Assembly (NCBI RefSeq): GCF_000766945.1
Contig: NZ_KN266210.1
Span: 123,922-187,921 of the forward strand
Length of the DNA stretch: 64,000 nucleotides
Direction of reading: 5' to 3'
From: Cellvibrio mixtus subsp. mixtus J3-8
GTDB lineage: Bacteria > Pseudomonadota > Gammaproteobacteria > Pseudomonadales > Cellvibrionaceae
In this document: positions 1-64,000 of the stretch, one piece after another
Numbering within the stretch: the first letter of the stretch is position 1
Layout of the letters: every line of letters begins with the position of its first letter
Translations under genes and position numbers: made by a program
Notes under the pieces: model-generated
The model's input: only the letters and a program-made list of their open reading frames with translations
Databases searched by the model: none
Told to the model about the DNA's origin: nothing

Positions 1-1035
1 AGAATTTTGCAATAACTTCTCATAAATTTTCATTTCTTCCGTAACACGCAAACAATAAGGAACTTTGACGATGTAAACACGGTCGATAAAAGCTTCATTG
101 TTTTTGTTGTTGCGGAAATTTTGCCACTCGGATTCATTCGAGTGCGCGAGGATAATGCCATCAAAAGGAATCGCACCCAAACCTTCTGTGCTGTTGAAAT
201 TACCTTCCTGTGTTGCTGTTAATAAGGGGTGCAGCACTTTAATCGGTGCCTTGAACATTTCCACAAATTCCATCAAACCTTGATTCGCGCGACACAAACC
301 ACCGCTGAAACTGTAAGCATCCGGATCGTTTTGCGGAAAATCTTCCAGTTTGCGGATATCTACTTTACCCACCAGGGAAGAAATATCCTGATTGTTTTCA
401 TCGCCCGGTTCGGTTTTGGTTATCGCAATTTGATTGAGGATTGAGGGATAAACTTTTACGACTTTAAATTGGGTTATATCACCATGAAATTCTTGTAAAC
501 GTTTTGCAGCCCAAGGAGACATAATTGATTTGATGTAGCGGCGCGGAATCCCGTAATCTTCTTCCAGGATTTTTCCGTCTTCATCCGGATTGAATAACCC
601 GAGTGGAGACTCAAATACCGGAGAACCTTTAATGCAATAAATTGGCATTTTCTCCATTAAGGACTTCAGCATTTCAGCAAGTGATGACTTACCACCACCG
701 ACCGGCCCGAGTAAATAAAGAATTTGTTTCTTTTCCTCCAGTCCTTGCGCAGCATGCTTGAAAAACGACACTATTTGCTGGATAGATTCTTCCATGCCAT
801 AAAATTCACCAAAGGCTTTATAACGTTTGATAATTTTATTGGAAAAAATTCTGCTTAGGCGTGGATCTTGAGATGTATCAACAACTTCGGGTTCACCAAT
901 AGCCATCAGCATACGTTCAGCGGCTGACGCGTAGACGCCAGGGTCTTTTTTGCAAAGATCGAGATACTCCTTAATCGTTAACTCTTCCTGCTGGGTAGTT
1001 TCAAAACGTTCGCGATAATGACTGAATATACTCAT
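1..1035 (-). CDS. prkA: PrkA family serine protein kinase (5' part, continues beyond the window start)
   Basis: This is the N-terminal part, about 345 residues, of a PrkA-type serine protein kinase, a cytoplasmic AAA-fold kinase linked to stress and stationary-phase physiology. The frame opens with MSIFSHYRERFETT and stays open to the window edge, so the C-terminal kinase region is missing here. A Walker A motif (LGPVGGGKSS) has its Lys at residue 116. The stretch after it (FESPLGLF, 'PRRYIKS', 'GGLCRANQG') is typical of the family. The ATG at 1035 has an upstream GAGG-like element. It is divergent from aat across about 290 bp. In many gammaproteobacteria prkA is followed by yeaH and spoVR genes, which would lie left of the window. 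Confidence 0.93.
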   Translation of the reverse strand, partial: MSIFSHYRERFETTQQEELTIKEYLDLCKKDPGVYASAAERMLMAIGEPEVVDTSQDPRLSRIFSNKIIKRYKAFGEFYGMEESIQQIVSFFKHAAQGLEEKKQILYLLGPVGGGKSSLAEMLKSLMEKMPIYCIKGSPVFESPLGLFNPDEDGKILEEDYGIPRRYIKSIMSPWAAKRLQEFHGDITQFKVVKVYPSILNQIAITKTEPGDENNQDISSLVGKVDIRKLEDFPQNDPDAYSFSGGLCRANQGLMEFVEMFKAPIKVLHPLLTATQEGNFNSTEGLGAIPFDGIILAHSNESEWQNFRNNKNNEAFIDRVYIVKVPYCLRVTEEMKIYEKLLQNS

Positions 1036-1324
1036 AATCTACCTCGGTTAGCGATTAAAGCGGTAAATGCAGATCAATAAAACAGTAACAGGTTTAAAAT
1101 GCCCTTCGCGTTGAAAAAATACCATAATTCTTTATCCCTAAGCATAGCCTTAAATTTCTCAAGTATTAAAAGTAATAACAATTAATTGACTGATTTCCCG
1201 TTAAACTTTTACACTCAAAAAACGCGCCAAGTAAACACTATAACAATGTAAATTTTTTACCAATGACTTACCTATCACTGAATCATAATCACACCCGATC
1301 ATTTTCCGGATATTGTAGATATTC
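1036..1324. other. AT-rich divergent intergenic region between prkA and aat
   Basis: This 289-bp spacer must hold the promoters of two divergent genes. It is A+T rich and I see no strong inverted repeat. A TTGACT hexamer at 1196-1201 with TTACAC 17 bases later is a weak sigma70-like candidate for aat. No open frame of note is present. Confidence 0.4.
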
Positions 1325-2038
1325 ATGATTTCTATTCCCTGGCTTGATCCTTACGATTATCAATTTCCAGCGCTCGAATGTGCGTTGGATGAACCTAATG
1401 GCTTGTTGGCAGTTGGTGGTGACCTGTCACCTGAGCGCATCCTCGCGGCTTATCATCGGGGCATTTTTCCCTGGTTCAATCCTGATGATCCGATTTTATG
1501 GTGGAGCCCCAGCCCGCGTACCGTGATTTATCCACATCAACTCCATCTTTCCAGAAGCTTGCGTAAATTGCTGCGCAAAGAAATTTATCGCGTGACCTTT
1601 GACAATTGTTTTGAAGATGTGATGCGTGCCTGCGCACAACCGCGAAGCTATGCCGATGGAACCTGGATTAGTGAAGATATTATTGCGGGCTATACTGAAT
1701 TACATCGCCGTGGCTTTGCTCACTCGGTGGAAGTCTGGCAGGAAAATCAATTAGTTGGCGGCCTTTATGGTATCGCATTGGGTAAAGTTTTTTTTGGAGA
1801 ATCCATGTTTAGTCGGGCCGATAATGCTTCCAAATTCGGATTTGCGCATCTGGTTCGGCAATTATGCGAATGGAATTTTGAACTCATTGATTGCCAGGTT
1901 GCCAACGATCATTTATTCAGCCTGGGGGCAATAGAAATTCCCCGTGAAGAATTTCAAAAAATACTGGTAAACTTTGTTCGTGAGCCGAGTGTGTATTCCC
2001 AGCCGTGGTCAACATTGATCCCAGGGCCGTGGGAATAA
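1325..2038 (+). CDS. aat: Leucyl/phenylalanyl-tRNA--protein transferase
   Basis: This cytoplasmic enzyme transfers Leu or Phe from charged tRNA to the N terminus of proteins that begin with Arg or Lys, making an N-degron for ClpS-ClpAP. The 237-residue product is the usual size. Family signatures are visible: FPAL near residue 14, GLLAVGGDL at about 27-35, the [10 protein letters not shown] block, WWSPSPR, and the [14 protein letters not shown] block late in the protein. The ATG at 1325 has no strong Shine-Dalgarno sequence. It is followed 21 bp later by bpt, so the two N-degron transferases form an operon. Confidence 0.96.
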
Positions 2039-2059
2039 CCGGATTTGCGCGAGGCAATC

Positions 2060-2767
2060 ATGTCTGACCTATCAACATTAAAATTATTTGCGACCCAGCC
2101 TCACCCCTGTAGTTATCTCGATGGGCAGGAGGCTACGACTGTTTTTGTCGATCCGGAGGCAAAAATAGATCCATCGCTCTATACGCAGCTGTCGCAATTG
2201 GGCTTTCGTCGCAGCGGGGCGCATTTATATCGCCCGCAATGCCTTCGCTGCCAGGCCTGTGTTTCCTGCCGCATTCCGGTAAAGCTGTTCAAACCCACAC
2301 GGACCCAACGCCGCTGCCTGCAACGCAATAGCGATGTTTCACTGCACATTACCAACGATATCAACACACGGGAACATTACAGCCTGTACGCGCGTTATAT
2401 TGAGGGGCGCCACCAGGATGGTGATATGTACCCTCCATCAGAGGATCAATACAAAGCGTTTTTAACCAGTGAATGGGGTATCACCCAATATATAGAGTTG
2501 CGCCTGGAAGGGCGATTGATCGGAGTGTCTGTCTGTGATCAATTGGGGGATGGCCTATCTGCTGTTTACACTTTTTACGATCCGGCCGAAGAGCATCGCA
2601 GCCCCGGTAAATTCGCCATATTGGCCCAGATCGAGAAAGCCCGGGAAATGAATCTCGATTACGTTTATCTGGGTTACTGGATCAAAGATTGCGAAAAAAT
2701 GAACTATAAAACCCAATATCGCCCCTTGGAGCTGCTGGTCAACCGCCGCTGGATGCGCCTCAACTGA
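2060..2767 (+). CDS. bpt: Aspartate/glutamate leucyltransferase (arginyltransferase-like, Bpt)
   Basis: Bpt adds Leu to proteins with N-terminal Asp or Glu, the second arm of the bacterial N-degron pathway. It belongs to the eukaryotic-type arginyltransferase fold (ATE). The ATG at 2060 is preceded by GAGG at 2051-2054 and gives 235 residues. An in-frame TTG at 2045 would add five residues and is less likely. The family Cys cluster [11 protein letters not shown] lies at about residues 60-70. The C-terminal half has [21 protein letters not shown] and YVYLGYWI blocks. It is co-directional with aat and is followed by a hairpin terminator before infA. Confidence 0.95.
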
Positions 2768-2807
2768 ATAATTAGCGGCAGATTTGCGCAGATATACGCC
2801 GAACCCT

Positions 2808-2825
2808 GCGGGAAATCCCGCTTTT
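2808..2825 (+). terminator. Rho-independent terminator after aat-bpt
   Basis: GCGGG (2808-2812), loop AAAT, CCCGC (2817-2821), followed by TTTTG. The short GC-rich stem with a brief T-run lies 40 bp after the bpt stop and separates it from infA. Confidence 0.6.
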
Positions 2826-2945
2826 GTCCCTTATTCCCCTTGGCGGCTCTGGTTAATTAAGGCACAATTCACGCCTATTTTTTTACCCCCCCTGTCACCC
2901 CCATAGTGGCAGGCAAGAATTATTGAACCCTGAGGAAACTGCCGC

Positions 2946-3164
2946 ATGGCAAAAGACGATTGCATTGAATTTGACGGTGAAGTGGTTGATACCCTTCCCA
3001 ACACAACCTTTCGCGTAAAACTGGAAAATGGACATGTGGTTATCGCCCACATCTCTGGCAAGATGCGCAAAAACTATATTCGTATCCTGACAGGAGACAA
3101 GGTCAAGGTTGAGATGACTCCCTATGACCTGACTAAAGGCCGCATCACTTACCGCGCCCGTTAA
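2946..3164 (+). CDS. infA: Translation initiation factor IF-1
   Basis: This is a 72-residue S1/OB-fold protein that binds the ribosomal A site during initiation. The sequence [19 protein letters not shown], the central [26 protein letters not shown] block and the terminal KGRITYRAR are diagnostic, and the length is exactly that of the family. An AGGAAA element at 2933-2938 serves as ribosome-binding site. It is transcribed toward clpA and separated from it by a bidirectional terminator. Its place between bpt and clpA matches the order I recall in Pseudomonas. Confidence 0.98.
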
Positions 3165-3191
3165 TCAAGTTGTTTTCTGACACATCGCTTG

Positions 3192-3230
3192 AAAACAAAA
3201 AGCCGCACTAAACAGTGCGGCTTTTGTTTT
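3192..3230. terminator. Bidirectional rho-independent terminator between infA and clpA
   Basis: A perfect 9-bp stem AGCCGCACT (3201-3209) / AGTGCGGCT (3214-3222) with loop AAAC. It is flanked by AAAACAAAA on the left and TTTTGTTTT on the right, so it can terminate the converging infA (+) and clpA (-) transcripts. Confidence 0.93.
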
Positions 3231-3248
3231 TAACATCACCAAAAACCA

Positions 3249-5546
3249 TCAGGCGGGTTGCGCAGCCTGCCTGGCTTTTACTGCGATAGTGATCTTATCC
3301 TCAACCGGATCAACATCAACATCCACAGTACCACCGCCATTGGATAAGGTTCCAAACAGGATTTCCTCTGCCAGCGGTTTTTTCAGTTTATCCTGAATCA
3401 GGCGAGCCATTGGACGTGCCCCCATTTTTACGTCGTAGCCGTGGATTGCCAGCCACTCGCGAGCCTCATCACTGATTTCAAGGGTTACATGCTTATCGTC
3501 CAACTGGGTTTGCAGTTCCATCAGGAATTTATCTACCACAGTTTTGATGGTGCCCAGTGTCAGTGCGGCGAACTGGACAATCGCATCCAAACGGTTGCGG
3601 AACTCCGGTGTAAACATTTTCTTGATCGCTTCCATACCATCGGTAGTGTGGTCCTGATGAGTAAAGCCGATAGAGGCACGACTCATCACTTCAGCACCTG
3701 CGTTGGTGGTCATGATCAAAATCACATTGCGGAAATCTGCTTTGCGGCCATTGTTGTCAGTCAAGCTGCCATGATCCATAACTTGTAATAACAAGTTAAA
3801 AACCTCAGGGTGCGCTTTTTCGATCTCATCCAATAACAATACGCAATGCGGTTGCTTGGTAATTGCGTCAGTTAACAAACCACCCTGGTCAAAACCAACA
3901 TAACCTGGAGGTGCGCCAATTAAACGGGATACCGTGTGACGCTCCATATATTCGGACATATCAAAGCGCACCAACTCCATTCCCATGCATTTTGCCAGCT
4001 GCCGGCATACTTCTGTTTTACCAACACCTGTCGGCCCTGCAAACAGGAATGAGCCAATCGGTTTTTCAGCAGAACCCAAGCCAGCGCGCGACAATTTGAT
4101 TGCAGTAGCCAAAGTGTCGATCGCTTCATCCTGACCAAATACAGTCATCTTCAAATTCTGATCCAACTTACGCAGCTGTTCCTTATCAGAAGAAGACACA
4201 CTTTTTGGAGGAATACGCGCAATTTTAGCCACAACGTTTTCTACATCAGTCACACCAATGGTTTTCTTGCGTTTACTTGGTGTTTGCAATTGCTGGTATG
4301 CACCCGCTTCGTCAATTACATCAATCGCTTTATCCGGCAGGAAACGGTCATTAATGTAACGTTCAGCCAATTCTGCAGCCGCGCGCAATGCAGCATCGGT
4401 GTAACGTAAATTGTGGTGCTTCTCAAAACGGCTCTTCAAGCCTTTAAGAATTTGATAGGTTTCATCAACAGTGGGCTCATTAACATCTACTTTTTGGAAG
4501 CGACGGGAGAGCGCACGGTCTTTATCGAAAATACCGCGATATTCCTGATAGGTTGTTGAACCCATGCAACGAATTTCGCCAGAGGACAATAAAGGCTTCA
4601 ACAAATTAGAGGCATCCATCACCCCACCCGATGCTGCACCAGCACCAATAATAGTGTGAATCTCATCAATAAACAAAATGGAATTCTTTTGTTTTTTCAA
4701 TTCGTTAAGCAAGCTTTTGAAGCGTTTTTCAAAATCGCCACGATATTTGGTACCCGCCAAAAGTGCTCCCATATCGAGCGAAAAAACAACACTATCCGCT
4801 AATGACTCTGGTACATCACCATCCACAATACGTTTGGCCAACCCTTCCGCAATTGCAGTTTTACCCACACCGGATTCACCAACCAATAATGGATTATTTT
4901 TACGGCGACGAGACAAAATCTGGCAAACACGCTCAACCTCAAATTCACGGCCTACCAAAGGATCAATACGCCCTTGCATTGCAGCTTCATTCAGGTTGGT
5001 AGCAAAATTTTCCAATGGACTTTGCGATGTGGACTCACCCGTTACCGATTCTTCATCCTGATTTTCTTGTGAGCCGTGATGATGATCACCGCTATGGTCA
5101 TTGTTGCCTGCCACTTTATGGATGCCGTGAGTGATGTAATTAACCACATCAATGCGAGCAATACTTTGTTGTTTCAGATAATAAACAGCCTGGCTTTCCT
5201 GCTCACTAAAGATAGCCACCAGTACATTTGCACCGGTCACTTCTTGCTTACCGGAAGATTGAACATGGAATACAGCGCGTTGTAATACACGTTGAAAACC
5301 CAGCGTAGGCTGTGTCTCGCGTTCGCTGTCATTTTCGGGGATGAGCGGAGTAGTGGAATCGACAAATTCGATTAATTCTTTGCGTAAACTAATTAAATCA
5401 GCACCGCAAGCGCGTAACACATTGGCCGCCGAATCATTATCGATGAGCGCAAGAAGTAGATGCTCAACGGTCATGAATTCGTGTCGCTTGGAGCGCGCAC
5501 CTTTGAAAGCAAGATTTAAGGTTACTTCCAGATCTTTACTTAACAT
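3249..5546 (-). CDS. clpA: ATP-dependent Clp protease ATP-binding subunit ClpA
   Basis: ClpA is the AAA+ unfoldase of the ClpAP protease and receives N-degron substrates from ClpS. The 765-residue product has the Clp N-domain (about 1-145), a His/Asp/Glu-rich linker at about 148-178, and AAA module 1 with Walker A GESGVGKT at 223-230 and LFIDEIHTIIGAG. AAA module 2 has Walker A GPTGVGKT near residue 500 and LLLDEIEKAHPEV. There is no ClpB-type middle domain. The loop for ClpP docking is expected in module 2. It lies 70 bp downstream of clpS, in the same direction, consistent with an operon. Confidence 0.97.
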   Translation of the reverse strand: MLSKDLEVTLNLAFKGARSKRHEFMTVEHLLLALIDNDSAANVLRACGADLISLRKELIEFVDSTTPLIPENDSERETQPTLGFQRVLQRAVFHVQSSGKQEVTGANVLVAIFSEQESQAVYYLKQQSIARIDVVNYITHGIHKVAGNNDHSGDHHHGSQENQDEESVTGESTSQSPLENFATNLNEAAMQGRIDPLVGREFEVERVCQILSRRRKNNPLLVGESGVGKTAIAEGLAKRIVDGDVPESLADSVVFSLDMGALLAGTKYRGDFEKRFKSLLNELKKQKNSILFIDEIHTIIGAGAASGGVMDASNLLKPLLSSGEIRCMGSTTYQEYRGIFDKDRALSRRFQKVDVNEPTVDETYQILKGLKSRFEKHHNLRYTDAALRAAAELAERYINDRFLPDKAIDVIDEAGAYQQLQTPSKRKKTIGVTDVENVVAKIARIPPKSVSSSDKEQLRKLDQNLKMTVFGQDEAIDTLATAIKLSRAGLGSAEKPIGSFLFAGPTGVGKTEVCRQLAKCMGMELVRFDMSEYMERHTVSRLIGAPPGYVGFDQGGLLTDAITKQPHCVLLLDEIEKAHPEVFNLLLQVMDHGSLTDNNGRKADFRNVILIMTTNAGAEVMSRASIGFTHQDHTTDGMEAIKKMFTPEFRNRLDAIVQFAALTLGTIKTVVDKFLMELQTQLDDKHVTLEISDEAREWLAIHGYDVKMGARPMARLIQDKLKKPLAEEILFGTLSNGGGTVDVDVDPVEDKITIAVKARQAAQPA

Positions 5547-5616
5547 CGCGCCTACCCTCTTCTAACCAACAAAATTAACTTCTCACATTTACCAATATGA
5601 TTTTAACAACTCATAT

Positions 5617-5988
5617 TCACTGCTCATCCTCAACCGCTTCGATTTCGCATAACAGCGGATGTTGATTTTCTCTAGCATATTGATTCACTTGCGCCGCTTT
5701 AGTTTCAGCAATATCGCGAGAATATATGCCGCAAACCGCTTTACCGTGAACATGGACCGTTAACATCACATGGGTAGCTTTTTCGCGCGACATGGAAAAA
5801 AACACTTCCAATATTTCCACCACGAAATCCATGGGTGTGTAGTCATCATTCAATAAAACCACTTTATACATCGGTGGTCGTTTTAACTTGGGTTTGGATG
5901 TTAAAACTGCAAGACCGCCATCAGATTCATCGGCAGAATTATCATCATCTTTACCTAAGGTTAGTTGAAGGTTTTGGAGATTGCCCAT
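5617..5988 (-). CDS. clpS: ClpS adaptor protein
   Basis: ClpS binds N-terminal Leu, Phe, Tyr or Trp and delivers the substrate to ClpA. The 123-residue product has an acidic, flexible N-terminal arm (to about residue 35), then the conserved core: [23 protein letters not shown], the [23 protein letters not shown] block and a C-terminal CEIEA. All are standard for the family. It precedes clpA and diverges from cspD, the arrangement I know from Pseudomonas and Escherichia. Confidence 0.97.
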
Positions 5989-6358
5989 AGAGATTCAATA
6001 CAAATAAAAAATGATTGGATATTCGCCGGCATTGTAACTCATCGGCATAACAACTCCCTAATGCCCCACCAACGCAGCCTAATCTTCGCCAATACAGACT
6101 AAGAGCTTGACTTTGGGTCAATTGTTGGATAAAAAAAGAACGCCGTTTGTATATAAACACGGCACTTTGCTTACATTGGGGCGGTTATTGCAAATAACAA
6201 TAAAATACTTGGCCACTTAAAAGCATAAGTTAAATGCACTAGCACCCCGGCAAGCAAAATCTCTCGTCCATGACCCCCGAGCAATTGCAGTACTTGGGAC
6301 AATAATAACGACAGTGGTGTTTTTCAAGGGCATCACTCGGGCAGAAGGATTCCATAAT
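5989..6358. other. Divergent clpS-cspD intergenic region with an imperfect palindrome
   Basis: This 370-bp spacer holds the promoters of clpS (minus) and cspD (plus). Two inverted repeats are visible. TTGAC (6114-6118) and GTCAA (6122-6126) form a short hairpin, and a 22-bp imperfect palindrome at 6142-6163 pairs GCCG with CGGC around an AT-rich core TTTGTATATAAA. No RNA gene or convincing small frame was seen. Confidence 0.45.
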
Positions 6359-6604
6359 ATGCCAACAGGCACAGTCAAATGGTTCAATAATGCAAAAGGT
6401 TACGGCTTTATTCTTGCGGATGAAGGTGGTGAAGATCTGTTTGCACATTATTCGGCCATCACAATGGAGGGCTACAAAACCCTCAAGGCAGGCCAACAGG
6501 TGACTTTCGAGATCACCAAGGGAGATAAAGGGCTGCATGCAGTCAACATTGCTGCCCCTATTGCTGCTGGCAGCAATTTACGAACGAGCCCGGTTCCGGC
6601 TTAG
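6359..6604 (+). CDS. cspD: Cold-shock-domain protein, CspD-like
   Basis: This 81-residue OB-fold protein begins MPTGTVKWFNNAKGYGFI and has RNP1 (KGYGFI) and RNP2-like (DLFAHYSAI) motifs, so it binds single-stranded DNA or RNA. The ATG at 6359 is preceded by AGAAGGAT at 6342-6349. An upstream in-frame GTG at 6314 is rejected because homology begins at MPTGTV. The extra 14 or so residues beyond the cold-shock domain and the position next to clpS suggest CspD, the stationary-phase replication inhibitor, rather than a CspA-type chaperone. That assignment rests on context. Confidence 0.92.
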   Translation: MPTGTVKWFNNAKGYGFILADEGGEDLFAHYSAITMEGYKTLKAGQQVTFEITKGDKGLHAVNIAAPIAAGSNLRTSPVPA

Positions 6605-6650
6605 AAAAATCAAGTAGTTACACAATAACTGGAGTGTAACATCACTCATA

Positions 6651-6685
6651 AAAAAGCCTCTCGTGTTTCCACAAGAGGCTTTTTG
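6651..6685. terminator. Bidirectional terminator between cspD and icd
   Basis: AAAAAGCCTCT (6651-6661) pairs with AGAGGCTTTTT (6674-6684) around a loop that can itself pair (CGTG/CAC). T-runs exist on both strands, fitting the convergent cspD and icd genes. Confidence 0.9.
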
Positions 6686-6710
6686 TCTTGCCTGGGATTT
6701 AACCCCGGAA

Positions 6711-8936
<2,226 letters not shown>

Positions 8937-9165
8937 TTAAGATGGCTCCATCAATTCATGCGGCTCGGCCTTGTGAGCTTTGCCATAAACGTTATGAAAA
9001 TTTAGAAAAAGAGCCCCGCCACAGGGAACTGCCCCCTTGCCAGAGCGCCGGCGATTCTACACGTCTATCCGCCTTTATGCATGAGTTATGTTGCTATGGC
9101 CGGAGCACCAATATGGGATAAAATTCGCGTTCTGTTGGTATCCATAGTGAGTTATGTAACGCTTT

Positions 9166-10005
9166 ATGTCTGCTCTGATTCTTTTTAATAAACCATTTGG
9201 TGTGCTCTCGCAATTCACAGACGAAGAAGGCCGCCCCACGCTGAAGGAATATATCAAAATCCCTCATGTTTACCCGGCCGGCCGCCTTGATCATGACTCG
9301 GAAGGACTGCTATTGCTGACCGATGACGGCCAGTTGCAACATCATATTGCCCATCCGTCACACAAACTGCCCAAAACCTATTGGGCGCAAGTCGAAGGGG
9401 CTCCGAACAGCTACGCATTAACCAGGCTGCGCCAGGGCGTGGAACTCAATGATGGCATGACGCAACCAGCTGAAGTACGTCTGATTCCAGCACCTAAACT
9501 CTGGGAGCGGGATCCACCGATTCGCGACCGCGCAAATATTCCAACCCAATGGATCGAAATTGTCATTACAGAAGGCCGTAATCGCCAGGTGCGCCGTATG
9601 ACTGCAGCAGTCGGTCACCCTACGCTACGCCTGGTGCGGGTGAAAATAGGCTCATGGACATTGGAAGGCATTGAACCGGGTAAATATAAAACTGAAACCA
9701 TCCATTTGCCCAGGACGGCGGGAAGCCCCCAGGCACGGCCAACCCAACGGCGCACTGGCAACACAACTGCGGAAGCGAAAAAACCGGGCGGAACGAATAC
9801 GCATCATAAACCTGCCCAGTACAAATCAACGGATGGTCGCGCTACCAACAAATCGGGGGAGACAGGACGTACAGCAAAACCAGCAGCAGGAAAAAAACCG
9901 GGAGCCGGTTCGCGGGCAAAACTGCCAACCAAAGTAGCCAAACCGGCAACACAAACATTGGTGATTCAAAAACCAAAGCCAAAGATTACACGGGAGCCAA
10001 CATAA
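9166..10005 (+). CDS. rluE: 23S rRNA pseudouridine synthase RluE-like, with a basic low-complexity tail
   Basis: RluE converts U2457 of 23S rRNA to pseudouridine. Residues 1-185 form the RsuA-family catalytic domain, without an S4 domain. They start [18 protein letters not shown] and contain the catalytic motif [18 protein letters not shown] with Asp42. [24 protein letters not shown] follows at about 155-178. From about residue 190 to 279 there is a Lys/Thr/Ala/Pro/Gly-rich tail not expected in RluE. The tail is likely disordered and strongly positive, and might add RNA affinity (inference). The gene diverges from icd. Confidence 0.9.
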
Positions 10006-10051
10006 GCTCCGCCCCCTGTAACATGGAAAAACCTCCTGCAAGCCCAATAAA

Positions 10052-10072
10052 AAAGGCGCCCGAAGCGCCTTT
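10052..10072. terminator. Bidirectional terminator between rluE and the HD-GYP gene
   Basis: AAAGGCGC (10052-10059), loop CCGAA, GCGCCTTT (10065-10072). It lies between two converging genes; the A/T flanks are short. Confidence 0.75.
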
Positions 10073-10089
10073 AGTGTTTAAAAATCTGC

Positions 10090-11349
10090 TTAACCATAAG
10101 TAAAAGTCAGCCCTTTTTCTCGATAATCCCGCAGTCGAATACCATGAGTGCCGTCGCATAACGCGCGCTTGATCAGATACGTTTTGTCGAGCTTTTTCTG
10201 CTCCACATCCACCAGGTTTAAAATCAATTCTTTTTCCAAAGGCTTGCTCAAATCCTTCACTACAATGATTTTTGGCAAGTGGCGATAACGATAATTGGTT
10301 TCCAATACTATACCAATCAAACCGTTGATCAGCTCAACGATACTTCCCGGAGGATAAAGCCCAACGCATTTAATAAACTCCAATGCCAGGCGCTCATCAA
10401 AATGTTTGCCGCGATCATCAAAAATACGCTTTAACGCATCCGTTCCGGGAACGGCACGGGAGTAACAACGATCGCCCGTCATTGCATCATATGCATCAAC
10501 AATAGCGATAATACGCGCGAAATCGGAAATCCCTGACGCCTTCAGTTTACGGGGATAACCTGTTCCATCGACACGTTCATGGTGGCTGTAGGCAACGTCA
10601 ACAGTGGCGTTAGGGATACCGGGAGATGACATTAGTAAATTGCGACCATGAACTGTATGGGCCTTGATAATGTTGAACTCTTTATCGGAAAGCTCTTCGC
10701 GTTTATTCAAGACATTGGCCGGTACACGCATTTTGCCCACATCGTGCAGCAATCCACACAGCCCTAACTTTTCCAATTCATCTTCATTCATACCAAGATG
10801 TCGCCCAAAGGCGATAGAAAGGATGCACACATTCAAGCAGTGCTCGGCGGTGTATTCATCTTCATTGCGCATGCGTGACATCCAGATCAATGCATCCGGA
10901 TTACGCAAAATACTGCCGACACAGTCTTTGACCGTCGCTTTGGCTTGCTCGGTATTGACGACGCCCCCCAAACGGGCATCATCCAGCAAGGATTTGGTTA
11001 ATTTCTTGGCTTCACGAAAAACACCCAGCGCTGCCTGATGTTCTTTTTGCGCATCAATCTTGTTGATATAGGATTTGACTTTGGGGATAGGAGGACCAGA
11101 AACACCGCGCTGTTCGGGCGGAATCCACTCTTCACGGACAGCATCAATCCAGATATGTTGTGAATATTGGGCAACCGCGTCTATATCATCCAGGCTTTCA
11201 ATCATAAAGCCTTGCATCAAGAATGGGGTTTCCTGCCAGTCGCGATCCAGCTTGGAAACAAACATACCTATTTTCAGCTCAGAGATGTGGATCTTGACGG
11301 TACTTAGACGCTTATCCACATAGCCCGGCTTTACTTCATGCCGATCCAA
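10090..11349 (-). CDS. HD-GYP domain protein (probable cyclic-di-GMP phosphodiesterase)
   Basis: This 419-residue soluble protein has an N-terminal DUF3391-type domain (about 18-130, HISELKIGMFVSKLDRDW). An HD-GYP phosphodiesterase domain follows at about 160-330. Metal-binding and signature residues are present: His170, His202-Asp203 (LLHDVGK), His231, His256-His257, Asp261 and GYP 264-266. The domain therefore looks catalytically complete, and hydrolysis of cyclic-di-GMP is expected by family. The last 85 or so residues are less conserved. The gene stands alone between rluE and mazG, with no adjacent response regulator. Its target process cannot be read from context. Confidence 0.9.
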   Translation of the reverse strand: MDRHEVKPGYVDKRLSTVKIHISELKIGMFVSKLDRDWQETPFLMQGFMIESLDDIDAVAQYSQHIWIDAVREEWIPPEQRGVSGPPIPKVKSYINKIDAQKEHQAALGVFREAKKLTKSLLDDARLGGVVNTEQAKATVKDCVGSILRNPDALIWMSRMRNEDEYTAEHCLNVCILSIAFGRHLGMNEDELEKLGLCGLLHDVGKMRVPANVLNKREELSDKEFNIIKAHTVHGRNLLMSSPGIPNATVDVAYSHHERVDGTGYPRKLKASGISDFARIIAIVDAYDAMTGDRCYSRAVPGTDALKRIFDDRGKHFDERLALEFIKCVGLYPPGSIVELINGLIGIVLETNYRYRHLPKIIVVKDLSKPLEKELILNLVDVEQKKLDKTYLIKRALCDGTHGIRLRDYREKGLTFTYG

Positions 11350-11572
11350 AGAAACCTCACTTTGCTGTTGTTATTATTACTGCGGAGCGCCGTATTGATT
11401 AGAAAAATGGTGGGTAAATGACTCACCGATGATCGAATCATAGCTGCTTTTGAAAGCGTTAACATTAAACAAAAAGCTATCAAAAAATAACGGCTTATTA
11501 CTTTATGAAGATTTATGTGCCAGCTTTCAATAGGTAAATTCGATCAAATGGGGGTTTTTACAGGGTAAAAAG

Positions 11573-12379
11573 TTATGAGATTTTGGCCAGATCCCATAAA
11601 CGGTTCATTTCATCGATTGAGGTTTCCTCTAACGGTCGACTGACATTTTCTTCAATAAAACCAAATCGCTGTTCAAACTTTTGATTCGCTCGACGCAATG
11701 CCTGCTCGGGATCAACCTTCATATAACGCGCAATATTCACCACTGCAAACAATAAATCACCCAATTCTTCTTCCAGCGCCTGGTGGTCACCTGAATCCAG
11801 TTCGGCTTCAACTTCCAGTAATTCTTCACGGACCTTGGCAATAGGCCCGTACACATCATCCCAATCAAAACCAACACTGGCCGCGCGTTTTTGCAATTTT
11901 GCGGCGCGACTGAGCGCCGGTAAATTTAGCGGGATATCGGCCAACAAACCTTGCGCCCCCTTGGCCTCACGTTCCTGTTGCTTAATAGCCTCCCAGCGCG
12001 CCTTTACATCGCCTGGCAAGGTATGGCGATTATCGATGTAGCTCTGCAAAGTGCCGTCTGGAAATACGTGGGGATGACGGCGAATTAGTTTGGTAACCAA
12101 GTCAGATACAACGCCTGCAAATTCAAAACGATGCTCTTCTTTCCCCAGTTGGCTGTAAAAGATAACCTGAAACAACAAATCGCCCAGCTCTTCTTTCAGA
12201 TGAACAAAATCCTGCTTTTCTATTGCGTCGACAACCTCGTAAGCCTCTTCCAATGTTGAGGGTGCAATGCTGGCATAATCCTGTTTGATATCCCAGGGAC
12301 AGCCTGACTCCGGATCGCGCAACCGTGCCATGAGATACAGTAAGTCATCGATAGAGTATTGGTTCACAGCAAATTCCAT
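11573..12379 (-). CDS. mazG: Nucleoside triphosphate pyrophosphohydrolase MazG
   Basis: MazG hydrolyses (d)NTPs to monophosphates and can lower ppGpp-related signalling. The 268-residue product contains two MazG repeats, each with an EEL/EExxE helix pattern: LEEAYEVVDAIE...LKEELGDLLFQVIFY and, later, REELLEVEAEL...LEEELGDLLFAVVNIARY. The N-terminal GCPWDIKQ motif is typical. The ATG at 12379 is chosen; a TTG at 12388 would overlap the relA stop. It follows relA by 5 bp, so the two are probably co-translated, a functionally sensible pairing because relA makes (p)ppGpp. Confidence 0.95.
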   Translation of the reverse strand: MEFAVNQYSIDDLLYLMARLRDPESGCPWDIKQDYASIAPSTLEEAYEVVDAIEKQDFVHLKEELGDLLFQVIFYSQLGKEEHRFEFAGVVSDLVTKLIRRHPHVFPDGTLQSYIDNRHTLPGDVKARWEAIKQQEREAKGAQGLLADIPLNLPALSRAAKLQKRAASVGFDWDDVYGPIAKVREELLEVEAELDSGDHQALEEELGDLLFAVVNIARYMKVDPEQALRRANQKFEQRFGFIEENVSRPLEETSIDEMNRLWDLAKIS

Positions 12380-12384
12380 AAAAA

Positions 12385-14625
12385 TCAATGCTTGCGGCGC
12401 GCAGAGGCAATGTTCGGCAATTGGTTTAACTTGGTAAGTATGCGGCTCAGTTCGTCAAAACCACGAATCTCCACAGTCACCTGCATATCCACTGTATTTT
12501 TGCGTTTGTCCGATAGTGTTTGCAAAGCGATGATATTAATACGCTCCTGATCAAGCAGCGCCGTAATATCTTTTAACAATCCGTAACGATCATAGGCCTC
12601 AATCACCACATCCACGGAATAGAAACTTTGCGGTGCATCGCCCCACTCGACTTTAATAATGCGCTGGGGTTCATCGGCTTGCAGTTGCAGGATATTCGAA
12701 CAATCCTGGCGATGAATAGAAACGCCCTTCCCAAGGGTAATGTAACCTGTGATTGCATCCCCTGGCACCGGATTACAGCAATTGGCGATTTGGGTAAGCA
12801 AGTTGCCCACACCTTCGATATAAAAATCCGAATCTTTTTTCGGGCGCGGCGCCCTGGTTTTGAATGGAATTAACGGCTGTTGTGGATCCGCCTCATCAAT
12901 CAATTTCTGGGCAGCATTTAATACCTGGCCCACACCAATATCACTCGCCCCTACCGCAGCGTATAAATCATCGAGCGAGTTGAAGCGCAGCTTTTTCGCC
13001 AGCTCTTCAAAATCCAGATCCAATAATGCGAGGCGTTTGAATTCGCGATCCAACAACGCCTGGCCTTCAGCGATGTTTTTATCGCGCGCCTGTTGCTTGA
13101 ACCAATGCTGGATTTTGGCGCGCGCGCGCGGTGTATTCACATAACCCAGTGCAGCATTCAACCAATCGCGGCTGGGCGATTCCAGTTTACCGGTCAGGAT
13201 TTCCACCTGATCTGCGTTAGTCAGATGATAATTGAGCGGTACTATGCGGTTATTAACTTTTGCACCACGACAACGATGCCCGACATCCGTGTGGATTTTG
13301 TAAGCGAAATCAAGTGGCGTCGCGGTGCGCGGTAAATCCACCACATGCCCCTCAGGGGTAAAGACATAGATACGGTCCTGGTTAACCGAGCGCAAATCAT
13401 CTTGTAATTGCGAACTATCGCCGCCCAGCTCTTCATGCCACTCAAGCACCTGACGCAGCCAGGAGATTTTTTGTTCGTAAGCATCCTGGGTGGACTTGGT
13501 ATCTGTGCCTTTGTAACGCCAGTGGGCGCACACGCCAAGTTCAGATTCCTCATGCATCTCCTGGGTGCGGATCTGGATTTCCAGTACTTTATTTTCCGGC
13601 CCCCACACGGCGGTGTGCAACGAGCGATAACCATTTTCTTTAGGCGACGCAATGTAATCATCAAATTCATGGGGGATGTTACGCCAGAGGCTGTGCACTA
13701 TACCGAGGACGGTATAACAGTCACGGATGGTCGGAACCAGGATACGCACAGCGCGAATATCATAAACCTGCGAAAAAGGAATGCCTTTGCGCTGCATTTT
13801 TCGCCAGATGCTATAGATGTGTTTTGCACGTCCACCCACAGCGCCATCAATATTCGCTTTTTTCAATTCATCGCGCAGAAGCCTTAGCAGGTTATCGATA
13901 TATTCCTGCCGCGCCAAACGGCGTTCATCCAGCAGTTTGGCAATGCGCTTGTAATCATCGGGTTGCAAATAGCGAAAGGAAAGATCTTCCAATTCCCACT
14001 TGATGTGGCCAATGCCCAGGCGATGGGCAAGCGGTGCATAAATATCAGCGACCTCACGGGAAACCTGGCGACGACGATCCGGGCTCGCGTTTTTTACCGA
14101 GCGGATTGCGCAAGTACGTTCGGCCAGCTTGATAAGGGCGATACGGACATCATCAACCATGGCAACCAGCATCTTGCGGATTTTCTCTGCCTGTTCAGTT
14201 GCCTGGGAACCAAGTACCCGCTCCTCCTCATTGCGCTGATAACTAATGGCCGCCATACGCAACACACCTTTTACCAGCTTGCCTACTGTTTCACCAAACT
14301 CGTCTTGCACATCCTTGAGGCTGATTTTATGTTCGCGCACTGCGCGATAGAGAATGGCCGCAACCAATGCATCCTGATCCAATTGCAAATCGGTCAGGAT
14401 TTCCGCCATTTCCAGGCCGATGCGAAAACAGGAGAATTCTTCACCCCAGTTATGGTCATCGTCGGCATGAATATTGACCAGCGATAAGCTTTTTTCGGCG
14501 GCGCGACGCAGCTCGGCACGGCTGGTTTCCACTTGCAGGTGGGAGTGATTGAGGCGGTCGATCCAGGCATCAATATCGACCTTGCCATCAGCGGCTATGG
14601 GGTGATCTGCTCTGACTTTAACCAT
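12385..14625 (-). CDS. relA: GTP pyrophosphokinase RelA ((p)ppGpp synthetase I)
   Basis: RelA makes (p)ppGpp on stalled ribosomes during amino-acid starvation. The start at 14625 gives 746 residues beginning MVKVRADHPIA, as in the family. An in-frame ATG at 14682 would add 19 residues. The order is an inactive hydrolase-like domain, the synthetase domain, TGS, helical and zinc-finger regions (NCCNPVPGD), and a C-terminal ACT domain. The synthetase contains HEFDDY, the acidic ExDD signature of monofunctional RelA, with NGYRSLHT and EIQIRT. The hydrolase region lacks a clear HD metal motif, so this should be the synthetase and not SpoT. It lies between rlmD and mazG. Confidence 0.96.
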   Translation of the reverse strand: MVKVRADHPIAADGKVDIDAWIDRLNHSHLQVETSRAELRRAAEKSLSLVNIHADDDHNWGEEFSCFRIGLEMAEILTDLQLDQDALVAAILYRAVREHKISLKDVQDEFGETVGKLVKGVLRMAAISYQRNEEERVLGSQATEQAEKIRKMLVAMVDDVRIALIKLAERTCAIRSVKNASPDRRRQVSREVADIYAPLAHRLGIGHIKWELEDLSFRYLQPDDYKRIAKLLDERRLARQEYIDNLLRLLRDELKKANIDGAVGGRAKHIYSIWRKMQRKGIPFSQVYDIRAVRILVPTIRDCYTVLGIVHSLWRNIPHEFDDYIASPKENGYRSLHTAVWGPENKVLEIQIRTQEMHEESELGVCAHWRYKGTDTKSTQDAYEQKISWLRQVLEWHEELGGDSSQLQDDLRSVNQDRIYVFTPEGHVVDLPRTATPLDFAYKIHTDVGHRCRGAKVNNRIVPLNYHLTNADQVEILTGKLESPSRDWLNAALGYVNTPRARAKIQHWFKQQARDKNIAEGQALLDREFKRLALLDLDFEELAKKLRFNSLDDLYAAVGASDIGVGQVLNAAQKLIDEADPQQPLIPFKTRAPRPKKDSDFYIEGVGNLLTQIANCCNPVPGDAITGYITLGKGVSIHRQDCSNILQLQADEPQRIIKVEWGDAPQSFYSVDVVIEAYDRYGLLKDITALLDQERINIIALQTLSDKRKNTVDMQVTVEIRGFDELSRILTKLNQLPNIASARRKH

Positions 14626-14714
14626 AACGTCTACTTCAATAATTCGGGGTTGTTTTATTTTTCTGGTTTTTACGATTGGCATTTAATGAGAATTTAAATG
14701 CCATAACAAGCCAA

Positions 14715-16226
14715 TCACTTAAGCAAAAACAACGCCATTGACTCTACGTGGCTAGTGTGGGGAAACATATCCAGCACCCCGGCAGCATCCAATTGGTAAC
14801 CTGCTTCAGCCAAAATTGCTGCATCTCGCGCCAGAGTGGCCGGGTTGCAACTGACGTAGACAATCCGCTTGGGGGAAAGTTGCTTCGCCTCAACCCACTG
14901 TTTTATGGTTGTTACCACTTCTTTTGCACCATCGCGGGGCGGATCAAGCAAAATTGCAGCAATTTCATGTTCTTTACCCCCCGCCAAGCGTTGCCATTGA
15001 GTATGGGTCATATCAGCCAGATTCGCGGCAATAAATTTTGCGTTGGCAATTCCCAGGCGCTGTGCATTTTCACGACCACGCAATACCATCGATTCAACTG
15101 CTTCAATGCCTATTACTTCGCGGCAAACCCTCGCCATTGGCAAGGTGAAATTGCCAATACCACAGAACAAATCCAATGCCCGTTCATGGGGTTGTAGATT
15201 AAGTAACGCCAATGCCTGGGTCACCATTTGTTCGTTCACTCGCGGATTCACCTGGGTAAAATCCTGCGGATGAAAATGTAATTGCAATTTATCTACTAAA
15301 TAATTTAAACGCGGATTAACGGCACTACTATCCAAATCCGTCAACCCGGTATTGCCATTTGGCTCCAGCCACACAATGCATTGGTACTGCTGTGAAAATT
15401 GTTTGAGATTATGCAAGTCCTGTTCAGATAATTTTTTGATATGTCGCAAAATTACCGCTGATTCATCGCCGCCGCGCACCAGTTCGATATGGGTTACTAC
15501 CTTTGCCGAGTGCAATTCCAACCATGCTTGCAACGGTTTAATCAGCGCATTTAATTCCGGTGCAAGCACTAAACAATGTTGAATCGCGGCAATTGTTTTA
15601 CTCTGCTGTTGACGAAAACCGAGGCTCACACTGCCATCATTTTCATACCACACACCTAAACGTGCGCGGTTGCGATATTCCATATCAGCAACGCTCACCG
15701 CAGGCAAAATTCGCGCCGGGGTTACCTTGCCCCAATGTTGCAATTGTTGAATTAGCGCGTGTTGCTTAAGCGCAATTTGTGCGTCAGGTTTTACATGCTG
15801 TAACTGGCAACCACCGCACTCATGATAATGCACACAAGGAGGCTCGGTTCGATCAGCAGATGCCTCTATTATTTGATCCGCACGGGCCTCAATAAATCGT
15901 GGATGCTCTTCGACCAACCGCGCACTTACTCGCTCACCCGGCAACGCACCTTGAATAAATAAGGTTTTACCATCCAGATGAGTTAGGCCACGGCCATCGT
16001 GGCTCCATCGCTCAATAGTAAATTCGCCCATACGCTTATTAATTTGCGGCAGGATTTTTTCCGCCACACGCGGAGCGTTCATCCGTGGTGCATCATCGCG
16101 AACATACGCCGGTTCGCCTGCTTTTTTCGGGCGCGGTTTTTTCCCGAGCAAACTTCCACCGGTACGTTTGCCGCTACTAGCGTTGCCGTTTTTACTATTG
16201 CCACCTTTACCACTGCGATTGGTCAT
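14715..16226 (-). CDS. rlmD: 23S rRNA (uracil-1939-C5)-methyltransferase RlmD
   Basis: RlmD (RumA) methylates U1939 of 23S rRNA using S-adenosylmethionine. The ATG at 16226 has AGAGAAGG six bases upstream and gives 503 residues. After a Lys/Gly/Ser-rich N-terminal extension (about 1-50) comes a TRAM domain. The iron-sulfur Cys motif CVHYHECGGCQLQH is next, then the Rossmann core (LDLFCGIGNFTLPMA) and the catalytic Cys motif VYVSCNPATLARD. It is co-directional with relA. The 5' side abuts a 14-bp tandem repeat array. The order cysM-rlmD-relA-mazG is conserved in Pseudomonas as I recall. Confidence 0.95.
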   Translation of the reverse strand: MTNRSGKGGNSKNGNASSGKRTGGSLLGKKPRPKKAGEPAYVRDDAPRMNAPRVAEKILPQINKRMGEFTIERWSHDGRGLTHLDGKTLFIQGALPGERVSARLVEEHPRFIEARADQIIEASADRTEPPCVHYHECGGCQLQHVKPDAQIALKQHALIQQLQHWGKVTPARILPAVSVADMEYRNRARLGVWYENDGSVSLGFRQQQSKTIAAIQHCLVLAPELNALIKPLQAWLELHSAKVVTHIELVRGGDESAVILRHIKKLSEQDLHNLKQFSQQYQCIVWLEPNGNTGLTDLDSSAVNPRLNYLVDKLQLHFHPQDFTQVNPRVNEQMVTQALALLNLQPHERALDLFCGIGNFTLPMARVCREVIGIEAVESMVLRGRENAQRLGIANAKFIAANLADMTHTQWQRLAGGKEHEIAAILLDPPRDGAKEVVTTIKQWVEAKQLSPKRIVYVSCNPATLARDAAILAEAGYQLDAAGVLDMFPHTSHVESMALFLLK

Positions 16227-16238
16227 TAAACCTTCTCT

Positions 16239-16322
16239 GAACATCTATTAACGAACATCTATTAACGAACATTTACTTACACGCTGTTATTAACCAACAT
16301 TGATTTACAAACATTCACCAAA
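16239..16322. repeat. Degenerate 14-bp tandem repeat, six units
   Basis: Units begin every 14 bp: GAACATCTATTAAC at 16239 and again at 16253 (identical), GAACATTTACTTAC at 16267, ACGCTGTTATTAAC at 16281, CAACATTGATTTAC at 16295 and AAACATTCACCAAA at 16309. The array fills most of the spacer between the cotH-like stop and the rlmD start and abuts the rlmD ribosome-binding site. Confidence 0.8.
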
Positions 16323-16345
16323 CAACTCTTGTACAAAGACAATAG

Positions 16346-17803
16346 TTATTTACCGAGTTGCGAGTCGATCCATTGATACCTTGCCTTCTGCCAGCGAATC
16401 ATTTCTTTCACTTCTGCATCATAACTGCCGGTGCCACCATGTGTACCATGGAGAATCCAGGGCGCAAAATCCGTAACTGACCAAATGGTGTAATTTTTTG
16501 CCTGTTGTTTTTCCAGCCAGGTTGCCCGTGCGTCAGCATAAATAAATAATAATTCAAATTTGCCCTCGGCTTTCAGGGCTTGCCAGCGCGTCTTCACCTT
16601 GGCTTCAAAAGCAGGATCTTCAAATAAACGCTTAAACCACGACGAATTGCGGATGTGCCAATTATAGGTTTTATCGACATCGTTATAACCGGCATTACCA
16701 AATGACAAATCAAAATCCCATACCGGACCGAAAAATAATTTTCCACCGCGCTTCTTGTACACAAATGCACTTGCAGCGGCGCCATCCGGATTCTTAAACA
16801 ATTCATTAATAATGTAGTAATTCACCACAGAGTCTACATCAATAAATGCGGCATAGCCTTTATTAGGATCTTTAAAATCACCACCAAATAATGCGGCTTC
16901 AGTATCGGCAAAATATTTCGCTATATATTCGCGCTGGGCAGACCAGGCGGGATCGAGTAAAGTTTCCGGGCTCTGCAAGCAAAATGGGTCCATACCATAG
17001 TTTGAATCAATGCAGAAGTCGATCTGGCGATTAATATTCTCGCCATTGACACAGAAAGATTCATAAGCGTTGTTCTTGCAAAAATCCTTGTGATAACGGA
17101 AATCAATTTCCATTAAATAACCGCCGGTAATTTTTTCTGCATCGACATCTGTCACTTTCATTTCCGGAATATTCACACGATCCTTGGCCACACGGATATG
17201 TTCAACTAATTGATAAACACCTTGATACGCACCATTTACACTAACTTCCACATATTGCGCGCGCGGTGTGTATTCCATTCCCACACTTTTACTAAACATA
17301 AAGGCGACGTCATTGCGCATTAAGGTTTTATCGGCGTAATTCGCCAACAGCACCCAATGCTTGCTCGCCGGCATTCCCAGCAACGTAGTAGAGTTGGTTA
17401 ATTTTAAACGATACGGTTTTTTATCCCAGGACCAGGTGGAATTGCCGCGCCCACGAATCTCCATCGTGCCACTGACTTGCTCAACATCAGCACCTGCTAA
17501 CGAGAATTGCCCGGTGATGTAATTTTCTTTAGAGACAATAGGTGCTGCACCATCGGTAGTAATCGATAATTTCGGCAGGGTTTCAGCCGTTCCCTTGGGA
17601 AATTCTGCTGGTATTGCAAGGCTGCTTGCGCTTGATGACACTATAGCCAGTGACGAATCGCTTGCCGTGGAAGACAAACTTACCGCGGAGGAAACCGTTG
17701 CCGGCGATGAAGCCCCGCTGCCTTTGCTGCCTGAACCTGAACCTCCACACGCCCCTGTTAGTAACGCCGAAACGATCACTAAAACCCGAATAACTGCCGA
17801 CAT
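16346..17803 (-). CDS. CotH-kinase-family lipoprotein
   Basis: This 485-residue protein has a signal peptide ending in a lipobox LTGAC (lipidated Cys19), a Gly/Ser-rich tether to about residue 65, and then a CotH domain. CotH proteins are atypical, secreted or spore-coat protein kinases. Family hallmarks include EIRGRGNSTWSWDKKPYRLKL, HWVLLANYADKTLMRND, and VWDFDLSFGNAGY with the acidic metal-binding DFD. The substrate is unknown. The gene interrupts the cysM-rlmD neighbourhood otherwise conserved in Pseudomonas, and the Ser-rich tether resembles those of Cellvibrio carbohydrate-active proteins. Outer-membrane or surface location is inferred from the lipobox. Confidence 0.88.
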   Translation of the reverse strand: MSAVIRVLVIVSALLTGACGGSGSGSKGSGASSPATVSSAVSLSSTASDSSLAIVSSSASSLAIPAEFPKGTAETLPKLSITTDGAAPIVSKENYITGQFSLAGADVEQVSGTMEIRGRGNSTWSWDKKPYRLKLTNSTTLLGMPASKHWVLLANYADKTLMRNDVAFMFSKSVGMEYTPRAQYVEVSVNGAYQGVYQLVEHIRVAKDRVNIPEMKVTDVDAEKITGGYLMEIDFRYHKDFCKNNAYESFCVNGENINRQIDFCIDSNYGMDPFCLQSPETLLDPAWSAQREYIAKYFADTEAALFGGDFKDPNKGYAAFIDVDSVVNYYIINELFKNPDGAAASAFVYKKRGGKLFFGPVWDFDLSFGNAGYNDVDKTYNWHIRNSSWFKRLFEDPAFEAKVKTRWQALKAEGKFELLFIYADARATWLEKQQAKNYTIWSVTDFAPWILHGTHGGTGSYDAEVKEMIRWQKARYQWIDSQLGK

Positions 17804-17867
17804 AAAATCTCCTGATTCATTATTGTTGATTAATTTTTTATCGCTGTATTGTGTGAAAAACTTTTAC

Positions 17868-18758
17868 TTAAACGTTGAACAAACCTGACGATAAGTAGCG
17901 ATCACCGCGATCACAAATAATCGCCACTATTACCGCATTTTCTACTTGCTGGCTAAGTTCTAACGCCGCAGCCACTGCACCGCCAGATGAAACACCACAG
18001 AAAATCCCTTCTTTACGTGCAAGCTCACGCATAGTGTCTTCTGCAAGTTGCTGGGGCATGCTTACTATGCCGTCGACACGGTCACGCTCATATATTTTAG
18101 GCAGGTACGCTTCTGGCCAGCGGCGAATCCCGGGGATTTGTGCCCCTTCCGACGGCTGCAAACCAATAATCCGGATCTCCGGATTTTTCTCTTTGAGAAA
18201 ACGCGAGGTCCCCATGATAGTTCCGGTAGTTCCCATGGAACTGACAAAGTGAGTGATGGTACCGCCAGTCTGCTGCCAAAGCTCTGGCCCTGTGGTTGTG
18301 TAATGCGCGAGTGGATTATCGGGATTACCAAATTGATCTAACACAATACCCTTGCCTTCTGCTTGCATTTGCAATGCAAGGTCGCGCGCGCCTTCCATAC
18401 CGGATTCCTTGGAAACCAGAATCAATTCCGCTCCATAGGCAGCCATGGAGGCTTTGCGCTCTGCAGTGGAATTGTCCGGCATAATTAAAATTATGCGATA
18501 GCCTTTAATCGCTGCCACCATCGCCAGTGCAATCCCGGTATTACCACTGGTAGCTTCAATCAGGGTATCGCCGGGTTTAATATCACCGCGCAATTCAGCG
18601 CGGGTAATCATCGACAGCGCCGGGCGATCTTTAACCGAGCCGGCAGGGTTATTGCCTTCCAGCTTTACCAGTACATTATTGGTCGTAGCGCCCGGCAGGC
18701 GTTGCAAACGCACCAATGGCGTGTTGCCAACAAACGCGTCAATTGTAGGGAAATCCAT
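17868..18758 (-). CDS. cysM: Cysteine synthase B (O-acetylserine sulfhydrylase)
   Basis: This PLP enzyme makes cysteine from O-acetylserine and sulfide or thiosulfate. The 296-residue product has the PLP-Lys motif NPAGSVKDRPA with Lys43, the phosphate-binding loop EATSGNTGIALA, and a C-terminal GVSSGGAVAAAL. The CysM variant (substrate loop and length below 300) fits better than CysK. It is divergent from gacS across about 250 bp. The cysM-gacS pairing is the Pseudomonas order. Confidence 0.95.
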   Translation of the reverse strand: MDFPTIDAFVGNTPLVRLQRLPGATTNNVLVKLEGNNPAGSVKDRPALSMITRAELRGDIKPGDTLIEATSGNTGIALAMVAAIKGYRIILIMPDNSTAERKASMAAYGAELILVSKESGMEGARDLALQMQAEGKGIVLDQFGNPDNPLAHYTTTGPELWQQTGGTITHFVSSMGTTGTIMGTSRFLKEKNPEIRIIGLQPSEGAQIPGIRRWPEAYLPKIYERDRVDGIVSMPQQLAEDTMRELARKEGIFCGVSSGGAVAAALELSQQVENAVIVAIICDRGDRYLSSGLFNV

Positions 18759-19012
18759 AAATGCCTCAGTCAGTGAGTCTGATGCCCGTCAACTGCACTT
18801 ATACTGGTATAGGCAGATCAATTTGTGGGCTGGTTGCGCATGCGCGCGCGAGGCGGCTATTCTACCTGTGATCACTCGCCCCTGCGAACACCTGGCTACA
18901 CTCGCCGTGACCATATCAACAGGTTTTTATCCAATAACCAGCCAGGTGTGTATCAATAACGCTTTTCTATCAACGCCCTTTCAGCAAAAAAAAAGGAACA
19001 AGGCATCCAGCC

Positions 19013-21820
19013 ATGAATAAACGCAACAGTATTAAGTCCGATGTATGGCGCCTTATATTTATCCCTTCCATCAGTATTATTATTTTCATCGCGGTGAGCC
19101 TGACGTATTTGTGCATTTCCCAGGTCGATAAATTTATCGATTTACGCGGTAGCATCCTCGCCCAAAAAACCGCCCATCTATTGCACAAACCGATGCTGGA
19201 AAATAATCGCGAATTGGTGCAAAACATCATGGATGCTTCGCTGGAAGAACCTTACATTCGCGCGATTCACGTTTACTACGCAGACAAGGACCAAACCTTC
19301 CATAGCGGCCCACAATTTATGGAAACCCATGACTCAGGCGAGCCGAATATGATCCAGCCGCTAGAACGAAAAACCTATCGCACCCTGCGCTTTTCGCATC
19401 CATTAGTAAACCTTGAAAACAAAAATCCTGTCGGCTGGGTTGAAATTGAATTGTTAGCTGCGCCTTATGCAGTGGTTCGTTATGAAGCGATTGTGCTGAC
19501 GATTGCATTGACTATTTTATGTTTGATCATCGGCGCCTATTTTGCGATTTCACTTTACTATCGCATTACTGATCCTCTCGACCACATTAAAAATATTGTC
19601 CACGCTCTCGCCCGCGGGCGTTTAAGTGAGCGGGTTGCACAGCAGAGTTCCAGTGAGTTTTTTGGCCTTGCAGAAGCCATTAATACCATGGCGGATTATA
19701 TGGAAGCAGCGCAAACGGATATGCAAGGCCATATTGATCATGCAATCGAAGATCTGCGCGAAACACTGGAAACCATTGAAATCCAAAACGTTGAGCTCGA
19801 TTTAGCGCGCAAAGAGGCATTGGAAGCCAGCCGGGTTAAATCCGAATTCCTCGCCAACACCAGTCATGAAATTCGCACACCGTTAAATGGCATTCTTGGT
19901 TTTATTAACCTCGCGCTAAAAACCGAGTTAAATGAACAACAGCGCGAATATATGGAAACTATCCGCGATTCAGCACAAAACCTGTTGACTGTTATTAACG
20001 GTATCCTCGACTTCTCCAAAATTGAATCCGGTAAATTAACCCTGGATTATGCACCGCTCCCCATTCGTCAAAGTATTGATGAAGTACTGCACATACTTGC
20101 ACCCGATGCCCATGAAAAAAACCTTGAATTAGTCAATTATATTGAGCCATCCATCCCTAAAAATTTGCTCGGCGATGCGCTTCGCTTTAAACAGGTATTA
20201 TCGAATTTAGTTACCAATGCAATCAAATACAGCAATAGTGGCAACATCATTGTTGATATAAGCGTACTACAAAGACAAGAAACTCAAATTACACTAAAAG
20301 TATGCGTAAGTGATGAAGGGATTGGTTTAAGCCGCGAAGAACAGGATCAATTATTTAGCCCATTCAACCAGGCTGATACCTCAATTACACGCGAGCATGA
20401 AGGAACCGGCCTTGGTCTTGCGATATGTAAGGGCCTGGTAGAGCGGATGCATGGTGAAATCGGTGTAGTGAGCGAGCCCGAACAAGGTTCTACCTTCTGG
20501 TTTACAGCGCGCCTCGGTATCGATAAACGCCAACCATCCGTTAGCCAGCTAGCTAATCTTAGCGATTACCGGATTTTACTTTGCGGAGAAAACCAGGCCT
20601 CGCTCAAACAAATTGATAATTTGTTGCACGAGTGGAATGGCAACACCCAAAATATTCCTGCGATTCATGACTGTTTCCCTATTTTGCGCAATGCGCGCAA
20701 TAGCAATAATAATTTTGATCTATTAATTCTGGATATCGCACCCAACGAACGAAAAATTCCGCCGGTGCTATTGAATAATCTTGCTGAACAATTGCATATG
20801 GAGTTCAGTTGTACCTTGATTGTATGTTGTACACCGGCACATCAACGGTTATTCCGCAATCACTCCGATAAATCACAAGTGCTCTTTATTAACAAGCCTA
20901 TCGCGTACGATTCGTTGCTGCAAACGCTCGGAAGGCAACTGGACCTGCATATTAAAGATATGCGCGAACAGGAAGATGAAGAACTGCTTGGCCCAAGTAT
21001 TTCAGTATTATTGGTAGACGATAATCCTGCCAACCTGCAACTGGCTTCGGAATTATTGCGGGGATTAAATACCCAAGTCACCCAGGCTAATAGCGGCCCG
21101 CAAGCAATTGATGCCTGTAAAGAAAATGAATTCGATGTAATTTTTATGGACATCCAAATGCCAGGCATGGATGGCATGGAAGCAACACGCCACATTCGCA
21201 TGCTGGAACAAGGCAAGCGTCGCACACCCATTATTGCGTTAACAGCACACACCATCACCGAACAAAAAGCTGAATTATTAATTGCCGGAATGGATGACTG
21301 TATCAGCAAGCCCGTGAATGAAAGCCAATTGGCGCACATCATTAATCGCTGGGCTAGCCTTTCCGGTAAAAAAGAAGTTGTCGTGCAACCCGAAGAAAAA
21401 TTGATTACCAGCACCCGGGAAACTATTCCCACGGAAGACCTCACCGGTTCGGTTGATATTCAATTGTGCCTGAAACTCGCCAATCACAAACCGGCACTCG
21501 CCCGCGATATGCTGAGCATGTTATTAGCGGGGCTTGAAGTGGAAAAGGAACAGATCAATCAAACGTTAAATGCAGAACAGTATGAAGAAGTGGGCGAACT
21601 GGTCCATCGGCTTTACGGCAGTAGTTGCTATTGCGGAGTGCCGCGCTTGAAACATATCAGTGGTTTGTTGGATAAATTATTTCAAAGCAAACAATATGAA
21701 CAGGCACGCAGTGCAATACCTGCACTTAACCACGCATTGGATGACTTGATTAATTGGGGGCGGAATAAAAATATTGATGCGCTATTTGGCCTTGAGCCGG
21801 ACGAATCACCAGCCAATTAA
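19013..21820 (+). CDS. gacS: GacS/BarA hybrid sensor histidine kinase
   Basis: GacS phosphorylates the response regulator GacA and so controls small RNAs that titrate RsmA/CsrA. The 935-residue product has TM1 (about 13-35), a periplasmic loop, TM2 (about 158-180), HAMP, and HisKA with TSHEIRTPLNGI (His285). It continues with the HATPase (DEGIGL, GTGLGLAI), a degenerate receiver (about 515-645), an active receiver with IFMDIQMPGMDG (Asp713), and an HPt domain with LVHRLYGSSCYCGV (His865). The four-step phosphorelay looks complete. A purine-rich run lies before the ATG. Its stop overlaps the convergent recO stop by 4 bp. gacA is not in the window. Confidence 0.95.
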   Translation: MNKRNSIKSDVWRLIFIPSISIIIFIAVSLTYLCISQVDKFIDLRGSILAQKTAHLLHKPMLENNRELVQNIMDASLEEPYIRAIHVYYADKDQTFHSGPQFMETHDSGEPNMIQPLERKTYRTLRFSHPLVNLENKNPVGWVEIELLAAPYAVVRYEAIVLTIALTILCLIIGAYFAISLYYRITDPLDHIKNIVHALARGRLSERVAQQSSSEFFGLAEAINTMADYMEAAQTDMQGHIDHAIEDLRETLETIEIQNVELDLARKEALEASRVKSEFLANTSHEIRTPLNGILGFINLALKTELNEQQREYMETIRDSAQNLLTVINGILDFSKIESGKLTLDYAPLPIRQSIDEVLHILAPDAHEKNLELVNYIEPSIPKNLLGDALRFKQVLSNLVTNAIKYSNSGNIIVDISVLQRQETQITLKVCVSDEGIGLSREEQDQLFSPFNQADTSITREHEGTGLGLAICKGLVERMHGEIGVVSEPEQGSTFWFTARLGIDKRQPSVSQLANLSDYRILLCGENQASLKQIDNLLHEWNGNTQNIPAIHDCFPILRNARNSNNNFDLLILDIAPNERKIPPVLLNNLAEQLHMEFSCTLIVCCTPAHQRLFRNHSDKSQVLFINKPIAYDSLLQTLGRQLDLHIKDMREQEDEELLGPSISVLLVDDNPANLQLASELLRGLNTQVTQANSGPQAIDACKENEFDVIFMDIQMPGMDGMEATRHIRMLEQGKRRTPIIALTAHTITEQKAELLIAGMDDCISKPVNESQLAHIINRWASLSGKKEVVVQPEEKLITSTRETIPTEDLTGSVDIQLCLKLANHKPALARDMLSMLLAGLEVEKEQINQTLNAEQYEEVGELVHRLYGSSCYCGVPRLKHISGLLDKLFQSKQYEQARSAIPALNHALDDLINWGRNKNIDALFGLEPDESPAN

Positions 21821-22530
21821 TTATCAGGATTAATTTGTTTAAACAGTTCGCGGCTATGCAATGGCTTACTGCCCAGCAAAGGCTTGAGCATACGCCGCGC
21901 CAATTTTTTTGCTGCCTGGCGAGTTGCAGGCGCGGAATAATTTCCCGCAGCGATAGCCAATATCCATTCACCTTTTAACAAATAGGCTTCCGGAATATCC
22001 GGCGCAGCGGCATAAAATCCTTCCTGGATGTGGCAATCATAAAACCCTTGCGCCTCTATTTCACATCCATTGCGCACATCCAGCGTAAAATCCAGCGCAT
22101 AACCCAGTTCTTCCAGCAAGCGAAATTCAAAACCGCGCAACAGGGGTTCTATATCCAACTCTTGCTGCAATGCAGCTAGGCACTGCTCATACGCGAAGAA
22201 TAAACCGTTATGTCGATCCATTTCCGGCAACAATCGTACTAACAATTCATTGAGGTAAAACGCAGAATATAAATGATTGCCTTTGAGCGAGAGAAAATGA
22301 TTATCCGCTTCAAAGCTGGTAAGCAGTTTCATGTCCGTTTTGCCTTGCCAACACACTAACAAACGGCTGAAAGGATTAAGCAATTGTCGCTTCGGGGTTT
22401 TGGTTTTACGCACACCGCGCGCGATAGCAGTGACGCGCCCGAAATCGGGCGTGAGCAAATCAACTAATAAACTGGTATCACGGTAAGGACGGGAATGAAG
22501 GATATATGCTGGCTGGAGATCAACACGCAT
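21817..22530 (-). CDS. recO: DNA repair protein RecO
   Basis: RecO works with RecR to load RecA onto gaps covered by single-strand-binding protein. The 237-residue product has the N-terminal OB fold (QPAYILHSRPYRDTSLLVDLLTPDFGRVTAIARGVRK) and the helical C-terminal region (LYSAFYLNELLVRLLPE, FEFRLLEELGYALDF). The zinc-binding cysteines found in some RecO proteins are not all evident. It lies 9 bp after era, at the end of the lepA-lepB-rnc-era operon, and converges on gacS. Confidence 0.95.
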   Translation of the reverse strand: MRVDLQPAYILHSRPYRDTSLLVDLLTPDFGRVTAIARGVRKTKTPKRQLLNPFSRLLVCWQGKTDMKLLTSFEADNHFLSLKGNHLYSAFYLNELLVRLLPEMDRHNGLFFAYEQCLAALQQELDIEPLLRGFEFRLLEELGYALDFTLDVRNGCEIEAQGFYDCHIQEGFYAAAPDIPEAYLLKGEWILAIAAGNYSAPATRQAAKKLARRMLKPLLGSKPLHSRELFKQINPDN

Positions 22531-22539
22531 CTGTGACGA

Positions 22540-23457
22540 TTAAAAATCATTGTAGCCGAGGCTGCGTAACGCCCGCTCGTCATCCGACCAGCCAGATTTT
22601 ACTTTCACCCAGAGCTTGAGCATGATTTTCATTTCAAATAATTTTTCCATATCGATACGGGCTTCGGTACCAATCAATTTGATACGCGCCCCCTTATCGC
22701 CAATCAGGATTTTTTTCTGTCCATCGCGCTCAACCAGAATCAGTGCTGAAATATTGAGTAAGTTTCCTTCCTGCTTAAACTCCTCAATTTCAACAGCCAT
22801 TTCATAAGGCAATTCATCACCGAGCTGGCGAGTAATTTTTTCACGCACGATTTCAGCGGCCATGAAACGCGAACTACGATCAGTAATTTGATCTTCCGGA
22901 TACATATGAATGCCTTCCGGTAAACGCTCGATAATTAATTGTTCCAGGCGATCCAGGTTATTGTTACGCAACGCCGAGATAGGGACAATTTCTGCAATAT
23001 TTAATTTTTCAGCCAATTGCTGTAAATGCGGCAACAAGGTTTCTTTATCTTCTATTTGGTCGACTTTATTGACCGCCAGAATCACCGGGCTGTTAATGTG
23101 TTGGAGCTTTTCTGCAACAGCTTCATCTTCTTCGGTCCAGATAAAGCGATCCACCACAAACACCACAACATCCACATCTTTCATTGCAGTAGTAGCAGCG
23201 CGATTCATGTAACGATTAATCGCCTTTTGCTGACCAAGGTGCATTCCCGGTGTATCCACAAAAATAATTTGTACACCACCTTCAGTTTTAATACCAACAA
23301 CCGCATTGCGGGTGGTTTGCGGCTTACGTGAAGTGATACTGATTTTTTGCCCGAGAATATGATTGAGCAACGTCGACTTACCCACGTTAGGCCGGCCAAC
23401 AATGGCAACATAGCCACAACGGGTATCGGTGTTTTCAGTATCGGAATCAAAAGTCAT
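22540..23457 (-). CDS. era: GTPase Era
   Basis: Era is a GTPase for 30S ribosome maturation that binds 16S rRNA with a KH domain. The 305-residue product has G1 GRPNVGKS (21-28), G3 DTPG, G4 NKVD and G5 SAL, and then a C-terminal KH domain ending in [19 protein letters not shown]. The GxxG of the KH domain is visible (GDKGARIK). It follows rnc, the usual order, so rRNA processing and ribosome assembly genes are co-transcribed. Confidence 0.97.
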
Positions 23458-23512
23458 AAGCGAGTACTACAGAAAAAATAAGGATTAAAAATAAAAAAAC
23501 AGCGGAAGCAGA

Positions 23513-24193
23513 TTAGTCAATTTTCAGCTGTTTAAGCATCAATACCGCAGATTGCTTTTCCGCTTCTCTTCGGCTGGATGCAGAAGCCTGGGTCGGTTTT
23601 TTGGCGATAGCTACCCGGCATTCAATCGTAAATACTTGTGCATGACCTTCACCACCAACATTGATTACAGCATATTCCGGCAACGGTTGGCGTTGGGCCT
23701 GTAAATATTCCTGCAGGCGTGATTTGGAATCCTTGGCGCTGGTATCAATGCCGATTGCATCCAAACGAGAAGCAAACCAGGTTAATACCCGCTCGCGGCA
23801 TATTTCCAAACCGCGTTCGCTGTAAATCGCACCAATAATCGCCTCTATACTATCTGCCAAAATGGAGTCGCGACTTCGCCCCCCCGATTTCAACTCGCCC
23901 TCACCTAAAATCAGGTAATCCCCCATTTCAAATTCACGGGCTAATTCAGCCAGGGTTTCACCCTTAACCAGTTGGGAACGCAAACGGCTGAGCTGCCCTT
24001 CCCGCACTTCAGGAAACCGGCTGAATAATGCTTCGCCAATGATAAAATTTAAAATGGAATCGCCCAGAAACTCAAGGCGCTCATTATTAGTAGCCCCATG
24101 GCTACGGTGGGTCAACGCCAGTTGCAACTGGCGCTGGTTTTCAAATTGATAGCCAAGACGTTCTTCAAGGCGCTGGTATTTAAGGTTTTGCAA
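23513..24193 (-). CDS. rnc: Ribonuclease III
   Basis: RNase III cleaves double-stranded RNA, including the rRNA precursor. The 226-residue product has the signature ERLEFLGDS at 38-46 with the catalytic acidic residues, a second acidic cluster DSIEAIIGAIY, and a C-terminal double-stranded-RNA-binding domain (DSKSRLQEYLQAQ...). It lies 2 bp after the DUF4845 gene and is followed by era, so all are likely one transcript. Confidence 0.97.
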   Translation of the reverse strand: MQNLKYQRLEERLGYQFENQRQLQLALTHRSHGATNNERLEFLGDSILNFIIGEALFSRFPEVREGQLSRLRSQLVKGETLAELAREFEMGDYLILGEGELKSGGRSRDSILADSIEAIIGAIYSERGLEICRERVLTWFASRLDAIGIDTSAKDSKSRLQEYLQAQRQPLPEYAVINVGGEGHAQVFTIECRVAIAKKPTQASASSRREAEKQSAVLMLKQLKID

Positions 24194-24195
24194 AA

Positions 24196-24630
24196 TTACT
24201 TGGTCGCGGCATTAGTTACAGGTTTGCAACACTGCGTTGGCTTGGTGCTATCAAGATGATTCTTGAATACCAATACCAAATCAATGTTGTACAACAACGG
24301 GACACGTGTTTCGTAATCAACGGTAATTACCGCTTTTTCTGCTTCACGTTCAATCTTGATGTTTTTAGTTGGCCCTTCACTACGGACATTATTAATCATG
24401 TAGAAGTTATTAAGTTTTTTAGTGATTTCTGCATCCGTCATCTCCTCAATTTTTTCACCGCCGGAGACCAGCGAACGCAATGCAGATTCTACATAACGAT
24501 TCTCTGCATAAAGGGGGACAACTTTAAAAGCGAATAACAGAAAAAAACCGGCAACAGCAATAACAAGGGCCCATTGCAACATCCCCAAACCACGCTGATG
24601 TTTAAGTGATTTCATCTGAATAGCTTTCAT
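24196..24630 (-). CDS. DUF4845 family membrane protein
   Basis: This 144-residue protein has one N-terminal transmembrane segment (about 17-38, GMLQWALVIAVAGFFLLFAF) and a small extracytoplasmic domain (about 40-125). It matches the DUF4845 proteins that sit between lepB and rnc in many gammaproteobacteria. The N terminus, with a Gly then a hydrophobic stretch, recalls type IV pilin-like segments, but a canonical prepilin cleavage site is not clear. The function is not known. The conserved position suggests a link with the signal peptidase or envelope, which is only inference. Confidence 0.85.
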   Translation of the reverse strand: MKAIQMKSLKHQRGLGMLQWALVIAVAGFFLLFAFKVVPLYAENRYVESALRSLVSGGEKIEEMTDAEITKKLNNFYMINNVRSEGPTKNIKIEREAEKAVITVDYETRVPLLYNIDLVLVFKNHLDSTKPTQCCKPVTNAATK

Positions 24631-24683
24631 TCGCTTGGTCTCCGCAACAGAAAATGGTCCTGCATTTACGCTAGCACAAAAAC

Positions 24684-25532
24684 TTATTTGATAACGCCAA
24701 CATGATCAAAAGAAGGAATGCTCAGGAATTTATCCCAGTGCATCCACACGGCAAATGCCTTACCGACAATCGCATCTTCAGACACCACGCCCCATTCACG
24801 GCTATCCAGACTGTTATCGCGGTTATCGCCCATCATGAAGTAGTGTCCTTCAGGAACAACCCATGAGCCACGCACACTCAAATGACCAGGCTGCAAATAC
24901 TTATTCGCAGTAAAGGTTTTATCGTCGATAGTTTCCGTCACAGTACGATAATAAGGTGCACCTACCGGTAATTGAGCCACCAATTTTTCTTCAATCACTT
25001 TGCCATTAATAGTCAACACGTGATTGTTATAGGAAATATGATCGCCTGGAATACCGATAACACGCTTAATATAGTAAGTATCGGGAGCATGGGGCGGGAA
25101 AAACACCATAACATCACCGCGCTGTGGTTTTCCTACCGGAATAAGTTGGGTATTAGTAATAGGCTCGCGGACACCATAGGCAAATTTATTCACCAGAATA
25201 AAATCACCGACCTCCAATGTTGGAATCATAGAGCCCGATGGGATTTGGAACGGTTCCACTAAAAAGGAACGTAAAAAGAAGACAATAAACAACACCGGGA
25301 AAAATGACTTGGCGTATTCCACCAATACAGGCTCGCGGCCCGCAACACTTTTAGCGTCCTCATAAGCCGTTTTCTGTTGCTCGGTTTCCAATGCCATACC
25401 GCTAAATTGCTGTTCAACAGCCGCAACTTTTTGCTTGCGCGGACGCGCCAATACCAGTGCATCAAATAACCACACCAAACCGGTAACCAGTACAGCCAGC
25501 GTGAGAATCAGCGGAAGATTAATACTGCTCAT
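24684..25532 (-). CDS. lepB: Signal peptidase I
   Basis: LepB cleaves signal peptides of exported proteins at the outer face of the inner membrane. The 282-residue product has two N-terminal transmembrane segments (about 5-25 and 76-92). The Ser/Lys dyad is Ser101 in IPSGSMIPTL and Lys156 in TYYIKRVIGIPGD, and a late GDNRDNSLDSREWG block is present. The length and membrane topology match Escherichia-type LepB. It follows lepA by 35 bp. Confidence 0.97.
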   Translation of the reverse strand: MSSINLPLILTLAVLVTGLVWLFDALVLARPRKQKVAAVEQQFSGMALETEQQKTAYEDAKSVAGREPVLVEYAKSFFPVLFIVFFLRSFLVEPFQIPSGSMIPTLEVGDFILVNKFAYGVREPITNTQLIPVGKPQRGDVMVFFPPHAPDTYYIKRVIGIPGDHISYNNHVLTINGKVIEEKLVAQLPVGAPYYRTVTETIDDKTFTANKYLQPGHLSVRGSWVVPEGHYFMMGDNRDNSLDSREWGVVSEDAIVGKAFAVWMHWDKFLSIPSFDHVGVIK

Positions 25533-25567
25533 TGAGTTTCCTTAATGTGTTGTTGGCCAGCAATGCA

Positions 25568-27367
25568 TTAACTATCTATTTTTAATACCGCAAAGAACGC
25601 CGCTTGCGGGATTTCAACACTACCCACTTGTTTCATGCGCTTCTTACCGGCTTTTTGTTTTTCCAACAGTTTCTTCTTACGCGTTGCATCACCGCCGTAA
25701 CATTTTGCCGTCACATCTTTACGCAAAGCTTTTACAGTAGAACGTGCAACAATTTGACCACCAATCGCCGCCTGGATTGCAACGTCATACATTTGGCGAG
25801 GAATCAACTCTTTCATTTTTTCAGTGAGTGAGCGCCCCATACCATGCGCTTTATCGCGGTGCACAATAATCGCCAACGCGTCTACTTTTTCACTGTTAAT
25901 CAGTACATCCAAACGCACCAGACTTGCAGCCTGGAAACGCACAAAACTGTAATCCAGCGACGCAAACCCCCGGCTTACTGACTTCAGGCGATCAAAGAAA
26001 TCTGTCACAACTTCATTCATCGGCAACTCGTATTTAACCGATACTTGTGAACCGGTGAATTGCAAATCTTTTTGTACGCCACGCTTTTCAATACAAAGCG
26101 TGATCACATTACCTAAATGTTCCTGGGGAACCAGGATATTGGCTTCAACGATTGGCTCACGCATTTCATCGATTGAACCCGGGTCGGGTAATTTGGATGG
26201 GTTATCAACGTAAATAACTTCGCCACCGCGTTTAACCACTTCAAAAACCACCGTTGGAGCAGTAGTGATCAGGTCGAGATCATATTCACGCTCCAAACGC
26301 TCCTGGATGATTTCCATATGCAGCATGCCGAGGAAACCGACACGGAAACCAAAGCCCAATGCATCCGAACTTTCCGGTTCGTAGAAGAGGGAAGCATCGT
26401 TCAGGGTCAACTTGGCCAGCGCTTCGCGGAAATCCTCAAAGTCGTCAGAGCTGATCGGGAACATACCGGCATAAACTTGCGGCTTAATCTTCTGGAAACC
26501 TTCCAGCGCTTCAACATCCGGCGTTTGCGCATGGGTGATGGTATCGCCTACCGGTGCACCGTGAATGTCCTTGATACCAGCAACTACAAAACCTACTTCG
26601 CCGGCTTTCAGTTCTTTTAATTGGGTTGGTTTCGGGCTAAATACCCCCACACCATCAACAATCTGGGCTTTGCCGATAGTCTTGGTAATGATTTTGTCTT
26701 TCAATCGCAAGGTGCCCTGCTTTACGCGCACCAGCGACACTACACCGAGATAGTTGTCGAACCAGGAATCGATAATTAGCGCTTGCAAGGGTGCATCAAC
26801 ATCGCCAACCGGCGGTGGAACCAGTCGCACTAATTCTTCCAATACATCTTCCATACCCATGCCGGATTTGGCCGAGCAACGCACAGCTTCAGTAGCATCG
26901 ATACCAATAATATCTTCGATTTCCTGCGCAACGCGGTCTGGCTCTGCCTGAGGCAAATCCATCTTATTCAAGACCGGAATTACCTCCAGGCCTTGTTCGA
27001 TTGCGGTATAGCAGTTAGCAACAGACTGGGCTTCTACGCCCTGGCCCGCATCCACCACTAGCAACGCACCTTCACACGCCGCAAGCGAACGGGATACTTC
27101 ATAGGTAAAGTCCACGTGACCCGGGGTATCAATGAAATTGAGTTGATAGGTTTTGCCATCGCGTGCTTTGTAGTGCAAGGTTACGCTGTGGGCTTTGATG
27201 GTGATACCACGTTCACGCTCCAAATCCATGGAATCAAGGACTTGCGCCTCCATTTCACGGTCACTCAAGCCACCGCACATTTGGATAAAGCGGTCGGCAA
27301 TGGTGGATTTACCGTGGTCAATATGGGCGATGATGGAAAAGTTGCGGATATGGCTCAGGTCAGTCAC
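25568..27367 (-). CDS. lepA: Elongation factor 4 (LepA)
   Basis: LepA (EF4) is a ribosome-binding GTPase that affects initiation and translocation fidelity. The 599-residue product starts [22 protein letters not shown] (G1), followed by DTPGHVDF (G3) and NKMDLP (G4). EF-G-like domains follow, with the LepA-specific C-terminal domain ([22 protein letters not shown]). It heads the lepA-lepB-DUF4845-rnc-era-recO gene string. Its promoter should lie in the long spacer toward mucD. Confidence 0.98.
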
Positions 27368-27898
27368 AGGTGCTTAACTACTTTAACGAGTTGGATTTGA
27401 TCCCCGGAAACAGGGGGGCGATAAGAATGGGCGGCATTCTAGCCTATTTGGCCATCCGGTGCCATGTGACGCCGGCGCGGGAAAGAGTTCTGTGAATCGA
27501 CCTTCATTTTAGAAAGTGAAAGGCTTCACCACCGCTTTTCAGGTAACGTCACTGTTACAGATAGGTAAACTTACCCACAATTTTTTACAGACGGAATACG
27601 ACTGTTTTTGCACAATAACAATGCGGTCATGGCAGCAGCACGCCGTTGAACAACCATGGATTAAGTTGTTTATCGGCATCGGATCACCAAACGATACCGA
27701 ATCAAATACGGCGCACCATCCACTGGATATCACCATACTGGTTTTTGAATTAAGCTCTTTCTGTTTTATACCTGTGGGACTATCGATGCCAGATACCCAC
27801 AGGTCTTTTTCATATACGTTGATTGACAATACCGACTCAAAAAAAACGCCAGCAATATTATTGCTGGCGTTTTTCGTTGTAGCTTTAAATAACACTCT
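27368..27898. other. Intergenic region upstream of lepA
   Basis: This 531-bp spacer holds the lepA promoter and, at its right end, the mucD terminator. Frames open on both strands, but they start at GTG without ribosome-binding sites, cross the terminator, and have no recognisable domains. I see no RNA gene. The left part (27400-27480) is GC-rich and the rest is closer to the window average. Confidence 0.5.
27843..27874 (-). terminator. Terminator of mucD
   Basis: AAAACGCCAGCAA (27843-27855), loop TATTA, TTGCTGGCGTTTT (27861-27873). The perfect 13-bp stem, including A/T flanks, lies just after the mucD stop. It could act on both strands. Confidence 0.92.
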
Positions 27899-29311
27899 TT
27901 ATTTAATAATGATCGACCTGAACACAGGGCGGTCCTGGCGATAGAAGCGAACTGCGTGAGGTTCATTTTTTGGCAAGCCTTTCACAATCTTGTTGTAATC
28001 CGCAACAGATTTGATATCACCAAATGCCAACTGCGTAATCACATCACCTGGTTGCAAACCGGCTTCTGCGGCTGGGCTATTAGGCTTAACGTCTTTCACA
28101 ATGACCCCTGCTTCTGCACCACCACGGGTAGAACGATCCAGTGGTGTTACGGTTAAGCCCAAACTATCTACCGCCGTTTCTGTTTTAGGTGCGTTAGCCG
28201 GACGCTCAACTGCTTCTTCCGGTGATACTGGCAATATACCTACAGTTACATTCAGTGTTTGCTCTTTACCCTTGCGCATAATTACAACCGGCACTTTGGA
28301 TTTAGGCACGGTTCTGCCAACCAGATACGGCAAGTCGCTGGAAGTATGCACATCGTGTCCATTGAATTTAATAATCAAGTCACCCGCTTTCAAACCGGAT
28401 TTAGTGGCCGGGCCTTCAGGGTCAGCTTCACTGATCAATGCGCCTATCGGCTTATCAATACCAAGCGAATTGGCCAGATTTTTATCAACATCCTGGATCA
28501 TTACCCCCAACCAACCGCGATCTACGCGGCCTTTATCTTTTAACTGGGCAACGACATCGATTGCCAAACTTGAAGGAATTGCGAATGAAAGCCCTACAGA
28601 ACCACCGGAGGGTGAATATATTTGTGAATTGATGCCCACCACTTCACCGTTCAAATTAAACAATGGGCCACCGGAATTGCCCGGGTTAATTGCCACATCG
28701 GTTTGAATAAATGGAACATAATTGCTCTCTGTACGCGCCGACGGAATGCTGCGGCCTATTGCACTAACAATGCCTGCAGTAGCGGAATAATCCAAACCAA
28801 ATGGCGAGCCAATAGCGACAACCCACTGGCCCACTTTCAAGGTTTCATCTTTGGCCAGGGTTAAGGTCGGCAAATTTTTCGCTTCGACTTTTAATAGCGC
28901 CAAATCCGAGCGCTCGTCGCTGCCCACTAATTTGGCAGTGTATTCGCGCTGGTCATTGAGGATCACGGTGATGTTATCCATTTGCTCAATAACGTGGTTG
29001 TTTGTCAGTACATAACCATCATCAGAAATAATAAAACCGGAACCCATGGAACCACGATCACGCGGTGCCTGGCGACGCTCCAGCAGCTCGCGGAAAATAT
29101 CGGGTAAACCCTGCAAATCAGGTGGTAATTGTTGCTGGTCTACTCTTGCTACTGATGCTTTGGAAATAGCGGTAATCTTCACCACGGCCGGTGAGTGCTT
29201 CTCAATAAGCTGTGTGAAATCAGGCAGTTCTGCTGCAAAAGTGTTGAAGGAAAAACATGCCACACAGAGAACCAACATGGTGTTCATCCATTGGCGGGTT
29301 AAAACTTGCAT
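27899..29311 (-). CDS. mucD: Periplasmic serine endoprotease, DegP/MucD family
   Basis: This is a periplasmic quality-control protease of the HtrA family. The start at 29311 is preceded by AAGGAG and gives 470 residues with a signal peptide (MQVLTRQWMNTMLVLCVACF, cleavage after TFAA). A longer frame from 29374 is rejected. The trypsin-like domain has the triad in TNNHVIEQ (His), SDLALLKVE (Asp) and GNSGGPL (Ser). Two PDZ domains follow, at about 265-355 and 370-465. Position next to lepA matches Pseudomonas mucD, but the algU-mucABC genes are absent from the window, so the MucD name rests on synteny. Confidence 0.93.
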   Translation of the reverse strand: MQVLTRQWMNTMLVLCVACFSFNTFAAELPDFTQLIEKHSPAVVKITAISKASVARVDQQQLPPDLQGLPDIFRELLERRQAPRDRGSMGSGFIISDDGYVLTNNHVIEQMDNITVILNDQREYTAKLVGSDERSDLALLKVEAKNLPTLTLAKDETLKVGQWVVAIGSPFGLDYSATAGIVSAIGRSIPSARTESNYVPFIQTDVAINPGNSGGPLFNLNGEVVGINSQIYSPSGGSVGLSFAIPSSLAIDVVAQLKDKGRVDRGWLGVMIQDVDKNLANSLGIDKPIGALISEADPEGPATKSGLKAGDLIIKFNGHDVHTSSDLPYLVGRTVPKSKVPVVIMRKGKEQTLNVTVGILPVSPEEAVERPANAPKTETAVDSLGLTVTPLDRSTRGGAEAGVIVKDVKPNSPAAEAGLQPGDVITQLAFGDIKSVADYNKIVKGLPKNEPHAVRFYRQDRPVFRSIIIK

Positions 29312-29520
29312 AATTAACTCCTTGGTTATTAATTCGCTGAAGTAATGCACCACTCGGGCCACTACAACATGCATTCGCAGCTTGAGACTAAACGGTTTGC
29401 AAAAAATTCCAATCCGGTTGTAAATTCCGGGTTAAGAATGTTTAGGGAATTATGCTAAAAAAATGCAAGCGCGGCAGAATAATTATCAATAACGAGACTT
29501 ACAACCAATTACAGCCTGAT

Positions 29521-30579
29521 TCACCGCGGCAACCCCACCTCAGGCTGTTTTCCATTCAATATATTTTGCTGTTCGGTTAAATCCTGAAGCTGTTTGGCGT
29601 CTATCGCCGGCACTGATTTTTCAGCGGCGGAACTCGTTGCTTTTTCCGCAGCGGCTTGTTCTTCTGCTGCTTTAATAGCTGCTACTTTTTTTTCCATTTC
29701 CTTGCGGGTTTCCGCGTTTTCCAAACGCACGGTTACACGGCGGTTTTTAGCCTGCCCGGCTTTGGTTTTATTATCCGCGATGGGAAACTTATCCCCATGC
29801 CAACGGGTAGTGATTTGTTCTGCAGGAATACCTTTTTCAACCAGATAAGCCGTCACCCATTCTGCTTCCCGTTTGGATAATGCATCACCCTGCTCCGGTT
29901 TTGGCAGCTTATCGCTGTGGGCATCCACGATGAGCCCCAGCACTTGTTTATCCGCTTTTACGTAGCGCACAATTTTATCCAGCCCGGTTTTGGATCGGGA
30001 ACTCAACTCATCTGCATCGACGTCATAACTCAATACTGTGTGTGACAATTGTTGAAAGGTATAAGGAATCAAATTTTTCACACATTTCTGATAGATTGCA
30101 AACGCGGGTCCGAAATTACGCGCCGCTAACCCTGCACGCAGGGTACTGCCACTGAAAATCACGTTAGTGCCCTGCTCCAAAGCACTAGTGATTGCGCCAA
30201 TTTGCGTACCACTAACGTTTAAGGATTGGTTATTTGCTTGCGCTTGCCCGAGGGTTCTCGGGGTGACATCACTACGCCACGGGGGAGCGACAGCTTCTAC
30301 TTTGAAAGCATCAGAACCCAGCCCCTGGGATTTGGCATTTAGCTCAAGCACTTCACCGCTTCCGGCTTTGCGGGCTAATCGCGCACTACCAAAGCCAGGG
30401 ATTTCGTGGGTCAGGCTGCAAGCAAAATCACCGGATTGATTCTTCCATTGGGAGTCAGAAAAAGGAGCGATATAAGTTTGTGCCGCTGCATGGCTAACCA
30501 GAAAACCGGGAGACAGCGTAATCACTGTCAAAAATAGACGCGCCGCAAGGGGCATATTTGATAGAAAAACCACATTCAT
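29521..30579 (-). CDS. motY: MotY-like flagellar stator-associated OmpA-domain protein
   Basis: MotY forms part of the T-ring under the polar flagellar motor and anchors stators to peptidoglycan. The 352-residue product has a signal peptide (cleavage near SHAAAQ), a MotY N-terminal domain (about 36-180, SDSQWKNQSGDFACSLTHEIPGFGSARLARKAG), and an OmpA-like peptidoglycan-binding domain (about 190-295, IVDAHSDK, LSKREAEWVTAYLVEKGI, KNRRVTVRLE). The last 55 residues form a charged, Ala-rich, coiled-coil-like tail, longer than I expect for MotY. It diverges from pyrC, the order I recall in Pseudomonas. The alternative is a general OmpA-family protein. Confidence 0.85.
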   Translation of the reverse strand: MNVVFLSNMPLAARLFLTVITLSPGFLVSHAAAQTYIAPFSDSQWKNQSGDFACSLTHEIPGFGSARLARKAGSGEVLELNAKSQGLGSDAFKVEAVAPPWRSDVTPRTLGQAQANNQSLNVSGTQIGAITSALEQGTNVIFSGSTLRAGLAARNFGPAFAIYQKCVKNLIPYTFQQLSHTVLSYDVDADELSSRSKTGLDKIVRYVKADKQVLGLIVDAHSDKLPKPEQGDALSKREAEWVTAYLVEKGIPAEQITTRWHGDKFPIADNKTKAGQAKNRRVTVRLENAETRKEMEKKVAAIKAAEEQAAAEKATSSAAEKSVPAIDAKQLQDLTEQQNILNGKQPEVGLPR

Positions 30580-30734
30580 CGGGAGAGCCGCACCGCCGTG
30601 TTAAAGGAATTTACCGAGTATAGCCAGCCCCGCCCAAAATGCCCGCTACGGATAAGGCTGCGGAGGGGACGCGATTTTGGTAGCATGCCGCCCAATTCGC
30701 CTGTTTTGGTGTACTGCTATGGAATCCCCACCTC

Positions 30735-31772
30735 ATGACCCAACAATTGACCCTGCTTCGCCCCGATGATTGGCATATTCACTTGCGCGATGGCACTGCC
30801 CTGAGCCGCACCGTGACTGACGCGGCCCGGCAATTTGCCCGCGCCATCGTAATGCCCAATCTGGTACCGCCAGTGATGAATACAGAACAGGCACTGGCTT
30901 ATAAAACACGTATCAAGGCAGCGCGCCCGGCAGGTAACAATTTTGAGCCATTAATGGTTCTCTACCTGACAGACAACACCGATCCAGCCGAAATTGCCAA
31001 GGCCAAAGCCGCTGGCGTTACTGCCTGCAAACTTTATCCGGCAGGGGCCACAACCAACTCCGCATCCGGTGTAACAGATTTGCAAAAAATCTATCCGGTA
31101 CTGGAAGCCATGGAAAAAGCCGGTATGCATTTTTTGCTACACGGCGAAGTCACTGATTCTGCAATTGATATCTTTGATCGCGAAAAGGTATTCCTGGATC
31201 GCACCTTCAGCCAGGTGGTTAAAAATTTCCCGGCCTTGAAAATGGTGCTGGAACATATCACCACAGCTGATGCAGCTGAATTTGTTGCAGCAGCGCCGGC
31301 AAATGTTGCAGCGACCATCACCGCTCACCACTTGTTATACAACCGCAACCATATGCTCGCCGGCGGTATTCGCCCGCATTATTATTGTTTGCCGATTTTA
31401 AAACGCGGCACACACCAGCAAGCGCTCATCAAAGCAGCAACCAGTGGAAGCCCGAAATTCTTTTTGGGTACCGATTCCGCACCGCACGCAAAAGACAAAA
31501 AAGAAGCCGCTTGCGGTTGCGCCGGTAGCTACACGGCTTATGCGGCAATTGAACTCTATGCAGAAGCGTTTGAGGATGCGAATGCGCTGGATAAACTCGA
31601 AGCCTTCGCCAGCCACTTCGGCGCTGATTTTTATGGTTTGTCACGGAATACCGATACCATCACGTTGGTGAAAGAAGAATGGCAAGTGCCTGACTCATTG
31701 AGTTTTGGCGATCAACCGCTGGTGCCATTGCGCGCGGGCGAAACATTACGCTGGCAGTTACATACTGCTTAA
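30735..31772 (+). CDS. pyrC: Dihydroorotase (homodimeric, class II)
   Basis: PyrC catalyses cyclisation of carbamoyl-aspartate to dihydroorotate in pyrimidine synthesis. The 345-residue product has the metal-binding [10 protein letters not shown] (His14, His16), the [12 protein letters not shown] block containing the carbamylated Lys, and the later [23 protein letters not shown] block with the catalytic Asp. The size agrees with the Escherichia-type PyrC. It is followed 9 bp later by rnt. Confidence 0.97.
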
Positions 31773-31781
31773 GGGACACCA

Positions 31782-32453
31782 GTGAATCCACCTGAAAATA
31801 CCCGCGATCCTAATTCTCCATTGGCGCAGCGCTTCCGTGGTTTTTTGCCAGTGATTGTCGATGTGGAAACTGGCGGTTTTAACTCGCAAACCGATGCACT
31901 TCTGGAAATTGCCGCTGTCACCATTCGTATGGATGACGACGGCAATTTGCATCGACATGAAACCTTTTCATTTCATGTTGAGCCATTTGAAGGTGCCAAC
32001 ATCGAACAGGCCGCACTGGATTTTACCGGCATAGATTTGGATAACCCCGAGCGTTTGGCCGAACCGGAATTAATGGTAATGACGGATTTGCTCACCGCGG
32101 TGCGTCGCTCGGTAAAGGAAAATGGTTGTACCCGCGCCGTGATTGTTGGCCATAACGCGCATTTCGATTTGAATTTTGTTAACGCGGTAATTGAACGTTG
32201 CAATATCAAACGTAGCCCGTTCCATCCATTTTCTGTATTTGATACCGCCACACTCGCCGGCCTTGCGTTTGGTCAAACTGTACTTGCCAAAGCCTGCCAG
32301 GTAGCGGGAATTGAATTCAGTAATTCGGCGGCGCATTCTGCGGCTTACGATGCAGAAAAAACGGCTGATTTATTTTGCATGATTGTCAATCGCTGGAAAG
32401 AATTGGGCGGTTGGCAGCCCGTGGAAGGCGAAGTTGATGAAGAAACGGAATAA
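31782..32453 (+). CDS. rnt: Ribonuclease T
   Basis: RNase T trims the 3' ends of tRNA and 5S rRNA. The 223-residue product starts at GTG with AGGGA upstream. The DEDD exonuclease residues are visible in PVIVDVETGGFN (Asp, Glu), GHNAHFDLNFV (Asp) and HSAAYDAEKTADLF (His, Asp). It is close behind pyrC and probably co-transcribed with it. Confidence 0.96.
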   Translation: MNPPENTRDPNSPLAQRFRGFLPVIVDVETGGFNSQTDALLEIAAVTIRMDDDGNLHRHETFSFHVEPFEGANIEQAALDFTGIDLDNPERLAEPELMVMTDLLTAVRRSVKENGCTRAVIVGHNAHFDLNFVNAVIERCNIKRSPFHPFSVFDTATLAGLAFGQTVLAKACQVAGIEFSNSAAHSAAYDAEKTADLFCMIVNRWKELGGWQPVEGEVDEETE

Positions 32454-32485
32454 TTTATTCGCGTAAATTTCCGGGAGCAGACATC

Positions 32486-32851
32486 ATGGCTTTCAACATC
32501 AAAAAATACCTGCTTGATAAACCCGAAGCCAAAGAGGATTTTCCCTTTGGCCCCGAGGTTGCCGTCTATAAAGTGCGCGATAAAATGTTCGCCCTGATAG
32601 GTACAGAAAATAAAGAAGTACGTATCAATTTAAAATGTGACCCGGTCGAAGCCGAACAATTGCGGATGGTTTTTGATGCTGTCATTCCCGGCTATCACAT
32701 GAATAAAAAACATTGGAATACGGTCATCATCAATGGCTCAATTCCCGATGGGGAAGTTAAGCGTATGATTGATAATTCGTATCAATTAGTAGTGAAAGGC
32801 ATGGGGAAAAATGTTGCCAGTTTATTATTGGCAATGGACCAAGATCGCTGA
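32486..32851 (+). CDS. MmcQ/YjbR family DNA-binding protein
   Basis: This 121-residue protein belongs to the CyaY-like-fold MmcQ/YjbR family. The pattern LLDKPEAKEDFPFGPEVAVYKVRDKMFALI, then VRINLKCDPVEAEQLR, GYHMNKKHWNTV and a C-terminal DNSYQLVVKGM is typical. Members bind DNA in vitro or act in some resistance contexts, but a precise cellular role is not established. The ATG has GGGAG upstream. It follows rnt by 32 bp and is probably in the same transcript. Confidence 0.88.
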   Translation: MAFNIKKYLLDKPEAKEDFPFGPEVAVYKVRDKMFALIGTENKEVRINLKCDPVEAEQLRMVFDAVIPGYHMNKKHWNTVIINGSIPDGEVKRMIDNSYQLVVKGMGKNVASLLLAMDQDR

Positions 32852-32879
32852 AAAATTAGCAGCGACCTTTTTGATTGAA

Positions 32880-33362
32880 TTACTTGCTTGAATCAATTGT
32901 GATTGCAGGCAGTTCGCCAGCCTTGATTGAAAGTTTTTCCGCCGGTGCAATTACTTCTGCAACCCCTTTCGCAATTAATTTCCCATCCTGGTTGTGTGCT
33001 TCACAATCCAGCGTTACCAATTTCACTCGCGCTTTAATGTCGCTAACGGTGAGCGTAACCGTCACAGTGTCACCAATTTTTACGGGATGTTTGAAACTAA
33101 TATTCTGGCTGCGATAAATAGAACCCGGCCCCGGCAAGCGGGTAGCAATTGCCGCAGAAACCAGTGAGCCAGTCCACATACCGTGGCCAATAGGTTCGCC
33201 AAACACTGTGGTCGACGCATAATCTTTATCTAAATGTACCGGGTTTACATCGCCTGAACAGGCAGCAAATAGAATCACATCGGTTTGGGTCAGTGTTTTA
33301 CTGTAGGTGACCGCTTGGCCCACACTGATTTCATTGATAGGGTAATTTTCAAGCACGCTCAT
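32880..33362 (-). CDS. MaoC-like hydratase (probable (R)-specific enoyl-CoA hydratase)
   Basis: This 160-residue hot-dog-fold protein has the hydratase-2 motif: Asp and His in SGDVNPVHLDKDYAS, followed by FGEPIGHGMWTGSL. Such enzymes hydrate trans-2-enoyl-CoA to (R)-3-hydroxyacyl-CoA and may supply PHA precursors or serve fatty-acid metabolism. Only the catalytic fold can be read from sequence. It is monocistronic, convergent with the mmcQ-like gene, and preceded by an unusual palindrome. Confidence 0.87.
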   Translation of the reverse strand: MSVLENYPINEISVGQAVTYSKTLTQTDVILFAACSGDVNPVHLDKDYASTTVFGEPIGHGMWTGSLVSAAIATRLPGPGSIYRSQNISFKHPVKIGDTVTVTLTVSDIKARVKLVTLDCEAHNQDGKLIAKGVAEVIAPAEKLSIKAGELPAITIDSSK

Positions 33363-33465
33363 ACATGTTTTCCAATAATCCAGAAAAAGAGCGCGCAGTT
33401 TAATCTATCCAGGTATTTTTAGCTCTGCATTGGTTGATTGCATAACTATCGCTTATTACAGCCAT

Positions 33466-33550
33466 AAAAAAATCGGAAAACTGAACTGCACCTTACTTTG
33501 TTGGACGGATGTCCAACTTTTGGATGCAGTTCAGGATTCCCGGTTTTTTT
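33466..33550. repeat. Compound palindrome resembling two joined IS3-type ends; likely chitinase terminator
   Basis: Outer arms AAAAAATCGG and CCGGTTTTTT pair with one wobble. A middle 10-bp perfect stem is CTGAACTGCA (33481-33490) / TGCAGTTCAG (33525-33534). An inner stem is GTTGGAC (33500-33506) / GTCCAAC (33511-33517) with loop GGAT. On the minus strand it ends in a T-run after the chitinase stop, so it can terminate that gene. The arms TGAACTGCA.CC and GTTGGAC recall IS150-group ends as I remember them. Confidence 0.7.
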
Positions 33551-33571
33551 AAATTGCGTATTAAAATAGTA

Positions 33572-35374
33572 TCAACGCATTGAGTTGCCAATCACACGTA
33601 TCAGTTCACCGTCTGTAGTATCGCCACTTAATTCCCAGAAGAAAGTTCCGGCCAGCCCTTGTTGATGGACATAATCCATTTTTCCTACCAGGGTTTGCGG
33701 TGTATCGTAACTCCACCAATTGTTGCCACAGAATGCGTAAGCACTTCCGGCCACTGTACCTGTTGCAGGGCATTTGGACTTCAATACTTTGTAATCATCA
33801 ATTCCCGCTTCGTAGGTACCGGCGGCAGCACCCGTTGCAGAACCACCAGGCGCAGCTTGAGTTACCCCGGTCCAGCCACGACCATAAAAACCGACTCCTA
33901 ACAGAATTTTGTTTGCAGGAATACCTTTTGATTTTAACAACTGGATCGCATTGTCAGAGTTATAACCGGCAATTGGAATTCCTGCGTAATCGTAAAGCGC
34001 TGAGTGCGGAGCCGTCGGACCGGTTTTATCCCAGGCACCAAAGAAGTCATAAGTCATAGGCATATAGAAATCGAGATATTGTGCAGCACCGGCGTAATCC
34101 GCCGCGTTAATTTTTGCAGTACCGGCACCAATTGCAGATGTGATCAGTGCGCTGCTGCCGAAACGTGCACGCAATGCTTGTATGAGATTTTTATAGCCGG
34201 AAAATCCGCTGGTGGTATCACATTTCAAACCGCATTCATTTGGATATTCCCAATCGATATCAATACCATCAAACACATCAGCCCAACGCGCATCTTCAAC
34301 CAATGCATAGCAAGATTCTGCAAATGCAGCTGGATTTTGAGCAGCTTGCGGGAAGCCATCAGACCAGGTCCAGCCACCGAATGACCAAATCACTTTCAAA
34401 TTCGGATTCAGCTTCTTCAGTTTACGCAATTGGTTGAAGTTACCGCGCAGTGGTTGATCCCATGCATCGGCAACACCGTCTACACTGCCAGCTGCATCAT
34501 AGGCTTTGTCATAGGCGGCATAAGAATCGCCAATAGTACACTTGCCGTTCTGCACATTACCGAATGAATAAAGGATGTGAGTTAATTGCGCCGCAGAACC
34601 GCTGGTTGCAATATTTTTCACGTGATAGTTACGGCCGTAAACGCCCCACTCGGCAAAGTAACCCACCACTTTTTTGCCGCCGACAGTTGCAACAGAACTT
34701 GAACTGCTGGAAACAACAACGCTGGATTTTGAACTGGCGACAGAACTGGCAGATGAACTACTAATCGCACTGCTGACAGATGTTACAACTGAACTTGCCA
34801 CAGCGCTTTTAGATGAACTGCTTGAACTAACAACAACGGAACTCGCAACAGATGACGTTGTGCCGCAAGCACCTTTATTTGCCCACACATCGTAAGCACC
34901 GGAATTGTTGAGCGGGTCTTGCCCCTGGGTCCACCATTTCGCTTGATAAAGTGAACCGCTACGGCTCACTTGGGTGTTACCGGAATAAGCTGCCGTTGTA
35001 GTCCATTCAGCAATGCCATTGCAACCTGTCGTTGTTGCAACAGATGAGACAACACTGCTTGCCACTGAACTTTTTACCGAGCTTGCTACCGGTGTCACGC
35101 TCGATGTGACTGATGACGTTGTCGTACCGGAACATGCACCCAGACTTGACCATGCATTACCCCAGGCCCAACCGACACCTGGCTCATAAGGTCCACCTAC
35201 CGAACACCAACCGCCAACGGTACAAGAATAGGCGTTGCCACCATTTTGTACGATTGCACCGTTTGCATAAGTACCTTGTTGATAATTAGGTACACCACTG
35301 CAATTGTAAGCCTGCGCTTCAGCAGTCATTAAACCTGCTGCAGACAACAACATAATTAATTTAAGCGATTTCAT
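33572..35374 (-). CDS. Secreted GH18 chitinase with two CBM5-type domains and Ser-rich linkers
   Basis: The enzyme hydrolyses chitin outside the cell. The start at 35374 (GAGGAA upstream) gives 600 residues with a signal peptide ending TAEAQA; a 60-residue upstream extension in the same frame is non-coding by homology. Order: CBM5/12 (about 22-81), Ser/Val/Thr linker (82-117), second CBM5 (118-170), longer Ser-rich linker (171-231), and GH18 domain (234-600). The GH18 signature FDGIDIDWEYP has its acid Glu376, with Asp372 and Asp374. The SFGGW and WELSGD strands are present. Poly-Ser linkers are characteristic of Cellvibrio enzymes. A regulated promoter is predicted far upstream. Confidence 0.95.
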   Translation of the reverse strand: MKSLKLIMLLSAAGLMTAEAQAYNCSGVPNYQQGTYANGAIVQNGGNAYSCTVGGWCSVGGPYEPGVGWAWGNAWSSLGACSGTTTSSVTSSVTPVASSVKSSVASSVVSSVATTTGCNGIAEWTTTAAYSGNTQVSRSGSLYQAKWWTQGQDPLNNSGAYDVWANKGACGTTSSVASSVVVSSSSSSKSAVASSVVTSVSSAISSSSASSVASSKSSVVVSSSSSSVATVGGKKVVGYFAEWGVYGRNYHVKNIATSGSAAQLTHILYSFGNVQNGKCTIGDSYAAYDKAYDAAGSVDGVADAWDQPLRGNFNQLRKLKKLNPNLKVIWSFGGWTWSDGFPQAAQNPAAFAESCYALVEDARWADVFDGIDIDWEYPNECGLKCDTTSGFSGYKNLIQALRARFGSSALITSAIGAGTAKINAADYAGAAQYLDFYMPMTYDFFGAWDKTGPTAPHSALYDYAGIPIAGYNSDNAIQLLKSKGIPANKILLGVGFYGRGWTGVTQAAPGGSATGAAAGTYEAGIDDYKVLKSKCPATGTVAGSAYAFCGNNWWSYDTPQTLVGKMDYVHQQGLAGTFFWELSGDTTDGELIRVIGNSMR

Positions 35375-35930
35375 TGGTTTTTCCTCGGAATCATTTTTGT
35401 TTTTATTGCATCGTGCCAGGCAAGAAATCATCGCGAAAAACTGTCGCAATAATATCGTGTGCCAGCACGTGCAATCTCCCAGTCTCACAAACGATGCCCA
35501 CTCGTAAATAGCACTCGGTGTATCTCTCGCACTATTTTCGATAGCATTCGGCAAGCCCGTTTCTCACCTTTTTCCATTTGTTATTTTTTTGTCCGCGAGT
35601 ACCTGGTTTCCTTTTTTTTACCATCAGGTCAATCATGGTAATCAGGTTTTTTTAAAACTATTTTGGAAATTCTTTTTCATTTTTTTGGCCGGGATTTTTT
35701 ATTGCCCATGAATTTCAGGCAAAACGAGGCCCTGGGTAATTACCCGATTATTGAAAAAGAAATTTGGAATAAAACGTACCGCTAACCCTGTGTAGACAGA
35801 GCCAAATTACGTCCTGGATGAAGTGCAATGAAATAACAAAGGCCCACAGGGAAATTTGCTTTTCACCGTCGGTCCTTGGTTGAACGGATTGTTGTTATTG
35901 TTAAATAGTGTAAAACCAGAAAACGATTCA

Positions 35931-35960
35931 AACATACACCCACACCGACAACGTTGTCAA
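35931..35960 (-). promoter_or_regulatory. Predicted chitinase promoter with overlapping LacI-type operator
   Basis: On the minus strand a consensus -35 TTGACA (35960-35955) is followed after 18 bp by TATGTT (35936-35931), 4 of 6 to the -10 consensus. The perfect 12-bp palindrome GACAACGTTGTC (35947-35958) overlaps the -35. It has the CG centre of LacI-family operators, so repression is expected. The only downstream gene on this strand is the chitinase. Confidence 0.6.
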
Positions 35961-36032
35961 CGATTTGTCAGAAGAATGTTTAAGGCGTCACGAATTTATC
36001 GTACAGGGGATTTATTGACTAGAAAGTAATGT

Positions 36033-36104
36033 GGGCTGCTTATAAATTTAAGCAAAAAAACAGGCTTAAATAGCCCAAAAATTTAGCCGATATTTATAAG
36101 CAGC
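36033..36104 (-). terminator. Branched inverted repeats after djlA
   Basis: GCTGCTTATAAAT (36035-36047) pairs with ATTTATAAGCAGC (36092-36104). Inside, TTTAAGC (36047-36053) pairs with GCTTAAA (36064-36070). GGGCT (36033-36037) can instead pair with AGCCC (36072-36076), giving an alternative fold. It lies just beyond the djlA stop and is a terminator candidate without a clean T-run. Confidence 0.45.
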
Positions 36105-36117
36105 ATTTACAACCAGG

Positions 36118-36933
36118 TTACCGGCGGGATTTTTTAATAAGGTCGTAAGCTGCCTGGATTTCCTGGGCACGTTCGGTGGCAGCCTTGATCATATCTTCCG
36201 GCATGCCCTGTCCGATAAGTTTATCCGGGTGGTATTCACTCATTAACTTACGGTACGCTTTTTTCAAATCTGCATCGGAAATGTCCTTCTCAACGCCTAG
36301 CGCTTCATAGGCGAGCGCAAGCTCATCAGCGCGCGGTTGTTGATAACCGCCCTGCTGATATCCGCTTTGATTACCATCCCGGTGTTCACGATTAAATGCA
36401 TTTTGCGCATTCAACATTCGCAATAATTGCTCAAACCCGAAACGTGAAAAACCGATACGATCAGCAACCTGTCGCAATACCTGTGCTTCCTGTTCATCCA
36501 GCACACCATCAGCCATGGACAGGTTCAATAAATTCACCACCAGCATGTTATTCAGGTTACTGCTTGTCCCGCACACACGTTTGTAGTCTGCCAACGCGGA
36601 GTCGAGGTTGAAATCCGCCGTCGCGCCTACTTTAAACAAACGAATCGCTTCGCGGCGGTGATCTGCACTCAAGCCCATTTTGTTCATCAGTGATTCGGTC
36701 AACTGGATTTCCGTTTCACTAACACGTCCATCCGCCTTGGCCAGATACCCCGATACAGTAAATACGGTGGTAAAGAAACTTTCCTGAATGGCGTGCAGTT
36801 GTTCAGGCGGGATTTTAGGCGCGACGCGACGGGGTTTATCGATAAAATAATGCCCAAGGATCGCACCGATAATTGCGGTAAACGGATTCAACAGCGCGAG
36901 GCCGATAAAAAACCCAATAATTTTTCCAATCAT
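36118..36933 (-). CDS. djlA: Co-chaperone DjlA (TerB-like plus J domain)
   Basis: DjlA is a membrane-anchored J-domain partner of DnaK. The 271-residue product has one N-terminal transmembrane segment (about 5-30, Gly-rich GFFIGLALLNPFTAIIGAILGHYF), a TerB-like helical domain (about 45-180), and a C-terminal J domain with the essential HPD (EYHPDKLIGQGMP). The RPRA-type family features and overall length agree. It follows selO by 24 bp, in the same direction. Confidence 0.94.
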   Translation of the reverse strand: MIGKIIGFFIGLALLNPFTAIIGAILGHYFIDKPRRVAPKIPPEQLHAIQESFFTTVFTVSGYLAKADGRVSETEIQLTESLMNKMGLSADHRREAIRLFKVGATADFNLDSALADYKRVCGTSSNLNNMLVVNLLNLSMADGVLDEQEAQVLRQVADRIGFSRFGFEQLLRMLNAQNAFNREHRDGNQSGYQQGGYQQPRADELALAYEALGVEKDISDADLKKAYRKLMSEYHPDKLIGQGMPEDMIKAATERAQEIQAAYDLIKKSRR

Positions 36934-36957
36934 AATGTGCTACTGCAAAAGAAATAA

Positions 36958-38577
36958 TCAGGAACTACAGGATAACATGGAGCAACCGGCTTTATGTCGC
37001 GCCCATTCCGGGCGTTTAACAAAATAATCCTGATGTTCGGGTTGTTCATCATAAGGTTTGCGCAGGATATTCAAGAGTTTTTCCACTTCGGAATAATCAC
37101 CCAGTGTGGCTTTATCAATAGCCTGTTGCGCGAGGTAATTGCGCAGCACATATTTAGGGTTCACTGCATTCATGCGCGCAACTTTTTGCGCATGGGTATT
37201 ACCGGTCAATACATAATCCTGTTGCAAGCGCGCCGCATACGCTCGCATCCAGTTTGCCAAATGTGTCTCGATATGTTCATCAGGTGTTGAGTAAAAACTT
37301 TCGCGCACAATATCAACACAGCGGGCATCCGCATAATGAGGAATGTCATCAACATTCAACTGCGCAAGGTTGCGATAAAAAATGGTCATATCGGTTTCAA
37401 TTAACGGTAAAAATGCCAGCAACTGCTCCGTCAACGTTTGATCCTGCGCAGGATCAAATTCCTTTAACCCCAATTTTGCAGCAGCATCGCGTTGCGCACA
37501 ACGTTCATATTCCACGCGATAATTTTCCAGCGCCGCTTGCAAAGGTTCTACCTCATTAATCAGCGGATAAATTGCGTTGCCCAGTTGCGCCAGATTCCAG
37601 AGCGCAACGCGTGGCTGGTTACCATAGCGATAGCGACGCCCCTGGGCATCAGTGGTATTAGGAGTCCAATCCTGGTCATAACCCTCAAGCCACCCATAAG
37701 GACCATAATCGATAGTTAACCCGAGAATTGACATGTTGTCGGTATTCATCACGCCGTGAACAAAACCAACACGCATCCAATGCGCCATTAATTGTGCAGT
37801 GCGAATACAAATTTCATTAAACCAGTGCAGATAATCTGCTTTACCAAATTCACTCGTTGCAGCAGGAAATAACTCGGAAAAATCCGTGCGCAAAGTAAAA
37901 TCGGTAAATTGTTTTAACAAAACAATATCGTTACGCGCTGAAAAAATTTCGAAATTGCCGAAACGGGTAAATGTGGGTGCCACACGGCAAACAATTGCAC
38001 CCGGCTCCAGTTGCGGATTACCATCGTAAAACATATCGCGCCTTACCATCTCGCCGCTGCTCACCAGGCTTAAAGCACGAGTGGTAGGGACACCTAAATG
38101 ATGCATTGCTTCACTGCATAAAAATTCGCGCACAGAAGAACGCAATACGGCGAGGCCGTCGGCAGTGCGTGAATAAGGAGTAGGCCCTGCACCTTTTAAT
38201 TGTAGTGTCCAATGATCACCTTGATGGTTACGCACTTCGCCTAAATTAATCGCGCGCCCGTCACCCAATTGCCCTGCCCAATTACCAAATTGATGGCCAC
38301 CGTACACACAGGCGTGGGGGTCCATTCCCGCCAGTAATTCATTACCGCCAAAAACTTGTGCAAATTGAGGATCAGAAAAAACCGTTGCAGGTAAATCCAG
38401 TAACGCAGCGACTTCACTAGCGCCCGCGATTAACTGCGGATTTTTTACCGGCGTCGGCGTTACGCGTGAATACACCGCATTGGTGACTTGACGACGATAA
38501 TTTTCCAGTTCCGGATCAGCGGGTAATTCACGCACCAGGCGATTGTCGAACACCAGCTCCTGCAAGGATGAAATCAT
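36958..38577 (-). CDS. selO: Protein adenylyltransferase SelO (YdiU/UPF0061)
   Basis: SelO is a pseudokinase-fold enzyme that AMPylates proteins. The 539-residue product has the family blocks YGGHQFGNWAGQLGDGRAI, ELQLKGAGPTPYSR-like (LQLKGAGPTPYSRTADG), VRRDMFYDG, and VHGVMNTDNMSILGLTIDYGPYG with the metal-binding residues. The C terminus has Cys-x3-Cys (CSMLSCSS). No selenocysteine TGA is involved. The start codon shares one base with the gloA stop (TAATG), so translation is probably coupled to gloA. Confidence 0.95.
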   Translation of the reverse strand: MISSLQELVFDNRLVRELPADPELENYRRQVTNAVYSRVTPTPVKNPQLIAGASEVAALLDLPATVFSDPQFAQVFGGNELLAGMDPHACVYGGHQFGNWAGQLGDGRAINLGEVRNHQGDHWTLQLKGAGPTPYSRTADGLAVLRSSVREFLCSEAMHHLGVPTTRALSLVSSGEMVRRDMFYDGNPQLEPGAIVCRVAPTFTRFGNFEIFSARNDIVLLKQFTDFTLRTDFSELFPAATSEFGKADYLHWFNEICIRTAQLMAHWMRVGFVHGVMNTDNMSILGLTIDYGPYGWLEGYDQDWTPNTTDAQGRRYRYGNQPRVALWNLAQLGNAIYPLINEVEPLQAALENYRVEYERCAQRDAAAKLGLKEFDPAQDQTLTEQLLAFLPLIETDMTIFYRNLAQLNVDDIPHYADARCVDIVRESFYSTPDEHIETHLANWMRAYAARLQQDYVLTGNTHAQKVARMNAVNPKYVLRNYLAQQAIDKATLGDYSEVEKLLNILRKPYDEQPEHQDYFVKRPEWARHKAGCSMLSCSS

Positions 38578-38960
38578 TACTCAATACCTAATAATTCAAT
38601 TTTGTAACCATCCGGATCTTCTACAAAAGCAAGAATGGTAGTGCCGTGCATCATCGGGCCTGGTTCACGCGTAATTTTGCCACCGGCAGCACGAATTTTT
38701 TCGCAAGTTGCATATACATCACTACAACCCAGCGCGATGTGCCCGTAACCTTTGCCAAGGTCGTAGAATTCAACCCCGTAGTTGTACGTGAGCTCAATCA
38801 CCGTGTTGGTTGCTTCATCACCATAACCAATAAACGCAAGGGTAAATTGTCCTTCCGGATAATCATGCTGGCGCAAGAGCTTCATGCCCAGCACTTGAGT
38901 ATAGAAGTTGATGGATTTTTGCAGGTTGCCTACTCGCAACATAGTATGAAGGATACGCAT
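38577..38960 (-). CDS. gloA: Lactoylglutathione lyase (glyoxalase I)
   Basis: GloA isomerises the methylglyoxal-glutathione hemithioacetal to lactoylglutathione. The ATG at 38960 has AAGGA a few bases upstream and gives 127 residues. An ATG six bases further up is too close to that site. The product starts [13 protein letters not shown], with His in the metal site, and has [20 protein letters not shown] and a terminal [13 protein letters not shown]; the His/Glu ligands of the nickel-type enzyme are present. It heads a gloA-selO-djlA string. In Pseudomonas, as I recall, gloA is next to argG, but here it is 11 kb away. Confidence 0.96.
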
Positions 38961-39097
38961 ACTCATCCTTTATCGACAAATAAAAATTGGTTGTAATGCT
39001 GACAATAAATCAAACATGAATACCGGTGCATTTTACAATACACCGGCGTAGAAGAGACTTAATTTCGAGTTACGTATTGGTAGAAATTGCTGTGGAC

Positions 39098-40816
39098 CTA
39101 AAATCGCTGCTGAGCACCAATCGTAAGTTGATATTTATCAACGCTGTCTTTTGCCGCGAGCGGAGTGGCGATATCAACATGTACCACATTCCCAATACGC
39201 ACTTTACTGGAGCTTAAACGCAAACCGAAACCAACGTTGCTCAGGGTTGGACTGTAACCATATTGCTCCAATCCCCAAGCTTTGCCCACATCGAAGAAAG
39301 CCACAGCGCCCATACGCAAAATATTGAACACGTGGATATCAGAAAAGTAACGGCGCTCAATTGTGAAGACATAACTTTTTTCACCGCGCTGGAAATCCGT
39401 TGGGTAGCCGCGCAACCCGGTCATATCGCCCACGGTTAATTCTTCATATTGAGCAAGATCCTGGCCCAAGCTGTAGTTAAGCCCCATGTACCAGCGACGC
39501 TTGTCATCATCAAAATAATTATACGCAAAGCTGGCTGTCATTATTGCACTGTTGCTATTTGCTAAACGGTTGTGATGACGACCATCAAGGGTGATTGAGG
39601 TTTCAAAAATATGCTTCGCATCAAAATCCATAATGTAACTGTATTTGCCGATGTAGCGATAAACATCATCAGGATTATCCAGACTGGTACCGGCATAACC
39701 TAAACGAAATACCAGGTTGTGCCCTAACGCCACATCTTCAGGACGCTGGATTTGATTGATATTTTTAAAAACACCGTAGCGATTTTGCAGATATTGATAT
39801 TCAACCCAGGGATAAACCAATTTACGCGGCCCGGGAATTGGCATGAGCGTTTCATCGGTGGGATAAAATTTATCCTCCTCATTGGAAATGCCAACAACCC
39901 AGCGTTGGGTATGGTCTTCCTGGATATCCGTTGCCACACCAAAAAACATCCGGTTTGACATGCTTTGGTGACGGAATTCATTTATCTCTTCATCCATATG
40001 GCGAATAGGTAATTCCTGGCTGACATCCTGCGTGTAAAAACCGGCGGACCAAGGCGTTTCCAGGGAATAAAATGGATGGGAGATATCAACAATAGTATCC
40101 CGTCCATCGCTGGTATCAGCAAAATAAAGTTTGGTTGCAATTTGTGAATTAAAAATATGCGGGTTGCTGAATTCGTATGACACCAGATTGCGCTGGGTAT
40201 TTTCTTCGTAGCCAATAGTGAGGTTTGTACCTGTACCAAATACGTTACCATCGGAAATCGCAAGACCTGAATTGGTTCCTTCAGATTCCTTGCTCACGGA
40301 GAATTGTGGTTCCAGTGCCCAGGAATCCTGGGTAACTACCATTAGATCTACCTGATCATCACACACCGTCACCGGCAAAATATACGCATTAGTCAGGTAA
40401 GCACGTTTACGCAGTATACGTTCACTTTCCTGGACCTTTTTAATATCCAGCAAATCATTTTCGCTGAATAATAATTGAGCTTTAATGGTTCCGGGGCGGG
40501 TATTGACGTGCAGTTTATTTAAAAATAAATAAAGGGAATTGTTTTCGTCAGGATCATCCTTGTTAAAAACAGAAATAGTATTGTATTCAATATGGCGAAT
40601 TTTTTTTCCCGCCAATGAATCAAAAATTTTTGAATCTATACGGGTATTTTTTAAATCATCGATTTTTTCGCGGTAACTGCCAAATGGTTTACAGCTAGGG
40701 TCAGTCTCTGGCGCATCTTCAGCTTGCGCGTTTACAGCCAGCATGAAAAGAGAGAGTGCGCTGACACGCAACGCAGATAATCCTTTTGGAAGCCCGACAT
40801 ACGGGATTCTAATCAT
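39098..40816 (-). CDS. Omp85-like outer-membrane beta-barrel protein with a POTRA-type domain
   Basis: This 572-residue protein has a signal peptide (cleavage near NAQA-E). A region with POTRA character follows at about 65-160 (KKIRHIEYNTISVFNKDD...ILRKRAYLTNAYILPVTV), then a barrel rich in alternating aromatic residues. The conserved Omp85 element LRGYPTDFQRGEKSY lies near residue 480, and the protein ends in a terminal Phe. BamA is longer with five POTRA domains, so this is not BamA; TamA or another surface-antigen D15-type protein is nearer. No partner (such as tamB) is adjacent. The role is unknown, and secretion or assembly of outer-membrane proteins is only a family guess. Confidence 0.82.
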   Translation of the reverse strand: MIRIPYVGLPKGLSALRVSALSLFMLAVNAQAEDAPETDPSCKPFGSYREKIDDLKNTRIDSKIFDSLAGKKIRHIEYNTISVFNKDDPDENNSLYLFLNKLHVNTRPGTIKAQLLFSENDLLDIKKVQESERILRKRAYLTNAYILPVTVCDDQVDLMVVTQDSWALEPQFSVSKESEGTNSGLAISDGNVFGTGTNLTIGYEENTQRNLVSYEFSNPHIFNSQIATKLYFADTSDGRDTIVDISHPFYSLETPWSAGFYTQDVSQELPIRHMDEEINEFRHQSMSNRMFFGVATDIQEDHTQRWVVGISNEEDKFYPTDETLMPIPGPRKLVYPWVEYQYLQNRYGVFKNINQIQRPEDVALGHNLVFRLGYAGTSLDNPDDVYRYIGKYSYIMDFDAKHIFETSITLDGRHHNRLANSNSAIMTASFAYNYFDDDKRRWYMGLNYSLGQDLAQYEELTVGDMTGLRGYPTDFQRGEKSYVFTIERRYFSDIHVFNILRMGAVAFFDVGKAWGLEQYGYSPTLSNVGFGLRLSSSKVRIGNVVHVDIATPLAAKDSVDKYQLTIGAQQRF

Positions 40817-40969
40817 AAAACGTGTCTCAAATATTCACGGGGGAATTGGCGGACAAGCTAGTTACGAGTACTTGGACAAAACAATTTCTGTTGAGTTTCA
40901 AGTTTAGCAGGCGCGCGCAAATTACCACGCACGAATAAGTTCGCATAGCGACCAGTTGTTAAGAAGTTT

Positions 40970-41881
40970 TTAATGATGATGCTCATGGCTAGCGGAACTA
41001 TTTGCAGAAGCGCTGTCAGTGTTGGTTTGATCTGAATCCATTTGCGAATGATCCATATGTTCGTGGTTCATATGTTCGTGGTTCATATGTGAATGATCCA
41101 TTTGTGAATGATCCATACTGTCGCGATCAACTTCACTTTTGGTCGAATTACCATGCTCCATCGCTGAATGATCATGCAGTTCCGGAGCAGATGATCCATG
41201 ATGGTTATGATCATGGCCGGTATGGCCGCCGCCCCAAATTGTCCAACACCCGAATAAAATAATTGCTACAGCCAATGGCCAACGCACCTGCGGTTTGCGT
41301 AGCCATTTACCCAATTGTTGTGCCGCAAGGCCGGTGGCTAACACCGATGGCAGGGTGCCCAAACCAAATGCCAGCATCACCAATCCCGCATTAACAGCTT
41401 GCCCTTGCGCCATCGCATAGGCCAGCGCGGAATAAACCAGTCCACAGGGCAACCAACCCCAAACCAATCCCAATAATGTTGCTTTGGAAATGGAATCCAC
41501 TGGCATTAAACGTTTGCCAAGGGGTTGGATATAGGCCCAGAGGTAGCGCCCTACAGTTTCAAGATACGTCAGGCCGCGCCACCAATCAGCCAAATACAGC
41601 CCCATCGCAATCAATAACAAACCGGCAATCCAGCGTAACCAGGAAGCAGCGCCGAGTTGCGCCAATTCATTCGCCATCGCACCCGCTAATAATCCAATCA
41701 GCCCGTAGCTGCCAATACGCCCGAGGTTGTAACACAGGAGTATCCACCAACGGCGTGTTTTGGCTTCGGCGGGGATCGCCATGCTGAGCGCCCCCATAAT
41801 GCCGCCACACATTCCGACACAATGGGCGCTACTGAAAAGGCCTAGCGCGAAAGCGGCAGCCAATGATGACCAATCAAACAT
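40970..41881 (-). CDS. TauE/SafE-type (UreH domain) membrane protein with a His/Met-rich tail
   Basis: This 303-residue inner-membrane protein has about six hydrophobic segments and the N-terminal Cys motif SSAHCVGMCGG (Cys21, Cys25) of the UreH/DsbD-2-like family that sits behind ccoS in many gammaproteobacteria. After about residue 218 it has an 84-residue tail with 20 His and 7 Met, including repeats of the type MDHSQMDHSHMNHEHM. The tail could bind copper or nickel. It ends the cbb3 oxidase cluster, 2 bp downstream of ccoS, so a role in copper supply to the oxidase is plausible but inferred. The symbol is left open. Confidence 0.85.
   Translation of the reverse strand: MFDWSSLAAAFALGLFSSAHCVGMCGGIMGALSMAIPAEAKTRRWWILLCYNLGRIGSYGLIGLLAGAMANELAQLGAASWLRWIAGLLLIAMGLYLADWWRGLTYLETVGRYLWAYIQPLGKRLMPVDSISKATLLGLVWGWLPCGLVYSALAYAMAQGQAVNAGLVMLAFGLGTLPSVLATGLAAQQLGKWLRKPQVRWPLAVAIILFGCWTIWGGGHTGHDHNHHGSSAPELHDHSAMEHGNSTKSEVDRDSMDHSQMDHSHMNHEHMNHEHMDHSQMDSDQTNTDSASANSSASHEHHH
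41039..41128. repeat. 15-bp in-frame tandem repeats encoding HxxMxH units
   Basis: Six 15-bp units begin at 41039, 41054, 41069, 41084, 41099 and 41114. The second and third (CATATGTTCGTGGTT) are identical and the others are related (CATATGTGAATGATC, CATTTGTGAATGATC). On the minus strand they encode five-residue units of the type DHSQM, DHSHM and NHEHM. Confidence 0.85.
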
Positions 41882-41883
41882 AA

Positions 41884-42087
41884 TTAAGGGTTCTTGGAGT
41901 CAGGCGCTGGAGGGGAAGGATCGGAAGGGTTTTTCGCCTTTTTGGATTTTTCCGCATCGAACAGGATGCGATGAGCTTCAGTATCCAGATTATCGTATTG
42001 CCCGTTGTTGATGGCCCAGAACAAAACCTTGATCGCCAGACCAATAAAAATCAAAGCACATGGAACAAGAAAATAGAGACTTTCCAC
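41884..42087 (-). CDS. ccoS: cbb3-type cytochrome oxidase assembly protein CcoS
   Basis: CcoS is a small single-span membrane protein needed for cofactor insertion into cbb3 oxidase. The 67-residue product begins MESLYFLVPCALIFIGLAIKVLFWAI, and has FDDLD-like NGQYDNLDTEAHRILFD followed by a Pro/Ser/Lys tail. Length and motif fit the family exactly. It lies 4 bp after ccoI. Confidence 0.95.
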   Translation of the reverse strand: MESLYFLVPCALIFIGLAIKVLFWAINNGQYDNLDTEAHRILFDAEKSKKAKNPSDPSPPAPDSKNP

Positions 42088-42091
42088 AGAG

Positions 42092-44521
42092 TTAATCTAC
42101 CAGGCGTAATGCGTTGAAAATCACGATCAGGGAACTGGCCGTCATACCTATCGCTGCCAGCCATGGCGGAATCATACCAGCCGCGGCCAATGGCAGGGCG
42201 AGTAAATTGTATAACAATGAAAAACGTAAATTTTGCCGGATAACCGCTTTGGTGCGCCGCGCAATCGCCAAAGCATCTGCAATAACAATCAGTTGGTTAT
42301 TCAGCAATACGGCATCTGCGCGGGTTTGGGCCAGATCCGATGCGGAAGCCATGGCGACTGAAACATCTGCTCCGGCTAATACCGGCACATCATTAATACC
42401 GTCACCAATCATCAATACTTTATCACCCGCCGCTTGCCGCGCACTCAGGTGTGACAATTTGTCGCCTGGAGTTGCGCAGGCGGTAAAGGTATCGATACCC
42501 AGCTGCTTCGCCAGATAACTCACGGCTGCCGGTTGATCACCACTTAACAGCTCTATGGCAATTCCGTGTGATTTCAAGCGCTGGATTAACACTGGCGCAT
42601 CAGGCCGGATTTCATCGGCGAGACTAATCCAGGCTAATGCACGTGTTTCATCAGCCAATAACAACCAGGTGTGATGCGATGCCTGTGGTAATTCCAATGG
42701 TTCTTTCACACCCACCCATTCTGCGATAAATGCGATGGTGCCCAATCGGTAACGGGTATTATCGACCTGACCTTCGACACCGGCAGCGGTAATTTGGCGG
42801 ACGCCGGAAGCAATAACCCGGTCGCGCCAGGGATTAAATGCTGCCGCTAATGGGTGATTTGAACCTGTTTCCAGTGCTGCCGCCAGAGCCAGTACTTCAT
42901 CGCGCGCTAACAATACAGAAGGAAACGGAATGACATCTTCGACAACAAATTGACCGCGAGTGAGCGTGCCGGTTTTATCGAAAATAACGCGGGTAATATC
43001 ATTTAATCCTTCAATCACATGACCGCGTGCCACCAGGAAACCGCGCTTGCGCAAATTGGCAGTCGCCGCCGATAACGCGGCGGGCATTGCCAGCGCCAAT
43101 GCACAAGGGCAAGTGACCACCAATACTGACAAGGTAATCCAGAACGCATCTTCCGGCCGATACCACATCCAGAATGCAAACACAGCGCTGCAAACAATTA
43201 ACAGGCGCGCAATAAAAAATCGCGCGGTGCGATCTGCAGCGAGTACTTGTTGCGGTTTTTCTTCTGCGGCGCGCGTTGCCATGCGCTCAATCGCAGACAA
43301 TTGGGTTTGGCCGGCAACGGCCGTCACTTCCACTTTTAACGGGCTATGTTGATTCAAGGTTCCCGCAATAACCCTGTCGCCAGGACCTTTGGTTACCGGA
43401 TGGGATTCACCCGTGAGCAATGCTTCCACAACTGCACTTTGTCCGACAACAACCTGTCCGTCACAGGGAAACGTCTCACCGGGTTTTACTAAAATAAGAT
43501 CGCCCGCTTTCAATAGTTTCAACGGCAAATTTTGTTCAACTTCGCAGCCATTTTCTTCACGTAAACAACAGGCTGTTAGCGGCATTAATTGGGCGAGATT
43601 ACCAAACGCCAAACGGTTGCGATGACGCGCACGCAGTTCTACATAGCGACCAAGCAACAGGAAAAACGTAAACATCGAAACCGATTCAAAATACACTTCG
43701 CCAGTACTGGTTATTGTTGCCCACACACTGGCGAGGTACGCCAAACCAATTGCGAGGGCAACAGGAACATCCATTACCAGGTGCCGCATTTTTATGCTGC
43801 GCCAGGCCGCCTGGAAAAAAGGCCAGGCGGAAAAAAATACCACCGGCGTAGCCACCAGCATCGAGAGCCAGCGCAAAAAATCCAGCCAAAAATCCGTCGC
43901 ACCAGTGTACATACCCACCGCAACCATCATCGCTTGCATCATGCCAAAACCGGCAACGCCAATGCGAAAAAGCGCAATGCGATTTTCTTTTTTAATTAAT
44001 TGTTGTTGCTGGTCATCGGTGGCTGGACGCGGCGTATAACCAATTGCAGCTAACGCGCAAAAAATATCACTGAGAGACTCGCGCGAATCCCAAACGATTG
44101 CGCAACGATGCGTGCTTACATTTACGGTGATAGATTGAATCGCAGGATTTTTTTTGAGGTGGGTTTCGATCAGCCAACTGCAAGCAGCGCAAGTAATACC
44201 TTCCAATAATAAATTGGCTTGTTTGAAGGAACCGTCGAAGGGAATAACAAATTCAGATTGGACTTCCGGCAGATCATAAATAGAAAAACGTTGTTCACCT
44301 TGCGGATTTGTTTCCGGGCGATCATTCGCAGTAGTGCGAAACTGATAAAAATTCTCCAAACCGCCGTCGACAATAGCCATCGCTACCGCCTGGCAACCAG
44401 GGCAACACATTAAATGTTCCTGCCCCTGGATTCGCACAGGATAATAGCTTGCTTCAGGAACAGGTAAACCGCAGTGATAACACATCTGCGGTTTGGACGT
44501 TGTCGCAATAACGTCAATCAT
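42092..44521 (-). CDS. ccoI: Copper-translocating P-type ATPase for cbb3 oxidase (CcoI)
   Basis: CcoI moves copper out of the cytoplasm for assembly of the CuB site of cbb3 oxidase. The 809-residue product has an N-terminal Cys-rich segment (MCYHCGLPVPE, MCCPGCQAVA) and an HMA domain with GITCAACSWLIE. Eight membrane segments are expected, with the metal-site motif CPCALALAMP. The cytoplasmic domain has DKTGTLTRG (phospho-Asp), a P-loop-like region and GDGINDVPVLAGADVSVAM. It is 4 bp after ccoH. The cluster identifies it as CcoI/FixI rather than CopA. Confidence 0.96.
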   Translation of the reverse strand: MIDVIATTSKPQMCYHCGLPVPEASYYPVRIQGQEHLMCCPGCQAVAMAIVDGGLENFYQFRTTANDRPETNPQGEQRFSIYDLPEVQSEFVIPFDGSFKQANLLLEGITCAACSWLIETHLKKNPAIQSITVNVSTHRCAIVWDSRESLSDIFCALAAIGYTPRPATDDQQQQLIKKENRIALFRIGVAGFGMMQAMMVAVGMYTGATDFWLDFLRWLSMLVATPVVFFSAWPFFQAAWRSIKMRHLVMDVPVALAIGLAYLASVWATITSTGEVYFESVSMFTFFLLLGRYVELRARHRNRLAFGNLAQLMPLTACCLREENGCEVEQNLPLKLLKAGDLILVKPGETFPCDGQVVVGQSAVVEALLTGESHPVTKGPGDRVIAGTLNQHSPLKVEVTAVAGQTQLSAIERMATRAAEEKPQQVLAADRTARFFIARLLIVCSAVFAFWMWYRPEDAFWITLSVLVVTCPCALALAMPAALSAATANLRKRGFLVARGHVIEGLNDITRVIFDKTGTLTRGQFVVEDVIPFPSVLLARDEVLALAAALETGSNHPLAAAFNPWRDRVIASGVRQITAAGVEGQVDNTRYRLGTIAFIAEWVGVKEPLELPQASHHTWLLLADETRALAWISLADEIRPDAPVLIQRLKSHGIAIELLSGDQPAAVSYLAKQLGIDTFTACATPGDKLSHLSARQAAGDKVLMIGDGINDVPVLAGADVSVAMASASDLAQTRADAVLLNNQLIVIADALAIARRTKAVIRQNLRFSLLYNLLALPLAAAGMIPPWLAAIGMTASSLIVIFNALRLVD

Positions 44522-44525
44522 TGCG

Positions 44526-45113
44526 TTAATTTTTAACGCGCGGAGTCAACTGTGTGGTATCGCCCAGTTGGAAATTCACATCGCCACTCAAGGTCCAGGG
44601 CGCGGCATTGCGATTGGCAATATCATTAATTGGATAAAGCGTTAAATACCAGGAGTATTCAGGCTTCTCCAATAATTCGCCACGGTAGTAACCGGGTGAA
44701 ATATTTTTAAGTTTTATCATTTGGTCTTTTGCGGCTTTGACAGGATGCCCCATCATCAACAATAACTCGGAAGGCATTAATGTTTCATCGACCGGGGCAT
44801 TCGCGATTTTCAAAATCACGTCGCCGGTGGTTAGGTCAAAACGTAAATCACCACTTAACCCCAACTCACTTGCACGCTTATCCTGATCCAGTGCCTGGTT
44901 AATCATGCGTCCTTCTTTGTAGTAATTGTCGATGATCACATCATCTGCACCTTTGAGCGCGATGGTCACCGTAACAGAGCACATGATGACAATATAAATT
45001 AATGGGCTGAATACAAACCAGAACCAGAACTGGCGATACCAGGGTTTTACACTTTCATCATTTGGATCGACCATAGTTGCTTCTCTCATTTGCACAACAT
45101 TTTCCTCAATCAT
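44526..45113 (-). CDS. ccoH: FixH family protein CcoH
   Basis: CcoH is a membrane-anchored accessory protein of cbb3 oxidase assembly. The 195-residue product has one transmembrane segment (about 24-52, PWYRQFWFWFVFSPLIYIVIM) followed by a periplasmic FixH domain with the conserved NYYKEGRMINQ motif and a beta-rich C-terminal part. The start overlaps the ccoG stop by 4 bp (ATGA), so translational coupling is likely. Confidence 0.94.
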   Translation of the reverse strand: MIEENVVQMREATMVDPNDESVKPWYRQFWFWFVFSPLIYIVIMCSVTVTIALKGADDVIIDNYYKEGRMINQALDQDKRASELGLSGDLRFDLTTGDVILKIANAPVDETLMPSELLLMMGHPVKAAKDQMIKLKNISPGYYRGELLEKPEYSWYLTLYPINDIANRNAAPWTLSGDVNFQLGDTTQLTPRVKN

Positions 45114-46519
45114 GGGCCAATAAAGGTAGTGGTATTGGTTGCAGTGATTTCAGGATTTTCACGCGCACGAACCCTGAAATGAATTTCAGTTTTGGTCGTT
45201 GTCAATTCAGAAGATTTTACTGAAACGCGCACCGGCACCGTCAACACCTCGCCCTCTTCCGCCGGAATAACTTTGTAGCCCTGGATTGTAAAAGGATAAT
45301 CGCCTTCCACTTCCAGATCGTAAGTGTGGGTGCCGCGATCCATATTGCTGATTTTCAATGTGTACACATTCTGGATGTTATCTTCCACTTCACGATACAT
45401 ACGCACACCGCGATCACGTTGCGCTTCAAGGCCAACCGGCACGCGCGTCGCAATCGAATAGACAAACAGCGAGATCATAATACCGAGCATCAAGCCATAA
45501 CCAATCAAACGCGGACGAAACACCTGGGTATGGCCAGTGCGGATTGCGTCTTCAGTAGTGAAACTGATCAGACCGCGCGGGTACCCCATTTTATCCATGA
45601 CGGTATTGCAGGCATCGACGCATAATCCGCAATCGATACATTCTGCTTGCAAGCCATCGCGGATATCAATATCCACCGGGCATACCTGGACGCACCAGGA
45701 ACAATCGATGCAATCGCCCATGCCTTTGGCTTGGTAATCCTCGCCAGGTTTACGTGGACCGCGCTTTTCACCACGCAGGTTGTTATAGGAAACAGTCAGC
45801 GTGTCCTTGTCATACATCACTGCCTGGAAGCGCGCATAAGGGCAAATGTACTTACAAAATTGCTCACGCATAAAACCGGCGTTCATGTAGGTTGCACCTA
45901 CAAAGAGAAACACCCAGAACAACGGCACGAGATCCAGGCTGAACGTAAAAAAACCACCAACCAATTCACGCACTGGCATGAAATAGCCAACGAAGGTCAT
46001 TGACGTGACCAGGCTAATGGCAATCCAGATAAATTGCTTGGCCGATTTACGCCAGATTTTTTCAAAATTCCAGGGCTGTGCATCCAGCTTGATACGCTTG
46101 TTGCGGTCTCCTTCACACACATGCTCCGCCCAAATAAACATTTGGGTCCATACGGTTTGCGGACAAGTAAAACCGCACCAGACTCGCCCAACCAGGACCG
46201 TGACGGTAAATAATAAAAATGCTGCGATGACCAATAACCATGCGAGATACATGGCATCTTGCGGCCAGAAGGTTAACCAGAGGACATGGAACTTGCGCGC
46301 GGGCAAATCGAATAATACCGCCGGGCGATCATCAATAACCAACCACGGCAATAACAGGAAACCAAGCATTAACGGCAAGCCGGTATAGCGACGCAAGCGC
46401 TGATAAAAACCGGTGATGCGACGAGTGTAGATTTTGTCGTCAGCTTCGTAGAGGTTTACATAACGAATACCAGTATCTTGAGATGCCGGTTTTTGTTCTG
46501 ATGGAGGTTGTTGGGTCAC
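45110..46519 (-). CDS. ccoG: Cytochrome c oxidase accessory protein CcoG (polyferredoxin)
   Basis: CcoG (RdxA/FixG) is a membrane protein with two [4Fe-4S] clusters, proposed to act in copper reduction for oxidase assembly. The 469-residue product has several transmembrane segments, a VWCGFTCPQTVWTQMFIW motif, EQFCKYICPYARFQ, the two ferredoxin Cys motifs CIDCSWCVQVCP and CIDCGLCVDACN, and a C-terminal Ig-like domain. The GTG start at 46519 has GAGG seven bases upstream. It begins the accessory half of the cluster, after the ccoP terminator. Confidence 0.96.
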   Translation of the reverse strand: MTQQPPSEQKPASQDTGIRYVNLYEADDKIYTRRITGFYQRLRRYTGLPLMLGFLLLPWLVIDDRPAVLFDLPARKFHVLWLTFWPQDAMYLAWLLVIAAFLLFTVTVLVGRVWCGFTCPQTVWTQMFIWAEHVCEGDRNKRIKLDAQPWNFEKIWRKSAKQFIWIAISLVTSMTFVGYFMPVRELVGGFFTFSLDLVPLFWVFLFVGATYMNAGFMREQFCKYICPYARFQAVMYDKDTLTVSYNNLRGEKRGPRKPGEDYQAKGMGDCIDCSWCVQVCPVDIDIRDGLQAECIDCGLCVDACNTVMDKMGYPRGLISFTTEDAIRTGHTQVFRPRLIGYGLMLGIMISLFVYSIATRVPVGLEAQRDRGVRMYREVEDNIQNVYTLKISNMDRGTHTYDLEVEGDYPFTIQGYKVIPAEEGEVLTVPVRVSVKSSELTTTKTEIHFRVRARENPEITATNTTTFIGP

Positions 46520-46600
46520 AGCGTTACCTCGTTGCTCCAGCTCTTTTGACTATCCAACCTTTTTTGGTTTAAAAATAGTCAAAAAAGCTAATTGGACGCG

Positions 46601-46629
46601 AAAAAAAAGGCAGGCTTTTAGCCTGCCTT
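46601..46629 (-). terminator. Terminator after ccoNOQP
   Basis: AAGGCAGGC (46607-46615), loop TTTTA, GCCTGCCTT (46621-46629). On the minus strand the stem is followed by a run of eight T. It lies between ccoP and ccoG, so accessory gene expression probably depends on read-through or a separate promoter. Confidence 0.92.
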
Positions 46630-46643
46630 CCTTGCACGAAAAA

Positions 46644-47558
46644 TCAATTAGATTCCAATGACAGGCTATACACGTAAGCAGCCAGTAAATGGATGCGATC
46701 TTCCTTCAACAGTTCCTGTTGTGCGGGCATCACACCGTTACGGCCATCGCGCACGGTTTGACGAATAGTGGCAGCCTTGCCACCGTACAACCAGATTTTA
46801 TCGGTCAGGTTAGGGGCACCAACCAACTGATTACCTTTACCGTCAGCTCCGTGACAAGCAACACAGTTGGCAGCAAATACTTTGGCGCCCGCTTCTGCTT
46901 TAGCAGCATCGTGCTCATTGCCAGAAATTTGCAGTACATATTCGGTAACGTTTACGACACCTTCTTCACCGATGACTTGCAACCAGGCCGGCATAGCCGC
47001 TTTACGACCGTGGGTAATGGTTTCCAGAATTTTTTCGGTAGTACCACCATAGAGCCAATCTTTGTCGGTTAAGTTCGGGAAGCCGGGGTTACCACCACCG
47101 TCTGCACCATGGCAAACCGCACAGTTATTAGCAAACAAACGGAAACCCATTTTCAGCGCATCCGGGTTTTTAGCCACTTCTTCAATTGGCATTTTGGAAT
47201 AGACACCGTAGGTTTCGGCGTATACTTTTTCCGCTTTTGCCTGATCGCCACGCAATTCACCCACAGAGGTCCACGCCGGAGCGTCTTTGAACTTCAAACC
47301 TTCGTAGGCGCCATAGCCTGGATAAATAATCAGGTAGCCAATAGAAAATATAAACGTCAACAAGAACATGTAGAACCACCAGCGCGGCAGAGGGTTATCG
47401 TACTCCTCAATACCGTCGTATTCGTGACCAGTGGTTTTTGCTTCCGTGCTTTCTTCGCCATGCACCGCTCTTCTGCGGTTGGCCATAAGAATCCAGAACA
47501 ACAGCACCAGATTGGTGGTAGTCAGGATAATGATCCAAAAACTCCAAAAAGTACTCAT
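46644..47558 (-). CDS. ccoP: Cytochrome-c oxidase cbb3-type subunit III (CcoP)
   Basis: CcoP is the dihaem c-type subunit. The 304-residue product has two N-terminal transmembrane segments (about 5-25 and 60-82) and two CxxCH haem sites, CAVCHGADGGGN and CVACHGADGKGN. The second transmembrane segment and the insert before it match the longer CcoP form that retains a FixP N terminus. It is the last of the structural genes. Confidence 0.97.
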   Translation of the reverse strand: MSTFWSFWIIILTTTNLVLLFWILMANRRRAVHGEESTEAKTTGHEYDGIEEYDNPLPRWWFYMFLLTFIFSIGYLIIYPGYGAYEGLKFKDAPAWTSVGELRGDQAKAEKVYAETYGVYSKMPIEEVAKNPDALKMGFRLFANNCAVCHGADGGGNPGFPNLTDKDWLYGGTTEKILETITHGRKAAMPAWLQVIGEEGVVNVTEYVLQISGNEHDAAKAEAGAKVFAANCVACHGADGKGNQLVGAPNLTDKIWLYGGKAATIRQTVRDGRNGVMPAQQELLKEDRIHLLAAYVYSLSLESN

Positions 47559-47582
47559 AGTTAAATCCGCCCTAATCGATGA

Positions 47583-47783
47583 TTACTTGCGACCATCGTC
47601 ATCTGTCTGATTGTTTTTCGCCTGGGTTGCGGTCGGTTTCTGCTCTTCATCATCGGCAAATGGCAACTTTGCATCTTCTTCAAAGCGCTTTTTCAGTTTG
47701 GGCGAGAATGCCCAGAAGCACACTCCGAAGAAGGCAATAGTTACCAATACCGTTGAAATTGCACCGACTGTACCTGCGTCCAT
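47583..47783 (-). CDS. ccoQ: cbb3-type oxidase subunit CcoQ
   Basis: CcoQ is a small single-span subunit that stabilises the oxidase. The 66-residue product has one transmembrane segment (about 9-27) and an acidic/Lys tail typical of the family. The ATG shares one base with the ccoO stop, so translational coupling is expected. Confidence 0.9.
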   Translation of the reverse strand: MDAGTVGAISTVLVTIAFFGVCFWAFSPKLKKRFEEDAKLPFADDEEQKPTATQAKNNQTDDDGRK

Positions 47784-48394
47784 TAGCGTTTCTCTTTCAG
47801 TAATACGCCGAGGTTTTGCAGATAGGCTACCAATGCATCCATTTCAGTCGTGCCTTTTACTGCACGCTCTGCACCAGCCATATCTTCTTCAGTGTAAGGA
47901 ACACCCACTTTGGATAACGCACGCATTTTAGCTGCAGTGTGTTTGCCATCGAGTTTGTTGTCATACAACCAGGGATAGGCAGGCATGATGGACTCAGGTA
48001 CAACAATACGCGGGTTGAACAAGTGCACTTTGTGCCAATCATCCGAATAGCGACCACCTACACGGGCCAAGTCCGGGCCGGTACGTTTGGAGCCCCACAG
48101 GAACGGGTGCTCATAAACAGATTCACCGGCAACCGAGTAATGGCCATAACGCTCAACTTCTGCACGTAACGGGCGCACCATTTGGGTGTGGCATACGTGG
48201 CAGCCTTCACGGATATACACATCGCGACCTTCCAGTTGCAATGCGGTCAGAGGCTTCAAGCCTTCTATTGGTGTTGTGGTTTGCTTGAGGAAAAACTGCG
48301 GAACAATCTCTACCAAACCCCCGAAGCTAATGGCGATAACCATAAACACAGTCATCAGGCCGATATTTTTTTCTACTATTTCATGACCTTTCAC
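47783..48394 (-). CDS. ccoO: Cytochrome-c oxidase cbb3-type subunit II (CcoO)
   Basis: CcoO is the monohaem c-type subunit. The 203-residue product starts with a transmembrane anchor ([20 protein letters not shown], continuing to about residue 30) and has one CxxCH ([12 protein letters not shown]). [18 protein letters not shown] is the usual Met/His-containing region. It lies 10 bp after ccoN. Confidence 0.97.
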
Positions 48395-48404
48395 GGCTTT
48401 CCCC

Positions 48405-49856
48405 TTACACAGCTGGCGCCTGGACAGGCTGGTTAGTAGCAGCAGCTTCGTTGGCTGCCTTAACGGTGCGATAAGTGTTGTACGCCATGATCAGCATACC
48501 GCTCAAGAAGAAGGCTCCGCCGATAAAGCGCATCAGGTAACCGCCCTTGCTGAACACTACAGTTTCAATGAAGCTGTAAGTCAAAGAACCGTCCGGGTTG
48601 AATGCACGCCACATCAAACCCTGGCCAATACCGTTGATCCACATCGCCACTACGTACAGTACGGTACCAACCGTCGCCAACCAGAAGTGGGCGTTGATTA
48701 ACTTGACACTGAACATTTCTTCGCGGTTAAACAGTTTCGGGATCATGTGATAAACAGCACCGATAGAAATCATCGCAACCCAGCCCAAAGCACCGGAGTG
48801 AACGTGGCCTACAGTCCAGTCAGTGTTGTGGGATAAGGCGTTTACGTTTTTGATTGCCATCATCGGGCCCTCGAAAGTAGACATACCGTAGAACGACAGG
48901 GCTACCACAAGGAAACGCAGGGTTGGGTCAGTACGCAGTTTGTGCCATGCGCCAGACAGGGTCATGATGCCGTTGATCATACCGCCCCAACTGGGAGCCA
49001 ACAGGATCAGCGACATCACCATACCTAGTGATTGGGTCCAATCAGGCAATGCAGAGTAATGCAGGTGGTGTGAGCCAGCCCAGATGTACAGGGAAATCAA
49101 CGCCCAGAAGTGAACGATAGACAATTGATAAGAGTAAACAGGACGGCCCGCTTGCTTGGGTACGAAGTAGTACATCATGCCCAGGAAGCCCGCAGTCAGG
49201 AAGAAACCTACTGCGTTATGACCATACCACCACTGCACCATCGCATCGGCAGCACCGGCATAAGCAGAATAGGATTTGGTCAGGGTAACAGGGATAGCGG
49301 CGCTGTTAACGATATGGAGTACAGCAACAGTTACGATAAAACCACCGTAGAACCAGTTGGCAACATAGATGTGCGAGGTTCTGCGCTTGACGATAGTGCC
49401 AAAAAACACAATCGCGTAGGAGATCCACACCACTGCCAGCAGAATATCAATTGGCCACTCAAGCTCAGCGTATTCTTTTGCAGAAGTCATACCCTGAGGC
49501 AGTGTAATTGCTGCAAGAACAATAACCGCTTGCCAGCCCCAGAAGGTAAAGGGAACCAGCCATCCACCAAATAATGTCGTCTGGCAAGTACGTTGGACTA
49601 CATAATAAGAAGTAGCAAAGAGCGCACAACCACCAAACGCAAAGATTACCGCGTTAGTGTGCAATGGGCGCAAACGGCCAAACCCGGTATACGGTTGCAG
49701 CAGGTCGTTCAGACCAGGCCACACCAATTCCGCCGCAATAAATACGCCCACTCCCATACCGAATATGCCCCACACAATGGTCATAATCGAGAATTTGCGC
49801 ACTATATCGAAGTCGTATGCTGGTGGATCCCCAGCAACTGTTGCATGACTACCCAT
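48405..49856 (-). CDS. ccoN: Cytochrome-c oxidase cbb3-type subunit I (CcoN)
   Basis: CcoN carries the low-spin haem b, the haem b3 and CuB and reduces O2. The 483-residue product has about twelve transmembrane segments. Metal and haem ligands lie in [13 protein letters not shown] (His67), [32 protein letters not shown], and [17 protein letters not shown]. These are standard for C-family oxidases, whose high O2 affinity suits low-oxygen respiration. A perfect FNR/ANR site lies about 160 bp upstream. Confidence 0.98.
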
Positions 49857-49988
49857 AGGACTTTCCTATAACTTAAGAGAAATAAAAACTTTTTGTCTCT
49901 GACAGCACCAAACTTGTCTCTCAGAACTAACGGCAATCATCAAGCCTATACCCCTACTTTCGGTGCGGCATTTTGCCCTAAGCGTGGC

Positions 49989-50030
49989 ATTTTGTCTCAC
50001 TTAACCGGTATGAGGATTGATATTTATCAA
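49989..50030 (-). promoter_or_regulatory. FNR/ANR box and -10 element of the ccoNOQP promoter
   Basis: TTGATATTTATCAA at 50017-50030 matches the FNR/ANR consensus (TTGAT-N4-ATCAA) exactly. On the minus strand a -10-like CAAAAT at 49994-49989 lies where a class II activator site centred near -41.5 would place it. Anaerobic or low-oxygen induction of the oxidase is predicted. Confidence 0.85.
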
Positions 50031-50048
50031 ATTATTTATGCACGTGTA

Positions 50049-50097
50049 ACCGGTTTGTAGAATAGTCCATTATTGGATATTTTCTGTACAAACCGGT
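50049..50097 (-). promoter_or_regulatory. Nested hairpin with AACCGGT arms between argG and ccoN
   Basis: ACCGGTTTGTA (50049-50059) pairs perfectly with TACAAACCGGT (50087-50097), and an inner stem TCCA (50066-50069) / TGGA (50074-50077) extends through ATA/TAT. A third AACCGGT lies at 50003-50009. It starts 40 bp past the argG stop. It may be a terminator without a T-run, or a regulator site. Confidence 0.5.
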
Positions 50098-50137
50098 ATT
50101 TCGGCATTTGTTGTTTTTACTTAAGGGCATGCCTGTC

Positions 50138-51355
50138 CTATTTAAGGGTGCGTCCTTTATTGGCAGCAATACGCATACGCAAGGCATTCAGCTTGATGAA
50201 ACCTTCCGCATCCTTCTGGTTGTATGCGCCTGCATCATCTTCAAAAGTCGCGATTTTTTCGTCGAACAGGCTGTCTGCTGAACGACGGCCAACAACTTGT
50301 ACCGAACCTTTATAAAGCTTCACGCGGACATCACCATTAACATGAACCTGTGACTGGTCGATCATTGCCTGCATCATCAGACGCTCGGGACTCCACCAGT
50401 AACCGTTGTAAATCATGTCTGCATATTTGGGGATCAGGCTATCTTTCAAGTGGGCAACTTCGCGATCCAGGGTAATAGATTCTATCGCGCGGTGTGCACG
50501 CATCATGATGGTGCCGCCAGGAGTTTCGTAGCAGCCACGTGACTTCATACCTACGTAGCGGTTTTCTACGATATCCAGACGGCCAACACCGTTCTCGCCA
50601 CCCACTTTGTTTAAGTAAGCCAGCACGGTAGCGGGTGACATTGGCTTGCCATCGATAGCAACGATGTCGCCTTTCTCGTAGGTCAATTCAAGGTAAGTGG
50701 CTTTATCCGGAGCGGCTTCAGGGGCAACAGTCCAGCGCCACATATCTTCTTCTGCTTCAGCCCATGGATTTTCCAGAACCTTGCCTTCGTAAGAAATGTG
50801 CAACAGGTTGGCATCCATTGAGTAAGGGGATTTTTTCTTCTTGGTGTAATCAACCGGAATATTGTGCTTCTCGCAGTATTCCATCAGGGTTTCGCGGGAA
50901 GTCAGGTCCCACTCGCGCCATGGAGCGATTACTTTGATACCGGGTTTCAATGCATAAGCACCCAGCTCGAATCGCACCTGGTCATTACCTTTACCCGTTG
51001 CACCGTGGGAAATTGCGTCTGCACCGACTTCGTTGGCGATTTCAATCAAACGCTTGGCGATCAGTGGACGGGCAATTGACGTACCCAACAGGTATTCGCC
51101 TTCATAAATGGTGTTCGCGCGGAACATCGGGAATACGAAATCGCGGACGAATTCCTCGCGCAGGTCATCAATATAAATTTGCTTCACGCCCAATGCCTGG
51201 GCTTTGGCGCGCGCTGGTTCTACCTCTTCGCCCTGACCTATGTCAGCGGTAAAGGTGATCACTTCACAGTTGTAGTTTTCTTGCAGCCATTTGACGATCA
51301 CAGAGGTATCCAGGCCGCCGGAATAGGCCAGAACCACTTTCTTGATAGAAGACAT
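50138..51355 (-). CDS. argG: Argininosuccinate synthase
   Basis: ArgG ligates citrulline and aspartate in arginine synthesis, using ATP. The 405-residue product has the PP-loop [20 protein letters not shown] (Ser-Gly-Gly-Leu-Asp-Thr-Ser) at residues 5-24, a [13 protein letters not shown] block, [11 protein letters not shown], and [13 protein letters not shown]. The length is normal for the tetrameric type I enzyme. The gene stands alone and runs toward ccoN. Confidence 0.97.
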
Positions 51356-51453
51356 AGGGGGGCTCCCACTAAAATTCGTTAACGATCCACTTGGGGCAGG
51401 TGCTTATTCGGGCGCGGAATTGTACTCGCCCGCCAGTGAAATTCCCACACTTC

Positions 51454-51488
51454 TTGCAGTTAAATGCACGCTTTTATTGCAGCTAAAT
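51454..51488 (-). promoter_or_regulatory. Direct repeat upstream of argG
   Basis: TTGCAGTTAAAT (51454-51465) and TTGCAGCTAAAT (51477-51488) are 11 of 12 identical and start 23 bp apart, about two turns of helix, roughly 100-130 bp before argG. It may be a regulator site. It does not match the ArgR box consensus I remember closely enough to name it. Confidence 0.4.
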
Positions 51489-51533
51489 CCACTATCCCGA
51501 CGCAAACGCAAATAGCTATCAACCTGCATCCAT

Positions 51534-51562
51534 AAAAAAGCAGCCATGGAGGCTGCTTTTTT
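51534..51562. terminator. Terminator between argG and the chemoreceptor gene
   Basis: AAAAAAGCAGCC (51534-51545), loop ATGGA, GGCTGCTTTTTT (51551-51562). The perfect 12-bp stem has A/T runs on both sides and lies 24 bp past the chemoreceptor stop. Confidence 0.93.
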
Positions 51563-51585
51563 TAACGGCGCAAATGAAACGCTAT

Positions 51586-53481
51586 TTAGAGACGGAAACT
51601 GGATACCTTGTCATTCAGCCCGAGTGCCAGATCCTGCAGGCTTTTCGCGCGCGTTTCACCCTGGTTGGCATCCGTCGCCGCTTCATTGGCGACACGCTGG
51701 ATCGCGGTAATATTGCGCAATACTTCCTTCACCACATGGCTTTGCTCTTCCGCAGCCGTCGCAATCTGCACAGCCATGCCGCTGATCGCTCCCACTGATG
51801 TATTAATTTTAGCCAGCGATTGTGATGCATTATCCGCATTCTGCACACTGCCGCCCGCCAGATGACTTCCCTCTTCCATAATCGACACTGCGTGTTGCGC
51901 CGTCGATTGCAAAGCAGCAATCATCGCCTGGATTTCTTCTGTACTGGCGTGTGTACGCTGGGAAAGTACCCGCACTTCATCCGCTACCACTGCAAATCCC
52001 CTGCCTTGCTCACCAGCCCGCGCGGCCTCAATGGCAGCGTTGAGTGCGAGCAAGTTAGTTTGTTCGGCGATGCCTTTGATGGTAGACAGAATCCCGCTGA
52101 TATTCTGCGCATTGGCATTCAGGGTAGAGATGACTGATCCGGCTTGATCCACTTTTTCTGCCAGTATCACGATGGAATCGCGGGTTTTATCCACCTGGTG
52201 TTTACCCTCTTCAGCGCTGCTCACTGATTCGCGCACCGAATCTGCGGTATGTTCTGCATGATGGGCAATTTCCCGGGTGGCATTGGTCATTTCGTTCATC
52301 GCTTGCGCAACCATACCGATTTGTTGTTGCTGCACTTCCAGTTCGCGTACCGATTTCACCGCCGAATCTGCCATAGCGCGGGCGTTATCCTGCAGGTCGT
52401 TGGCTTGTGTCCGGATATGGCGAACCAGATCGTTCATATGGTCGACAAACGAATTAAAATTCTCCGCCAGTAATCCCACTTCATCATTGGACGTTACCGA
52501 TAATCGTCGGGATAAATCCCCGCCACCGGATGCAATTTGCGAGAGCGATTCAGACACATTGTGTAACGGTTGCAACAACACGCCGTTAAGCCAATTGAGC
52601 GCGAGAATTGTAGCAACCAATAACACCAGAATTGCCGCAAGTTGACCGAGCAACGTGGATTGCACAGGCCCCACCAATAAATCGCGCTCGGATAACATCA
52701 CCAGGGTTAAATCCGTTTTGGGAATTGCGGATGCAAAAACCTGTATGGATTTTCCATCAATCTGGATTAAATGCAGATCATCTTGCGTACGTATTACTTG
52801 CTCAAGTTTGGCGGGAGTGAGATCGGCCGAAATATCGGTTAGCGATTTACTCAATAGGTTTTTATCCGCATGCGCAAATACTTTTCCTCCGCGTGCAATA
52901 AACATATAACCGTTACCGGGCAAATCGATATCGCGCAGTTGCTGGACAATATCATCGATCACCACATCCACACCCAAAATAGCTTTGATGTTGCCATCGC
53001 CATCCAACACAGCGCGCCCCAGTGACACAACATTTTTACCGGTCGCCGAGGCGACTGATGGATTATCAATATAGGTTTCACGCGGATTTTTATTCGCAGC
53101 GATATACCAGCCCCACACACGCGGATCGTCATTCCCCGCTGCCATTACCAGGTTATTGGCGTTATAGAGTTTGCCATCGGCAAATGCGAGGAAACTGTTA
53201 TCGACATCCGCTGAAATTTTTACCTGGGTTAAATGCGCGTTGTAATTTTCGTCGGTTGCACTGGCAGGAAAACCTTCCAGCGCTTTGCCTTTGAGTGCAA
53301 ACCAATCGCTCACATATTTGCTAAATGTGGCGGAAATACCGGCAATCTGGCGATTAATATTGACTTCCATCGCCGTCATGGCCGAGGAGTAAGAAAGATA
53401 CGAAACAGCGCAGCCGACTAATAAAAGCGAAACCGCAACCGACGCACTGATTTTTTTGCGTAGTGACCAACGAGCTGCCAT
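51586..53481 (-). CDS. Methyl-accepting chemotaxis protein with a Cache-type sensor
   Basis: This membrane chemoreceptor signals to CheA/CheW. The ATG at 53481 with GGAG upstream gives 631 residues starting [15 protein letters not shown]; an upstream ATG at 53574 lacks a ribosome-binding site. It has TM1 (about 10-30), a periplasmic dCache-like domain (about 35-290, [39 protein letters not shown]), TM2 (about 295-320), HAMP and a long coiled coil. The receptor hairpin tip is [37 protein letters not shown]. There is no CheR-binding pentapeptide at the C terminus (KVSSFRL). The ligand is unknown, though the Cache motif type often binds amino acids or amines. Confidence 0.94.
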
Positions 53482-53624
53482 TGACTGGACTCCAGAGTAG
53501 TGGTTGACCTGTACCGGCGAGTTATCGTTATGGTGCTCTGTGTTTTTGTCCCGCCGGGTTGATGGACCATCCATGGAATATTGTTGTTATTGACTTATCT
53601 ATTTATTTTGTTATTGCAATGCTG

Positions 53625-55088
53625 CTATTGCACTTGTAACCCATCGGCATAAGCCTGAAGTTTCTTGAGCAATAATTGTTGTTGTTCACTAAGGTTAGCA
53701 TCGCCCGCAAGGTGCGCCAGTCGCGCATAAAACTCTGCAAGGGTGAGGCTGGATTGGGCCTCTTTATTAGTAAGGCGCCATTGGCAAAATGCTTTCCAAC
53801 GCGCTTGCTCGTCAGGATTAAGGCTGGAGGGGAAATTACGCGCGCGATAGCGGAACAGGATTTCTCCCAATCGGGCATCGCGAAATTCAAACGAGCCATT
53901 GGCCAGGGTTTCAGCATCTGCTTGCCGCACAAGGTTTATTAAACGCTTATCCTGATCATCAAAAAAACCACTGTAAAGCATCTGCTCGGGATCGGTTTTT
54001 TCGGCAAAATTATTGTCGCCATACAACTGGAACAAAGTTTGTTGCAATTGTTGTTGCTCAATCAAGGTCAAATTGCGCAGCCGATTCCAATGTTGTTCAC
54101 ACAGCGATTTATCGATCTGCAACCGTTGTGCAGTTGCATCATCCAGCATGTTTGCCGGCAACAGCATCGGCGTTTTATTGAAATGAATTTCCTTTAACGA
54201 CAAACGTTCGACACCTTCGGGTAAATCTTCCGTGCGCGTATATAAACTTACTCGCAATTCTTCAACAGGCAACGATAACAACGCTGTTGGATCAGTCGCT
54301 AAATTAAATGCAATCACCGAATTTTTATTGGTGGGATGCATCGCGAGCGGCAACACCAGCGCGGCATTGCCATTTTCGGATGGAAAACGCGATGAAATAT
54401 GCAGCAGCGGTTTGTGGCTATCGATATCAATCATGCTTGCAACAAAGCGTTTATCGCGCAATTTATAGGCGTAATCATACAGTTTGGGCTGGCGGGTTTT
54501 GATCAGTTTGGCCACAGCGATAGTAGCGTAAACATCCGAGAGCGCATCGTGCGCCGCTTCGTGAATCAAGTTATTGGCGTTAGTCAGCATTTCCAATTTG
54601 AAACAGGGGCGACCATCCTCGTAATTGGGCCATTCAATGCCGTCAGGGCGCAGCGCGCGCGTCATGCGCACCATATCAATAATGTCCCAGCGCGAATTGC
54701 CATTGCGCCACTCGCGCTCATAGGGATCATAAAAATTCCGGTAGAGCGTATAGCGGGTTACTTCATCGTCAAACCGAATGGAATTAAACCCGACGCCACA
54801 GGTGCCGGGGCGGGATAATTCCGCGTGGATACGTGCAATAAACTGGTATTCCGGCAGCCCTTTTTCTTCGGCAACCTCAGGCAGTAAACCGGTGATTAAA
54901 CAGGCTTCCGGCTTGGGCAATATATCAGGCGCGGGTTTGCAATAAATCATTAATGGCTCGCCGATAATATTCAGGTCTTCGTCCGTGCGCACTCCGGCAA
55001 ATTGTGACGGACGGTCTATCGCCGGCACTTCGCCCCAGGTTTCGTAATCGTGCCAATACAATGTGCTTTGCTGCTCGCCCTTGATCAT
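53625..55088 (-). CDS. sbcB: Exodeoxyribonuclease I
   Basis: Exonuclease I degrades single-stranded DNA from the 3' end and acts in mismatch repair and recombination. The 487-residue product has DEDD exonuclease residues (YWHDYETWGE; GVGFNSIRFDDEVTRY; HEAAHDALSDVYATIAVAKL), an SH3-like middle and a helical C-terminal domain (LLFRYRARNFPSSLN). Length is typical. It is not in an obvious operon and lies behind the chemoreceptor gene in the same direction. Confidence 0.96.
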   Translation of the reverse strand: MIKGEQQSTLYWHDYETWGEVPAIDRPSQFAGVRTDEDLNIIGEPLMIYCKPAPDILPKPEACLITGLLPEVAEEKGLPEYQFIARIHAELSRPGTCGVGFNSIRFDDEVTRYTLYRNFYDPYEREWRNGNSRWDIIDMVRMTRALRPDGIEWPNYEDGRPCFKLEMLTNANNLIHEAAHDALSDVYATIAVAKLIKTRQPKLYDYAYKLRDKRFVASMIDIDSHKPLLHISSRFPSENGNAALVLPLAMHPTNKNSVIAFNLATDPTALLSLPVEELRVSLYTRTEDLPEGVERLSLKEIHFNKTPMLLPANMLDDATAQRLQIDKSLCEQHWNRLRNLTLIEQQQLQQTLFQLYGDNNFAEKTDPEQMLYSGFFDDQDKRLINLVRQADAETLANGSFEFRDARLGEILFRYRARNFPSSLNPDEQARWKAFCQWRLTNKEAQSSLTLAEFYARLAHLAGDANLSEQQQLLLKKLQAYADGLQVQ

Positions 55089-55260
55089 TCGTTATATCCA
55101 CCACTAGAAAATAATTCGCTATTACTGCTGGAACAAAAGCTGCAATGTAACACCCATGGGCCGCTTTCCCCTATACTGCCGACCCAAATCCAGCTAAACC
55201 TGAAGCCAACACAACAAGCGACCCCAACAACATTCGTTACAAGAGAGATTGGAGCCTGCC

Positions 55261-55890
55261 ATGAGCGATTTAGAGAGCCTGTTTGCCGCCAACGTTAAAT
55301 GGGCTGAAGATATTAAACGGGAAGACCCCGAATTTTTTTCCACCCTGGCCAAACAACAAGCCCCGGAATATTTATGGATCGGCTGCTCCGACAGCCGTGT
55401 ACCCGCCAACCAGATTCTCAACCTGGCACCGGGCGAGATTTTTGTGCACCGCAATGTGGCAAACGTAGTAATCCATACCGATCTGAATTGTATGACGGTA
55501 TTAAATTACGCCGTAGAATTTTTGAAAGTAAAACACGTGATGATCACCGGTCACTACGGTTGCGGTGGTGTAAGGGCAGCACTGGAAAATCGCAAACTGG
55601 GTTTAATTGATTATTGGCTACGGAATATTCGCGATGTGTATTACAACAATAAAGAGGTTGTCGATCAGTTGACGGATATGGATGAGCGAGTTAACCGTCT
55701 GTGCGAACTCAATGTAATCCAGCAAGTAGACAATATTTCACGCAGCAACATCGTGCAAAATGCCTGGTCACGCGGACAGGAATTAACCATCCACGGCTGG
55801 ATCTACGATATTCATGACGGCATCCTGCACAAACTGACACCGCCAATCGACTCTATTGAACAAATCCCCGAGCAATATCGCCTGTATTAA
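55261..55890 (+). CDS. can: Beta-class carbonic anhydrase
   Basis: The enzyme interconverts CO2 and bicarbonate with zinc. The ATG at 55261 with GGAG upstream gives 209 residues; a TTG at 55249 is rejected. Zinc ligands and the active-site Asp are in WIGCSDSRVPANQI and GHYGCGGVRAAL. The protein has the expected LNLAPGEIFVHRNVAN block and ends in IPEQYRLY. It is convergent with phhB across 21 bp and divergent from sbcB. Confidence 0.96.
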   Translation: MSDLESLFAANVKWAEDIKREDPEFFSTLAKQQAPEYLWIGCSDSRVPANQILNLAPGEIFVHRNVANVVIHTDLNCMTVLNYAVEFLKVKHVMITGHYGCGGVRAALENRKLGLIDYWLRNIRDVYYNNKEVVDQLTDMDERVNRLCELNVIQQVDNISRSNIVQNAWSRGQELTIHGWIYDIHDGILHKLTPPIDSIEQIPEQYRLY

Positions 55891-55911
55891 TTATTTTATT
55901 AATCCCTTTGG

Positions 55912-56271
55912 CTAACGCTTCAAATCTGCCGCAAACCGGGCATTAAAAAGTTGCCCGGTTTTTGCGGCCATGATTGTGTCATTTTCGTGCAATCCTTTTA
56001 TCTTGTGCGTCCACCAACTCACTTTGACTTTCCCCCACTCTGTTAACAGCGCCGGGTGATGTCCGTATTCCTCCGCTAGCGCACCTACCGCCTGGGTAAA
56101 CGCCATTGCCTGCACAAAGTTTTTGAATTGAAAAGTTTGTGCTAATTGATTGACACCAGCCACTACTTCTATCGTCCAGCCAGGCAATTCATTCAGGGCG
56201 AGCTCCAACTCTTGTTGGCTCAATAGCGGCGAATCGCTCCGACATGCGCTACAGTTTTTTTCACTTAACAT
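55912..56271 (-). CDS. phhB: Pterin-4a-carbinolamine dehydratase
   Basis: The enzyme recycles the pterin cofactor of aromatic amino-acid hydroxylases and may also act in pterin metabolism. The 119-residue product has the catalytic region EEYGHHPALLTEWGKVKVSWWTHKIKGL. The N terminus, with CSACRSDSPLL, is typical of the proteobacterial family. No phhA hydroxylase gene is in the window, so its partner is unknown. It is divergent from a sensor-kinase gene with only 27 bp between start codons and shares a palindromic ribosome-binding region with it. Confidence 0.92.
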   Translation of the reverse strand: MLSEKNCSACRSDSPLLSQQELELALNELPGWTIEVVAGVNQLAQTFQFKNFVQAMAFTQAVGALAEEYGHHPALLTEWGKVKVSWWTHKIKGLHENDTIMAAKTGQLFNARFAADLKR

Positions 56272-56281
56272 AATTTCTTTA

Positions 56282-56293
56282 CTCCTTCAGGAG
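56282..56293. promoter_or_regulatory. Palindromic shared Shine-Dalgarno element
   Basis: CTCCTTCAGGAG at 56282-56293. On the plus strand AGGAG (56289-56293) is 5 nt before the kinase ATG at 56299. On the minus strand AAGGAG (56287-56282) is 10 nt before the phhB ATG at 56271. Confidence 0.7.
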
Positions 56294-56298
56294 TTGTA

Positions 56299-58314
56299 AT
56301 GAGATCCATCAGGCAAGATCAAGCTGGCACAGTGTCAGGCGACATAAGCCAACGCACGCGTTGGCTCAAACTCGCCAGCCTTGCCTTGCCGATAGTGTTA
56401 TTCATTTTTATGGTGAGCGCCCTCGAGTTGGCGATCAAGGGCAACCATAACCAGTTGCGCAACCAGCAATTGCAACAATTAGGTAAAGATATTGCCGACC
56501 TCAGCCGTTTGCTGGAGCAGGAACTTAACGCGTCCATTTATTTAGTCAACGGTTTGCAAGCTTATGTGGAATCCAAATCCGGCAATCTGCGTGCGGAAGA
56601 AATTGCCCCCTGGCTTACCAATTTGCAAGCGCGCGGCCGCCATATTCGCAATATCGGTATAGCACCGGACAATCGTATCGCCTATATGTTCCCGCTTACA
56701 GGCAATGAGAAGGCCGTGGGGCTTTATTATCCAGACAATCCCAAGCAATGGCCGGACATTGAAAAAGTAATTCAAACACGCAGGGCCAACCTGGTTGGCC
56801 CGCTCGCCCTGGAGCAAGGGGGTAACGGGCTTATTTATCGCTCGCCAGTATTTTTAGAGAATGATCACTACTGGGGAATTATCAGTGTTGTTATCAATGC
56901 CGATACTTTATTCAAACGATTATTTACCTACGCGGATGAGCATAGCTTAGTGCTCAATATTAGCGATCCGGATTCCGGCAAAATTGTGTTAGCCAGCAAT
57001 GCCGTTATGGGCGCGATACAAACGCGGCAAATTATGGAAGTACCGGGACATCGCTGGGAGATTACCGGTGCAGTAGCACCCCTCCCCATGAATTCAACGT
57101 TAATCAGTTTACGAATTGGTGGCTGGCTGGTCGCTTTGCTCACCACCATTTTACTCGCTCGCTTTTTGCGCTCCATCAAAGCACACGCTCAAACCCTGCT
57201 CGCCCTGCGCGAACACCAGGAGCGGTTTGCGCGCATGTTTACCACATCGCCACAAGGCCTCGCACTGCTTGATGATGAGGGTCACTGGATTGAAATAAAT
57301 ACCAGCTTCTGTTTGATGCTGGGTTACACCGCAGCGGATATCCACCAGGCCCGCTTAATTGATCTATTTACTCCGGAAGCCCGGGTGCAGCTGCTTAATC
57401 ACATGCAGGATATTCGCAATGATTACGTATCGCACACCGATCACAGCCGGCAATTTGAGGCACGTTTAATCCGTTCCGACGGGCAATGGTTAACGAGCTT
57501 TATCACCCTTGGTATTTGTTATCGCAGCAATGAAGAAACACACTGGTTGTTACAAATGCTCGATATCAGTGAACGCACGCGGCTGGATCAATTAAAAAAT
57601 GAATTCGTTTCTATCGTCAGCCATGAATTGCGCACGCCTCTCACCGCGATTATGGGGTCGCTGAAATTAATGGCTAGTGGAAAACTGGAACACCATGGCG
57701 GCACCGAAAAAATTCTACAAATTGCCGTGCAAAACAGCGAAAAGCTGGCGCGACTTATCAATGATTTGCTGGATATGGATAAATTGATTGCCGGCAAAAT
57801 GGAATTCGATTCCACCATACAACCTTTATTGCCTTTGATCGAAAAAGCGCTGGAAAGTAATCAATATTACGCGCAGCAATATCAAGTCAGTTATCGTTTA
57901 CAAGTACCCTCCACATCGCCGTTGGTAAATGTTGATGCATTGCGCTTGCAGCAGGTGCTCACCAACCTGTTATCCAACGCCGCAAAATTCTCACCCCCCC
58001 ACAGTGAAATCCTGATCTCGTTATTGCTCGAAGCGGATCGGGTACAAGTGACAATACAAGATCAGGGAACAGGAATCGCCAAAGATCAACAGCACAAATT
58101 ATTTAAAAAATTTTCCCAAATCGATTCCTCATCTACCCGCCAAAAAGGCGGAACAGGTTTGGGCCTTGCAATTAGCAAGGAATTAATTGAACGAATGGGC
58201 GGCAGTATCGGCGTCAATTCGAGCCCCGGCCAGGGCAGTTGCTTTTATTTCAGCTTGCCGCGCGTTGTTGTGGAGGAAGGGGAATTCCCTGCGCCGAATA
58301 TCCGGAAAGGCTAA
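56299..58314 (+). CDS. CHASE-PAS sensor histidine kinase
   Basis: This 671-residue membrane kinase has TM1 (about 26-44), a periplasmic CHASE-like domain (about 70-240, LEQELNASIYLVNGLQAYVES, HIRNIGIAPDNRIAYMFPL), TM2 (about 272-292), a PAS domain (about 305-425), and HisKA with SIVSHELRTPLTAIMG (His442). An HATPase domain follows with N box NLLSNAAKFSP, G1 QDQGTGIA and GGTGLGLAIS. All catalytic boxes are intact. It has no receiver domain, and no response-regulator gene is adjacent. It is followed 110 bp later by a degenerate kinase-like gene on the same strand. Ligand unknown. Confidence 0.93.
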   Translation: MRSIRQDQAGTVSGDISQRTRWLKLASLALPIVLFIFMVSALELAIKGNHNQLRNQQLQQLGKDIADLSRLLEQELNASIYLVNGLQAYVESKSGNLRAEEIAPWLTNLQARGRHIRNIGIAPDNRIAYMFPLTGNEKAVGLYYPDNPKQWPDIEKVIQTRRANLVGPLALEQGGNGLIYRSPVFLENDHYWGIISVVINADTLFKRLFTYADEHSLVLNISDPDSGKIVLASNAVMGAIQTRQIMEVPGHRWEITGAVAPLPMNSTLISLRIGGWLVALLTTILLARFLRSIKAHAQTLLALREHQERFARMFTTSPQGLALLDDEGHWIEINTSFCLMLGYTAADIHQARLIDLFTPEARVQLLNHMQDIRNDYVSHTDHSRQFEARLIRSDGQWLTSFITLGICYRSNEETHWLLQMLDISERTRLDQLKNEFVSIVSHELRTPLTAIMGSLKLMASGKLEHHGGTEKILQIAVQNSEKLARLINDLLDMDKLIAGKMEFDSTIQPLLPLIEKALESNQYYAQQYQVSYRLQVPSTSPLVNVDALRLQQVLTNLLSNAAKFSPPHSEILISLLLEADRVQVTIQDQGTGIAKDQQHKLFKKFSQIDSSSTRQKGGTGLGLAISKELIERMGGSIGVNSSPGQGSCFYFSLPRVVVEEGEFPAPNIRKG

Positions 58315-58423
58315 AAGCTGATCTATACTCAAAGCAGTTTTATTTCCGTTTTGTTTCTCTTTGTTTCTTCGCAGGGCACAATTGTTGCCCATGTCATCCA
58401 CCCCTCATAGTGTCGGGATATAC

Positions 58424-60700
58424 ATGACAGAGTCGCCACAGAATAATGACGTGCCGATGGAGCCTGCCGATGAGTGGACGCTCACACAACAGCAAGTCCA
58501 TTCGCTTTACCATAGCTTGCCAGTCTCTTTGCTCTCATCCATTGTGATCGCCTTGATTCTCAGTTTGTCCCACTGGAAAGTCATTGGGCAAGCAGAAATA
58601 ATTCTATGGAATTTATTATTAGGCAGCACCCTGCTCGCGCGCTTGACCCTATGGATTTTCTGGCAAAACACCTGGCAACTTTATTCAGCCCGTTTCTGGT
58701 TGTGGTGTTTTCGTGTTGGTGTCTGGCTGACCGGAGCAGCCTGGGGTACTACAGCGCTACTGTTATTTGCCGATAACAATGCGATTTACCAGGCTCTACT
58801 CGCTTTTTCACTCGCCGGTGTCGCCGCCGGTTCAATGACATCCCTCACTGCCGATAAATATTCATCATTGGGATTTGTCATTCTGGCAATAACACCACTC
58901 AGCCTGTTTATTTTTTTGGACGAAGGTCCCACAGCGATTGCCATGTCGAGCATGACATTCCTGTTTATATTTTTTGTGATTGCCAGCAGCACCCGCACAC
59001 GGCGCAATATGGAAGAGCAAATCCAGAAAAACCAGCATTTGCTCAAACTCACCACAGAACTCAACCATAAACAGCAGCTGGAAAAAATTATTAACAATGC
59101 CCAGTCAATTTTTATTAGCGATAACGACATTAAATCCGCACTACAAAATCTGTTATGGGAAACCTTGCCTGCCACCAATAGCGAGCAGGGATTCATCGGC
59201 CAGGTTATGCACGCCCCCAATGGCACCCCCTACATGCGCGCACTGATTTTTGGCAGCACGCAAAAAGATAATCGCGATCTGGAAAATTTTCGGATAACCC
59301 ACCTGCCGGAAAATGGTGAATATCGCAACCTGGATAATTTATTTGGCATGATCATGCAATCGGAGCGGCCTGTTATCAGTATTAACCTGGCGCGCGATAT
59401 GCGTGCCGGGACCTTACCGGAAGGCCATCCTAAAATTCACAATTTTATTGGTATTCCTATCTTTAGCGGGCGCGAACAAATTGCGATTCTCGGCCTGGCC
59501 AATTCACCTGGTGGTTATCACCTCGACGATGCCACCAAACTGGAACCCATCCTGAAAACCATTGCGCAATTTGTGCAAACAATGAACCATGAACAACGCC
59601 ATGCCCGTGATCGCGCCGCCCTGGAGGCCACCACGCAACAAACCCAAACTATTTTAAATGATATTGCTGATGGCATCATTACCATCGATAAGCGCGGTAT
59701 TATCCAATCCTTCAATCACGCTGCCGAAACTATTTTTGGTTACCGTGCCCGACAAATTATTGGCAAAAGTATCAGCGCGCTTATGCCTGATCCCTATAAA
59801 TCCATGCACGACGAATATATTCGCAACCATCTCCTCACCGGCAAAAAAAATATTTTGGGAATAGGCCGCGAAGTGATCGGGTTGCGTCGCAATGGCAATC
59901 AATTCCCCATGGACCTCATGGTGTCGCGAGTATTTCAAAACGGTGAGCCAGTGTTTATTGGCATTATCCGTGATATCACTGAAAAAAAGCGTGCCGATAA
60001 CTTACGTAACCAATTTATTACCAGTGCCAGCAAAGAAATTCTTGGCCCCCTGAATCTGATTAGCGAAGCTATTTTGCGCCTGAAAAACAAAGAGCAAAAT
60101 AATTTATCGACGCCCATAAAAAATGTGGTGGATATTGCCCATACCAATAGTTTGCGCTTGCAGCAACTGATGCACGATTTGATCGAAATTCAAAATATAT
60201 CCAAAGGCGATATCAACTTCCGTTTGGAAACCACACCGATTCTGCCACTCCTGGAAGAAGTGGTACGGAGGAACAAAACCTTTGGAGATATTTACCAAAA
60301 TAGAGCGACTATTACTGCCAGCACAGATGACCTGACTATTCATATCGATATCACCCGTTTTTACCAGGCAATGACGCAGCTGCTGCAATACGCATTTAAA
60401 AACTCACCGCCTGACACAGAATTGGTTATTCGCCTTAATGAAGAGCGCAGCCGGGTTAATATCGGCATCCATTTTAATAATCGCGGGCTAACGGATGAGC
60501 AACGTAAAAACCTGTGCGAGCACTTTGGCAATGCAACGGAAAATGAGAAACAGGATTACATTGAACCAGGCGATGTGGGAATTGCAATTGCAAAAGAAAT
60601 CATCGAAAAAATGCATGGAAAAATCCATGTCGAGAACAAAGAAGAATTTTGCTACTTTCAAATAGATTTTCCGCGCGCGATCAACCAGTTCCTAAGCTGA
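58424..60700 (+). CDS. Membrane GAF-PAS protein with a FixL-like PAS and a degenerate histidine-kinase core
   Basis: The start at 58424 gives 758 residues; in-frame ATGs at 58391 and 58361 are alternatives. There are about six transmembrane segments (34-190), a coiled coil, a GAF domain (about 225-395), and a PAS S-box (about 410-525). The PAS carries the FixL-type pattern DPYKSMHDEYI...GIGREV with His462 and Arg482. A HisKA-like region (525-595) reads SASKEILGPLNLI, so Lys537 replaces the phospho-acceptor His. The HATPase-like region (640-755) lacks the N, G1 and G2 motifs (LLQYAFKNSP, FNNRGL, GDVGIAIA). The fold seems kept but catalysis is unlikely. It converges on cheB with 7 bp between stops. 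Confidence 0.88.
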   Translation: MTESPQNNDVPMEPADEWTLTQQQVHSLYHSLPVSLLSSIVIALILSLSHWKVIGQAEIILWNLLLGSTLLARLTLWIFWQNTWQLYSARFWLWCFRVGVWLTGAAWGTTALLLFADNNAIYQALLAFSLAGVAAGSMTSLTADKYSSLGFVILAITPLSLFIFLDEGPTAIAMSSMTFLFIFFVIASSTRTRRNMEEQIQKNQHLLKLTTELNHKQQLEKIINNAQSIFISDNDIKSALQNLLWETLPATNSEQGFIGQVMHAPNGTPYMRALIFGSTQKDNRDLENFRITHLPENGEYRNLDNLFGMIMQSERPVISINLARDMRAGTLPEGHPKIHNFIGIPIFSGREQIAILGLANSPGGYHLDDATKLEPILKTIAQFVQTMNHEQRHARDRAALEATTQQTQTILNDIADGIITIDKRGIIQSFNHAAETIFGYRARQIIGKSISALMPDPYKSMHDEYIRNHLLTGKKNILGIGREVIGLRRNGNQFPMDLMVSRVFQNGEPVFIGIIRDITEKKRADNLRNQFITSASKEILGPLNLISEAILRLKNKEQNNLSTPIKNVVDIAHTNSLRLQQLMHDLIEIQNISKGDINFRLETTPILPLLEEVVRRNKTFGDIYQNRATITASTDDLTIHIDITRFYQAMTQLLQYAFKNSPPDTELVIRLNEERSRVNIGIHFNNRGLTDEQRKNLCEHFGNATENEKQDYIEPGDVGIAIAKEIIEKMHGKIHVENKEEFCYFQIDFPRAINQFLS

Positions 60701-60707
60701 AAACCGG

Positions 60708-61775
60708 TTACAAACGATTGCCACTGCCCAATGCTTTTATTTTCTCCAGCAGCACTTGCCCCATTTTATCCAACGCAACAATCTGATCGACACCACCCAA
60801 TGCCACCGCTTCTTTAGGCATGCCGTACACCACACAACTGGCCTCATCTTGTGCCAGCGTATAACCGCCCCGATTGCGAATAGCCAGCATTCCCCTGGCG
60901 CCATCTTTTCCCATCCCGGTGAGCAATACGCCCACCACATTCTTACCACCGATCTGCGCTACCGATTCCATCATGATATCCACGGCAGGCCGGTGGCGAT
61001 GTACAGGTTCAGCATCGGAAAGTTTTACACGATAATCCGCACCGGAACGCACTACCACCAAATGATGGCCACCCGGAGCCAAAAAAGCATGCCCCGGCAA
61101 AATACGCTCACCGCCTTTGGCTTCCACTACGTGCAAGCGTGTGGTTTTATTTAAACGTTCAGCGAACGTACGCGTAAATCCTGGCGGCATATGTTGGGTC
61201 ATTACTATACCGGGAACTGCCGCAGGCAACTGCACCAATAAATCCTTAATGGCTTCAGTGCCACCGGTAGATGCACCAATCGCAATAATTTTCTCGGTAC
61301 TTTGCAAACTTGCGGACGCCGGTAATTTTTGTTCACTGCCCAATTCCGGACGATTTTTTTTTACCAGTGGCTTTACCTTGACACCCGCTGCGGCGCGAAT
61401 TTTTTCAACTATTAACTCTGCATATTCACGAATGCCACTGGTTACCCCGAGTTTGGGTTTGGGAATAAAATCCAGCGCCCCCAATTCCAACGCACGCAAG
61501 GTTGCATCGGCCCCCTCTTCAGTCAGGGTAGAAATCATTACTACGGGAGTCGGGCGGGCGCCCATTAATTTTTCCAAAAACGCCAGGCCATCCATACGCG
61601 GCATTTCTATATCCAGCGTAATGACATCGGGTGTAAATTGATTCACCATATCGCGGGCCACATACGCATCGGGCGCTGCACCGACTAATGTCATATCCGG
61701 TGCATCATGGATAATTTCTGCCAACAAACTACGCACCAACGCAGAATCATCGACAACCAATACTTTAATCGCCAT
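60708..61775 (-). CDS. cheB: Chemotaxis response regulator protein-glutamate methylesterase CheB
   Basis: CheB removes methyl groups from chemoreceptors and deamidates Gln. The ATG at 61775 with AGGGA upstream gives 355 residues; a TTG two codons earlier is less likely. A receiver domain (about 1-120) has VLVVDDSALVRSLL, Asp55 in TLDIEMPRMDG and KPKLG. The methylesterase domain has the Ser/His/Asp triad in IGASTGGTEA, QHMPPGFTRTFAERLN and LLTGMGKDGARG. It is last in a cheR-cheD-cheB string. Confidence 0.97.
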   Translation of the reverse strand: MAIKVLVVDDSALVRSLLAEIIHDAPDMTLVGAAPDAYVARDMVNQFTPDVITLDIEMPRMDGLAFLEKLMGARPTPVVMISTLTEEGADATLRALELGALDFIPKPKLGVTSGIREYAELIVEKIRAAAGVKVKPLVKKNRPELGSEQKLPASASLQSTEKIIAIGASTGGTEAIKDLLVQLPAAVPGIVMTQHMPPGFTRTFAERLNKTTRLHVVEAKGGERILPGHAFLAPGGHHLVVVRSGADYRVKLSDAEPVHRHRPAVDIMMESVAQIGGKNVVGVLLTGMGKDGARGMLAIRNRGGYTLAQDEASCVVYGMPKEAVALGGVDQIVALDKMGQVLLEKIKALGSGNRL

Positions 61776-61808
61776 ATTCAAATCCCTGGAAATTTCAGAT
61801 GCAAAAAG

Positions 61809-62420
61809 TTAATCAAACAACTCCACGTCACCACTTTTGGGAGTGAACTTGACCCGCATACGGTATTCGCTTTCGCGATCTGTAATTGTACTGTTGTGCA
61901 GGATTTTGATTTTCTTTACCAATACTTGCCCGGTGTCGGGAAAGAAATAAACTTTACGCGGGAACTCACCAAGCAAATCCTTTGCTGTAACGGGAATTTG
62001 CTCAATCTGCAAATAATCCAGCACAAATTCCGCGTTACGCTGCCCAACATTGTTCATTATCATTCCGCGCAGGACATTGCCACCACCGAATACTTTAGCC
62101 TCCATCCGCGAACGGTTCGCGCCCATTTTTAATAAATGGTTGATCAGCAGTTCCATTGCATGAACACCATAACGCGCGGATTCGCCAGGTAAATCTGAAT
62201 TATTGGGATTATCACTGGGTAGTAAAAAATGATTCATGCCCCCCGTACCGGTGTGCTTATCTCGCAAGCAAACTGCGACACATGAACCGAGCACAGTGAC
62301 AATTAATTTGTCGCCAGCGGTAACATAATATTCACCTGGCAAAATCTTTACCGCTTGCCGCCCGAAATGACGATCAAAATAGATATTAGGGGCGAGATAA
62401 ACATTATTATCGTAATTCAT
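61809..62420 (-). CDS. cheD: Chemoreceptor glutamine deamidase CheD
   Basis: CheD deamidates Gln residues of chemoreceptors. The 203-residue product has the catalytic Cys in TVLGSCVAVCLRD, a GGMNHFLLP block with the catalytic His, and the ARYGVHAMELLINHLLKMGA and KVFGGGNVLRG segments. Its start overlaps the cheR end by 14 bp. It precedes cheB, in the same direction. Confidence 0.95.
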   Translation of the reverse strand: MNYDNNVYLAPNIYFDRHFGRQAVKILPGEYYVTAGDKLIVTVLGSCVAVCLRDKHTGTGGMNHFLLPSDNPNNSDLPGESARYGVHAMELLINHLLKMGANRSRMEAKVFGGGNVLRGMIMNNVGQRNAEFVLDYLQIEQIPVTAKDLLGEFPRKVYFFPDTGQVLVKKIKILHNSTITDRESEYRMRVKFTPKSGDVELFD

Positions 62421-63294
62421 TGGCTATCTCTGTAGCTCTGGAGCTTGTCCGTCGATAAGTTGTTTTTCCTACGAGAGATACCAAGTGGTTTGCATGGGAG
62501 AAACTTTCAGAATGACCCGCGATATACAACCCATTCGGGGCGAGTAATTGAACCATACGCTCCAATATTTTAATTTGGGTCGGCTTATCAAAATAAATCA
62601 TCACATTTCGACAAAAAATAAGATCAAATTTTCCATCCAGTGGCCAATCTTTATCCAACAAATTAATCTGACGAAAATCAATTAGCGAGCGCAGTTCCTG
62701 GATGACTTTAGCCCTACCTGAATTAGCGCCTTTTCCGCGCAGAAAGAACTGTTTCTTTTGTTCGATGCTCAGCGATTCGAGCCGTTCCATCGTGTACACA
62801 CCCGCAGCAGCAGTATGCAAAACCTGGCTATCAATATCGGAAGCAATAATCTCAACCGGAGGTGTGTAACTAGCGTAAGCATGTATAGCTGTCATAGCAA
62901 TTGAATAAGGCTCCTCCCCCGTGCTGGAAGCCGCACACCAAATCCGGCATAATTTATTCTTTCCGGACTTTTGAAGGAAATCCGAAAGTATTTGAAAATG
63001 GTGCTCTTCCCGAAAAAATGCCGTGAGATTAGTTGTTAATGCATTTATAAATTCTTGCAATTCATCTGGCGTGTGTTCGAGGTAATCCAGATAGGCCCTG
63101 AAAGAATGCAAATTCAGAAAACGTAGCCGTCGTGCCAGACGGCTATAAACCAATTGCTTTTTGCTATCTGCCAAATGAATACCAGCTTTGCGATGAATTA
63201 CTGCTTTCACCCGATTGAAATCAGCGTCTGCATACTCAAATTCGCGCCCCGAATGCGTACTCACGCTTATCATTCCCGCTGAAATTAATTTCAT
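62407..63294 (-). CDS. cheR: Chemotaxis protein methyltransferase CheR
   Basis: CheR methylates Glu residues of chemoreceptors with S-adenosylmethionine. The 295-residue product has the N-terminal helical domain (about 20-85), the TNLTAFFREEHHF block, the SAM-binding IWCAASSTGEEPYSIAM, and FDLIFCRNVMIYFDKPTQ. A longer and a shorter start are possible near 63294 and 63273. It lies immediately behind a chemoreceptor gene whose C-terminal pentapeptide can tether CheR. Confidence 0.95.
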   Translation of the reverse strand: MKLISAGMISVSTHSGREFEYADADFNRVKAVIHRKAGIHLADSKKQLVYSRLARRLRFLNLHSFRAYLDYLEHTPDELQEFINALTTNLTAFFREEHHFQILSDFLQKSGKNKLCRIWCAASSTGEEPYSIAMTAIHAYASYTPPVEIIASDIDSQVLHTAAAGVYTMERLESLSIEQKKQFFLRGKGANSGRAKVIQELRSLIDFRQINLLDKDWPLDGKFDLIFCRNVMIYFDKPTQIKILERMVQLLAPNGLYIAGHSESFSHANHLVSLVGKTTYRRTSSRATEIANELR

Positions 63295-63335
63295 AAAGAT
63301 GACAGCAAAGTGCCACCGTTACTCATAAAAATATC

Positions 63336-64000
63336 TTAAAACTGCTCCCACTCATCTTCTGCGGAAGACGCAGGTGGAATGAGTTTTTTATTCGCAACTG
63401 AAGCTTTAGCGGCATCTGTTTTTGCCGCTGGCTTAATTGGCGATTTTGTTATCGCCCTGGGGGGGCTGGTACGAATTGAAGGCACAGGGAGATCATGGTT
63501 ATCTCCAAGGCGGAACCTCGACACACTACGATTCAATTGATCTGCTTGTGACTGCAAACTTTCAGCGGCGGCGGCGGCCTGTTCAACCAGCGCCGCATTT
63601 TGTTGGGTCATTTCATCCATTTGCGATACAGCAGTGGATACTTCTTCAATACCGGATGATTGCTCTACAGAAGCGGCCGCAATTTCAGACATGATATCGT
63701 TCACGCGTTTAATAGCCGTAACGATATCTTTCATGGTATCGCCTGATTTGCTAACCAAAACATTTCCATTTTCAATTTTCTTAACAGAGTCAGAAATCAA
63801 ACCTTTGATATCTTTTGCTGCATTCGCCGAGCGTTGCGCCAGCGTTCTTACCTCAGAGGCGACGACCGCAAACCCACGCCCCTGGTCCCCGGCTCGAGCG
63901 GCCTCTACAGCCGCATTCAGTGCCAGAATATTGGTCTGGAAAGCGATGCCATCAATGACGCCAATAATATCTGCAATTTTTTGTGAGGAGTCATTGATCG
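63336..64000 (-). CDS. Methyl-accepting chemotaxis protein (C-terminal part, runs off the window)
   Basis: The frame stays open from the right window edge to the stop at 63336, about 221 codons. It carries the signalling hairpin [44 protein letters not shown], the methylation helix region, a Pro/Lys/Ala-rich flexible tail, and a terminal EWEQF that resembles the CheR/CheB-binding NWETF pentapeptide of Tsr and Tar. The sensor and membrane domains are outside the window, so the ligand is unknown. It precedes cheR by 41 bp. Confidence 0.93.

Follow-up and report, generated by a model that had tools for sequence, protein, structure and literature searches.

This locus raises the question of whether a FixL-like PAS domain in a Cellvibrio mixtus subsp. 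mixtus J3-8 protein, encoded in the same 64,000-nucleotide stretch of DNA (hereafter the window) as a cbb3 oxidase cluster, senses a gas, and through what output it might do so. The first-pass annotation had called the protein an orphan membrane protein. The membrane part of that description stood, but the label was incomplete, since the protein is built as TM-GAF-PAS-DHp-CA, the layout of a membrane histidine kinase, with kinase residues lost. Its open reading frame opens at TTG 58361 (779 aa); ATG 58424 is the likely start because the closest orthologues begin at about that point, and residues are numbered from this ATG. The gene and its parts are as follows.

58424..60700, + strand: gene for the putative haem-PAS pseudokinase, 758 aa from the ATG
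58481..59098, + strand: N-terminal membrane domain, residues 20-225, with about six predicted helices (AF2 helices, genus conservation)
59126..59575, + strand: GAF_2 domain, residues 235-384 (Pfam PF13185, E=6e-11)
59642..59977, + strand: FixL-type PAS domain, residues 407-518 (Pfam PF00989, E=3.9e-16; PDB FixL; Foldseek)
59807..59809, + strand: His462, aligned to the haem-ligand His200 of BjFixL (PDB match)
59867..59869, + strand: Arg482, aligned to the distal Arg220 of BjFixL (PDB match)
60005..60202, + strand: degenerate HisKA/DHp, residues 528-593 ([ST][KR]EI[LI]GPLN replaces SHELRTPL; HisKA E=0.0061)
60032..60034, + strand: Lys537 (AAA) at the position of the phospho-accepting His (alignment)
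60347..60676, + strand: degenerate HATPase_c, residues 642-751 (N and G1 boxes missing, some of the F and G2 boxes retained, fold recognisable)

The GAF_2, PAS and HATPase_c matches were above the Pfam cut-off and the HisKA match was below it; no Pfam family passed the cut-off over the N-terminal membrane domain. The full-length AF2 model had a pTM of 0.37, and its whole-protein Foldseek superposition was uninformative, with a large rmsd. A promoter and terminator scan returned signals no more frequent than in shuffles.

The FixL likeness proposed by the first-pass annotation was borne out. The PAS domain was 45% identical to that of BjFixL (52 of 115 aligned residues), and the claimed distance between His462 and Arg482 was exactly 20 residues, aligned on the RHDSY and GIGR motifs of BjFixL, whose His and Arg we take to be His200 and Arg220; the title of PDB entry 1y28 names an R220A mutant. 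Comparison with FixL and EcDos structures and with the Pfam PAS profile, the checks that had been proposed, gave FixL and then DosP as the top matches by both sequence and fold, together with the PF00989 match listed above. Specifically, a phmmer search of PDB sequences ranked seven FixL entries at the top (E=2e-29 to 8.8e-26), followed by DosP (E=2.5e-13 and weaker). The residues of interest here are His462, Tyr465, Ile477, Ile480, Arg482, Leu498 and Val500, presumably equivalent to His200, Tyr203, Ile215, Ile218, Arg220, Leu236 and Ile238 of FixL. Thus the first six are kept and Ile238 is replaced by Val500, leaving the proximal His, distal Arg and hydrophobic pocket of a FixL PAS domain in place, as well as the F-helix His that marks the FixL/DosP haem-PAS cluster. 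His462, Tyr465 and Arg482 were conserved in all 13 Cellvibrio orthologues with the FixL-type PAS, which goes beyond chance.

A model of the PAS domain built from 10 native-relative sequences (pLDDT 78.2, pTM 0.70) placed the His in the helix equivalent to the F helix of FixL. When this model was compared with the PDB by Foldseek, ranks 1-30 of the 50 matches listed were all FixL or DosP/EcDos, and the FixL matches, 1d06 excepted, superposed at 1.3-2.0 A rmsd. Confidence around the His-Arg pair was moderate to low (the PAS model had block means of 79, 65 and 57, and the full model fell below 50 over residues 478-481), so the direction of the His462 and Arg482 side chains cannot be read from it. 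As a control we used the PAS domain of a kinase-intact orthologue (L016), for which FixL was still the best match, at 50 bits versus 105 here, and which also matched LOV and other domains; the PAS domain of a paralogue with both halves intact (L040) scored 93 bits against FixL. We dropped the His-Arg spacing as proof of haem. A 486-aa kinase in the same genome contains two PAS domains with a spacing of 20 that have Leu for Tyr and Tyr or Pro for Ile215; because the spacing occurs there without the other pocket residues, it is not diagnostic by itself. Sequence, fold and genus-wide conservation together suggest that the FixL-type PAS probably binds haem.

The kinase half, which the first-pass annotation had passed over and which tells the most about the protein, was a different matter. 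Judged by its sequence, the protein is a degenerate histidine kinase whose catalytic residues are gone. Its H box is TSASKEILGPL, versus STVSHELRTPL or ATVSHELRTPL in intact relatives, and the alignment places Lys537 where the phospho-accepting His would be. The N-box (LLQYAFKNS versus LLSNAAKFS) has lost its Asn and the G1 box (HFNNRGLT versus MDHGVGIA) its Asp, with the F and G2 boxes partly kept, and on these residues the active transmitter of FixL is missing. The usual phosphatase motif following the phospho-His is HExxT (ExxT); here the sequence at that place is KEILG, or ExxG. In the AF2 prediction the DHp still forms two long helices and the CA a sandwich, and the protein thus shows the two marks of a pseudo-histidine kinase, a replaced phospho-His and a persisting predicted DHp-CA fold. 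Among solved proteins, the kinase part matched the HK853 group best (57.9 bits), and the DivL structure 4q20 weakly (E=0.00067).

These losses were shared across the genus. The phospho-His was replaced in all 13 pseudokinase orthologues (by Lys in 11 and by Arg in one, L010), the N-box Asn was replaced by Y, F or C in 12, and none of the 13 had Asp in the G1 column. The new motif [ST][KR]EI[LI]GPLN was fixed in 12 of the 13, which argues against free drift, and a 10-sequence alignment of the DHp showed many invariant positions. Such a motif fits a binding surface that has been put to new use; its fixation would be unexpected under free decay. The thirteenth copy (L019:1252-3663, genome G018) carried the most decayed transmitter: its phospho-His region was unrecognisable, its N-box alignment was unsure with an Asn one column off, and Pfam reported neither HisKA nor HATPase_c at E<=0.01, although GAF and PAS were conserved.

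We searched 21 genomes of the genus Cellvibrio and found the gene in 19; it was not found in G012 or G015 at E<=1e-20 with a TM+GAF query. Thirteen of the 21 combined the FixL-type PAS with the dead kinase (in G011 the copy spans two contigs, and the PAS-kinase part alone was read). In the same gene neighbourhood, the remaining six had an intact SHELRTPL kinase and a broken His-Tyr-Arg set. The Arg was replaced by Gln in five of these and by His in one, Tyr was lost in five, and gaps fell between the key PAS residues, leaving an alignable His in two of the six. The order of genes at the locus was exonuclease, carbonic anhydrase, the CHASE kinase (where present), this gene, the Hpt-REC-REC-GGDEF gene (where present), cheB, cheD and cheR.

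55249..55890, + strand: carbonic anhydrase gene, conserved upstream neighbour and anchor of the locus in the genus
56299..58314, + strand: intact CHASE-PAS-HisKA-HATPase kinase just upstream (Pfam), a possible partner
60708..61781, - strand: cheB, convergent, anchor of the locus in the genus (Pfam)
61809-62420: gene following cheB, putatively cheD from its sequence
62407-63294: cheR, beyond cheB and cheD (Pfam)
L017:3735-5162, and the syntenic places in G003, G009, G017 and G020: Hpt-REC-REC-GGDEF gene beside the intact kinase

Carbonic anhydrase lay upstream in 12/13 pseudokinase loci and 6/6 kinase-form loci, and cheB downstream in 12/13 and 4/6, respectively; missing anchors reflect contig ends (G020, G011) or a cheB not found in the fetched stretch (G006, G018), and the G008 contig ends inside cheR.

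The two forms also separated by descent. In an rpoB tree, for which 14 of the 21 genomes had a usable row, eight pseudokinase genomes (support 96/98) and four intact-kinase genomes (97/96) formed two supported groups, and the two genomes that lack the gene fell next to the pseudokinase group. A tree of the exonuclease and carbonic anhydrase (18 rows) likewise set six intact-kinase apart from 11 pseudokinase genomes, with G018 alone on a long branch; the trees were rooted at midpoints for display only, and the tree tool warned of long branches. Because the two states correspond to two clades in the rpoB tree, and nearly so in the other, we rejected a count of 13 versus 6 as independent events: by these trees, the contrast is one clade split and not 19 events.

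Relatives of the gene suggested what came before the split. A paralogue in G014 (L040:1438-3681), 30-31% identical, elsewhere in its genome and adjoining an MCP-like gene, carries HDGYLRNYLRTGQAKILGIGREL together with SHELRTPL, so that both halves are intact. When 369 genomes of the class were searched with a FixL-like PAS profile, 118 matched at E<=1e-25. Among the 29 loci returned from outside the genus, a sample picked by score and thus biased towards such PAS domains, the His was kept in 29, the Arg in 26 and SHELRTPL in 29. Since all three of His, Arg and the kinase box survive in the paralogue and in 26 of the 29 outside relatives, the ancestral protein was probably an active kinase with a FixL-type PAS, and its sequence relatives suggest that each Cellvibrio clade probably lost one half, the catalyst in one and the sensor in its sister. 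No relative with the whole TM+GAF region was found outside the genus at E<=1e-25 among 144 genomes of the family (including the 21 of the genus) and 293 of the order, with up to six candidates scored per genome in one of these searches; the longest partial matches there covered 139-364 of 375 positions.

Conservation was distributed differently in the two forms. Mean pairwise amino acid identity in 12 pseudokinase copies (L019 omitted) was 75.7% for TM, 70.2% for GAF, 83.2% for PAS, 58.6% for DHp and 45.0% for CA, versus 68.4%, 60.4%, 59.6%, 78.3% and 61.2% in the six kinase-intact copies. The most conserved domain was therefore PAS in the former and DHp in the latter, and by this measure constraint in the pseudokinase form has moved from the kinase to the PAS. 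Mean dN/dS for pseudokinase pairs with dS <2 was 0.08 (TM), 0.11 (GAF), 0.07 (PAS), 0.24 (DHp) and 0.24 (CA), values that are indicative at most because dS is near saturation; under the same caution, TM and PAS ranged over 0.009-0.066 in close pairs with estimable dS. No pseudokinase match contained an internal stop. DHp and CA diverged faster than TM, GAF and PAS, a pattern that decay would also give.

Taking sequence, models and analogy together, we favour, at a probability of about 0.52, a reading of the protein as a haem-based gas-sensing pseudo-histidine kinase that acts by protein contact, in the manner of DivL or RetS. The cytoplasmic PAS would hold haem b, with His462 as its most likely ligand, while Arg482 and the Ile477/Leu498/Val500 pocket would read bound O2 (or CO or NO), as their counterparts do in FixL. 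A change of gas ligand at the haem would then shift the PAS and pass along a coiled coil into the two-helix DHp dimer. With Lys537 in place of His, this dimer should not be phosphorylatable in the usual way, and with the N-box Asn and G1 Asp lost, normal ATP use is probably impossible. Because the residues for usual phosphorylation and normal ATP use and the phosphatase motif are all missing, the output is most likely non-catalytic: depending on the gas state, the DHp/CA surface would bind, inhibit, activate or titrate another kinase or a response regulator. The narrower proposal, that a pseudokinase which arose by reciprocal loss in sister clades at one locus reports O2 (or NO or CO) solely through contacts of its dead DHp-CA, we put forward tentatively, at slightly short of even odds.

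Several other readings were weighed against this one. The PAS might hold no haem, serving instead as another small-molecule binder or as a dimerisation or relay module, with its FixL-like residues being inherited S-box features. The spacing of 20 in the 486-aa kinase fits this, as does Asn here at the position of Arg200 of SmFixL, which there is the partner of a haem propionate and which we take to correspond to BjFixL Arg206. As stated in the available text of PMC10765370, R200 of SmFixL binds the propionate, and R200 variants retained haem spectra. In the accessible part of a PAS survey (PMC10468136), the F-helix His is the primary haem-binding determinant of the FixL/DosP cluster, present in >9700 (60%) of its sequences and absent from 40%. 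However, the protein retains His, Tyr, Ile, Arg and Leu as a set, no solved protein comes nearly as close to it as FixL and DosP, and in the sister clade, which still has the PAS, this set is disrupted; we thus consider a haem-free PAS unlikely. About as improbable, in our judgement, is an exit of the signal through the membrane/GAF part or the PAS dimer, with the DHp/CA remnant as a passive tail. The well-conserved TM (76%) and GAF (70%) and the unreported kinase domains of L019 would agree with a passive tail, but the specific new DHp motif of 12 of the 13 copies and the many invariant positions of the 10-sequence alignment do not. A decaying, functionless relic, to which catalytic loss, the absence of the neighbouring output gene and the faster DHp/CA divergence might point, is harder still to reconcile with uninterrupted reading frames, low TM and PAS dN/dS (as qualified above) and a PAS that is the most conserved domain, and we regard it as very unlikely.

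The first-pass annotation had also linked the protein, as a FixL-like sensor, to the cbb3 cluster, and had noted that an FNR/ANR site already accounted for oxygen control. Both elements are there: Pfam identified ccoN, O, P, G, H and I in the window, and a perfect FNR/ANR-like box is predicted at 50017-50030 upstream of ccoN. A FixL-type PAS and a cbb3 cluster in one window are what a FixL-like, O2-responsive kinase controlling these genes would have in its favour. Against it, the phospho-His is absent in 13/13 orthologues, at least 12/13 lack the N-box Asn, the G1 Asp is gone, no FixJ-type protein occurs among the 30 window proteins scanned, the window scan found no FNR/ANR-like box near the pseudokinase gene, and ccoN already has its own box. 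Since the transmitter is dead by sequence, FixL-like kinase control of cbb3 is not supported, and we give it next to no credence; nothing we found in the window tied the pseudokinase gene to the cbb3 cluster or to FNR-like boxes.

Two neighbours were weighed as the partner or output of a contact-based pseudokinase. The upstream CHASE kinase was adjacent in merely 3 of the 13 pseudokinase genomes, with a clear homologue elsewhere in two more, which ruled it out as an obligatory partner. The Hpt-REC-REC-GGDEF gene adjoins five of the six intact kinases (fragmented in G020) and suggests, from its sequence, that the ancestral output was c-di-GMP. It was rejected as the output of the pseudokinase because a search of the 13 pseudokinase genomes at E<=1e-15 gave a single match, in G016 (29% identity, elsewhere in the genome). 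No partner gene conserved alongside the pseudokinase was seen across the 13 genomes. The same genome also encodes a 1246-aa MHYT-PAS-PAS-PAS-HisKA-HATPase-REC-Hpt protein (G000:C10 ~20898-24638; L205:399-4139). Its PAS was the sole other of 13 PAS matches in the genome with the His, Tyr, Ile215 and Arg residues (Val at 218), and Pfam recognised its kinase part well. Possible partners are therefore the CHASE-PAS kinase and, more speculatively, this MHYT protein.

Known systems share parts of this arrangement. FixL, the O2-sensing haem-PAS histidine kinase of Bradyrhizobium and Sinorhizobium, has the PAS of 45% identity described above and likewise joins it directly to DHp-CA, but here the kinase residues are lost, a GAF domain is added, the membrane domain is of another kind, and none of the 30 window proteins scanned is a FixJ. 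On the FixL equivalog model NF041777 the protein scored 130.1 bits and the kinase-intact orthologue L017 scored 114, both far below the cut-off of 850. The haem-PAS c-di-GMP phosphodiesterase DosP (EcDos), second best by sequence and fold, differs in that its output is an active enzyme and its distal haem ligand is Met95. DosP and FixL form one haem-PAS cluster in the available text of PMC10468136. The Caulobacter pseudo-histidine kinase DivL shares the PAS-DHp-CA order and the replaced phospho-His; according to the accessible text of PMC4211667, it acts without kinase activity, carries Tyr where the phospho-His would be, retains its N, G1, F and G2 boxes, and has PAS domains that this text does not call haem domains. 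The present protein has Lys or Arg at that site and has lost N and G1, which sets it apart from DivL orthologues.

The kinase regions of RetS (rank 50) and GacS (rank 49) were among the 50 whole-protein fold matches listed. The sensor of RetS is a periplasmic 7TMR that is not known to hold haem, unlike the putative haem PAS here. In the available part of PMC12189002, this Pseudomonas sensor heterodimerises with GacS, a model of kinase control by contact, and also siphons phosphate and dephosphorylates. A ChrS pseudokinase that evolved in Corynebacterium glutamicum is dead and still alters signalling via a paralogous kinase, as given in the accessible text of PMC9491836; it differs in being a laboratory frameshift in CA with the His kept, and belongs to a haem-responsive system. 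DivL, RetS and ChrS thus provide precedents for dead or inhibitory kinases that work through partners. No description of a haem-PAS pseudo-histidine kinase was found in the open-licence literature, among the matches listed. What is new, as judged from sequence, is the combination of a FixL-type, haem-like PAS with a dead kinase. Well-studied haem-PAS sensors of the FixL/DosP type are understood as enzyme switches; here the switch is conserved and key enzyme residues are gone, and the pseudokinase would let haem-driven movement of the coiled coil and DHp dimer be seen apart from catalysis. As a group, the Cellvibrio proteins (sensor only, kinase only, and both in the paralogue) offer a natural comparison for how pseudo-histidine kinases originate and signal.

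Lastly, FNR/ANR-like boxes with at most one mismatch numbered six in the window versus a shuffle mean of 3.85, no excess when all boxes are pooled. A second perfect FNR-like box (39128-39141) lies in the 3' end of a 572-aa open reading frame (39098-40816, - strand), for which Pfam gave nothing at E<=1e-5, and is ~160 bases upstream of a glyoxalase gene (38577-38966, - strand).
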